39,392 nt of DNA from Bacteroidota bacterium (GTDB lineage Bacteria; Bacteroidota; Bacteroidia; Bacteroidales; VadinHA17). The translations under genes and the position numbers were made by a program. The stretch lies in contig JAKLDT010000010.1 of assembly GCA_022703405.1 (NCBI GenBank), positions 1 to 39,392 on the forward strand, written 5' to 3'. Shown here in pieces: positions 1 to 39,392 of the stretch. Every line of letters starts with the position of its first letter. The stretch's first letter is position 1. The notes below the pieces were generated by a model that had not been told where the DNA came from, searched no databases, and saw nothing but the letters and a program-made list of their open reading frames with translations.

Positions 1-226
1 CCTGTTTGTTTATTTCTTCCTCAAAAATGTCATCAGACTTCTGGACATATCCTCCGGTATCGATTACAGAGAAATCCTTTCCATTCCAGTTTGACTTCCC
101 GTAGTTTCTGTCACGTGTTACACCGCTGACTTCATCAACAATTGCATCCCTTGAATCGGTAAGCCTGTTGAAAAGCGTTGATTTGCCTACGTTTGGTCTT
201 CCTACTATTGCAACTATATTGCTCAT
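1..226 (-). CDS. der: GTPase Der (EngA), N-terminal part, cut by window edge
   Basis: Der is a GTPase with two G domains that acts in assembly of the large ribosomal subunit. Only the first 75 codons are present, and the gene continues beyond base 1. Reading from the ATG at 226-224 gives [20 protein letters not shown], the Der-type Walker A (G1) motif. It is followed by the switch I region with GVTRDR and by the G3 motif DTGG. Der has DTGG where Era has DTPG, which separates the two families. The start lies 10 bases after the stop of era on the same strand, so the two are probably co-transcribed. Identification is firm; completeness cannot be judged. Confidence 0.95.
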
Positions 227-236
227 TAATAATTAG

Positions 237-1124
237 TTAATTGTTTTGCTGATAGCCGAATTTCTTTAGCATTGCAGGCTTATCCCTCCAGTCCTTCGAC
301 ACCTTCACATATACCTCAAGAAATACTTTCTTCCTGAAAAAATCTTCCATGTCATGCCTTGCTTCAGTTCCGACCCTTTTCAGCATTGAGCCCTTATGAC
401 CTATAATAATACCTTTCTGACTGTCACGCGCAACATGAATCACCGCCCTTATCCTGTTTATATTTTCTTCTTCAATAAAGCTTTCAATCTCAATCTCAAC
501 TGAATAGGGTATTTCCTTCTTGTAATATTTTAATATTTTCTCGCGGATAATTTCCGAGGCAAAGAAACGATCAATTTTGTCAGTCAGCTGATCCTTCGGG
601 AAAAATGCTTCGCCTTCAGGAAGCTTTGCAAGAATTGAATTCAAAAGTATGTCGAGATTGAAGTTCCTGAGAGCTGAGACAGGAATTACAGGCGAACCGG
701 GAAATGCGGAATGCCATATTTCCACAATCTTTTCAAGTTCTTCCTGGTTTGACAGATCCACCTTGTTGATTACAATGACAACAGGAATTCCCGACTGCCC
801 GATTTTTTCAATATATTCTCCCTGGTGTGCTGATTTTTCAGTAACATCTGTTACATATATTATAAGGTCGGCATCAGTAAGGGCTATGTTTACAGAGTCC
901 ATCATTGTCTCCTGCAGCCTGTAACTTGGCTTGAGAATGCCAGGGGTGTCAGAATATACTATCTGGAAATCATCTCCGTTTACTATCCCCATTATCCTGT
1001 GCCGGGTGGTCTGGGCTTTTGATGTGACAATTGAAAGCTTCTCACCGACGAGGGCATTCATCATTGTCGATTTGCCGACATTGGGATTGCCGAGGATGTT
1101 TACAAAACCTGATTTATGACTCAT
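237..1124 (-). CDS. era: GTPase Era
   Basis: Era is a membrane-associated GTPase that binds the 3' end of 16S rRNA and helps mature the small ribosomal subunit. The 295-residue protein has the usual family length. The G domain shows G1 GNPNVGKS (12-19), the TTRHR switch I region near 39-43, G3 DTPG (59-62), G4 NKVD (120-123) and G5 SAL (150-152). The C-terminal KH domain carries the GHKG loop at 242-245. The start lies 4 bases after the stop of the pseudouridine synthase and the stop lies 10 bases before der. This gives a compact translation-related operon rluB-like > era > der. Nothing in the protein looks unusual. Confidence 0.97.
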   Translation of the reverse strand: MSHKSGFVNILGNPNVGKSTMMNALVGEKLSIVTSKAQTTRHRIMGIVNGDDFQIVYSDTPGILKPSYRLQETMMDSVNIALTDADLIIYVTDVTEKSAHQGEYIEKIGQSGIPVVIVINKVDLSNQEELEKIVEIWHSAFPGSPVIPVSALRNFNLDILLNSILAKLPEGEAFFPKDQLTDKIDRFFASEIIREKILKYYKKEIPYSVEIEIESFIEEENINRIRAVIHVARDSQKGIIIGHKGSMLKRVGTEARHDMEDFFRKKVFLEVYVKVSKDWRDKPAMLKKFGYQQNN

Positions 1125-1128
1125 TATT

Positions 1129-1872
1129 CTAAAAAATACCTCTTTTAAGCATGCTTATTTCCTTTTCATTCAGGAATCTCCATTTACCTCTTGGGAGGTT
1201 TTTCTTTGTAAGGCCGGCGAAATATACCCTGTCGAGTTTGCGCACATTATATCCGAGTTTTTCGAACATCCTGCGCACCACCCTGTTCTGACCTGAGTGA
1301 AGCTCAATGCCTATCTGCGACCTGTCCTCCTCATCTGCATACGAAACTGCATCAGCAACAACAATGCCGTCTTCAAGTTCTATTCCTTCAGTCAGCCTGA
1401 AAAGATCATTCCTGGCTACGTCGCGGTCAAGAAATACGTGGTAAATTTTCCTTCTTTTATATTTGGGATGAGTAAGCTTGCCTGTCAGTTCACCGTCATT
1501 TGTCAGCAGCAGAACGCCTGTTGTAGCCCTGTCAAGTCTTCCAACAGGATAAACCCTTTCCCTGAAATCACTGCCAAGCAGGTCAAGCACTGTCTTGCTG
1601 GCATGCGGGTCCTCCACTGTGGTAACGTAATCCTTGGGCTTGTTCATAAGGATGTAGACCTTTTTTTCAGCTGTAAGCCTTTTATTCCTGTATCTGACAT
1701 CATCTTTAAGTGAAACCTTTGTTCCGAGGTCAGTGACTTTTTTCCCGTTCACGGTAATAAAGCCATTCCTTATAAGCTCATCAGCATCGCGGCGCGAACA
1801 GGTGCCGCTGTTTGATATAAACCTGTTGAGCCTTATCAGATTATCGCTTGCAGCAGGTTTTTTCGTCTCCAT
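1129..1872 (-). CDS. rluB: rRNA pseudouridine synthase, RsuA/RluB family
   Basis: Proteins of this family isomerise a uridine to pseudouridine in ribosomal RNA. The N-terminal 13-60 region is an S4 RNA-binding domain (IRLNRFISNSGTCSRRDAD). The catalytic motif GRLDRATTG is at 111-119, with the nucleophile-type aspartate at D114. The 247-residue length fits the RluB/RluE/RsuA group. I cannot separate RluB from RsuA by sequence reading alone, so the symbol is the most likely choice and not certain. It is the first gene of the minus-strand operon with era and der. A Bacteroidota-type -7 element TACCTTTG lies upstream at 1893-1900 on the minus strand, but I see no clear -33 TTG partner. Confidence 0.85.
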   Translation of the reverse strand: METKKPAASDNLIRLNRFISNSGTCSRRDADELIRNGFITVNGKKVTDLGTKVSLKDDVRYRNKRLTAEKKVYILMNKPKDYVTTVEDPHASKTVLDLLGSDFRERVYPVGRLDRATTGVLLLTNDGELTGKLTHPKYKRRKIYHVFLDRDVARNDLFRLTEGIELEDGIVVADAVSYADEEDRSQIGIELHSGQNRVVRRMFEKLGYNVRKLDRVYFAGLTKKNLPRGKWRFLNEKEISMLKRGIF

Positions 1873-1968
1873 ATCAGTTAATTATCAGGCTGCAAAGGTA
1901 CGATTATTTGGCGATAATCCGATTTGATGTTTTTTTTTGCAACTTTGTGAGCTTATAAAACAGAAAAA

Positions 1969-3351
1969 ATGGCCTTAATAAAATCAATTTCAGGGATCAG
2001 GGGAACTATAGGTGGAAAGCCGGGTGAAAATCTGACACCTCCCGACATTGTAAAGTTCACTTCAGCATACGGAACCTGGATCAGGCGCAGGTGCGGAAAA
2101 CCGAACCCTGAAGTTGTTGTTGGTCGTGACGGAAGGAAGTCAGGAAGCATGGTGCAGGCAATTATTGTGAACACATTGAGGAGCACCGGGATTAATGTCA
2201 CTGAACTTGGAATGGCAACTACGCCAACGGTTGAGATGGCTGTAACAGGCACTAAGGCTGACGGGGGGATAATAATTACCGCAAGCCATAATCCTGCAGA
2301 ATGGAATGCCCTCAAGCTGCTTACAGAAGCCGGTGAATTTCTGAATGCAGCCGAAGGCAATGAGGTTCTTGAACTTGGAGACAGGGATGATTTTGAATTT
2401 TGTCAAGTCGATGAACTTGGGAAAGTGCAGAATGATGACAGCTGGGGAAAAAAGCACATTGAAAGTATACTTGCATTGAAGCTTGTAGACAGGGAAGCAA
2501 TAAGGCAGGCTGGATTTACCGTGGCTGTCGATTGCATTAATTCCGTTGGCGGCATAATTGTGCCTCAGCTTCTTAAGGAGCTTGGTGTTAAGAATGTTGT
2601 GGAGCTTAATACAAATCCTGACGGTAATTTTGCGCATAATCCTGAGCCTCTGCCTCAGAATCTTCATGATATTTCTGAACTGGTACTGAAGGAAAAAGCT
2701 GATCTCGGCTTTGTTGTTGATCCTGACGTGGACAGGCTTGCAATAATATGCGAAGATGGTTCTATGTTCGGAGAGGAATACACACTTGTTGCCGTATCTG
2801 ATTATGTTCTGTCAAATGTGAAGGGAAGCACTGTTTCAAACCTGTCTTCTTCGCGGGCATTGAGGGATGTAAGCGAACAGCATGACTGCAGCTATTTCTC
2901 AGCTGCAGTGGGCGAAGTGAATGTTGTTGAGGAGATGAAGAAGAACAACTCAGTTATTGGTGGTGAGGGTAATGGCGGTATTATTTATCCCGAACTCCAT
3001 TATGGCCGTGATGCGCTTGTAGGAATAGCTCTCTTTCTTACTCATCTGGCAAAGAGCCGTTTAAGCTGCCTTCAGCTCAGAAAGAAATATCCTGAATATG
3101 TGATGGCCAAGAAAAAACAGGTATTATCCCCGTCTGCAGATTTCAGCAGTATCCTGAAAAAGATAAAGGAAGAATTCAAAGGTTTAAGGACTGATGAAAG
3201 AGATGGATTGTGGATTGGTACCGACACCGGATGGGTTCAGGTAAGAAAATCAAACACAGAACCCGTCATGAGAATTTATTCAGAAGGCAGAACAATTTCG
3301 GAAGCTGAGGGTTTGGCTGATAAGGTAATAGAAATTGTTAAAAAAGCATAA
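1969..3351 (+). CDS. glmM: Phosphoglucosamine mutase / phosphohexomutase
   Basis: This enzyme is expected to convert glucosamine-6-phosphate to glucosamine-1-phosphate for peptidoglycan and lipopolysaccharide precursors. The 460-residue protein has the four-part alpha-D-phosphohexomutase layout. The phosphoserine loop TASHNP lies at 104-109 with active serine S106. The metal-binding loop DPDVDR is at 251-256, the sugar-binding loop GGEGNGG is near 325, and the phosphate-binding loop RKSNTEPVMR is near the C terminus. The N-terminal SGIRGT motif is typical. Some Bacteroidota homologues act on several phosphohexoses, so a phosphomannomutase activity cannot be excluded. It is transcribed divergently from the rluB-era-der operon, with only 96 bases between the two starts. 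Confidence 0.88.
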   Translation: MALIKSISGIRGTIGGKPGENLTPPDIVKFTSAYGTWIRRRCGKPNPEVVVGRDGRKSGSMVQAIIVNTLRSTGINVTELGMATTPTVEMAVTGTKADGGIIITASHNPAEWNALKLLTEAGEFLNAAEGNEVLELGDRDDFEFCQVDELGKVQNDDSWGKKHIESILALKLVDREAIRQAGFTVAVDCINSVGGIIVPQLLKELGVKNVVELNTNPDGNFAHNPEPLPQNLHDISELVLKEKADLGFVVDPDVDRLAIICEDGSMFGEEYTLVAVSDYVLSNVKGSTVSNLSSSRALRDVSEQHDCSYFSAAVGEVNVVEEMKKNNSVIGGEGNGGIIYPELHYGRDALVGIALFLTHLAKSRLSCLQLRKKYPEYVMAKKKQVLSPSADFSSILKKIKEEFKGLRTDERDGLWIGTDTGWVQVRKSNTEPVMRIYSEGRTISEAEGLADKVIEIVKKA

Positions 3352-3513
3352 TCGGTTATTTTACAGGATTGTTCCGGGAATAATGTGAGGTATGAAGTTG
3401 TCATTTACTATAACCTGCATGTTAATGCCGGGTTAATTATTGTTAATGAGAATGTTCAATTTACACATTTTAATATTTTTGCACGGCTTTAGGCATATAA
3501 TAAATAGTATCAG

Positions 3514-5112
3514 ATGAAAAGAACGGTCATTATAACAGGAGTAGTAGTTGTTGTGGCAATCATAATACTTGTTTTATTCAACAGGGCTGCTTCAAAGAAG
3601 GATATCGCCAATCTTTATGCAGAATCGAAGAAAGGCCAGTTTGATATAGTTGTTACGACTACAGGAGAACTTCAGGCTGAGAATTCAACAGATATCCGCG
3701 GTCCGGAGTTTACACGGGCAAGGAACGTCAGGGTGATGGATATTAAAATTCAGGATATGATTCCAGAAGGCACTGAAGTTAAAACAGGTGATTACATTGC
3801 CACCCTCGACAGGACTTCATTCGACAATACTCTTAAGGATGAGCTTGAAAGGCTGACAACATATCAGACCAACCTTGAGATGAAGATACTTGATACAGCT
3901 GTTACCCTGAGCAATCTGAGAGACAATATCAAGAATCTCAGATTCACTGTTGAGGAAGCAGAGATTACTCTTCAGCAATCGAAATATGAACCTCCGACAA
4001 CGATTCGTCAGGCAGAGATAGCGCTTGACAAGGCTGAGAGATCCCTTGACCAGTCGATAAGGAGCTATGGACTGAAGGTTGAACAGGCAAAATCGGAAAT
4101 GAGAAATCAGAAAAACCAGCTTGCAGAACAGCAGCAGCGGGTAAAAGATCTTCAGGACCTTCTTGCCAATTTTATAATAAAGGCGCCATCATCAGGAATG
4201 GTTATATATAAGCGCGACAGGATGGGCAGCAAAAGGAAGGTTGGTTCATCAATAAATCCCTGGGACAATGTTGTTGCAACATTGCCTGATATGTCTTCAA
4301 TGCTGTCGAAAACCTATGTGAATGAAATAGATGTCAGCAAGGTCAAGGCAGGCCAGAAGGTTGAAATTGTTGTTGATGCTTTTCCCGAAAAGTCATATAC
4401 CGGGGTTGTAACAAGTGTTGCAAATATTGGTGAACAGCTGCCAAATGCTGATGCAAAAGTATTTGAGGTGCTCATAAAAGTCGATGGGTCAGATCCTATC
4501 CTCAGGCCATCAATGACAACAGGCAATAAGATAGTTACAAAGACTATTGACAATGTTACATATATTCCTCTTGAGTGTGTTCAGGCCGGAGCTGACAGCA
4601 TCCCATTTGTCTATCTGAAGAAGGGTGACAGGCAGGTTGTTGTGCTTGGGGAGTCGAACGAGAACAACGTAATTGTTGAACAGGGACTTGAGCCTGCTGT
4701 TCAGGTATATCTGAGCACGCCGGAAAGCCCTGAGGACTTCGACCTGAAAGGCCAGGAACTCATCAGTGTAATAAGGGATAAGGAGAAAGCCAGGAAGGAA
4801 GAGGAGAAGAGAATACGTGAAGAAGCATTGAAGGCTCGTGAACAGAATCAGATGGCAATGCCATTCGGCAACGGACAGGGTCCTTCACCTGAAATGATGC
4901 AGCGTTTCCAGAGAGCAGGAGGAGGAGCCCCGACACCTGAAATGATGCAGAGGATGCAGAGTGCCGGTGGCGGACAGGGAATGACCGGACCAAGGGACAC
5001 TGCAGCATTCAGAAGAATGAGAATGACAGGAGGTCAGCAGGGTGCTCAGCCGGGGAGCCGGCAACGCGATACAAGCAGAAGGACAACTGTGAAGGTTGAA
5101 ACACCGAAATAG
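3514..5112 (+). CDS. Periplasmic adaptor of a MacAB-type efflux system (HlyD/RND-MFP family)
   Basis: The protein should bridge an inner-membrane ABC permease and an outer-membrane TolC-type channel. Residues 5-22 form a hydrophobic signal anchor. They are followed by a split lipoyl/barrel-sandwich part and a long coiled-coil hairpin from about 105 to 220, rich in Glu, Gln and Leu. Beta-barrel domains follow to about residue 420. The last 110 residues are unusual: a charged helix (KEEEKRIREE) leads into a Gly/Gln/Pro/Met-rich tail in which EMMQR occurs twice. A -7-like element TATTTTTG lies at 3474-3481. The permease and TolC genes follow at once on the same strand, which supports the role. 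Confidence 0.85.
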   Translation: MKRTVIITGVVVVVAIIILVLFNRAASKKDIANLYAESKKGQFDIVVTTTGELQAENSTDIRGPEFTRARNVRVMDIKIQDMIPEGTEVKTGDYIATLDRTSFDNTLKDELERLTTYQTNLEMKILDTAVTLSNLRDNIKNLRFTVEEAEITLQQSKYEPPTTIRQAEIALDKAERSLDQSIRSYGLKVEQAKSEMRNQKNQLAEQQQRVKDLQDLLANFIIKAPSSGMVIYKRDRMGSKRKVGSSINPWDNVVATLPDMSSMLSKTYVNEIDVSKVKAGQKVEIVVDAFPEKSYTGVVTSVANIGEQLPNADAKVFEVLIKVDGSDPILRPSMTTGNKIVTKTIDNVTYIPLECVQAGADSIPFVYLKKGDRQVVVLGESNENNVIVEQGLEPAVQVYLSTPESPEDFDLKGQELISVIRDKEKARKEEEKRIREEALKAREQNQMAMPFGNGQGPSPEMMQRFQRAGGGAPTPEMMQRMQSAGGGQGMTGPRDTAAFRRMRMTGGQQGAQPGSRQRDTSRRTTVKVETPK

Positions 5113-5164
5113 GGTATCCTGTAACAGATTAAGAGAACCGGATTAACAACTAACAGATAATAAA

Positions 5165-6544
5165 ATGCTTAAGTTTTTTTTCAGGTATTATCATGATATC
5201 GAAATAGCTGTTGAATCAATAGTGTCGAATAAGCTTAAGTCGATGCTCACCGCACTGGGGATTATTTTCGGTGTAGCAGCAGTTATTGCCATGCTTGCAA
5301 TTGGTAAAGGTGCAAAACAGGAGATAATGGACCAGATGAAGATGGTTGGTGTAAATAATATCATCATTAATCCGGTTATCCAGGACAAATCTTCTTCATC
5401 AGATGAAGGTGAAAAACAGCAGAAAAAGTTTTCAAGAGGTCTGAGCATGCTCGATGTCGATGCAGTTAAGGAAACAATACCCTCAGTAAAAAGGATCAGT
5501 CCGGAGATTTCATTCAACTCAACAGCAATGATGAACGGAGTTAAATACACAGCAAAGCTTGTCGGTGTATCAAATGACTATTTTGAATTATATAACCTGC
5601 CGCTTGTGGCAGGAGCCTTTTTTAATGATTATCAGGAGGAAAACGGTATACAGGTTTGCATAATCGGAGCAAACATAAGAGCTAAATTCTTCAGTAAGAT
5701 TGATCCCATCGGCCAGTATATTAAGTTCAATGGAATATGGCTCAAGGTAATAGGCGTACTTCAGAAGACAAATGTAAGCCTTACAGGTTTTGAAGAAAAG
5801 GGAGTCAATGTTTACAACGACAATATCTATATACCAATTGAAACGATGCTGCTCCGTTATCAGAACAGGGCTCTTGTAAATACAAAGCTTGCTTCGGAAG
5901 CAACTAACCTGCAGTTCTTTGGCGGCGGAGGAATGATGGTATCCCGAATAGTATCAGGTAGTTCCGATGCCTCTTCTGATTCGGAAACCAACTATAATCA
6001 GCTCGACAGGATCGTGGTGCAGGTAGCTGAAACGGAACAGCTTCAGCCTACAACTGAAATCCTCAGCAGGATGCTTACAAGAAGACATTCAGGAGTTAAG
6101 GACTTCGAGCTTACTGTTCCCGAACTGTTGCTTAAGCAGCAGCAGAGAACAAAGGATATATTCAATATAGTGCTTGGAGCCATTGCAAGCATTTCACTTA
6201 TTGTGGGCGGTATTGGTATTATGAATATTATGTTCGCCTCGGTAATGGAGAGGATCAAGGAAATCGGGACAAGGATGGCTATCGGCGCCAAGAAGATGGA
6301 TATAGTTGTTCAGTTTCTTGCAGAAGCAGTGCTTATCAGCGTATCAGGAGGCTTTATTGGCATATTTTTCGGAGTTGTAATGGCGAAGCTAATTGAGCAG
6401 ATTGCCGGGATTATGACAATTGTCTCATTTTTCTCTGTTTTCATTGCCTTCGGAGTATCAGCTGCCGTCGGAGTTATTTTCGGTTATTCTCCTGCCAAAA
6501 GGGCTTCTGAGAGAGATCCTATAGAATCATTGAGATACGAATAA
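5165..6544 (+). CDS. MacB-like ABC transporter permease (no ATPase domain)
   Basis: This is an inner-membrane permease of the MacB/FtsX/LolCE type. One transmembrane helix lies near residues 25-48 (MLTALGIIFGVAAVIAMLAI). It is followed by a MacB periplasmic core domain of about 280 residues, and then by three helices of the FtsX domain between about 330 and 450. The sequence ends in SPAKRASERDPIESLRYE, a very typical end for this family. Classical MacB has an N-terminal ATPase domain that this protein lacks, so it needs a separate ATPase. None is encoded in the operon; the nearest is at 11805-12464. The gene sits between the adaptor and the TolC gene, with 52 and 7 bases of spacing. Confidence 0.88.
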   Translation: MLKFFFRYYHDIEIAVESIVSNKLKSMLTALGIIFGVAAVIAMLAIGKGAKQEIMDQMKMVGVNNIIINPVIQDKSSSSDEGEKQQKKFSRGLSMLDVDAVKETIPSVKRISPEISFNSTAMMNGVKYTAKLVGVSNDYFELYNLPLVAGAFFNDYQEENGIQVCIIGANIRAKFFSKIDPIGQYIKFNGIWLKVIGVLQKTNVSLTGFEEKGVNVYNDNIYIPIETMLLRYQNRALVNTKLASEATNLQFFGGGGMMVSRIVSGSSDASSDSETNYNQLDRIVVQVAETEQLQPTTEILSRMLTRRHSGVKDFELTVPELLLKQQQRTKDIFNIVLGAIASISLIVGGIGIMNIMFASVMERIKEIGTRMAIGAKKMDIVVQFLAEAVLISVSGGFIGIFFGVVMAKLIEQIAGIMTIVSFFSVFIAFGVSAAVGVIFGYSPAKRASERDPIESLRYE

Positions 6545-6551
6545 ACATATA

Positions 6552-8036
6552 ATGATGAGATATTTAGCACATATTCTGGTTTCTTCACTCCTGCTTGCGT
6601 TACCCTTTTCTTCTTATGCCCAGGAGATAAAAAAACTCACATTTGAGGATGTTATAAGGCTCTCGGAGGAACAGTCGCCCAATGCTCTTATGGCCAAGCA
6701 CCGGTACAGGGCAAGCTACTGGTCATACAGGACTTTTGTTGCTCAGTACAGGCCATCGCTTACGCTGACAGGCACAACCCCCGATTTCAGCAACTCTTAT
6801 GATAAGGTCTGGAACTCAACACTTAACGGTTATGAGTACCGGTCAACAAATACAATAAGCAATCTTGCTGCTCTTTCACTGTCACAGAATATAGGACTGA
6901 CCGGAGGATCAATTTCCCTGCAGTCAGAACTTAACCTCTTTAATGACCTTGAACTTGATACGAAAAAATTCATCACATCGCCCCTGAGTATCGGCCTTAA
7001 TCAGCCCATTTTCAGATATAATGCGTTGAAGTGGCAGAAGAAAACAGAACCGCTCAAGTATGAGGCTGCGAAAAAAACGTTCCTTTCAAACATTGAAATG
7101 GTACACCAGCAGGCTGTTATGAACTTCTTTTCTCTTGCGCTGGCACAGATTAACAAGCAGATTGCCGAGATGAACTATTCAAATGCCGATACGCTCTGGA
7201 GAATAGCCAAGGGAAGGTATGATCTTGGAACAATTGCCGAGGATGAACTTCTTCAGATGCAGCTTTCATGGCTGAATGCCGAAACCGCAAGGAAGGAGGC
7301 CGAGATGAACCTCCGTGACAGGGAAATAAGGCTCAGGTCTTTTCTTGGCTTTAATGATAATATACGAATTGAACTTGACCTCCCGTCACAGGTTCCGGAT
7401 CTTCAGGTTAATTCACAGGAGGTGTTTGACCTGGCAATGCAGAATAACCCTGAAATGATTAATCAGCAGCTTACGATCCTGACAGCTGAAAGCGCCGTTG
7501 CCCAGGCGAAAGCCGAAAAGGGTCTCAATGCAAACCTCATGGCTTCATTTGGTCTCCGGGATCAGGATCCTGAATTCTATCTTGCATACCGCGATCCTAA
7601 CCAGCAACAGAGAGTAAGGGTGGGAGTAACAATGCCGATACTTGACTGGGGACTTGGGAAAGGAAAATACAGGATGGCACAGTCGAGCCTTGAACTCGCC
7701 AGGGTTCAGTCCGAGCAGGCAATAACAGATTTTCAGCAGAATCTTCTGCTTGATGTAGAGCAGTTTAACCTGCAGGCTACACAGGTGGCAATTGCTGCAA
7801 AATCTGATACGGTTGCAATGAAAATGTTTGAAGTTACAAAGCAGAGATTTCTTATCGGTAAAATTGCCGTGCTTGAACTCAACAATGCCGACACAAAGAA
7901 AGACCAGAACAGAAGGGCTTATGTTCAGTCGCTTCAGAACTACTGGTCATACTTTTTCAATATCAGGAACCTCACACTTTTTGATTTCATAAACAGGAAG
8001 CCGCTTGACACTGATTATGAGAAGCTGCTGGAGTAA
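6552..8036 (+). CDS. TolC family outer-membrane efflux protein
   Basis: The protein is expected to form the outer-membrane channel of the export system encoded by the two genes upstream. A signal peptide occupies residues 1-23, with cleavage likely after SSYA. The mature part is dominated by long helices with repeated outer-membrane-efflux patterns, such as ARKEAEMNLRDREIRLR. There are two halves of similar design and a total of 494 residues, normal for TolC-like proteins in Bacteroidota. The start is 7 bases after the permease stop, which indicates co-transcription. The exported substrate cannot be inferred from the sequence. Confidence 0.88.
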   Translation: MMRYLAHILVSSLLLALPFSSYAQEIKKLTFEDVIRLSEEQSPNALMAKHRYRASYWSYRTFVAQYRPSLTLTGTTPDFSNSYDKVWNSTLNGYEYRSTNTISNLAALSLSQNIGLTGGSISLQSELNLFNDLELDTKKFITSPLSIGLNQPIFRYNALKWQKKTEPLKYEAAKKTFLSNIEMVHQQAVMNFFSLALAQINKQIAEMNYSNADTLWRIAKGRYDLGTIAEDELLQMQLSWLNAETARKEAEMNLRDREIRLRSFLGFNDNIRIELDLPSQVPDLQVNSQEVFDLAMQNNPEMINQQLTILTAESAVAQAKAEKGLNANLMASFGLRDQDPEFYLAYRDPNQQQRVRVGVTMPILDWGLGKGKYRMAQSSLELARVQSEQAITDFQQNLLLDVEQFNLQATQVAIAAKSDTVAMKMFEVTKQRFLIGKIAVLELNNADTKKDQNRRAYVQSLQNYWSYFFNIRNLTLFDFINRKPLDTDYEKLLE

Positions 8037-8174
8037 GAGGGGTTTTTGTGTACAATCTGTCTGACAGCACAATCATCTGATCAATAAATTATTCTTTTTA
8101 TAAAATTTTAATATCTTTGCGCCTCGATATTAAAGAGAAGAAATTTTATCAGATAATTCTTAAACAGAATACAA

Positions 8175-11138
8175 ATGCAGAATAAAGGAGCGATCATCAT
8201 TCTGGCTGTTGCATTAGGGCTGGTATCAATATATCAGCTTTCTTTTACAGGAGCAACCTATCTTGAAAGGAAAAAAGCCAGGGAATTTTCAAAGGGCGAC
8301 CTTGTTAAGGAATCCCAATATCTTGATTCAATAGCTACGTTACCCAAGGAAAAATGGAGTTTTCTTGGATATACATTCAAGGAGGTGCAGAAGAAAGAGA
8401 TGAACCTCGGCCTTGACCTTAAAGGCGGGATGAACGTAATTCTTGAAGTTTCAGTTGAAGATATCCTCAAGGCTTTATCAAATTACAGTACCGACAAGAC
8501 TTTTGTTGCTGCCCTAGACAGGGCCAAGCAGATGCAAAAGCAAAGCCAGGCTGATTTTCTGACGCTTTTCGGACAGGCATTTGCAGAGGTTGATCCAAAT
8601 GCAAAGCTTGCAGCTATCTTCGGCACCGTTGAGCTCAGGGATCAGATTAATTTCAATTCCTCAAATGAAGAAGTTCTTAAAGTGCTTGACTCACAGGTGT
8701 CCGGCGCCATAGAAAACGCATTCAATATTCTGAGGACCAGGATTGACCGTTTTGGTGTGGTTCAGCCTAATATTACCCAGCTTGCAACTAAAGGCCGCAT
8801 TCTTATTGAGCTTCCCGGGCAGACAAATCCCCAGAGGGTAAGGGAACTGCTTCAGGGTACTGCTAACCTTGAATTCTGGGAGACTTATGAGAACGCTGAA
8901 GTGATTGGTTATCTCTCACAGGCAAATAACCTGCTTAAGGAAATCAATGCCAATAAAAGTACTTCAGAACCTTCTGCGCTGAATCAGCCTGAAAAAGCCG
9001 ATACAGCAAAAGCAGAAAAATCGCTTCTTGATATTCTTGAAAATGATACAACAAAAACAGCAGAGCCGTCAACACGTGAGGAATTTGCTCTTCAGAATCC
9101 TCTTTTTGGCGTATTGAGCCCCAGGGTTTCTCCCGAAGGACAACCGCTGCCTTCATGTATGGTCGGCCTTGCCAGCTCAAAAGACACAGCAGAGGTCAAT
9201 ACCATGCTGAAAATGAATCAGATCAGGGCTCTTTTCCCCAGGGACCTGCGTTTCATGTGGAGCCAGAATCCATACAAATATGATCCTACAAAAACTCTTT
9301 ATGAGCTTCATGCAATAAAAGTTACAACCCGCGACGGAAGACCTCCTCTCGATGGTGATGTTATAACAGCTGCAAGGCCTACTTCAGGCGTCACCGGATC
9401 GGAAGTAAAGGTTGACATGTCAATGAACGGAGAAGGATCAAAGACCTGGGCAAGAATGACACGTGAGAACATTGGCCGTTGCCTTGTTGTTGTGCTTGAT
9501 GGCTATGTAAGGTCATTTCCAAGGGTCCAGAATGAGATTACCGGAGGAAACACTGAGATCACAGGTGATTTTACAATTGAGGAAGCCGATGACCTTGCAA
9601 ACATCCTGAAGTCAGGAAAACTTCCGGCACCGGCAAGAATTATTTCTGACACAATTATAGGTCCGACTCTTGGCAAAGAAGCTATTAACTCAGGACTTAC
9701 ATCTTTTGTTATTGCATTTATTATCGTTCTCGCATACATGCTGTTCTATTACAGCCGCAGTGCCGGATCGATTGCTGACATTGCATTGTTTGCCAACGTA
9801 TTCCTCCTGATGGGAGTTTCTGCATCACTGGGTACTGTACTGACCTTACCTGGTATTGCAGGTATCGTTCTTACAATAGGTATGTCCATCGACTCAAACG
9901 TGCTCATATATGAAAGGATACGTGAAGAGCTGAGAGCCGGAAAAGGTATAAAGCTTGCAATAGCCGACGGTTACAAGGGAGCCCTTTCAGCTATTCTTGA
10001 CTCGAATATCACCACACTTCTTACGGGGGTTGTTCTCTATGTTTTTGGTACAGGTCCGATAAAGGGATTTGCAACAACTCTTGTAATAGGTATTTTTACT
10101 TCACTTTTCAGCTCCATCTATATAACCAGGCTTATCTATGAAGGCCTTCTGAAGAGAAATGCAAATCTCAGCTTCTCAATCAAAATCACTGCAAATATTC
10201 TAAAAAATACAAATATTGATTTCATTGGCAAGAGGAAGATCTTCTATGCTATTTCAATAGGGATTACAATCATCGGAATTGCTTCATTGTTTATACGTGG
10301 GCTGAATCCGGGCATTGATTTCTCAGGTGGCCGCACATATGTTGTAAGGTTTGCCGGACCGGTACAGACCGAAGATGTTTCTTCAGCATTAGCAGTGTCA
10401 TTTGGAGAAGCTCCACAGGTGGTTACATTCGGTAGTTCAAACCAGGTGAGGATTACAACAAAGTATAAAATTGACCAGACAGGGGTTGATGATGAAGTTG
10501 AAACAGCCCTGTATGACGGTTTAAAAACAATGCTTGGATCCAACGTAACAAGGGAACAATTCCTTTCGCAAAACAGGGTGAGCTCAGAAACAGTTGGACC
10601 TACAATTGCCAGCGACATCACGAGAAAGGCTGTCTGGGCAGTTGGCATTTCACTTCTTATAGTATTCCTCTATATCTTCATGCGTTTCAGAAACTGGCAA
10701 TATGGAGTGGGAGCTGTTGTCGCACTTGCTCATGATGCTATGATAGTAATAGGTATCTACTCATTGCTTTGGGGTATTCTTCCATTCACTATGGAAATTG
10801 ACCAGGCATTTATCGCGGCAATTCTTACTGTTATCGGTTACTCTGTAAACGACTCGGTTGTTGTGTTCGACAGGGTCAGAGAGTTCCTGCCGTTGCACCG
10901 GAAGAGACCTACAAGCGAAGTGCTTAATATGGCTTTGAATGACACACTCAGCCGTACACTTAATACAGGTATGACATCAATCCTGGTGCTTATTGCAATG
11001 TTTTTCTTCGGAGGAGCAACTATCAGGGGATTTCTCTTTGCAATGATTATCGGTATTATAGTAGGAACCTATTCTTCAATTTTTGTTGCAACTGCTGTTG
11101 TATACGATACCTCATCGAAGAAAGGACTGAAATACTAA
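8175..11138 (+). CDS. secDF: Fused protein translocase subunit SecDF
   Basis: SecDF uses the proton gradient to help pull proteins through the SecYEG channel. At 987 residues this is the fused SecD-SecF form usual in Bacteroidota. An N-terminal transmembrane helix is followed by the SecD signature with DLKGG at 81-85, a large periplasmic domain, and a five-helix block starting near residue 505. The SecF half begins near residue 690 and has the GLNPGIDFSGG motif before its own helix block. A low-complexity insertion rich in Lys, Glu, Ser and Thr sits near residues 255-300 of the periplasmic domain. A -7-like element TATCTTTG is at 8112-8119. A strong terminator follows at 11159-11185. Confidence 0.96.
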   Translation: MQNKGAIIILAVALGLVSIYQLSFTGATYLERKKAREFSKGDLVKESQYLDSIATLPKEKWSFLGYTFKEVQKKEMNLGLDLKGGMNVILEVSVEDILKALSNYSTDKTFVAALDRAKQMQKQSQADFLTLFGQAFAEVDPNAKLAAIFGTVELRDQINFNSSNEEVLKVLDSQVSGAIENAFNILRTRIDRFGVVQPNITQLATKGRILIELPGQTNPQRVRELLQGTANLEFWETYENAEVIGYLSQANNLLKEINANKSTSEPSALNQPEKADTAKAEKSLLDILENDTTKTAEPSTREEFALQNPLFGVLSPRVSPEGQPLPSCMVGLASSKDTAEVNTMLKMNQIRALFPRDLRFMWSQNPYKYDPTKTLYELHAIKVTTRDGRPPLDGDVITAARPTSGVTGSEVKVDMSMNGEGSKTWARMTRENIGRCLVVVLDGYVRSFPRVQNEITGGNTEITGDFTIEEADDLANILKSGKLPAPARIISDTIIGPTLGKEAINSGLTSFVIAFIIVLAYMLFYYSRSAGSIADIALFANVFLLMGVSASLGTVLTLPGIAGIVLTIGMSIDSNVLIYERIREELRAGKGIKLAIADGYKGALSAILDSNITTLLTGVVLYVFGTGPIKGFATTLVIGIFTSLFSSIYITRLIYEGLLKRNANLSFSIKITANILKNTNIDFIGKRKIFYAISIGITIIGIASLFIRGLNPGIDFSGGRTYVVRFAGPVQTEDVSSALAVSFGEAPQVVTFGSSNQVRITTKYKIDQTGVDDEVETALYDGLKTMLGSNVTREQFLSQNRVSSETVGPTIASDITRKAVWAVGISLLIVFLYIFMRFRNWQYGVGAVVALAHDAMIVIGIYSLLWGILPFTMEIDQAFIAAILTVIGYSVNDSVVVFDRVREFLPLHRKRPTSEVLNMALNDTLSRTLNTGMTSILVLIAMFFFGGATIRGFLFAMIIGIIVGTYSSIFVATAVVYDTSSKKGLKY

Positions 11139-11158
11139 GGATTAACAATATTTAACAG

Positions 11159-11185
11159 AAGGGGCTTTGAACGGCCCCTTTTTTT
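11159..11185 (+). terminator. Rho-independent terminator after secDF
   Basis: The stem AAGGGGC (11159-11165) pairs with GCCCCTT (11174-11180) across an 8-base loop and runs into a T tract to 11185. It lies 20 bases after the secDF stop codon on the same strand. Confidence 0.85.
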
Positions 11186-11274
11186 ATTTCCCTGCCGGAG
11201 ACAAACTTATATGAATATTATTAAACTTTTCTAACTTTGTCCGATACACTTGAAGGATAATTAATCAGTCTGAT

Positions 11275-11775
11275 ATGAGCGGACCGGAGATATTCGTAAT
11301 AATTATAGTCGCACTGCTTCTGTTTGGAGCAGAGAAACTGCCTGATATTGCCAAAACACTTGGCAAGGGGATGAGGGATTTCAGAAAAGCGACTGACGAA
11401 ATTAAGAGAGAGCTGGAGACAAGCACTGCCGACATCAGAAGTGACATTAATGATGTTACTGATTCAATAAAAAAAGATGTTACTGAAGTATCTGACAAGA
11501 TTAACAGGGATGTTAATGAAGTCTCAGAATCGATAAAAAGCGATGTCAATAATATGACTTCCGAGGTCAGGAATGAAGTAAATGATGTTGCCGGAACAAT
11601 TCAGAATGACGCAAAGGAAGCTGCAGATAATCTTAACCAGGGAACACAGAGTACACAGAGTACACAGAGTACACAGGATACAACAGGAACACAGGGTACA
11701 CAGAATACACAGGCACCAATAAACTACGGTAATGATGTCGTTTCAGACGGAAATTACCGTGGATATACCGACTGA
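11275..11775 (+). CDS. tatA: TatA/TatB-like protein with 11-residue repeat tail
   Basis: TatA-family proteins form the membrane-thinning pore of the twin-arginine translocase. Residues 1-45 fit: a short membrane helix at about 5-18, the FG hinge at 17-18, then an amphipathic helix (EKLPDIAKTLGKGMRDFRKA). The remainder is unusual. From residue 57 to 122 there are six consecutive 11-residue units beginning with D or E (for example DVTEVSDKINR and DVNEVSESIKS), which predict a long amphipathic helix. A run of TQS-type triplets follows at about 123-147. The total of 166 residues is roughly twice a minimal TatA. No tatC is in the window. A -7-like element TAACTTTG is at 11232-11239. It could equally serve as a TatB-type protein. 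Confidence 0.8.
   Translation: MSGPEIFVIIIVALLLFGAEKLPDIAKTLGKGMRDFRKATDEIKRELETSTADIRSDINDVTDSIKKDVTEVSDKINRDVNEVSESIKSDVNNMTSEVRNEVNDVAGTIQNDAKEAADNLNQGTQSTQSTQSTQDTTGTQGTQNTQAPINYGNDVVSDGNYRGYTD
11443..11640 (+). repeat. Six 33-bp coding repeats (11-residue units) in the TatA-like gene
   Basis: Six in-frame units of 33 bases encode 11-residue blocks that mostly start with D-[IV]-[NT]-[DE]-V. The first three are closest to each other, and the last two have drifted. The period of 11 residues fits a long, straight amphipathic helix. Confidence 0.75.
11641..11712 (+). repeat. 9-bp tandem repeat in the TatA-like gene
   Basis: The unit AGTACACAG is repeated three times exactly at 11650-11676, with degenerate copies on both sides. 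It encodes Ser/Thr/Gln-rich triplets. Such short repeats can expand or contract in frame. Confidence 0.8.
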
Positions 11776-11804
11776 AACCCTTACCTGCTTCCTGACACCA
11801 GCTT

Positions 11805-12464
11805 ATGATCAGAACCACAGGCATAACAAAGGCATACGGAGATCTCAGGGTCCTGAAAGGAATAGACATTGAAATCAAGGACCGTGAGGTGGTTTCCGTA
11901 GTTGGGGCAAGCGGTGCCGGAAAAACAACACTTCTGCAGATAATTGGCACACTCGATAAACCTGATGAGGGTAAAATTTCCTATGACAATACTGATGTAA
12001 GCAGTCTTAAGGGACGAAGCCTGGCATCCTTCCGAAACACCAATATTGGTTTTGTATTCCAGTTTCATCAGCTTCTTCCTGAGTTTACAGCCCTTGAAAA
12101 TGTATGTATACCGGCATTTATTGCAGGTAAGGGGAAGGCAGAGGCTGAAGACAGGGCAAAGGAGCTCCTGGGTTTTCTTAACCTGACTGACAGGATGGAT
12201 CACAAGCCTTCAGAGCTGAGCGGAGGAGAGCAACAGAGAGTTGCCGTTGCAAGGGCACTTGTAAATAATCCCTCAGTAATTCTTGCTGATGAACCCTCAG
12301 GGAATCTTGATACAGAAAACAAAAACGAACTTCATAAGCTCTTCTTCAGGCTGCGTGATACTTTCGGGCAGACTATAATAATTGTCACTCATGACCGGCA
12401 GCTTGCCGAGATGTCAGACAGGATACTCAAGATAAAAGACGGGCTTATTGTAAATGAGCTATAG
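11805..12464 (+). CDS. ABC transporter ATPase, LolD-like
   Basis: This 219-residue nucleotide-binding subunit belongs to the LolD/MacB/FtsE group that works with FtsX-type permeases. It shows Walker [10 protein letters not shown] near residues 34-42, a Q-loop [11 protein letters not shown], the signature [15 protein letters not shown], Walker [13 protein letters not shown] and the switch histidine in VTHD. The short length and the EPSGNLD motif are typical of LolD. No permease lies next to it: the upstream gene is TatA-like and the downstream gene is convergent. It may pair with lipoprotein-export permeases elsewhere, or with the ATPase-free MacB-like permease at 5165-6544. Its last 6 bases overlap the end of the convergent hydrolase gene. 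Confidence 0.88.
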
Positions 12465-13655
12465 GCGTTCATACAAGGGTATTTCAGAAAAGGACCTGAA
12501 GGAATTTCTGCCATCTATCCATTTATTCATTATATTCAGAGCAAATTCAACATTGCCTATCTGGCAATGATTTTGTGCCTGATCTTTTTTAGTGAATATT
12601 ATGTCTGTTACTGAATTGGCGTTAACCAAAGCTGTTTTTTGAAGTTTGTGCATCTTTATTGGAACAAAATGATCTTCTTCACTACTAAGCAAGAGTACAT
12701 CCTGAGATATACGTTTTGAAAACATATTTTCTTCATTCATCGCAAGCCATACCGCTTCAAACGCCTTCATGGGATTATAAATACCAGTTATATCCATAGA
12801 TTGCCTTGTAATCCATCCCTGAGCGTTGTTTGCCTTAGCCTTTTTATCTGCCATCTTATTTATGAAATTTTCAAATCTTTTCTGGCGCATGAACCATAGA
12901 TGCAGTTCACGTATGAAATATGGATAGCATTTCATATAGTCAATTGCATGTCCGTCAGCGATAACCCTTTTAATTCTTGGGATAAAAGCAGAAGCACGTA
13001 AACTTAGCCATCCACCCATGGAAAATCCGATAAGCGTCACATTATCCAGTTCGAAATAGTCAAGAATTGCATTTATTGGTTGTTCCCATTCAATATTCCA
13101 GGTAATACCATATTTTCTAAGTGCAGCACCCTGCCCACATCCATCAAATCCAATAACATCATAGCCCAAATTTGAAAAGTATTTCATTATTGAATAGAAT
13201 TCCTCAATAAATGAATCGAATCCCCCGTGTATAATGATAGTTCCTTTATTTGTTTTACCTGATGGTATTCGGATTGAAGGAAGGTAACCACTTAAATATG
13301 GTACTTTATGCTTTTCATAAGAATCACCCTCAATTGCTTTATAAAATAGTTCGCTGAATTTATCATAAAGAAAATTCTTATCAGGGTCGTCAGAAAAAGT
13401 ATAAAACTCAGCTGCCCGGTAATAAAAAGCAGAATTTAAAATTCTCCCCTTTGCAAATGCGCTATCAGCAAGCCTTGTCATTTCAGATTTCCAGTCCTTA
13501 AAATCATGGATTCTGTTCCCCACAGATACTAAATCATCGTAATCCGCATACCCCCACGAATATGGACGATTCAGCTGGAAATTATAGAGTTGTTTTTTAT
13601 GGAATTGGTGATATCCAACAGGAAAGAAGAAATTGTATGGTCTCATATCTTTCAT
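12459..13655 (-). CDS. Alpha/beta hydrolase
   Basis: The 398-residue protein has an alpha/beta-hydrolase core after an N-terminal helical region of about 120 residues, an arrangement seen in FrsA-like and related esterase/C-C-hydrolase families. The oxyanion region is IIIHGGFD at about 140-147. The nucleophile elbow is GFSMGG with S212. D328 in SSEEDHFVP and H363 in NHCQIGN complete a plausible Ser-Asp-His triad. No signal peptide is visible, so it is probably cytoplasmic. The substrate is not predictable. It lies 22 bases downstream of nhaA on the same strand and overlaps the ABC ATPase gene tail to tail. Base composition is more AT-rich than in the genes to its left. Confidence 0.8.
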
Positions 13656-13677
13656 GTCAATTAATTAATTTCCAATT

Positions 13678-14850
13678 CTATCCTTTAATAAAGTTATTAT
13701 TATTCTCAACAATATTTGGTTTTTGCAAGGTGATTTTCAGCCAGAATAATCCAATTGCCCCGGCGACAAATGAGCCAATGAAGATTGCAATTTTTGCAGT
13801 ATTGACTATTTCCGGAATATCAAATGCAAGATTGTTGATGAAAATAGACATGGTAAATCCGATACCTCCCAGAAAACCTACTCCAATAATAATTTTCCAG
13901 TTCAGGTCCGAGGGTAGGGAACTCATGCCGATACAGACTCCAATTAACGAAAAAAGCCATATTCCCAGAGGTTTGCCAATTGCTAAACCAGCCATAATTC
14001 CTAATCCATATTCCTGACTTAAGCCATTTAACAAATTACTTTCAATTTTAATACCTGTATTAGCTAATGCAAACAAAGGCAGAATTATTAATGCAACTGG
14101 TTTATGTAGAATGTGTTGAAGAATATATGAGGGTGATTTCTCGCTTCCATCCCCAAATGGGATTGTGAAAGCCAACAAAATACCACTAAGTGTAGGATGT
14201 ATTCCGGAAATTGACATGAAATACCACATTATCACACCTCCAAATAAATATGGAATCAGGTTGTGTACTTTTAATCTGTTTAAGATTAACAAAAAGCAGA
14301 ATATTCCTAAAGCAATTAAAAGGTTAATAATTGAAAGTGAGGTCGAATATGCAACCGCAATAATTATGATTGCACCCAAATCGTCAATTACAGCCATGGC
14401 AGTTAAGAAAATTTTTAAAGAGCCAGGTACGCGTTTGCCTAAAAGAGACAGAATACCGATTGCAAAAGCGATATCAGTCGCCATTGGAATCCCTGATCCA
14501 GATTGAGTGTTAGTGCCAAAATTAAGCAAGAGGTAAATTGCTGCTGGAATAATCATCCCACCGAGCGCACCAAAAATAGGGAGAGAAGCTTTCTTTAAGT
14601 TTGATAGTTCTCCCTGATAAATCTCCCGCTCCAATTCCAGACCAATAAGCAGAAAAAATATGCTCATAAGTCCGTCATTAATCCAATGTACGGTAGTATG
14701 TCCGCCAAATTTCAGATTCCAAAAGTCCGCATAGCCATGCTGCCATGGTGAATTGGCCAGAAACAATGACAGGATTGTCATGGCGATCAAAATTAGCCCC
14801 CCTGCTTTCTCGCTATTGAAGAATTCTTTATAAAGTTTTGTTAAGATCAT
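13678..14850 (-). CDS. nhaA: Na+/H+ antiporter NhaA
   Basis: NhaA exchanges internal sodium for external protons to control pH and salt. The 390-residue protein has about 12 hydrophobic segments and the expected N terminus (FFNSEKAGGLILI, LANSPW). The ion-binding aspartates are present: D156 and D157 in AVIDDLGAI, and D126 in ATDIAFA. The LIGLELEREI motif near 68-77 is also characteristic. The length is normal. A 33-residue membrane micropeptide is encoded 43 bases upstream on the same strand, and an alpha/beta hydrolase follows after 22 bases. No regulator of the NhaR type is present nearby. Confidence 0.95.
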   Translation of the reverse strand: MILTKLYKEFFNSEKAGGLILIAMTILSLFLANSPWQHGYADFWNLKFGGHTTVHWINDGLMSIFFLLIGLELEREIYQGELSNLKKASLPIFGALGGMIIPAAIYLLLNFGTNTQSGSGIPMATDIAFAIGILSLLGKRVPGSLKIFLTAMAVIDDLGAIIIIAVAYSTSLSIINLLIALGIFCFLLILNRLKVHNLIPYLFGGVIMWYFMSISGIHPTLSGILLAFTIPFGDGSEKSPSYILQHILHKPVALIILPLFALANTGIKIESNLLNGLSQEYGLGIMAGLAIGKPLGIWLFSLIGVCIGMSSLPSDLNWKIIIGVGFLGGIGFTMSIFINNLAFDIPEIVNTAKIAIFIGSFVAGAIGLFWLKITLQKPNIVENNNNFIKG

Positions 14851-14893
14851 CCTTCGTTATGTGAACGTTTTTAAGCTTTATGTGCTTGTTCTT

Positions 14894-14995
14894 TTATTGT
14901 CTTTTTTTACGTTTTTTAATCCATTCATTAACTAACATCGTTACAGCAATCAGTACTATTGCCAAAAACGCCAAAAAACCTATTAATGCTCTCAT
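14894..14995 (-). CDS. Small membrane protein of 33 residues upstream of nhaA
   Basis: The frame starts with ATG at 14995 and ends with TAA at 14894, giving MRALIGFLAFLAIVLIAVTM followed by LVNEWIKKRKKRQ. A single hydrophobic helix (about residues 4-22) and a strongly basic C-terminal tail predict a single-pass inner-membrane protein with its tail in the cytoplasm. It lies 43 bases upstream of nhaA on the same strand. A purine-rich AAGAAA precedes the ATG. I do not recognise a family. The sharp helix-plus-basic-tail design argues for a real gene, but chance cannot be excluded at this size. Confidence 0.55.
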   Translation of the reverse strand: MRALIGFLAFLAIVLIAVTMLVNEWIKKRKKRQ

Positions 14996-15175
14996 TTTCT
15001 TGTTTTAATTAATACTATTTTAAGCCTTGATATTGCCATAATACTTTTTTTGTTTTGATTCGATAATATTGGCAATTTCATGATAAATTTTGAATGATAT
15101 AATAATACTCTTTCAATATTACAAATGAATCTTTATGCGATAATTAGAATTTGATTAGAAGGTTATTAGAAACTC

Positions 15176-15198
15176 AATAACAACACCCTGTTGTTATT
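15176..15198. repeat. Perfect 10-bp inverted repeat
   Basis: AATAACAACA (15176-15185) and TGTTGTTATT (15189-15198) are perfect inverse complements across a 3-base loop CCC. No T tract follows on either strand, so it is not a standard terminator. It could be an RNA hairpin, a protein-binding site or a mobile-element remnant. Confidence 0.5.
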
Positions 15199-15272
15199 CA
15201 GCCTTCTATTCCTTCAATAACTGCATTGTGATCTAGAATCATCAATCTGAGGTGTATGTTTCTATGTATAAT

Positions 15273-15329
15273 TAGGTAGCATGATTTTTAATCATATTTC
15301 CTTAATTTTATAATCTCCAATTTAAGGGA
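15273..15329 (+). repeat. Leader repeat, copy A, before truncated TIGR02757 gene
   Basis: The segment runs from the GGTAGC block to the base before the ATG. Its first 40 bases match 15859-15898 at about 34 positions, and the rest is loosely similar. It marks the edge of a tandem duplication unit. Confidence 0.75.
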
Positions 15330-15869
15330 ATGAGACCAAGAAAGTATGAACTGAAGGAATTTCTCGATGAGAAGGCTGATCTTTATAACCGGCCGTCATT
15401 TATAGAGCATGATCCGATAAGCATCCCCCACCGTTTCTCAAAAAAGGAAGATATTGAGATTTCAGGCTTCCTTGCTGCAACAATAGCCTGGGGAAACCGG
15501 ACTATGATACTGAGAAATGCAAACCGTCTTATGGAGTTAATGGATGCTGCTCCACATGATTTCATAATGAATTTTAAAGCCAGGGATCTTGCCAGGATGG
15601 ACAAGTTCGTACACCGTACATTCAATTCTGAAGATCTTATCTATTTTCTGAATGCCCTGAGGTATATTTACAGGAAGAAAGGCGGGCTTGAAGCTGTTTT
15701 TCTGAAGTATAAGACAAATGATTCGCTTCAGCCGGCTATTCATGAACTGAAAAATGTCTTTTTTGAATTACCGCACAGCCCCAGGGCAGAGAAGCATGTT
15801 TCAGATCCGTACAAAGGCTCGGCTGCAAAGAAGATAAATATGTTCCTACGGATAAATAAGGTAGCATAA
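15330..15869 (+). CDS. Truncated TIGR02757-family (DUF2400) protein, duplicate copy
   Basis: This 179-residue product matches the first 173 or so residues of the next gene closely, roughly two thirds identical by eye. Shared blocks include ELKEFLDEK, FLAATIAWGNR and KGSAAKK. After the shared MFLR/MYLR point it ends with INKVA and a stop, and those last codons come from the leader of the next copy. The lost C-terminal 80 residues include the segment with the PLDIHSGN and DPVKYDFALFGLG blocks, so the family's likely functional centre is missing. The frame is still open and the differences from copy 2 are conservative, so it may be expressed. The family's function is not established to my knowledge. 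Confidence 0.8.
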   Translation: MRPRKYELKEFLDEKADLYNRPSFIEHDPISIPHRFSKKEDIEISGFLAATIAWGNRTMILRNANRLMELMDAAPHDFIMNFKARDLARMDKFVHRTFNSEDLIYFLNALRYIYRKKGGLEAVFLKYKTNDSLQPAIHELKNVFFELPHSPRAEKHVSDPYKGSAAKKINMFLRINKVA

Positions 15870-15914
15870 TCTTTAATCATATTTCCTTACTTTTACCAAA
15901 CCAAAGTTAGGGAT
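15859..15914 (+). repeat. Leader repeat, copy B, before full-length TIGR02757 gene
   Basis: This is the second copy of the leader found at 15273-15329. The end of the truncated first gene, including its stop codon, lies inside it. The distance between the two copies gives a duplication unit of about 586 bases. Confidence 0.75.
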
Positions 15915-16685
15915 ATGAAGTTAAATAAAGCAGAGCTTAAAGAATTTTTAGATGAAAAGGTTGACCTGTATAACCGGCCTGCTTTCATTGAATCTGATCC
16001 TATAAGTATTCCACATCAATTTACGGAGAAACATGATATTGAAATAGCAGGATTTCTTGCAGCCACTATCGCATGGGGTAACAGGAAGATGATTCTCAGA
16101 AATGCAAACCGGATGATGGAACTGCTCGATCATTCGCCATACGAATTCATAATGCATTCAAGTATTGATGAAATAGAAATGATCGAAAGGTTTGTCCACA
16201 GGACTTTCAATTCGACTGATTTGATCTACTTTCTGAAAGCCTTGCAAAACATTTATAAGCACAAGGGTGGCCTTGAAACCATCTTCAAGACCTATCAGAC
16301 ATCAGATTCACTTCAGCCTGCTATCCATCATTTCCACTTGATATTCTTTGAACTTCCTCATGAAAAAAGAACGGAGAGGCAAGTCTCTGATCCCTTCAAG
16401 GGTTCGGCGGCAAAGAAGTTAAATATGTATCTCCGGTGGATGATTAGGAATGATAATAAAGGTGTAGATTTCGGCTTATGGAAATCAATACCACCGGCTA
16501 TACTCTCCTGTCCCCTTGACATTCACTCCGGCAACGTGGCAAGGAAACTTGGTATTCTGAGTCGTAAAGAAAACGATGCCAAAGCAGTGTCAGAATTAGA
16601 CAAAGTTTTGCGAAAACTGGATAAGGATGACCCTGTCAAGTACGATTTTGCTTTGTTTGGATTAGGAGTATCGGAAAGATTTTGA
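15915..16685 (+). CDS. TIGR02757 (DUF2400) family protein, full-length copy
   Basis: The 256-residue protein has the family's expected length and ends in YDFALFGLGVSERF, the usual C terminus. The order of conserved blocks is DLYNRPAFIESDPISIPHQF (20-41), FLAATIAWGNR, FVHRTFNS, SDPFKGSAAKK, then LDIHSGNVARKLG and LDKDDPVKYDFALFGLG. The C-terminal part resembles helix-hairpin-helix glycosylase-like proteins (a conserved Asp-x-His followed by an Arg/Lys-Leu-Gly). That link is my inference. The gene directly follows a truncated duplicate of itself. Activity and substrate are unknown. Confidence 0.85.
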   Translation: MKLNKAELKEFLDEKVDLYNRPAFIESDPISIPHQFTEKHDIEIAGFLAATIAWGNRKMILRNANRMMELLDHSPYEFIMHSSIDEIEMIERFVHRTFNSTDLIYFLKALQNIYKHKGGLETIFKTYQTSDSLQPAIHHFHLIFFELPHEKRTERQVSDPFKGSAAKKLNMYLRWMIRNDNKGVDFGLWKSIPPAILSCPLDIHSGNVARKLGILSRKENDAKAVSELDKVLRKLDKDDPVKYDFALFGLGVSERF

Positions 16686-16756
16686 ATCTTAATAACTTAA
16701 ATTTGTTATAATTTTGATTTACCAAAAGCGATGTTTAGCAAATTGTTTCGGGAAAA

Positions 16757-17161
16757 TCAATTAAGCTTTATCAGCTCGCTCTCTCCATAAGCAGTACAAT
16801 CTTTGCATTTATAATGATTTTCAATGCCCTGAATAAGCTTATAACATTTCCTGCATCGGTACCAGTCTTTGTCAAATTGATAATTTCCACCTTCTATCTC
16901 AATAGCCTTGCCTTCCACAAATGATTGTGCAATCAGTTTTAATGCTTTATTATAAATTCGGGTAAATGTAGGACGAGATACATTCATTTCTTTGGCAGCA
17001 TCATCCTGAGGTAGCATTTTATAATTTACGAGCCTAAGACTCTCGTATTCCTCATATTTCAACTTAAGGGATTCTTTTACACAGGATTGCATGCCAAAGG
17101 GCCTGAAACCCTTCATTTTTGGGGGATTGAGTATTTTCCTGCTTTTTTGAGGCCTTGCCAT
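16757..17161 (-). CDS. DUF134 (UPF0251) DNA-binding protein, copy 1
   Basis: DUF134 proteins carry a helix-turn-helix related to region 4 of sigma factors and occur next to Mrp, NifX-like and MinD genes in anaerobes. This 134-residue copy has the family start MARPQKSRKI and the block FRPFG. The putative recognition helix is MNVSRPTFTRIYNKA, at about residues 58-72. A short zinc-ribbon-like part follows with CRKC and CKDC (paired cysteines near 102-105 and 118-121). It is the last gene of a three-gene operon whose promoter carries the palindrome at 17915-17930. A longer paralogue with almost the same recognition helix lies at 29040-29615. It is a likely autoregulator (inference). Confidence 0.85.
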   Translation of the reverse strand: MARPQKSRKILNPPKMKGFRPFGMQSCVKESLKLKYEEYESLRLVNYKMLPQDDAAKEMNVSRPTFTRIYNKALKLIAQSFVEGKAIEIEGGNYQFDKDWYRCRKCYKLIQGIENHYKCKDCTAYGESELIKLN

Positions 17162-17184
17162 TCAATGGTTCTTATGCTTCAAAT

Positions 17185-17604
17185 TTAATTCTTTTTTATA
17201 GTTGTTTCATATAAATCGCAAATACCATTCTTATCTGTATCCACAAATCTTTTGCCTCCAGGAGCCAATCCACGGCCTCTTCCTGGACCAAGTCCACGAC
17301 CATATGCAGGACCTAATCCACAACCTTGTCCTTGTGCAAGTCCCTGCCTGTTGCCCGGTGCTTGTGACCATGAGCCTCCACGACCTCCTCTGAAGCCATA
17401 ACCTCTACCCCATCCATTTCCTGGTCCCCGACTGCCAGATGCCTCAAAATTATCATAAATACCGTTATTATTGGAATCACTATAAGTTCCTCTTGGAACC
17501 TGAACATTATTCTGTTGATCCTGAACGACTGACTGGTCTTGTGCTGTTGCAGGTGTTGTCAAAGCTATGAATGATAAAACCGCTATAAAAAATACTGTTT
17601 TCAT
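17185..17604 (-). CDS. Exported Gly/Arg-rich protein with two calcium-loop motifs
   Basis: I do not recognise a named family. The start MKTVFFIAVLSF at 17604 is chosen over an upstream ATG at 17616 because it gives a clean signal peptide, cleaved near ATAQD. Two loops of EF-hand or dockerin type frame the protein: DSNNNGIYDNFE near the mature N terminus and DTDKNGICDLYE near the C terminus. Between them lies a low-complexity stretch of Gly, Arg, Pro and Gln (GRG, GLGP and similar). The central GR-rich part recalls the DUF5320-like protein at 28463-28690, which is also next to a DUF134 gene. It sits 23 bases before DUF134 copy 1. A periplasmic or secreted metal-binding role is my inference. 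Confidence 0.7.
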   Translation of the reverse strand: MKTVFFIAVLSFIALTTPATAQDQSVVQDQQNNVQVPRGTYSDSNNNGIYDNFEASGSRGPGNGWGRGYGFRGGRGGSWSQAPGNRQGLAQGQGCGLGPAYGRGLGPGRGRGLAPGGKRFVDTDKNGICDLYETTIKKN

Positions 17605-17636
17605 ATTTCGAACCATTTATTATAATTGTTTGTAAT

Positions 17637-17891
17637 TCAATTATTATTTGAAGATGACATATGTTTTTTCTCTGTCCATATGCTTCTTAAATCAGGATAA
17701 ATGAGATATCCGAAAAAAATTGCAGATATAGCCAGGACTATTTTCCCTGCGACACAGAAAGGGCCACAATAAAACTCTTCACCGAGACCAAAAAGACAGG
17801 TGGAACAACCTAAAATCGTCATTAGCACGTAATCAACAAAAAGTATTACAGGCAGGATAAAAAATACTTTGAAAAATAATGATGCTTTCAT
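17637..17891 (-). CDS. Small Cys-rich membrane protein, first gene of DUF134 operon 1
   Basis: This is a hypothetical protein of 84 residues with two hydrophobic segments. The loop between them is rich in cysteine (CSTC, then YCGPFC). The ATG at 17891 is preferred over the upstream ATG at 17930. The latter lies inside the palindromic operator, upstream of the -7 element, and so would not be in the transcript. With the promoter at 17907-17938 the leader would be only about 10 bases. Paired cysteines near the membrane suggest metal or disulfide chemistry, but this is inference. The exported Gly/Arg-rich protein and DUF134 copy 1 follow on the same strand. Confidence 0.65.
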   Translation of the reverse strand: MKASLFFKVFFILPVILFVDYVLMTILGCSTCLFGLGEEFYCGPFCVAGKIVLAISAIFFGYLIYPDLRSIWTEKKHMSSSNNN

Positions 17892-17906
17892 AGCAATATA
17901 TTTTAA

Positions 17907-17938
17907 CAAAGGTAATGAACCTACGTTCATTATGCAAA
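17907..17938 (-). promoter_or_regulatory. Bacteroidota promoter of DUF134 operon 1
   Basis: On the minus strand, -33 TTTG (17938-17935) is followed after exactly 20 bases by -7 TACCTTTG (17914-17907), a perfect TAnnTTTG. The whole 32-base block matches the promoter at 29639-29670 at 27 positions. The spacer is filled by the palindrome at 17915-17930. Confidence 0.85.
17915..17930. promoter_or_regulatory. Operator palindrome ATGAAC-CTAC-GTTCAT
   Basis: Perfect 6-base arms surround a 4-base spacer, and the palindrome extends by one further matched pair (A/T) on the outside. It lies between the -33 and -7 elements, a position where a bound protein would block polymerase. Confidence 0.8.
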
Positions 17939-17971
17939 TAATGAAACATATATTTTAATGGATCAGATCAA

Positions 17972-18002
17972 AAAAAGGTGGCATTTTACTGGCCACCTTT
18001 TT
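17972..18002. terminator. Bidirectional terminator after peroxiredoxin gene
   Basis: AAAAAGGTGGC (17972-17982) is the perfect inverse complement of GCCACCTTTTT (17992-18002) across a 9-base loop. A/T tails on both sides make it usable on both strands. The peroxiredoxin gene ends 20 bases upstream on the minus strand, and the hairpin insulates it from DUF134 operon 1. Confidence 0.85.
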
Positions 18003-18021
18003 ACTTTCTTTCAGGTTTGGT

Positions 18022-18726
18022 TTATTTCTTTATTATCGTTTTCAATACTTTCTCTTTATCAAGCTTTTTGGTACAGAAGAACCAATCGTAACAATGCATT
18101 TCATCTTTCTTTTCCATACGTTCTTTTGCTACCCCACAAGAACCAGCAGTCGGTACAATAACATCGTCACCAGGTCGCCAGTCAGCGGGAAGTGCAACCG
18201 AGAATGCATCAGCAGTCTGCAAACCGATAATGACTCTGTAAAGCTCATCAAAATTACGCCCGAGACTGAGAGGATAGTAAATAATGGTACGAATGATTCC
18301 CTTTGGATCAATGAAGAATACTGCTCTAACTGCTTTTGTTGAGCTTTCCCCGGGCTGAAGCATTCCATAAGTTTTGGCTACCTCCATTGTTATATCCTCA
18401 ATTAGGGGGAATGTAACCTCAACATTCTTCATCCCTTTGTATTCTATTTTTTCCTTGATGGTACGCAACCAGGCAATATGGCTGTAGAGACCGTCTACCG
18501 ACAGGCCTACAAGTTTGCAGTTTGCTTCATTAAACTGTTTTTCCATGTTTGCAAATATCATGAACTCCGAGGTGCAAACTGGCGTAAAATCAGCAGGATG
18601 GCTAAACAGAATTACCCAGCTTCCTTTGTAATCTCCAGGGAAATTGATCTCCCCTTGTGTTGTGACAGCTTTAAAATCAGGTGCTTTTTCGCCAATTCTT
18701 GGCATCGAATAAACTTTTTCTTCCAT
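18022..18726 (-). CDS. Peroxiredoxin, Prx6/1-Cys-like archaeal type
   Basis: The enzyme should reduce hydrogen peroxide or organic peroxides. The 234-residue protein has the peroxidatic motif in HPADFTPVCTSEF with cysteine C51. Its long C-terminal domain, with the block DWRPGDDV near 182-189, is typical of Prx6-type enzymes. Further cysteines occur at C197, C212 and C218. The last two sit where the hyperthermophilic archaeal enzymes have their C-terminal cysteines, so a disulfide-forming cycle is possible. A promoter with -7 TAATTTTG lies upstream at 18772-18801, and a strong terminator follows. Its place in an iron-sulfur-rich island fits protection from peroxide. Confidence 0.9.
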   Translation of the reverse strand: MEEKVYSMPRIGEKAPDFKAVTTQGEINFPGDYKGSWVILFSHPADFTPVCTSEFMIFANMEKQFNEANCKLVGLSVDGLYSHIAWLRTIKEKIEYKGMKNVEVTFPLIEDITMEVAKTYGMLQPGESSTKAVRAVFFIDPKGIIRTIIYYPLSLGRNFDELYRVIIGLQTADAFSVALPADWRPGDDVIVPTAGSCGVAKERMEKKDEMHCYDWFFCTKKLDKEKVLKTIIKK

Positions 18727-18771
18727 AGTTAATTCCTTGTTTTGGTTATAATATATTTAATTGAATAATTT

Positions 18772-18801
18772 CAAAATTATTGGATACTCATTACCATCAA
18801 A
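18772..18801 (-). promoter_or_regulatory. Promoter of the peroxiredoxin gene
   Basis: On the minus strand, TTTG (18801-18798) and a perfect -7 TAATTTTG (18779-18772) are separated by 18 bases, slightly short of the usual 19-20. It lies 46 bases upstream of the start codon. Its spacer does not contain the ATGAAC-N4-GTTCAT palindrome. Confidence 0.6.
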
Positions 18802-18880
18802 ACACGACTAAGGGTTGTTTTAATTCTCTACTTAAAAGGATTCCTAAAATCCATATAAAAGTAATAATTATGTTTGATTT

Positions 18881-18896
18881 ATGAACGCATGTTCAT
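18881..18896. promoter_or_regulatory. Operator palindrome ATGAAC-GCAT-GTTCAT
   Basis: This is a perfect-arm copy of the palindrome found in both DUF134 promoters. It lies in the divergent region between the peroxiredoxin gene (start 18726) and the TrmO-like gene (start 19011). A TTTG sits 4 bases before it on the plus strand, but no good -7 element follows at the right distance. A weaker candidate promoter, TTTTG-N19-TGTGTTTG, is at 18948-18979. Confidence 0.65.
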
Positions 18897-19010
18897 AATA
18901 TTCCTTAGATTTACTTCGTTAATAATAAGCTGTCGGTGTGAGTAAAATTTTGTCAATCAAAAATATATTGATGTGTTTGCTGATGTGGGACTTTAATTAA
19001 GCCTGGAAAA

Positions 19011-19538
19011 ATGAAACAAATTTTCTTAATTTTATTATCCGGATATTTAATTATCCCATTAAAAGGACAGGAAACCATGAAACAGCAGATAGTTTACACA
19101 CCTGTTGGTGTTTTTCATACAGGATATACACAGGAAACCGGTGCTCCCCGCCAGGGAATCCTTGAGCCTGAGATAAAGGGATCTATAGAAATATTTCCTG
19201 AATATCGCAATGCACTTAAGTCACTGGAAATGTATGAATATATCATTGTGATCTATCATCTCGACAAGGCCGGTAAATGGAACGATATTGTCAAACCACC
19301 GGAATCTGATCCTGAAATATCTTTCGGACTTTTTGCCACACGAAGCCCGAACAGACCTAATCCTGTGGGGATAGCAACAATTAAGCTCGAGAAGATCGAA
19401 AATGGAATACTTCATGTTTCAGGGATTGATACTTTTGACGGAACTCCTGTTCTCGATATTAAGCCTTATCTGCCATCGATAGATGGTATTAAAAGTATCA
19501 AAAACGAGTCAATTGAAAAAAAACTGGGACTTCAATGA
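19011..19538 (+). CDS. TrmO/TsaA-like protein (UPF0066) with N-terminal signal-like extension
   Basis: The TrmO (YaeB/TsaA) family includes tRNA t6A37 N6-methyltransferases that use S-adenosylmethionine. Residues 25-175 match the beta-barrel domain: PVGVFHTGY, GAPRQG, a YEYIIVIYHLDKA block, and the family hallmark ATRSPNRPNPVG followed by DTFDGTPVLDIKPY. The first 23 residues (MKQIFLILLSGYLIIPLKGQ and on) look like a Bacteroidota signal peptide. An internal ATG at 19077 would give a plain cytoplasmic protein. A perfect operator palindrome lies upstream (18881) and another overlaps the stop codon (19535). I call the domain with confidence, but the cellular location and substrate are open. Confidence 0.8.
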   Translation: MKQIFLILLSGYLIIPLKGQETMKQQIVYTPVGVFHTGYTQETGAPRQGILEPEIKGSIEIFPEYRNALKSLEMYEYIIVIYHLDKAGKWNDIVKPPESDPEISFGLFATRSPNRPNPVGIATIKLEKIENGILHVSGIDTFDGTPVLDIKPYLPSIDGIKSIKNESIEKKLGLQ

Positions 19539-19550
19539 ACATTTGTTCAT
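19535..19550. promoter_or_regulatory. Operator palindrome ATGAAC-ATTT-GTTCAT
   Basis: This is a perfect-arm copy of the island's palindrome. It includes the stop codon of the TrmO-like gene and lies 37 bases before the start of the metallo-hydrolase gene. No clear Bacteroidota -33/-7 pair was seen around it. Confidence 0.6.
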
Positions 19551-19587
19551 ATCAAACAGCATAACGTAAAGGCTGATATAAAACTAT

Positions 19588-20367
19588 ATGAGAATTTCAG
19601 TATTAACAGAAAATCATGCAGGTTCTATTACTCTGGCAGAACATGGTTTATCATATCTGATTGAATCTGATAGTAAAAGAATTCTTTTTGACACGGGGCA
19701 GAGTGATATCTTTTTGAGAAATGCCGGGGTTATGAATATCAGTATGAGAAATATTGATATAGTTATTCTGAGTCATGGGCATTTCGACCACGGGAATGGA
19801 TTGGAATATTTGGAGGGAGGACGTTTAATCTGTCATCCAGGCTGCTTTGAAAGACGTTTCCGGGGAAAAGACAGATCGTACATGGGATTGAGAGATACTA
19901 AAGATGTACTGTCCCGGAAATTCGAGCTCATTACATCATCTGAACCGTATGAAATTTCAAAGAAGATATTCTTTCTGGGGGAAATCCCGCGGCTAACAGA
20001 TTTTGAATCAAATACAACTTCTTTTGTTTTTGAAAATGGTACACCTGACTATGTTTCAGATGATAGTGCAGTTGCCTTTATGTTACCTGAAGGTTTGTTT
20101 GTAGTAACCGGTTGCGGCCATTCAGGAATAGTAAATACACTTGAGTATTCAAAGAGAGTAACGGGAGTAAACAATCTATTTGGTATAATGGGAGGTTTTC
20201 ACCTGAAAGAAACAGATCTTCAGCTAAAAGAGACTATTAAATATCTTAAAACGAACAGAATCAACCATGTATATCCTTCTCACTGCACTGAACTTCCAGC
20301 ATTATCATCTTTCTATGATAATTTCAAAATCAGGAAGGTAAAGACCGGTGACATATTAGATTTCTGA
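19588..20367 (+). CDS. MBL-fold metallo-hydrolase (COG1237-like)
   Basis: The 259-residue protein has a metallo-beta-lactamase fold. The metal-binding motif HGHFDH gives H63, H65, D67 and H68. Further ligands are likely in GCGHSGI and in the late PSHCTE block. The N-terminal LTENHAG and FDTGQSD patterns match the COG1237 group, which includes enzymes related to dihydropteroate-type synthases of archaea and many uncharacterised hydrolases. No signal peptide is present. It follows the TrmO-like gene by 49 bases, and the operator palindrome at 19535-19550 lies between them. The substrate is unknown. Confidence 0.82.
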   Translation: MRISVLTENHAGSITLAEHGLSYLIESDSKRILFDTGQSDIFLRNAGVMNISMRNIDIVILSHGHFDHGNGLEYLEGGRLICHPGCFERRFRGKDRSYMGLRDTKDVLSRKFELITSSEPYEISKKIFFLGEIPRLTDFESNTTSFVFENGTPDYVSDDSAVAFMLPEGLFVVTGCGHSGIVNTLEYSKRVTGVNNLFGIMGGFHLKETDLQLKETIKYLKTNRINHVYPSHCTELPALSSFYDNFKIRKVKTGDILDF

Positions 20368-20442
20368 CAGAGTCTACGGTATCTGGTTTCTGATCTCTGC
20401 CGATGAAAATCATTTTCCGCGTCTGCAGTATAGCAATCTTAT

Positions 20443-21249
20443 TTATTTGACTTCGATCCTTGAAATTATCATTTCTGTAACCTGTTCAAATGCATTAACA
20501 ACAGTTTTGTTATTCTGGCTGAATACACTCAGTCCCTTTTCAGCAGCTGTACCTACTTCCAATACAAGTGGTATTTGTCCGAGCAAAACTGTATCAAACT
20601 CTTTCGCGAGTTTAAGTCCTCCTCCCTTGCCAAAAATGTAGTAAGTCTCATCAGGGTGTTTTTCCGGTGTAAACCATGACATATTTTCTATAATGCCAAG
20701 TATAGGGACATTAAGATCAGGGTTTTTGAACATTGATGTTGCCTTTCTTGCATCGTTCAGGGATATTTCCTGTGGTGTGGTCACTATTATTGCGCCCGCC
20801 AGTTTAAGTTTCTGAACAGTTGTAAGCTGAATATCGCTTGTCCCGGGAGGAAAATCAATGATCATATAGTCAATTTCTCCCCACTGTGTATCTTCAAAAA
20901 GCTGGGTCACAGCTTTGCCTGCCATTGGCCCCCTCCAGATCAGTGACTGACTTCGGTCAATAAAAAATCCGATTGAAATGATTTTTACGCCGTATTTGAT
21001 AACCGGGAAGATCATCTCTTTATCACCAAGGGCAGTTACATCAGGTTTTACATCCTCAATTCCGAACATTTTTGGTATTGACGGACCAAAAATATCCGCA
21101 TCAACCAGTGCCGTACTTAATCCGTTTCTTGCTAATGCAATCGCCAGGTTGGCGGCAACAGTTGATTTTCCCACTCCACCCTTACCCGAAGCCACTACAA
21201 TAATATTCTTTACGCCTTCCATAGGAAGTTTCTCAAATAGATCACTCAT
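20443..21249 (-). CDS. mrp: Mrp/NBP35-type P-loop ATPase
   Basis: Mrp proteins bind and transfer iron-sulfur clusters to apoproteins using a deviant Walker motif. Here GKGGVGKST lies at residues 22-30, followed by DADIFGPSIP and DFPPGTSDIQL, both diagnostic for Mrp. The usual CxxC that binds the cluster at the dimer interface is absent: where many family members have CPHC, this one reads FTPEKHPDETYYIFGKGG. There is also no N-terminal DUF59 domain. It is the last gene of the large minus-strand operon, 2 bases after the MinD-like gene. The partners suggest delivery of clusters, or of a related metal cofactor, within the ORP-like set. Confidence 0.9.
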   Translation of the reverse strand: MSDLFEKLPMEGVKNIIVVASGKGGVGKSTVAANLAIALARNGLSTALVDADIFGPSIPKMFGIEDVKPDVTALGDKEMIFPVIKYGVKIISIGFFIDRSQSLIWRGPMAGKAVTQLFEDTQWGEIDYMIIDFPPGTSDIQLTTVQKLKLAGAIIVTTPQEISLNDARKATSMFKNPDLNVPILGIIENMSWFTPEKHPDETYYIFGKGGGLKLAKEFDTVLLGQIPLVLEVGTAAEKGLSVFSQNNKTVVNAFEQVTEMIISRIEVK

Positions 21250-21251
21250 AA

Positions 21252-22121
21252 TTATTTATCATTTATTGTTTCGTTCCAAATTCTTTTTAATTCCATGCTT
21301 ATGACATTTGTTTTATCAAATTCTATTATTGTTTTACCCTGAACCATTGCTTCCACCATTTTTTTATCAAAGGGTATTAATCCTGCTACTTTTATTCCGT
21401 TTTGATTGCACCATTCATGGATCTGATCAGTCATTTCAGCATTAAGATCCCATTTATTTATAATTACGGAGGGTTTTCGATCCGATTTCAGGACTATTTC
21501 CGCTGCCCTCTTCAGGTCGTGTAATCCTGAAATAGTCGGTTCGGTCACAATTATTACTTTGTCGACACCGGTTATTGTTGAGATAACTGGACATCCTATA
21601 CCTGGAGGACCATCCAGTATTACAGTACCGAGATCAAACTTCTCAGAAACCTGTTTTGTCTTTTCTCTAACCATATTTACCAGTTTGCCGCTGTTCTCCT
21701 CACCAGGAGCAAGGCGACCATACACCAGCCTTCCATTTTTGAAAGAACCAGAGTATAATCTGCTTTTATCATTAGGAACCATTTTAATGGCATTTTCAGG
21801 GCATATCCTTGAGCAGAGAAAACAGCCGTCACATGATATCTCATCTATAATCACCCTGTTGTTCTGAGATGAGATTGCATCAAACCTGCAATAGTTTAAA
21901 CAAAGACCGCATCCGGAACATTTTTCATAATTTATTACAGCTTTGTAACCTGATATGAACGATTCTTCTTCTTCATCCGAAGGCTTAAAAAGCAGGTATA
22001 GATTTGCAGCATCCACATCACAGTCGGCAATTACGACTTCCCCATTTAATGTGGCAAATGCAGCGCTTATGCTCGATTTACCAGTTCCTCCTTTACCGCT
22101 GATAACTGCTATCTGCTTCAT
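21252..22121 (-). CDS. MinD-family ATPase with ferredoxin insert, copy 1
   Basis: This is a P-loop ATPase of the MinD/ParA group with an embedded 2x[4Fe-4S] ferredoxin domain. From the start MKQIAVISGKGGTGKSS the deviant Walker A is at about 9-16. Two cluster motifs follow near residues 70-110: CSGCGLCLNYC and CDGCFLCSRIC. ILDGPPGIGCPV and IIVTEPTISGLHDL are the later ATPase motifs. I chose the ATG at 22121 because it gives the 4-base ATGA overlap with the upstream gene; a start at 22160 would overlap it much further. Such pairs are found in ORP clusters of anaerobes, where they form a complex with NifX-like proteins. Confidence 0.88.
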   Translation of the reverse strand: MKQIAVISGKGGTGKSSISAAFATLNGEVVIADCDVDAANLYLLFKPSDEEEESFISGYKAVINYEKCSGCGLCLNYCRFDAISSQNNRVIIDEISCDGCFLCSRICPENAIKMVPNDKSRLYSGSFKNGRLVYGRLAPGEENSGKLVNMVREKTKQVSEKFDLGTVILDGPPGIGCPVISTITGVDKVIIVTEPTISGLHDLKRAAEIVLKSDRKPSVIINKWDLNAEMTDQIHEWCNQNGIKVAGLIPFDKKMVEAMVQGKTIIEFDKTNVISMELKRIWNETINDK

Positions 22122-22996
22122 TTCATCAAAACTTCGTCGTTTAATTCCTGCTTTATCCAATTACAAATGTTATAAAACTGAATCTCATAGTTCTTGTCAG
22201 AATCAGCAATAAGCCTTCCCTCAGAATAAATGTGGGCTATTTCCTGACTAAAAGGGACCTCTGCTAATATTGCTATATTATTATTTTTCAGCCATTTATA
22301 AATATCTTTATTGCCAAGGCCTGCACGATTAATAATGACTCCGAATGGTTTATCAATTTTTTTTAAGGTGTCAATGCTTTGTTTCAGATCACTTAAGCCA
22401 AATGGAGTAGGCTCAGTCACAAGAATTACATAGTCGGAAGCTGATACCGTTTGAATAAAAGGACATGCTGTTCCGGGGGGAGAATCAAGAATTGCAATTT
22501 CGGCCTTGTCGTTGATTTGTTTTATAGCAGCTTTTAAAACGGGAACTGGTGACATTACACCGACATTCATTCTTGCTTCGATGAGTACAGGCTTGTCATT
22601 GACTGAATAAAATTTAACAATACCCAATGAAACCGGTTTTTCTGTAATAGCGTCATATCTGCATGCAACACTGCATGCTCCACACCCATGACAAAGATCT
22701 TCTATTACATTTATTATTTTCATGGGAGGCAGGATGAATATCGCATTGAAATTGCAGTATTCGTGGCATTTCCCGCAAAAGGTACAGGAATCAGCGTTTA
22801 TGACCGGTACCAGTTTTGTTACTTCAAATGAACCGGTCTGTCTGGTTTTAAAAAAGGCGGCAGCATTTGGCGCTTCTGCATCGCAGTCAACCAGAATTGC
22901 ATCTACATTATTCTGCATGAGAGAATGAAAAATATTTGTTGCAACAAATGTTTTACCGGTTCCCCCTTTACCACTGGCTATGGCAATTTTAATCAT
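22118..22996 (-). CDS. MinD-family ATPase with ferredoxin insert, copy 2
   Basis: This protein of 292 residues has the same design as its downstream neighbour. Walker A is GKGGTGKTF near residues 9-17. The ferredoxin motifs are CTFCGKCHEYC and CHGCGACSVAC, and the later blocks are ILDSPPGTACPF and LVTEPTPFGLSDL. Sequence similarity between the two copies is clear but moderate, so the duplication is old, and the pair probably acts as a heterodimer. It overlaps the CGGC gene upstream by 8 bases and the next MinD gene by 4, which indicates translational coupling. Confidence 0.88.
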   Translation of the reverse strand: MIKIAIASGKGGTGKTFVATNIFHSLMQNNVDAILVDCDAEAPNAAAFFKTRQTGSFEVTKLVPVINADSCTFCGKCHEYCNFNAIFILPPMKIINVIEDLCHGCGACSVACRYDAITEKPVSLGIVKFYSVNDKPVLIEARMNVGVMSPVPVLKAAIKQINDKAEIAILDSPPGTACPFIQTVSASDYVILVTEPTPFGLSDLKQSIDTLKKIDKPFGVIINRAGLGNKDIYKWLKNNNIAILAEVPFSQEIAHIYSEGRLIADSDKNYEIQFYNICNWIKQELNDEVLMK

Positions 22997-23432
22997 AATT
23001 AAAGCGGGTTAATTCATCAGTAAGGGTGGGTTTAACAGATTCTGAAAGAAATTCACTGTGCCATGTATCCAGGTTTTTATGTGTGAGATAGTATTTCTGG
23101 GGAATGGGATGTGTTCCGTAAATTACTTTCATTCCATATTTCTCTTCTATGAAGTTCTTAAAATGCTCCATATAAGGACAGGGCGGATAACCCACAAGGA
23201 ATCCGGTTGCAAAATGGATATGAGTTATTCCGTTCTTTTTCATTTCTTCAGGAGCATATTCTATATTGCCTCCAGGACAGCCTCCACATGTTGTGAATCC
23301 TGCTATTTCTATCTCACAATTTCTGTAAATGGAGAATGCGCCTTCCCTGTTAGCAGCTGATCTGAAGCATTTTCCGCCAGAACAAGTGTTGTATCTGTCA
23401 CAGATAAAAATTCCTATTTTGATTTTCTCCAT
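22989..23432 (-). CDS. CGGC domain-containing protein
   Basis: The CGGC domain (Pfam PF08821) is a small putative metal-binding domain named for the CGGC motif. Here TTCGGCPGG lies at residues 47-55, with further cysteines at C11, C17, C22 and C39. GIFICDRYNTC at the N terminus and GYPPCPYMEHF near residue 80 match the usual layout. The 147-residue length fits a single domain plus a short tail. Function in the family is unknown; binding of a metal or a cluster is inferred from the cysteines. It is encoded directly before the two MinD ATPases in the same operon. Confidence 0.85.
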   Translation of the reverse strand: MEKIKIGIFICDRYNTCSGGKCFRSAANREGAFSIYRNCEIEIAGFTTCGGCPGGNIEYAPEEMKKNGITHIHFATGFLVGYPPCPYMEHFKNFIEEKYGMKVIYGTHPIPQKYYLTHKNLDTWHSEFLSESVKPTLTDELTRFNYD

Positions 23433-23439
23433 AATTCAA

Positions 23440-23703
23440 TTATTTACCAGTTAGCTCTTTCAGTGTATCTGATATTCTCTTTGGTGGAAAACAGGCCTTG
23501 CCTGTGCTCTTTCTGACAGAAGCATTTATTACAGGTAAAATAACATCCTCTTCTTCTATCTCATTGTAGGGTATTCCAATGCTCCTGAAAAGCTCCCAGC
23601 GGGCTGTTTCATAATATTTAAAATAGTTTGAGTGATGCATAAAACCAATCTTGTCAGTATCAGAATAAGATACCCTAAAAGCTGTTTCATTGGTAATCAT
23701 CAT
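23440..23703 (-). CDS. Acyl-CoA thioesterase (4HBT) remnant with internal deletion
   Basis: Residues 1-62 match the start of 4-hydroxybenzoyl-CoA-type thioesterases: FRVSYSDTDKIGFMHHSNYF with the catalytic-type aspartate at 15 or 17, then YYETARWELFRSIG. The text then jumps to STGKACFPPKRISDTLKEL, which looks like the end of the same family. About 50 residues of the central hot-dog sheet are missing, yet the frame is kept. The whole product is 87 residues where about 135 is normal. The junction lies near base 23517. It overlaps the flavoprotein gene by 3 or 4 bases. I regard it as a decaying gene or a small remodelled protein. Confidence 0.65.
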   Translation of the reverse strand: MMITNETAFRVSYSDTDKIGFMHHSNYFKYYETARWELFRSIGIPYNEIEEEDVILPVINASVRKSTGKACFPPKRISDTLKELTGK

Positions 23704-25055
23704 CTGTTCCTCATTTTGCCTGCAATTATTTCAGCAGCCTTTATCAAAGGATAGCCTGCAGGTGAAGCTGTCAGACAGGGATGAGTTCCAATCTGAGAAG
23801 TAAGTAATGAATTGACTGTCATTCTGTTCTGGATTGCGAGTCCAATTACATTGGTAAGTTCTCCGGCGCTTAATCCTCCAATTACTTCACCTCCGATTAT
23901 TACACCTGACTGACGGGCTGCTATGAGTTTGACAAGTTGCTTATGTGCATCTGGAAGGTTTCCGGGATGACGGTCGATACCTTCAAATGTTCCTGTAATG
24001 GAATCAATGCCTTCTGCCTTTGCCCTGGCTTCCGTTACGCCAGCTGTACCGAAACCGGTGTTCCCAATCGCCGTGGAATAAATAGCAATGGTACCGCTGA
24101 AGGTCTTGACAACATTGAGATTAAAAAGATTCATTCCGGCTATTCTTGCTTCAGCACATGCAGTGGAAGCAAGCATTGTTGAGACTCTGGCACGGGTAAC
24201 AAAATCACGTTTCTGGGCACAATCACCGACAGCAAAAATATCTTTTATATGTGTTCGCATGTATTCGTCTACAGCAATGAAACCGCTTTCATCGACATAA
24301 ATCTCAGACTTTCTGGCGAGCTCCACATTAGGTTTATAACCAACAGAAAGAATTATTGCGTCAGACTCAATAACATCTCCATTTTCAAGTTTAACTGATT
24401 CTACTTTCGTTTTCCCAAGTACTTCTTTAATTCCATTTCCGGTTACTATGTTTACCCCCCTGATTGCTAGGATTTCTTTTATTTTCTTTGACAGTTCAAC
24501 ATCGAAAGCAAGCATTAAGATATCAGGCAGCTTTTCTACAAGGGTAACTTCGTGCTCCTGTTTTATAAGTTCATCAGAAAATTCCACTCCGATGAAGCCT
24601 GCTCCAACAACAATTATCTTCTTGCATGAAGCAAGTTTATTCTTCATTTCATCAAGATAGATCCTGTCTTTGGGAATGACGAACACATTTTCTTTATCTC
24701 CACCTGCCAGCCATTTGGGTTTGACGGGCATTGATCCGGTTGCCAGCACAAGCTTATCATACTGAATTGTTTCTCCGCTGGCAAGATCAACAGTTTTTAT
24801 TTCCTTGTTTATTTTAACAACTTCATCAACAATCGATTCTATGCCAGCTTTCTCCAGCATTGCATCTACCGGCATTAAATTCTGATCACTGCAGCTGAGT
24901 GTTCCGAAAATATACGGGATCCCGCATGGGACCATCATTTCTTTTTGTTTCTTAACTAAAATAAAATTCTTCTTTGGCCATGAAGATTTTCCTGTAAGTG
25001 CAGCAACCATACCTGCAGCACTTCCTCCGATTACTAAAACATCAGTCGTTTTCAT
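23700..25055 (-). CDS. FAD-dependent pyridine-nucleotide disulfide oxidoreductase, CoA-disulfide reductase-like
   Basis: The 451-residue flavoprotein belongs to the class with a single redox-active cysteine (CoA-disulfide reductase, NADH oxidase, persulfide reductase). The FAD-binding GGSAAG is at 10-15, and the redox cysteine C44 stands in VPCGIPYIFG. The NAD(P)H-binding motif VVGAGFIGVEF lies near 150-160, and the second FAD motif IFAVGDCAQ near 270. The C-terminal dimerisation domain ends with SQIGTHPCLTASPAGYPL. It follows HdrB- and HdrC-like genes, so transfer of electrons from NAD(P)H to a disulfide or persulfide is a plausible role. The exact substrate cannot be read from sequence. Confidence 0.87.
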   Translation of the reverse strand: MKTTDVLVIGGSAAGMVAALTGKSSWPKKNFILVKKQKEMMVPCGIPYIFGTLSCSDQNLMPVDAMLEKAGIESIVDEVVKINKEIKTVDLASGETIQYDKLVLATGSMPVKPKWLAGGDKENVFVIPKDRIYLDEMKNKLASCKKIIVVGAGFIGVEFSDELIKQEHEVTLVEKLPDILMLAFDVELSKKIKEILAIRGVNIVTGNGIKEVLGKTKVESVKLENGDVIESDAIILSVGYKPNVELARKSEIYVDESGFIAVDEYMRTHIKDIFAVGDCAQKRDFVTRARVSTMLASTACAEARIAGMNLFNLNVVKTFSGTIAIYSTAIGNTGFGTAGVTEARAKAEGIDSITGTFEGIDRHPGNLPDAHKQLVKLIAARQSGVIIGGEVIGGLSAGELTNVIGLAIQNRMTVNSLLTSQIGTHPCLTASPAGYPLIKAAEIIAGKMRNR

Positions 25056-25134
25056 ATTTATACTTTAATTGTTATGTTCATTATTATGTTTTTACATTGT
25101 AAGATGTGATATGTCATTGAAAATTGCAGTCGAT

Positions 25135-26202
25135 TTAAACGCATTTCAATACCTGTGGATGTTCCGGAGTTCCGATATATTCACCATTAAATCCTTTGTA
25201 TTTTTGATGCGGGTCATATTGTATTCCAAGCTTTTCAAGCAATGGCTCAACTGAAACCTGGTGAGTTTGCAATCCTATATCCCATGGATTATATCCCAAA
25301 AGAAGCCCGGTGATCTCTTCATAAGTTAAAACAGGGATGCCATAACCGTTTTCATCATAAGTTATGCCTTCCTGTTCAGCAATCACATATTGCCATCGAT
25401 CGAGAAAAAAGGTACAACCAGGACAGTTTGCGATAATCAGATCAGGTTTGAAAGGGAGCATCGAGTCAAATTTCTTTTTGGAATTTGATACAGAATAACC
25501 CCTGTTTGATTTTAGCAGATATTGTCTGAATCCAAAACCACAGCAATGTCTTCTTTCGGGATAATCAACCTGCTGGCCTCCCCATTCATCAATCAGTCCT
25601 GCCAACACGTATGGATACTCAGCTCCGCCTATCCCATGTGATGGAAAGATCTTTGCATAATGACATCCAATGTGATCAACAACCTTTAGAGGTTTCCCTG
25701 TGTTTGCATTTACAAGTCTGTATTTAAATGTTGCGGCAATCTCTTTCCGGAATTTATAGATTACGTCACTTGCATGAACAAGATTTTTTGGAATCGAGAA
25801 TGTCATCCCAGTTGCCAGCTTAAGAGCCTCCCGCGTGTTCTGTTCTGTTTCTGGAAAATGTTTCCAGGTCTCAAGTATTTCCACATAAATGCCAAATGAT
25901 GTAACACAGGAGACAACAAAATTTTCATATCCGGCTTCGTTCATCAGGGCAAACTGGCGAGCGACCACCGTCATTATTGTCTCCATCGGTATTAATCCTG
26001 AATGATATGCTATCCCTGTGCAGGTGGTTTGCTTTATATCGTCAAAAATATCTTTACCCAGAACATCTCTCAAAATAGTTAAATACAGATTTTCTGCAGC
26101 AGGGAATATATTTTGCCTGATACAGCTGCGGGCAAAATAGTAATGATCATCTGCTATTTCTTTCTGGTATGCAGCCCAAATTTCATTTTTCCGGGATATC
26201 AC
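25135..26202 (-). CDS. HdrB-like heterodisulfide reductase subunit (CCG domains)
   Basis: HdrB binds two noncubane [4Fe-4S] clusters through two CCG domains. The second CCG domain is complete here: C180, then C220-C221, then C260-x-x-C263. The first is degenerate: C27 is kept, but the CC pair is reduced to C61 (TTCTG) and the CxxC to C99 (SCVTSFG). The total is 355 residues. The degenerate first half suggests that only one noncubane cluster is formed. The HdrC-like gene lies 17 bases upstream on the same strand, and the disulfide oxidoreductase gene lies 79 bases downstream. HdrA is not encoded in the window. Confidence 0.82.
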   Translation of the reverse strand: MISRKNEIWAAYQKEIADDHYYFARSCIRQNIFPAAENLYLTILRDVLGKDIFDDIKQTTCTGIAYHSGLIPMETIMTVVARQFALMNEAGYENFVVSCVTSFGIYVEILETWKHFPETEQNTREALKLATGMTFSIPKNLVHASDVIYKFRKEIAATFKYRLVNANTGKPLKVVDHIGCHYAKIFPSHGIGGAEYPYVLAGLIDEWGGQQVDYPERRHCCGFGFRQYLLKSNRGYSVSNSKKKFDSMLPFKPDLIIANCPGCTFFLDRWQYVIAEQEGITYDENGYGIPVLTYEEITGLLLGYNPWDIGLQTHQVSVEPLLEKLGIQYDPHQKYKGFNGEYIGTPEHPQVLKCV

Positions 26203-26219
26203 AGGATATGTTTTTAGTT

Positions 26220-26903
26220 TTATTTATTATACAGATACCTGAAGTACTCATCTTTACCTTCTTTAAAATCCTTATCAAGTTCTTTTGCCTTTACAGAGGA
26301 ATATTGTTCTATTTTTTCGAACCTTTTCGTGCCTCCTGTTACATCAAATATCTTTTTCAGGTCATCAAGAGATTTTTTCGATGTTCTGCGAAGAGTACCT
26401 GCCTGGTCTTTGTTATAACTTGTATTAAGCCGCTGCAGGAGTGATTGGCTGTTTTCCCTTATCCAATTCCATACCGGACCCTGTTCAGGATACATTTCAA
26501 GGTCAACTTCATCAATATAGATACAATAGCCATATTTCAGAATATGATCACCCACAGTTCGCTTAACAGCTAATTGTTTTCTGCCCTGTTCGCTTTCAAT
26601 AAAAAAGCCGGTTTCAATTGATAAGCCTCTTAATGCCTGAATCACATAGCAGGGAGTATTTCCACGCGGGCATCTGGTTTTGCAGGAAAGACATTCGCCG
26701 CATCTCCATATCTCGTCACCTTTTAATAATTTTTCAAGGGCAGTTTCATCTTTCTCCTGTACAGTGTTGAGTATTCTTCGGGGATCGTAATCGCTTACTT
26801 CAGCTGCCGGGCATATTGCGGTGCAAACACCACAATTGAAGCAGGCTTTCAGACCTTCTCTGTAACGGATATCCTTCTCCAATTCTTCATAAAGTGTAGG
26901 CAT
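26220..26903 (-). CDS. HdrC-like iron-sulfur subunit
   Basis: The 227-residue protein has two [4Fe-4S] motifs of the HdrC/GlpC type: C21-x2-C24-x2-C27-x3-C31 and C68-x2-C71-x2-C74-x3-C78, each followed by P. The last 100 residues are charged and helical (DEVDLEMYPEQGP and beyond) and longer than in minimal HdrC. No transmembrane segment is visible, so the complex is probably soluble. The HdrB-like gene follows after 17 bases. It should pass electrons between a donor, possibly a ferredoxin or the nearby flavoprotein, and HdrB. Confidence 0.87.
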   Translation of the reverse strand: MPTLYEELEKDIRYREGLKACFNCGVCTAICPAAEVSDYDPRRILNTVQEKDETALEKLLKGDEIWRCGECLSCKTRCPRGNTPCYVIQALRGLSIETGFFIESEQGRKQLAVKRTVGDHILKYGYCIYIDEVDLEMYPEQGPVWNWIRENSQSLLQRLNTSYNKDQAGTLRRTSKKSLDDLKKIFDVTGGTKRFEKIEQYSSVKAKELDKDFKEGKDEYFRYLYNK

Positions 26904-27080
26904 ATATATGCTTCTTTTGAATCTTCAATAATCTTTTGATCTTATAAAACTGTTAATCAGAAATTTCTTTATTAACATGCTGAATTTATCAATGAAAAGA
27001 ACTCTGTCAGGATGATCAAGTTCATTTACTTCTGCTGCATGTCTCCTGAGAAACTATAAGATTATGGGCACTATCATTTG

Positions 27081-28025
27081 TCAAACCGCCCAGTGATAAT
27101 CACGTATGAAAAACTTATTTCCTTCATAAATGATTGATTTAATCAGGTGCTGATTGATCAGAGAGTCGACAACAGAATATGCTGCGCCATCATTCTGAAG
27201 TAAAATATACAGAGCGTCCTCTCTTAATGGATGAACTGCAGTAATATTCAGAATATCCTCATAAATGTTGCCCGTATAACCTGTATCTGTACCTTCAAAA
27301 CCTGTCAGAAATTCTGTTTTTATATGCATCTTATTGAAAGCTTGCCAGGCCAGATTCAACATTGCAGCATCAGGTAGTTTTACAAATTTCTCTACAGGAG
27401 GACGAATTGGAACAGCCAGATATGCTATCTCCGGATTAATGCTTTTTACTATTTCGGCCAGCGATGAAATATTTTCAGCTGAATCATTTATGCCATTAAC
27501 AATCATAGTCTCGGTGCATAATCTCCCCTGGTAGCCATCCCTGAAAAGCTTAATATTGCTTAGAATATTTTCAAAGTCCAGATCCGCAACCGGCCTGTTA
27601 ATTAAGTGCCATGTTATAATATCGCCTGCATCAATTTTAAAAGATACCCAATCTGCAAGTTGAAGGTCTTCCTTAACAGAATCAAAGCATAATAAAGATG
27701 CATTGGAAATGACAGCTACAGGTATGCCTGTTTCTTTTAATAATTTGATTGCTTCCCCGAGATTTTCATCAAGTGTGGGTTCTCCGTTTGAAACAAAAGT
27801 CAGATAATCAGGATAATTATTCTTATTTAACTTTTTCAGGTGTTTTAAAACCCTTTCATAAATGAATTCAGGTTTATAAAAATATTCTCTCTTGCAGTTT
27901 TTCTTTATTGTCTTTCCAACCTGGCAGTAGTTACAACTGTAGGAACAAGTCTTAGGCGGGATTATATTGTTAATTCCAAGGCTTTTCCCTAATCTCCTTG
28001 ATTGTACCGGACCGAATGTTATCAT
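27081..28025 (-). CDS. Radical SAM protein, COG0731-like
   Basis: The enzyme should bind a [4Fe-4S] cluster and S-adenosylmethionine. The motif is C27-x3-C31-x2-C34 in KTCSYSCNYCQVG. The GPVQSRRLGKSLG start and the TFVSNGEPTLD block are typical of the COG0731 group, which is related to the wybutosine enzyme TYW1 but has no assigned role in bacteria. The C-terminal 70 residues (after about 245) look like a winged helix and are not part of the barrel. It lies 41 bases downstream of a NifX-like gene. It may modify or assemble the cofactor bound by that protein, by analogy with NifB; this is inference. Confidence 0.82.
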   Translation of the reverse strand: MITFGPVQSRRLGKSLGINNIIPPKTCSYSCNYCQVGKTIKKNCKREYFYKPEFIYERVLKHLKKLNKNNYPDYLTFVSNGEPTLDENLGEAIKLLKETGIPVAVISNASLLCFDSVKEDLQLADWVSFKIDAGDIITWHLINRPVADLDFENILSNIKLFRDGYQGRLCTETMIVNGINDSAENISSLAEIVKSINPEIAYLAVPIRPPVEKFVKLPDAAMLNLAWQAFNKMHIKTEFLTGFEGTDTGYTGNIYEDILNITAVHPLREDALYILLQNDGAAYSVVDSLINQHLIKSIIYEGNKFFIRDYHWAV

Positions 28026-28066
28026 TTCGAATTGTTAGACTTTTTTTAAATTGTGACCTCCTATAA

Positions 28067-28405
28067 TCAGTGGTCACAATAATTTGCTCCTGCAACCAGC
28101 GTATCATCCAGAAGATCATTTACAAGATCCCTGGGCAATTTTATCGGTGCTCCTGCAAAAACATTAATATTTTGCTGATTGAATAAGTTAATTGCTCTCT
28201 GACCCATACCGCCGGCAATAACATCGGTTACCCCTTTCTCTGCCAGCCAGGCTGGAAGTAATCCAGGTTCATGGGGTGGTGGTGTGACAAATGTTTCGTC
28301 TGTAATTGAATTGTCCTCAGTATTTATAATTGCAAACTGCTGGCAATGGCCAAAATGAGAGCATAATGTTCCGTTCTCAAGCGGAACAGCAATTCTTTTT
28401 TTCAT
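28067..28405 (-). CDS. NifX/NifB-C-like dinitrogenase cofactor-binding family protein, copy 1
   Basis: This small protein of 112 residues belongs to the MTH1175/ORP fold group. The family includes nitrogenase cofactor carriers and the orange protein that holds a Mo-Cu-S cluster. The N-terminal block IAVPLENGTLCSHFGHCQQF carries two cysteines and a histidine at the usual ligand site. GVTDVIAGGMGQRAINLF is the second conserved block. The end contains a further cysteine and histidine (NYCDH). No nitrogenase genes are in the window, so a nitrogenase role is not supported. It is preceded in the operon by a DUF5320-like gene. Confidence 0.87.
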   Translation of the reverse strand: MKKRIAVPLENGTLCSHFGHCQQFAIINTEDNSITDETFVTPPPHEPGLLPAWLAEKGVTDVIAGGMGQRAINLFNQQNINVFAGAPIKLPRDLVNDLLDDTLVAGANYCDH

Positions 28406-28462
28406 AGTTTTATTATTAGAAATATATACAGTTTAAGAAGAATAAATGTCAATTTCTGAATC

Positions 28463-28690
28463 TCAGAATCCACCCCTGAAACGATTTTGTCGTCCCATTC
28501 CCCTGCCTCTTCCAATCCCTCTTAAACCATAATCTTCTCTATTGAAATATCCATAAGGCTTCATGTTTTGAGCCTCAGTGTTCGTGTTAGCAGAGTTTCC
28601 GGCATTTCTGCCATAATTTGTGCATCTTCCCATTCTTCGTCCCGTCATCGGTCCGTTCCCTTCAGGGCCTGTCTGATTTAAGTTTGGCAT
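28463..28690 (-). CDS. DUF5320-like Gly/Arg-rich small protein
   Basis: The 75-residue protein begins with MPNLNQTGPEGNGPMTGRRM followed by GRC. This is the characteristic start of DUF5320 proteins, which are regularly found beside NifX-like genes. The C terminus is Gly/Arg-rich (GLRGIGRGRGMGRQ). A single cysteine is at residue 23. Function is unknown. It lies between the two NifX-like genes. Its Gly/Arg-rich tail is similar in style to the exported protein at 17185-17604. Confidence 0.8.
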   Translation of the reverse strand: MPNLNQTGPEGNGPMTGRRMGRCTNYGRNAGNSANTNTEAQNMKPYGYFNREDYGLRGIGRGRGMGRQNRFRGGF

Positions 28691-28703
28691 AATAACCTCC
28701 GTT

Positions 28704-29021
28704 TTAATTGTTTAGCATATTGATTACTTCAGTAATTGTTTTTTCAGGCTGTTTTAATACTATCATCTGGATTTTTAAGCTATCAAGCAATGTTTTAATC
28801 TTTATTCCGAATTCTCCTGAAATGATTTTTTTTACATTTCTTGAAGCGACGAGCTGAACAGATGCTGGACCGGCGCCTTCCTGTGCCTCCTTGTTAGGAT
28901 TGGGAAGGAATTCTATTCCCCTGGTCTCAGTGTCATAAATGGCAAAGTAGGAGCAACGGCCAAAACGCTGATCAAGCTTGCTCTCAAGACTGTTGCTGAC
29001 ACATGTAATAGCAATTTTCAT
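28704..29021 (-). CDS. NifX/NifB-C-like dinitrogenase cofactor-binding family protein, copy 2
   Basis: This 105-residue paralogue has IAITCVSNSLESKLDQRFGR followed by CSYFAIYD as the N-terminal block, and VKKIISGEFGIKIKTLL as the second block. It differs from copy 1 by lacking the HFGHC site, having RFGRC instead, and by the absence of the C-terminal Cys-His end. The two proteins therefore probably bind cofactor differently. It lies 18 bases downstream of DUF134 copy 2 and 13 bases upstream of the DUF5320-like gene, so all are read together. Confidence 0.85.
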   Translation of the reverse strand: MKIAITCVSNSLESKLDQRFGRCSYFAIYDTETRGIEFLPNPNKEAQEGAGPASVQLVASRNVKKIISGEFGIKIKTLLDSLKIQMIVLKQPEKTITEVINMLNN

Positions 29022-29039
29022 TTTTCAGTAATTATGGGT

Positions 29040-29615
29040 TTAAAAATTCTCTGTTTCTTTCCTGACCATTTTGCTTCCACATTCAGGACAAATTTCTTCC
29101 CTGCATGGCTGGCCGAGTTGGTGAGGAGATTCATGACCACACGAGGTGCATAAACAAACCTCAGAGCAACGCCTGTTTGTATCTTCTATTCTGTTCTTGT
29201 AAGGTTCAAAATTCTTGAAATCTGTTCCACTGCAGAGAGGACAGGCTTTTATCTCCTCCTGTTTTTCAGGATTGTTGAAATTGCAGCCACAGGTATTGCA
29301 GGTATACCAATCGCTGTCAAAATAAATCTTGCCTCCTTCAATAATTATCTGTTTTCCCAGAACAAGTGCTTCTGCAATTTTTTGCCTTGCCCTGGAATAA
29401 ATCCTGGTTAGTGTAGGCCGTGAAACATTCATAATTAGTGAAGCCTGAATGTGATTAAGCATTTCAAAATCACACAACCTTATTGCTTCATATTCTTCAA
29501 GGTTTAGAAAAATGCTTTGCACAGGTTCTGATCCTGCTTTTTTCCCATAAGGTTTTAATCCTGAAATCACAGGAGGATTACTTATTTTCCTTAATTTGAA
29601 TGGTCTTGGCGACAT
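29040..29615 (-). CDS. DUF134 (UPF0251) DNA-binding protein with added zinc ribbons, copy 2
   Basis: The first 105 residues align with copy 1 at 16757-17161. The recognition region MNVSRPTLTRIYSRA (about 62-76) differs from that of copy 1 at only a few positions. The remaining 85 residues add cysteine pairs of zinc-ribbon type: CNTC, CPLC, CTSC and CPEC. Total length is 191 residues. It is the first gene of the large minus-strand operon, and its promoter (29639-29670) is almost the same as that of the operon holding copy 1. Autoregulation and cross-regulation are the simplest reading. The extra zinc ribbons may sense metal or redox state (inference). Confidence 0.87.
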   Translation of the reverse strand: MSPRPFKLRKISNPPVISGLKPYGKKAGSEPVQSIFLNLEEYEAIRLCDFEMLNHIQASLIMNVSRPTLTRIYSRARQKIAEALVLGKQIIIEGGKIYFDSDWYTCNTCGCNFNNPEKQEEIKACPLCSGTDFKNFEPYKNRIEDTNRRCSEVCLCTSCGHESPHQLGQPCREEICPECGSKMVRKETENF

Positions 29616-29620
29616 AAATT

Positions 29621-29636
29621 ATGAGCAATGGTTCAC
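29621..29636. promoter_or_regulatory. Degenerate second operator ATGAGC-AATG-GTTCAC
   Basis: It matches ATGAAC-N4-GTTCAT at 10 of 12 arm positions. It lies between the start codon and the -7 element of DUF134 copy 2, over the likely transcription start. Its centre is 26 bases from the centre of the main operator. Confidence 0.45.
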
Positions 29637-29638
29637 TA

Positions 29639-29670
29639 CAAAGATAATGAACTTATGATCATAATGCAAA
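29639..29670 (-). promoter_or_regulatory. Bacteroidota promoter of DUF134 operon 2
   Basis: On the minus strand, -33 TTTG (29670-29667) is followed after exactly 20 bases by -7 TATCTTTG (29646-29639), a perfect TAnnTTTG. The 32-base block matches the promoter at 17907-17938 at 27 positions, including TTTGCAT at one end and GTTCATTA plus CTTTG at the other. Confidence 0.85.
29647..29662. promoter_or_regulatory. Operator palindrome ATGAAC-TTAT-GATCAT
   Basis: This is the same palindrome as at 17915-17930 with one arm mismatch (GATCAT instead of GTTCAT). It is placed identically between the -33 and -7 elements. Confidence 0.75.
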
Positions 29671-29781
29671 TTAATCTACTTTTTTTTAAAAAATTTTTTA
29701 TGGTAAAAAGGAGACTCATGAGGAGTAGCAAATATTTTTAGTTGCCAGGGTGTATATTTGAAAAAAATATCTGCTTAAATT

Positions 29782-30489
29782 ATGGCAAATGATTATTTCA
29801 GTTTCAAGCAGTTTACAATATGGCAGGACAGGTCGGCTTTCAAAGTGGGAACTGATGGTGTCCTCCTTGGAGCCTGCGCAGATGTTTCAGCTGCAAAGAG
29901 AATACTTGACATAGGCTCAGGGACAGGTCTGATAGCTCTTATGCTGGCTCAGAGAAGCCAGGCTGAGATTGTGGCCATTGAGCCTGATCATGATTCATAC
30001 CTTCAGTGCTGTGAAAATATTAACAATAGCCCGTGGAAGAACAGGATAACTGTATATGAATCAGCTCTTCATGATTTTAGAAGTGTAGAAAAGTATGACC
30101 TTGTAGTTACAAATCCTCCTTATTTTTCAGGATCACTTGTCAATCCCGATTACAGGAAGTCAGTAACACGCCATGATATCAGTCTCAGTTCAACGGATAT
30201 TCTCAAAAGTCTTGATTCACTGTTGAATGAAGAAGGTTATTTGCAGCTTATTCTGCCGTATGCTGAAGGGAATATCTTTCTTGCTGAAGCTGTTGAATAT
30301 GGTTTTTATTGCCATGATTTATTGAAAGTAAAGCCTATGCCAACTTCTGAAGTCCGGAGGCTTGTTATGCGCTTTGGCCGGAAAAGGGTCAGGACTTCTG
30401 AAAAGTTCCTTACAATAGAGTTTGGCAGAAGGCACGAGTTTACCGATGAGTACATGAAGCTTACAGGAGATTTCTACCTTAAGTTTTGA
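29782..30489 (+). CDS. trmN6: tRNA1(Val) (adenine(37)-N6)-methyltransferase
   Basis: The enzyme methylates A37 of a valine tRNA using S-adenosylmethionine. The N-terminal block FKQFTIWQDRSAFKVGTDGV, followed by LLGA, is diagnostic of the TrmN6 (YfiC) family. The SAM-binding motif is ILDIGSGTGLIALMLAQ (41-57). The catalytic NPPY is at 111-114, followed by FSGSL. The 235-residue length is normal. A -7-like element TATATTTG is at 29753-29760. Its end overlaps the end of the convergent hybrid two-component gene by 11 bases. Confidence 0.92.
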   Translation: MANDYFSFKQFTIWQDRSAFKVGTDGVLLGACADVSAAKRILDIGSGTGLIALMLAQRSQAEIVAIEPDHDSYLQCCENINNSPWKNRITVYESALHDFRSVEKYDLVVTNPPYFSGSLVNPDYRKSVTRHDISLSSTDILKSLDSLLNEEGYLQLILPYAEGNIFLAEAVEYGFYCHDLLKVKPMPTSEVRRLVMRFGRKRVRTSEKFLTIEFGRRHEFTDEYMKLTGDFYLKF

Positions 30490-33400
30490 ACTGTTTAAGG
30501 TAGGTTCTGGGAGAGGTGCCAAAATACTCACTGAACGACTTTGTGAAATGTGCAGGATTTGAAATACCGACACTGTTTGCCACTTCAGTAATATTGCCGG
30601 CCCTGGCTCTTAAAAGACTTGCAGCCTTCTCAAGCCTTATATTCCTGATAAGGATATGTGGAGAAAGACCTGTCAGCGCTTTTATTTTTCTTGTCAGATG
30701 CATACGGCTTATTCCAAGTAAATTATGCAGGTAATTGACGTCAAAGTCAAAGTTTCTGAGGTTGTCGTTTATAATAGTGAAAACCTTTTCCATAAAAAGG
30801 TCATCGACTGATCTTGATTTAGTGTCCTTTAAGACTGTATTGCCCGGACTAAGGTATTTCAGCCTGAGTTTCTCCCTTATTTCAAGGAGATTTGTGATCC
30901 TGGCCTCCAGTTCATCCATGCTGAATGGTTTGATTATGTAATCATCTGCTCCTGATCTCAGACCGGTAAGTTTATCCTCGGGAGTGGCTTTTGCAGTCAG
31001 CAGTATTATCGGGATGTGGCTCGTAAGTTCTTCATTTTTAAGTTTTATGCACAGGTCTAGTCCATTTAGGTCAGGCATTATAATGTCGGAAATTATCAGA
31101 TCAGGCAGCATTGACATGGCAAAGCTTACCCCTGTTCTGCCGTTGCCTGCCTCAATTATATGGAACCTGCCAGACAGATTGTCTGCAATGTAGGTCCTGA
31201 GTTCCTGATTATCTTCTATAACCAGTATGGTTCCCTTGTATGATCTGTCAGAACGGTAATTTTTTTCTGATTCAATTTCATCCTGGTAATCTTTTAAAAT
31301 ATCGTTTTTATAGATACCTGGTTTTGCAATAATATATTCCGATTTTTCAAGATGCTCTGCTCCAAGAGGTAATATAACTGTAAATGAGCTCCCTTCACCT
31401 TCCCTGCTCCTTACATCTATATTTCCATGAAGGAGAGTTATGAATTCCTTAACAACCGAAAGTCCAATGCCTGATCCATGTTCATTGTTTTCGAAATGCC
31501 CTTCAATCCTGTAAAATCTGTTGAATATCTCACCGATATGCTTTTCATCGATTCCGGTTCCGGTATCTGATACAATGATTTTCAGGACATACTGATTATC
31601 ATCTGCTTTGCTCTTATCAATGCTTGTTATACATTTAACTGTGCCATTTTCAGGAGTATACCTGAAAGCATTTGTAAGCAGGTTTGTTATTATCCGGTTT
31701 GTCTTATCCCTGTCATACAATGTAATCACAACTGATTCCGGTACTTCAGCAATATAGTTTATTTTTCTGCTTTCAGCCAGAGAAAGAAATTCATAAACAA
31801 GCATTCTGAGGTTCCTGACAATATCTTCCTCAATAAGAGTGATCTTCATTTTCCCGGAATCAAGTCTCGAGATATCGAGCAGTTCATTCACAAGGTGCAG
31901 GAGTCTGTTGGCGTTTCTTCTGACGGAAACAAGCGATGAATGTACCCTTGAACCCTGCTCAAATGATTTCAGCAGAAGGTCCAGTGGTCCCAGAATAAGT
32001 GTCAGAGGAGTCCTGATTTCATGAGATATGTCCGTGAAGAAATCAGTCTTTATCCTGTCAATTTCAGAAAGTTTCCTGTTTTTTACTTCAAGCTCTTCTG
32101 TACGCAGCCTGACTTCATTCTCAAGTAAGGTCTTTCCTTTATATAAATTTCTGGTGCGGAGACGAATATAGAAAATGACTAAAGTGAAAAACAGAAGTAT
32201 ATATGCTGAAACAGCAAGTGAAGATTTATACCAAGGGGGACTGATCGTAATAAAAAAGTTTGTTCCATCAGGATTCCATACGCCATCATTGTTTGATCCC
32301 GTAGCCCAGAATTTATACTTCCCCGGAGCCATATTCCTGTATTCCGCAACCGGATTGCCATCAGAAAATGAAGTATTCCTGTCCACTCCTTCCATTATAA
32401 AACGGTATCTGTTCATGGAAGGAGTGACATAGTTAAGGGCAGCAAATTCAATTTTTATATTATTCTCCCTGTAATTCAAAACAGCTTCATCAGGGATAGC
32501 TGTTCTCCATCTGTTGATCCTTAAAGTGTAATCTTCGTTGTTGACAAATATTCCGGTAATATTTACAGGTGGTATATTCTTATTGTAAGCACGTTCAGGA
32601 GGGAACAATAAGATCCTGGTTCCTATCATAAACAATATTCTTCCGGAAGTTGTCACAAACGATCGCGGAGCATTACCATTCATGCGTAAGGGATAGTTGT
32701 ATCTGACCTTGCTGAGAGTATCGAAAACTGTTATTATATTGTTGTCAACAAGCCATATTCTTCCGGCATTGTCAAACCGCATATCGGTAAATGAGAGGTC
32801 TGGCATAAGTTCCTTAGGGTAAGGACAAACAAAGGTTTTTCTGTCAAAATCATAATAGTGAGGACTTCCAACCGAGCAGAGTATCCATAATCTCTCCTTT
32901 TTATCATTTATTATCCTGTAGTAAGTGTTGCCAAAGATCCGGCCGGAGCCTTCATAACCGGTCATGTCTTCAATTTTTCGTGTGAGCTGATTGATCCTGT
33001 AAAGTGCAACATAGGAAGATATCCAGATATTATTTTCCCTGTCAATGTTAAAATCCATTATTAACTGGAATTTATCTCTTGCACTTATCTGATCACTCGT
33101 AAATTCCAGTCTGACAGAATCTTCTGCTTTTCCGAGCTTATAAATCCTGGCATCATTTGTGGCAAACCACAGGTTTCCCTGTTTATCTTCCCTTATTATT
33201 CTTGCTGCACCATGGAACAGATCATACGGACCTCCCGGCAATTCATATCTTTTAGTCAGCCTCCCGTCAGGCAGGTGTTTGTTTATCAGTCCTCCGGAAT
33301 AACAGATCCATATATTATTCTGACTGTCCCTGAACAGGCCTGCAGGATAATTTTCCCCGGCTTTATAAACAGTTTTTTCAGCTGCAAGTACATCAGTTTT

Positions 33401-34756
33401 AAGCGGATCCCTGAGTTTGTAGATGCCTTGCCAGGAGGAAATCAGAATATCTCCCTGATCATCTTCAGCAAGATAGTTCATAAAGGAAAAGTCTAATCCC
33501 CCGTTATGCTGAAAGAAACCCGATCTGTATGGTAATCCGTTTGTAACAAGTATATATATGTCATTGGCCACGCACCCGAACCAGAGATTGCCTGTGGTAT
33601 CAATAAGAACATCAAAGACAATATATCTCGGCACCTGATAAAGTGAAACATTTTCAGTTATTGTGTTTAATTTGAATAAGATACCATTAGAATAATTGAA
33701 CAGCCATATCTCATCGCCGAATCCTTTGATAATTTTATTTATCCTTATAAAACTGTTCCATTTTGCATCAGGACTAAGCCTGTCAGAAATGATGTAATCA
33801 GAAAGTTCATTAGTATTTGCTCTGAGCTTGCAAAGCTTTATTCCTTCGGTAAACCAGATTTCATTGTCATGCAGGACAAGCATTGAAGTTATGGGTTCGG
33901 GAGAAAGGTCAGCAGGGTTCCTGAACGTTTTCCTTATTGTTTCATAAGATCCTTTTTCCGGATCTGTTATTCTGAGTAGTCCACAGCTTTCCGTTCCGAT
34001 CCAGAGGTTTCCCTCTGAATCTGTTTTTATGCAGTTGATCTTTGGATTTAGGTTTCCCTTGATTTCAAAATCAGAGGGGAAAACTTTATCCCACTGCTGA
34101 TTTTTCTTCCGGTACCTGAAGAGTCCTTTGTCTGTTGCAAACCAGATAAAGCCTTTAGAGTCCTCCGCAAATTTATCCTTTTCATCAACTATTAATGCTT
34201 CAAGTGAGCGGAGCTGGAGTGAATCGACATGGAAACGTGAAAAGCTGTTATCCGTTGTATCAAGACGGAATACATCCCTGTCAGTCATTATCCATATCTT
34301 TCCCTCACTATCCTCCCTTATCAGCCTGACAGAATTATCCCGACTCTTAAGATCAGCAGTGTCCGGGATAAAGTGATCAATTGTCCGCTTGTCGTTGTTT
34401 ATTCTGCTTAATCCACCGTGAGTTCCCACCCATATCTGACCTTTCCGGTCTTCATAGATAATGTTGGCAAGGTAGCCATAGAGGCATGTGTCATTATTGC
34501 CAAAGGAGAATTTCAAAAATCGTGAGCCGTCATATCTGTAAAGACCTGCGTCGGCACTGCACCAGATAAAACCCCTGCTGTCCTGTAAAAGACAGTAAAC
34601 TGTGATTCCGGCTTTCCCGTTTTCTATTTCGAGATTATCAAAACGGGCATCTGCCGGTCTATACTGAGGGAACAGTTCCTTCTGACCGGAGGCGGCAGTA
34701 AAAATTCCTGAAAAGAACAACAATACTGCCATGCCGGCAAGGTGTGTTTTTCTCAC
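30479..34756 (-). CDS. Hybrid two-component system regulator (HTCS): sensor kinase, receiver and AraC domain in one chain
   Basis: These Bacteroidota proteins sense a ligand, often an oligosaccharide, in the periplasm and act directly on DNA. From the GTG at 34756 the order is: signal peptide MRKTHLAGMAVLLFFSG; about 730 residues of beta-propeller repeats (GLYRYDG, IWVGTHGGLSRIN, and further Reg_prop copies); a Y_Y_Y domain; one transmembrane helix; HisKA with phosphorylated H912 in ISHEIRTP; an ATPase domain with GSGIGLSVV; a receiver with D1224 in IISDIIMPD; and a C-terminal AraC helix-turn-helix. An open frame runs up to 34870, but those extra residues would spoil the signal peptide. An ATG at 34732 is an alternative start. 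No carbohydrate-utilisation genes are adjacent. Confidence 0.9.
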   Translation of the reverse strand: MRKTHLAGMAVLLFFSGIFTAASGQKELFPQYRPADARFDNLEIENGKAGITVYCLLQDSRGFIWCSADAGLYRYDGSRFLKFSFGNNDTCLYGYLANIIYEDRKGQIWVGTHGGLSRINNDKRTIDHFIPDTADLKSRDNSVRLIREDSEGKIWIMTDRDVFRLDTTDNSFSRFHVDSLQLRSLEALIVDEKDKFAEDSKGFIWFATDKGLFRYRKKNQQWDKVFPSDFEIKGNLNPKINCIKTDSEGNLWIGTESCGLLRITDPEKGSYETIRKTFRNPADLSPEPITSMLVLHDNEIWFTEGIKLCKLRANTNELSDYIISDRLSPDAKWNSFIRINKIIKGFGDEIWLFNYSNGILFKLNTITENVSLYQVPRYIVFDVLIDTTGNLWFGCVANDIYILVTNGLPYRSGFFQHNGGLDFSFMNYLAEDDQGDILISSWQGIYKLRDPLKTDVLAAEKTVYKAGENYPAGLFRDSQNNIWICYSGGLINKHLPDGRLTKRYELPGGPYDLFHGAARIIREDKQGNLWFATNDARIYKLGKAEDSVRLEFTSDQISARDKFQLIMDFNIDRENNIWISSYVALYRINQLTRKIEDMTGYEGSGRIFGNTYYRIINDKKERLWILCSVGSPHYYDFDRKTFVCPYPKELMPDLSFTDMRFDNAGRIWLVDNNIITVFDTLSKVRYNYPLRMNGNAPRSFVTTSGRILFMIGTRILLFPPERAYNKNIPPVNITGIFVNNEDYTLRINRWRTAIPDEAVLNYRENNIKIEFAALNYVTPSMNRYRFIMEGVDRNTSFSDGNPVAEYRNMAPGKYKFWATGSNNDGVWNPDGTNFFITISPPWYKSSLAVSAYILLFFTLVIFYIRLRTRNLYKGKTLLENEVRLRTEELEVKNRKLSEIDRIKTDFFTDISHEIRTPLTLILGPLDLLLKSFEQGSRVHSSLVSVRRNANRLLHLVNELLDISRLDSGKMKITLIEEDIVRNLRMLVYEFLSLAESRKINYIAEVPESVVITLYDRDKTNRIITNLLTNAFRYTPENGTVKCITSIDKSKADDNQYVLKIIVSDTGTGIDEKHIGEIFNRFYRIEGHFENNEHGSGIGLSVVKEFITLLHGNIDVRSREGEGSSFTVILPLGAEHLEKSEYIIAKPGIYKNDILKDYQDEIESEKNYRSDRSYKGTILVIEDNQELRTYIADNLSGRFHIIEAGNGRTGVSFAMSMLPDLIISDIIMPDLNGLDLCIKLKNEELTSHIPIILLTAKATPEDKLTGLRSGADDYIIKPFSMDELEARITNLLEIREKLRLKYLSPGNTVLKDTKSRSVDDLFMEKVFTIINDNLRNFDFDVNYLHNLLGISRMHLTRKIKALTGLSPHILIRNIRLEKAASLLRARAGNITEVANSVGISNPAHFTKSFSEYFGTSPRTYLKQFKT

Positions 34757-34981
34757 CTTATATCTGTTATATGACAGATAATGAATTAAATGTAAAGCAT
34801 AAGTTACGGTTATTTCCTGAGATGGAAGTGGTGAAGGCAAAGAAAAAACCAAAATGTTACAAAATGACAAATGCCGGTTACATTATTGGTGGAACTGCCT
34901 GCAGGAATATAATAAATTTGCTTAATAATGCAATATGCTTTTTGGCAGTTGTGGTAAATAAAAAGGAAAAAATAAGCCGTG

Positions 34982-35476
34982 ATGGACTATACGCTCAGAA
35001 CCTGTGATCAGGTCTTTCTAAATAAGATCAACGCCATAATCCGGGAGAACATAGATAACGAGATGTTTGGTGTTAAAGATCTGGCATTCCAGACTGGTTT
35101 GAGCCATTATCAGCTTTGCAAAAGAATAAATTCGCTGACTGGAAAAACTACAGTACAGTTTATCAGGATTCAACGCCTTGAAAATGCTATGACAATGCTT
35201 AAGGATGGAAACCTGACTGTTGCAGAGATAGCCTTTAAGAATGGATTTGGCAGTGCAGCCTATTTTACGTATGTATTCAGTGGCTATTATAAAACTTCGC
35301 CAGTAAGCATAAAAAGAGGAGATGGCTACAGGGCAATCCAGGGTAAAAACAAAAGCAGCTATTTTTCTCTTCTGAAAAATAAACTGACATTTAAGGTTCC
35401 TGGAATGGATACCCGCTGGGGATTATTTACATTTCTGGTCCTGTTAATTGCCTGTTATCTTGTTCTGAAAAATTAG
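34982..35476 (+). CDS. AraC-type helix-turn-helix protein with C-terminal membrane helix
   Basis: The ATG at 34982 is used; a GTG codon directly before it would add one residue. Residues 10-110 are a complete AraC DNA-binding domain, with both helix-turn-helix units (FGVKDLAFQTGLSHYQLCKRINSL and VAEIAFKNGFGSAAYFTYVF). A basic linker follows and then one hydrophobic helix (GLFTFLVLLIACYLVL) at the extreme C terminus. AraC proteins normally end after the DNA-binding domain. In related Bacteroidota proteins this N-terminal domain is followed by a membrane helix and a sensory or TPR part, so this may be a shortened version. It is divergent from the hybrid two-component gene and 226 bases from it. 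Confidence 0.75.
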   Translation: MDYTLRTCDQVFLNKINAIIRENIDNEMFGVKDLAFQTGLSHYQLCKRINSLTGKTTVQFIRIQRLENAMTMLKDGNLTVAEIAFKNGFGSAAYFTYVFSGYYKTSPVSIKRGDGYRAIQGKNKSSYFSLLKNKLTFKVPGMDTRWGLFTFLVLLIACYLVLKN

Positions 35477-35528
35477 CCTCCGAATGAAGATAGGGCAGAT
35501 AGTATCGCTCCGAATATAAAATCAATGA

Positions 35529-36866
35529 TCACTGGTTAATCATCTCACTTTCCGGAAGTCCGTAATTTTCATCCATCTTTATCCCAAGTGCCTGAAGTTC
35601 ATTCAGAACAGGAGTGTAAATTGAAGATAAAACCGGTCTGTAAACCCCGCTGAGCATTATCCTGTTATCAAGAATCAGCCTGACTGCAATAGCGGCTGGC
35701 AGTGCAACAGTCCTGGCTATTGCAGTATTTGTTGCCGGTGATCCGTAATCGGTCATCGAGGATTTTATTACTTCCCTGGTACCATTGGGATAGGATGCAA
35801 GAATGATATGCTGTAGAAGAACAACATCACGTTCATCATCATGCATCATCATTTTTTTTATCATCCTGTCGGAGGTGATCTCAAAGGGTGTTGTTTCCTG
35901 GTAATGCAGCTTTTCATCATCAAAAAAGCCCAGAAAATCAAGCGATTGCATTGCAACGGATGATCCTGAAATGCCAAGTTTAACAGCAAGGTTTTTATGC
36001 AGATCCATTTTTCCGATGCCTGCCCTTTCAGCCAGGAATTGTGCATAGCTCATCCTTTCATAGTCTCCGGGTGTGTCATCGAGCATGCCTATACTTTTCA
36101 TGGCATCAAGTGTTTCACACCAGCCCTTATACCTGAAAGTACCCCTGAACATTGTATTCACTCCGGGGATGTCATATATATCAATATAGCTGATTGAATC
36201 CCTGTTCGGATAGACCTCAAGTTCGCCAATCCCCGGAAAATTGTAGGAAAACCTGTCCTTGAAAAGATTTACGGCATCAATGAAGGTCTCTTTTCCGTCC
36301 TTCCTGTAAAGGGCGCTGTTGCGGCTCGCAAGTATTACACCTTTCGGACTCCAGCTGAATTTGTACTTCAGCGGATTGTCAGCACATTCAGGGGCCGGAA
36401 GAGCGCCGCACAGTGAATAGAACTTTTCAACTTTGCCGCCTTTAAAGTGCACATAATCAATTAATTTCATCGCCGTCATGTGGTCAATTCCCGGATCGAG
36501 CCCCAGTTCATTCAGAAGAAGAACGCCTGCATCCTTTGCTGCCTGGTTCAGCTGCTTCATCTCAGGCTGGACGTATGATGTTGTGACAAGAGATTTTTTA
36601 TGCTTAATGCAGATTTTTGCAATTTCAGCATGGTACTTATATGGCAGCAGGCTGACAACAACGTCATGCTCCTTAATCATTTTGTCAAGCGCTTCAGGAT
36701 CATCCATCGACCAGTCGACAGAAGAGCCGAGAGGATGATTGCTGATCATTGAATCAGCTCTCTGTTTCATTGGAGATGCTATCGTTATCGGGATCTCTTT
36801 TCCGAGAAGATATTCAACCAGCGGTTTTGCCACAAGCCCTGCTCCGAGTATAAGCGCTTTCTTCAT
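35529..36866 (-). CDS. Saccharopine dehydrogenase-like protein
   Basis: The 445-residue protein matches the glutamate-forming saccharopine dehydrogenase family (Lys9-like), which interconverts saccharopine with aminoadipate semialdehyde and glutamate. The Rossmann motif is ILGAGLVAKPLVEYL at the N terminus. VVSLLPYKYHAEIAK, then NELGLDPGIDHMTAMKLID near residue 135, and the GTFRYKGWCETLDAM block near 240 are typical. In bacteria such proteins may instead act in related pathways such as lysine breakdown or polyamine synthesis. No partner gene for lysine degradation is adjacent. It is probably cytoplasmic. Confidence 0.87.
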   Translation of the reverse strand: MKKALILGAGLVAKPLVEYLLGKEIPITIASPMKQRADSMISNHPLGSSVDWSMDDPEALDKMIKEHDVVVSLLPYKYHAEIAKICIKHKKSLVTTSYVQPEMKQLNQAAKDAGVLLLNELGLDPGIDHMTAMKLIDYVHFKGGKVEKFYSLCGALPAPECADNPLKYKFSWSPKGVILASRNSALYRKDGKETFIDAVNLFKDRFSYNFPGIGELEVYPNRDSISYIDIYDIPGVNTMFRGTFRYKGWCETLDAMKSIGMLDDTPGDYERMSYAQFLAERAGIGKMDLHKNLAVKLGISGSSVAMQSLDFLGFFDDEKLHYQETTPFEITSDRMIKKMMMHDDERDVVLLQHIILASYPNGTREVIKSSMTDYGSPATNTAIARTVALPAAIAVRLILDNRIMLSGVYRPVLSSIYTPVLNELQALGIKMDENYGLPESEMINQ

Positions 36867-36969
36867 ATAAGAGGATGAAAATAAGGCTACAAGATACTGA
36901 ATACTGCCTTCATAATAAATGACATTTGTCTTTATTATGCCAGGGCTTTTACAGAATTTTTAAGAACTT

Positions 36970-37014
36970 ACACAGAGCCCCCAGAGAAACACAGAGAGCG
37001 CAGAGTTTTCACAG
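36970..37014. repeat. Imperfect CACAGAG-type repeat
   Basis: Units resembling CACAGAG or CGCAGAG occur four or five times within 45 bases, including CACAGAGC, CCAGAGAAACACAGAG and GCGCAGAG. On the minus strand it reads like the CTCTGTGTTTCTCTGTG element that I recall seeing scattered through many environmental genomes. It lies between the saccharopine dehydrogenase and mutS genes and contains no reading frame of note. Confidence 0.55.
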
Positions 37015-37122
37015 TAATCAGCATTGTTTGCAATATTATTAACAATCACTTTTATAAGTATTGCCGGGAATGTATCTTTGTTTTATGCCGGATTATTACC
37101 TTACAGTCGAAAATATTAACTG

Positions 37123-39392
37123 ATGTCAGAGCTCCCCAGGTACGTTGAAACTCCGCTGATGAAGCAGTATTATAGCATCAAGGCCAAACACCCTGATGCC
37201 ATTTTGCTGTTCAGGGTGGGCGATTTCTATGAGACCTTTGGCGAGGATGCCGTTAAAGCATCAGAGATTCTCGGTATCACTCTTACGCGCCGGGCCAATG
37301 GTTCAGCTCAGTTTGTTGAGCTGGCTGGCTTCCCATACCATGCACTCGATAATTACCTGCCGCGTCTTGTGAGGGCAGGGCAGAGGGTTGCCATCTGTGA
37401 ACAGCTTGAAGATCCGAAGCTTACAAAGAAAATCGTAAAAAGAGGAATAATCGAACTTGTAACTCCCGGCGTTTCTTTAAACGAGAATGTACTGAACCAT
37501 AAGGAAAACAACTTTCTGGCTGCAGTTCATATCGACCGGAAGGTTGCTGGTGTGGCGTTTCTGGATATTTCAACCGGAGAGTTCCTTACTTCGGAAGGTA
37601 CTGTGGAATATATAGATCAGCTTCTGAGCAACTTCCAGCCAAAGGAGGTGCTTTATGAAAAAGCTAAAAAGGAAATCTTCACTGAGAGCTTTGGTTCAAA
37701 ATATTATACCTTCAGGCTCGATGACTGGATCTTCACGCGGGAGGCAGCAAATGACCGACTGCTGAAGCAGTTTGAAACAAGTTCCCTCAAGGGATTCGGT
37801 GTACATAATATGGCCTTCGGCATAATAGCCGCCGGTGCAATACTTCATTACCTCGATCTTACACAGCATGAGCAGCTTGGGCATATAACAACTCTCTCAC
37901 GCATTGAGGAAAACAGATACGTATGGCTTGATAAGTTCACAATCAGGAACCTGGAACTTTTCAGCTCACCCTATGAAGGAGCAAAGACTCTTATCGACAT
38001 ACTCGACAGGACAATCTCGCCAATGGGCGGAAGATTGCTCAAACGCTGGATATCTTTGCCTCTGAAGGACTTGCAGCCTGTCAATGAACGCCTTGATATA
38101 GTACAATACCTGTTTGAAAACAAGGAATTTACAGAAGATCTTTCGGGCTTACTCAGACAGATAGGTGACCTGGAGCGCCTTATCTCAAAGGTGGCTGTAA
38201 GCAGGATCAATCCGCGTGAAGTGGTTCAGCTGAAAAGGGCTCTGCAGGCAGCAGAACCTCTTAAACAGCTGTGTTCCGGCAGCGGATGCAAGCCTCTGGA
38301 GGCGCTTGCTGAACAGCTGAATCCATGCAAAACAATTGCTGAAAAAATAGAAAGGGAGCTGAATCCCGATCCTCCCGTCCTGGTAAACAGGGGCCATGTT
38401 ATTGCCTCAGGAGTTTCTGAGGAGCTGGATGAGCTCAGAAAGATACTCTACAGTGGAAAGGATTATCTTGAGGAACTGCAGCAGAGAGAGATAATGCGCA
38501 CCGGTATCACCTCGCTGAAGGTCAGTTTCAATAATGTATTCGGTTATTATATCGAGGTAAGGAATACACATAAAGACAAGGTGCCTCCCGAGTGGATAAG
38601 AAAGCAGACTCTTGTGAGTGCCGAACGCTATATCACAGAGGAACTAAAGGAATATGAAAGCAAGATACTGGGGGCCGAGGAGAAGATAATTGCCCTTGAA
38701 ACAAAGCTTTACAATGACCTTATTATGGCTCTTCTGGAGTTTATTCCTCCGGTACAGCTTAATGCCGCTATTGTAGCCCGTCTTGACTGCCTTCAGTCCT
38801 TTGCGGTTATTTCCTCTGAGAACAATTATGTGCGACCTTTACTTGATGAGGGAAGGAAGCTTGAAATAACTGATGGCCGGCACCCGGTAATTGAAAAGCA
38901 GCTGCCTGTCGGTGAATCCTATGTTCCGAATGATGTATTTCTCGATACAGAAAGCCAGCAGATCATAATTCTTACCGGTCCGAATATGTCGGGTAAGTCA
39001 GCGCTGCTCAGGCAGACAGCCCTTATAGTGCTTCTTGCTCAGACCGGCTGTTTTGTTCCGGCAAAGGAAGCACGTATCGGACTGGTTGACAAGATTTTCA
39101 CCCGCGTGGGAGCTTCAGACAACATAAGTCTTGGCGAATCAACTTTCATGGTTGAGATGAATGAAACAGCAAGCATCCTGAATAACCTGTCGGACAGAAG
39201 CCTAATACTGCTTGATGAGATAGGCAGGGGTACAAGCACTTATGACGGTATCTCAATAGCCTGGGCGATTGTGGAATACCTTCATGAGAACAAACTCAGG
39301 GCAAAGACAATGTTTGCTACTCATTATCATGAGCTTAACGAGATGGAAAATTCATTTGTCAGGGTTAAGAACTTCTCTGTTTCAATAAAAGA
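37123..39392 (+). CDS. mutS: DNA mismatch repair protein MutS, cut by window edge
   Basis: MutS recognises mispaired or unpaired bases and starts repair with MutL. About 756 codons are present and the frame runs off the window; the full protein is usually about 870 residues. The mismatch-reading motif is [14 protein letters not shown] (F39-x-E41 type) near residues 30-45. Connector, lever and clamp domains follow in order. The ATPase has Walker A GPNMSGKS near residue 620, [14 protein letters not shown], Walker [17 protein letters not shown] and the H-loop ATHYHEL. The ATG at 37123 gives the normal family start ([17 protein letters not shown]). A -7 element TATCTTTG lies at 37073-37080. Confidence 0.97.

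Follow-up and report, generated by a model that had tools for sequence, protein, structure and literature searches.

As far as can be judged from sequence, the DUF134 (PF02001) proteins are very probably gene switches and form a family that recognizes a palindrome, ATGAAC-N4-GTTCAT, located before their own genes and before neighbouring metal-cluster genes. The window, that is, the whole analyzed stretch of 39,392 nt of Bacteroidota DNA, contains two such genes, designated D1 and D2; the presence of the sites, their positions and conservation, and their covariation with the recognition helix of the protein were observed. DUF134, of which UPF0251 and COG1342 are presumably synonyms, is widespread and uncharacterised; its bacterial and archaeal members are annotated as having a domain of unknown function. 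Literature searches found neither a published function or binding site for DUF134 (PF02001) nor a paper naming it as a regulator; in PMC10434189 and PMC8459023, the hits were actually to DUF1349 and DUF1343, and a UPF0251 gene was listed among secondary mutations in a table of PMC5886521.

Two minus-strand promoters of the window (17907–17938 and 29639–29670) were identical at 27 of 32 bases, as the first-pass annotation had stated, while their flanking 10 nt showed identity at only 4/10 and 3/10 positions. Compared with promoter 1 (17907–17938), the runner-up among other 32-mers of the window agreed at 22 positions and the remainder at 19 or fewer. The architecture described earlier, with TTTG and TAnnTTTG separated by 20 bases, was found in both promoters: TTTG was followed by 4 nt, the 16-nt palindrome and then the TAnnTTTG element (TACCTTTG and TATCTTTG, respectively). 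In the promoter of the D1 operon, operator 1 (17915–17930; ATGAACCTACGTTCAT), a perfect palindrome, lay between TTTG (17938–17935) and TACCTTTG (17914–17907). In the second promoter, operator 4a (29647–29662) lay between TTTG (29670–29667) and TATCTTTG (29646–29639) and carried one mismatch, so that the state of both palindromes was as originally described. Matches to the palindrome with no more than two mismatches numbered 10 in the window (2.73 expected); among them, and absent from the first-pass annotation, were perfect palindromes at 18881–18896 and 19535–19550 (operators 2 and 3) and a weaker second site with two mismatches, operator 4b (29621–29636), 26 nt from operator 4a. This 26-nt tandem was present in 17 of 21 MSPRP/MAPRP-type genes, D2 among them.

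The D1 operon (minus strand) begins with a gene for a small Cys-containing protein of membrane type, judged by eye and without a Pfam match (17637–17891); its start was inferred at 17891, which is likely, the mechanically assigned ATG inside the palindrome (17930) being improbable. It is followed by a gene for a Gly-rich protein with a signal-like N-terminus, also judged by eye (17185–17616; no Pfam or NCBIfam match), and by D1 (16757–17161), which encodes a 134-aa protein with a helix-turn-helix (HTH) domain, the motif SRPTFTR at residues 62–68 and C-terminal CxxC pairs. D2 (29040–29615, minus strand) encodes a 191-aa HTH protein with the motif SRPTLTR and two Cys-rich segments resembling zinc ribbons by eye. 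Both operons thus encode a DUF134 protein, as claimed in the first-pass annotation (76.5 bits and E = 2.4 × 10−21 for D1, 74.6 bits and E = 1 × 10−20 for D2, against a curated PF02001 cut-off of 27 bits), and the recognition helices are indeed nearly identical (MNVSRPTFTRIY and MNVSRPTLTRIY).

Downstream of D2, and on the same strand, are genes for a NifX-like protein (Nitro_FeMo-Co; 28704–29021), a DUF5320 protein (28463–28690) and a second NifX-like protein (28067–28405; Nitro_FeMo-Co, with a partial match to NF041136, MrpORP). The genes at 20443–23432 (minus strand), possibly the distal part of the D2 transcription unit, encode an Mrp/NBP35 ATPase, two MinD-type ATPases that carry ferredoxin motifs, and a CGGC protein. 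A similar gene set is described in PMC6345978 for the ORP operons of Desulfovibrio vulgaris, where a NifX-type protein and an Mrp protein cluster with two ATPases of the ferredoxin type; according to the same paper, MrpORP binds a 3Fe-4S cluster through its Di-Nase (NifX-type) domain. Those operons have a sigma54-dependent promoter, whereas the gene set of the window is associated with DUF134 and its operator.

Operator 2 lies between a divergent peroxiredoxin gene (18022–18726, minus strand), 162 nt from the operator centre and a possible target, and a trmO/tsaA-type gene (19011–19538, plus strand), which starts 122 nt downstream of that centre; TTTG was found 4 nt ahead of the palindrome on the trmO-facing side. 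The centre of operator 3 is located 45 nt ahead of a gene for a metallo-beta-lactamase (MBL)-fold metallohydrolase (19588–20367, plus strand), a placement matched in the relatives' loci L079, L080 and L097 (46 nt). Neither operator has a clear -7 box, which was counted against the best explanation.

In the organism's own genome (3.43 Mb, 75% complete), only three perfect palindromes were present, all of them within the window (control 0), and the only two DUF134 genes above the cut-off were likewise in the window, beside perfect sites. Six further sites with one mismatch were rejected as targets and taken as chance occurrences because each was inside an open frame of 129 to 524 codons (stop to stop). 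Absence of the palindrome upstream of DUF134 genes in relatives had been named beforehand as a refuting result; the palindrome (no more than one mismatch) was found within 400 nt upstream of 70 of 94 such genes. When 53,248 inverted repeats were screened without bias, it ranked first (exact in 30 of 93 upstream regions; mean of 0.66 in random stretches). Perfect sites numbered 84 in 64 DUF134-bearing genomes (control 7) and 12 in 52 genomes without DUF134 (control 8); those inside long genes of relatives (e.g., L054, L061, L064, L069, L070, L174, L175 and L177) were treated as background.

The first-pass annotation had also proposed a scan ahead of NifX-like and MinD genes. In relatives, the palindrome was found upstream of NifX-like, DUF5320 and MBL-fold genes, with 27–135 nt between the start of the DUF5320 gene and the midpoint of a perfect palindrome (L080 by scanning; L079, L082, L104 and L133 by likeness); in the loci read, the palindrome was not seen directly before a MinD gene. 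DUF134–NifX fusions and adjacent DUF134 and NifX genes occur in several phyla. No site with at most one mismatch was detected within 400 nt of 24 of the 94 DUF134 genes; eight of these showed a site with two mismatches, and some had a variant palindrome. In five genes of the MPNR/MIRH type whose helix carries Thr, the nearest palindrome was three to five mismatches away, and none of 27 Arg/Gly-type genes read in family f66 had a site within 350 nt at no more than one mismatch; nine of the 27 showed a less stringent candidate site between -464 and -692 (without control). One genome, rated 100% complete, has a perfect site ahead of a NifX gene, yet no DUF134 match at 1 × 10−6.

The TAnnTTTG element directly followed the site in 39 of 77 cases, against 97 of 36,188 background positions. 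In other phyla, where TTGACA and TATAAT elements enclosed the site, the commonest spacer was 17 nt (15 of 27 pairs), and 3 of 27 pairs had 20 nt. The palindrome is located between promoter elements in two promoter types, and DUF134 genes have the feature expected of an autorepressor, namely, an operator inside their own promoter.

The bases of the operator covaried with residues of the recognition helix. Thr or Ser at motif position 6 corresponded to A at base 5 (67 genes) and Gly to G (36 genes), with no discordant case among 103 scorable genes, the site finder being blind to base 5; Ala at this position had no single operator form. With the finder blind to bases 3–5, Arg at motif position 7 corresponded to G at base 3 in 224 of 274 arms, and Asn, Lys or Ser corresponded to T in 34 of 34 arms, the latter from 17 genes, 12 of them of one family. 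Only three residue–base switches were found on a masked tree; all three independent pairs agreed, one on well-supported branches, and with so few switches the tree test cannot reach significance. Binding of the palindrome by DUF134 proteins, which the first-pass annotation had considered the simplest reading, is supported by this covariation together with the DeoR–DNA precedent and is strongly inferred, no binding data being available.

Comparison of a profile of 61 DUF134 proteins with the PDB revealed DeoR as the sole match below an E-value of 0.01 (two entries, 1.4 × 10−5 and 2.5 × 10−4), the better match spanning 38 residues only; on this match, DUF134 has the DeoR-type HTH DNA-binding domain that characterizes the SorC/DeoR family. 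In D1, helix 3 comprised residues 63–83, with the motif at the helix start. Foldseek analysis of the D1 model placed many domains of sigma factor region 4, as well as DeoR, among the top neighbours, all with E-values of at least 0.063; since there was no match below 0.06, the link to DeoR rests on the sequence profile. DUF134 differs from sigma factors in lacking sigma region 2 and in having palindromic sites. The motif SRPTVSR of Bacillus subtilis DeoR (PDB 7bhy and 8r7y) resembles SRPT[FL]TR of DUF134, and its half-operator ATTGAACAAAATTTCAAT has the arrangement TGAA-N6-TTCA, with the same half-site and 6-nt gap as ATGAAC-N4-GTTCAT; the window operators conform to this palindromic DeoR operator. 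According to PMC11229326, DeoR is a repressor, and contact with G4, the G of TGAA, is reported for its residue R39, in the numbering made here the final Arg of SRPTVSR. The tri-helical HTH is common to SorC/DeoR and DUF134, whereas the NagB-like phosphosugar-binding effector domain of the former is absent from the latter, its place being taken by a NifX-type domain in some proteins and otherwise by a short tail rich in Cys; no Pfam match to the C-terminal phosphosugar-binding domain (~250 residues) was found in D1 or D2.

The best overall explanation, held with considerable confidence in the absence of bench data, is that DUF134 proteins are DeoR-like repressors which, as dimers, act on their own NifX/MinD/Mrp metal-cluster operons. 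The N-terminus of the recognition helix (SRxT[FL]xR) of each protomer of a dimeric HTH transcription factor with a DeoR-like DNA-binding domain would be placed on one ATGA[A/G]C half-site, so that the dimer would cover ATGAAC-N4-GTTCAT; as the palindrome fills the gap between the promoter elements, the bound dimer would block RNA polymerase. D1 and D2 would repress themselves and, because of nearly the same recognition helix, probably each other, although such mutual regulation fits the helices and has not been shown. The trmO and MBL-fold genes would be co-repressed by D1/D2, whose sites would form a local regulon of metal-cluster (NifX/MinD/Mrp) proteins. Dimerization, repression and cross-regulation are inferred, without expression or transcription-start data. 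The signal is a matter of speculation; it would probably be the state of a metal or Fe-S centre, sensed by the Cys-rich C-terminal part or by a NifX-type partner. A broader claim combines a specificity code, in which residue 7 would set base 3 (Arg for G; Asn, Lys or Ser for T) and residue 6 base 5 (Thr or Ser for A; Gly for G), with metal-cluster-sensing repressors across phyla whose signal would be the loading of a fused or adjacent NifX-type cluster protein; taken as one, it is tentative, falling slightly short of an even chance.

It is not excluded, although improbable, that DUF134 binds the site and activates transcription, or switches between repression and activation, as MerR does. MerR regulators bind between the promoter elements, where the operator studied here is also located; moreover, the Cys-rich C-termini of DUF134 could sense metals. 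However, MerR promoters have a stretched spacer of 19–20 nt, whereas 17 nt is the commonest around the DUF134 operators of other phyla, the tandem second operator is situated downstream of the -7 element, on the start-codon side, and the nearest solved relative, DeoR, is a repressor.

Much less credible is the binding of the palindrome by another regulator (LexA, Crp/Fnr or an unknown protein), with DUF134 genes as mere targets. In Gram-positive bacteria, the LexA box has GAAC-N4-GTTC as its core, and a Crp-type regulator gene and a methyltransferase gene share a site in L144 (scanned) and, by likeness, in L170. Nevertheless, in different phyla, operator base 3 tracks residue 7 of the DUF134 motif and base 5 tracks residue 6, perfect sites remain near background in genomes without DUF134, and LexA was rejected as the binder, there being no match to its DNA-binding domain (PF01726) in the own genome, albeit only 75% complete. 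The paralogy of D1 and D2 and the likeness of their promoters might also reflect merely the copying of one promoter along with its DUF134 gene, which we consider next to impossible: the likeness ends at the promoter–operator edges, gene order is unlike in the two operons, and, outside the D1/D2 pair, the palindrome shows conservation between phyla and stands ahead of unrelated genes. Repression by a DUF134 dimer bound to its own operator remains the preferred reading.

Relative to the existing PF02001 annotation, what the analysis adds is an operator for DUF134 together with a specificity code. With the regulon, the operator and the two-position code make DUF134 a family of regulators open to testing; because Thr/Gly and Arg/Asn variants occur naturally, the code can be tested cheaply in vitro by single-residue swaps. 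The DUF134 operons also offer a way into the NifX/MinD/Mrp metal-cluster systems (orange-protein type) of anaerobes, which are poorly understood.

The first-pass annotation had claimed that two distant DUF134 operons share a minus-strand promoter, and reading of the sequence bore this out: the promoters at 17938-17907 (TTTG-CATA-ATGAACGTAGGTTCAT-TACCTTTG) and 29670-29639 (TTTG-CATT-ATGATCATAAGTTCAT-TATCTTTG) were identical at 27 of 32 bases. In the 10 bases outside them only 4 and 3 positions were alike, and the runner-up 32-mer within the window shared 22 bases with the first promoter. The palindrome ATGAAC-N4-GTTCAT was, as claimed, perfect in the first promoter (17915) and had one mismatch in the second (29647); further perfect copies were found at 18881 and 19535. 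Matches with up to two mismatches numbered 10 in the window versus 2.73 expected. The window's three perfect copies were the only ones in the 3.43 Mb genome (control pattern, 0), and the six other one-mismatch sites of the genome were all internal to open frames 129 to 524 codons long. At two mismatches, there were 229 sites versus 143 for the control, and loose matches are therefore mostly noise. The genome, which is only 75% complete, contained two DUF134 genes above the family cut-off, both in the window, and one further weak match below it. The observation is real, and better than stated.

The perfect operator at 18881-18896 was flanked by a peroxiredoxin gene and a trmO/tsaA gene, and the center of that at 19535-19550 was 45 nt upstream of a metallo-beta-lactamase (MBL)-fold gene, homologues of which in three loci of relatives (L079, scanned; L080 and L097, by likeness) had the site 46 nt before the gene. 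The promoter of the second DUF134 gene (D2) carried a second operator at 29621-29636, with two mismatches, 26 nt downstream of the first. Such 26-nt pairs were found in 21 of the 245 DUF134 entries scanned (MSPRP/MAPRP-type genes, including D2, 17/21) and in none of the reversed upstreams. Pairs with 30 nt were found in five genes, all of one subtype.

The inferred binding of the palindrome by DUF134 proteins had been made dependent on its conservation upstream of DUF134 genes in relatives. A DUF134 gene was present in 64 of 116 genomes (own genome included), and the palindrome was present, with no more than one mismatch within 400 nt upstream, in 70 of 94 genes, namely, 92 listed genes of relatives and the window's two. 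The 24 genes without a site included the window's D1 (16757-17161, minus strand), which is the third gene of its operon, as well as one gene with zero upstream sequence and one with only 205 nt; eight had the palindrome at two mismatches, and a few had a variant palindrome. Five genes of the MPNR/MIRH type, all having a Thr helix, had no palindrome match within 400 nt upstream better than 3 to 5 mismatches. In an unbiased inverted-repeat count (all 4096 half-sites × 13 spacings, 93 upstreams), ATGAAC with a 4-nt gap ranked first (30 upstreams); the next-ranked repeats (17, 7, 7, and 5 upstreams) were other registers of this site or its tandem, and the top unrelated repeat occurred in 3. The corresponding means over random stretches from these loci were 0.66 for ATGAAC with the 4-nt gap and, for whichever repeat scored best, 1.98. 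Perfect sites numbered 84 (control 7) in the 64 genomes with DUF134 and 12 (control 8) in the 52 without, at least one being found in 43/64 versus 11/52 genomes, respectively.

Several observations were counted against the reading of the palindrome as a DUF134 operator. None of the 27 Arg/Gly-type genes read in f66, a family of the window's phylum, had a site (up to one mismatch, within 350 nt); a looser candidate was seen at -464 to -692 in nine of them, without a control. The phylum of the host was itself deduced from its gene content and promoter type. In genome G040, rated 100% complete, a perfect operator (L173:402-417) preceded a NifX-like gene, and DUF134 was not found at 1e-6. Two perfect sites were outside the expected regulon, namely, L103:2420-2435, followed by TATATTTG before a class-III aminotransferase gene, and L178:6004-6019, which neighbors a histidine-phosphatase gene but has its TATATTTG directed away from that gene. 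Separately, genome G115 contained nine perfect palindromes, on L049 and other contigs, four sharing the core GGCC; the one read (L049:1501-1516) was embedded in a longer inverted repeat, and the G115 palindromes may therefore represent a repeat element and not operators.

The position of the operator relative to promoter elements bears on its mode of action. Of the sites upstream of DUF134 genes in the window's relatives, 77 differed in their flanks; TAnnTTTG directly followed the site in 39 of them (background in the same upstreams, 97/36,188 positions), and TTTG lay exactly 4 nt before it in 28. A scan of named genomes from many phyla yielded 570 confirmed DUF134 stretches, of which the best 80 were used; without six loci from Bacteroidota or close to it, they provided 35 sites, and in 22 of these the three final operator bases were overlapped by a TATAAT-like box. 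In the phylum set (70 loci, 30 tool-given and 40 hand-picked out of a longer list of matches), TTTG lay 2 nt before 14 of 21 sites, and TAnnTTTG followed none of the 21 at any offset tested. From these counts, it was concluded that two promoter types unrelated to each other hold the operator in one and the same slot, and a slot between promoter elements is where a repressor would be expected to sit. DUF134 might instead activate from between these elements in the manner of MerR. MerR-controlled promoters have a stretched spacer of 19-20 nt; the ordinary 17-nt spacer found in 15 of 27 TTGACA-like/TATAAT-like pairs (detected around 38 sites when all 80 named loci were included) argues against it.

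The DUF134 recognition helix begins with the motif SRxT[FL]xR, whose residues covaried with the half-site ATGA[A/G]C. Among the 174 genes of the first run, made with a finder that ignores base 5 (ATGA-N-C), 4 lacked a readable motif and 34 lacked a site at two mismatches; Thr at position 6 occurred with A at base 5 in 138/152 arms (up to one mismatch), and Gly with G in 49/58. Since this finder at two mismatches also matched 475 of 2,797 control stretches, the analysis was rerun at one mismatch with the phylum set added (245 entries; 7 without a readable motif, 106 without a site, 132 used). Of these, 103 genes had two equal arms together with Thr, Ser, or Gly at position 6, and every one was concordant (Thr/Ser with A in 67 and Gly with G in 36); the other 29 rows were set aside because their arms differed (14 Thr, 9 Gly, and 1 Ser) or because they carried Ala (5). 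When the finder was made to ignore bases 3, 4, and 5, it detected a site in 154/255 entries and 153/2,099 control stretches. Arg at position 7 occurred with G at base 3 in 224/274 arms. Where position 7 was Asn, Lys, or Ser, base 3 was T in all 34 arms; these came from 17 genes, comprising 12 second copies deliberately fetched from f66, three clostridial genes, one gene on an E. coli plasmid, and one belonging to a different family of the window's phylum, and they therefore represent few independent events. Under the same rule, no site was found in six genes of this class (four on gammaproteobacterial plasmids, one clostridial, and one truncated), in several of which GCATATGCC-like repeats were visible. 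Other pairings were MG[IV]SRPTFAR with ATGAGA-N4-TCTCAT (three genes), SRGT[IV]QR with TTGTGCATATGCACAT (two genes; the third of the class, L311, lacked it), and SRSTFTR with TGCAC half-sites (several genes). Exceptions were found among Ala-type genes: G105 and G097:C3 did not show the GAGA form, and three from another phylum had GAGC or mixed arms. On motif-masked trees, residue and base each changed three times, and all three independent pairs agreed; only one lay on well-supported branches, and thus the phylogenetic test alone is not significant.

The AlphaFold2 model of D1 (134 aa; mean pLDDT 78.7) had helices at 36-47, 52-58, and 63-83, the third opening with the motif; that of D2 (29040-29615, minus strand, 191 aa) had a similar helix-turn-helix, with the N-terminus and tail partly of low confidence. 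The better Foldseek neighbors included many sigma region-4 domains and also DeoR, none with an E-value below 0.06. With a profile of 61 DUF134 proteins, the only PDB matches below 0.01 were B. subtilis DeoR entries (1.4e-5 and 2.5e-4), whose SRPTVSR aligns to SRPTFTR. The DeoR half-operator is reported to be ATTGAACAAAATTTCAAT, i.e., TGAA-N6-TTCA (PMC11229326), identical in half-site and gap to the DUF134 operator. The same paper reports that R34 and R39 contact bases, with R39-T14 and R39-G4 contacts in the full-length structure (3.7 Å, contacts not visible with high confidence according to its authors), and that R39 of one chain touched only the backbone in an earlier domain structure (PMC11229326). 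If the deposited chain has five extra residues, R34 and R39 are inferred to be the two Arg of SRPTVSR; by this numbering, G4 corresponds to position 3 of the DUF134 half-site, where T is found once the last motif Arg is replaced. The DeoR contacts and the helix–operator covariation are independent lines of evidence.

A literature search for DUF134, PF02001, UPF0251, and COG1342 revealed no paper that, judged by its title or the matching passage, concerned a binding site, nor were the operator strings found, most subscription literature being outside the search. No binding data exist; it is inferred to be very probable that DUF134 proteins bind the palindrome. The reading of them as dimeric autorepressors, taken as a whole and likewise without binding data, is well supported, and they probably act mainly as repressors.

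Other features were noted near the two operons. Adjacent similar ORFs on the plus strand (15330-15869, 179 aa, DUF2400/PF09674; 15915-16685, 256 aa) were such that the first resembles a shortened copy of the second. A Gly-rich protein (17185-17616, minus strand), encoded between a small membrane protein and D1, had a calcium-loop-like motif DTDKNGICDLYE near its end and no Pfam or NCBIfam match. A one-piece ORF of 1463 aa (30479-34870, minus strand), by eye a histidine kinase and response regulator with an AraC-like end, overlapped the end of ORF 29782-30489.

The minus-strand unit that begins with D2 continues with NifX-like, DUF5320, NifX-like, and radical SAM genes, followed by a gap of 177 nt, in which a further promoter may lie, and then by genes for CCG-domain, ferredoxin-domain (heterodisulfide-reductase-like), FAD oxidoreductase, thioesterase, and CGGC proteins, two MinD-type ferredoxin ATPases, and an Mrp ATPase. 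Perfect sites in relatives preceded genes for MBL-fold, DUF5320, NifX-like, and DUF4405 proteins, an ArsP_2-type exporter, and a methyltransferase with a Crp-type regulator. DUF134 matched 189 plasmid records (126 from Klebsiella and Citrobacter), ten of which were read (L329-L338), two of the ten lacking annotation at DUF134; a NifX-type gene was beside or near DUF134 in five gammaproteobacterial plasmids (Aeromonas, Dongshaea, Klebsiella, E. coli, and Salinivibrio), and the Peptoclostridium record had the order DUF134, NifX, ATPase, ATPase, MrpORP. Fusions of DUF134 with a Nitro_FeMo-Co domain were found in one relative (L089) and two Clostridia. The domain of MrpORP corresponding to the Nitro_FeMo-Co/NifX type is reported to bind a 3Fe-4S cluster (PMC6345978). 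Because of this, by analogy, DUF134 may respond to a cluster-dependent signal, which is a reasonable but unproven guess.
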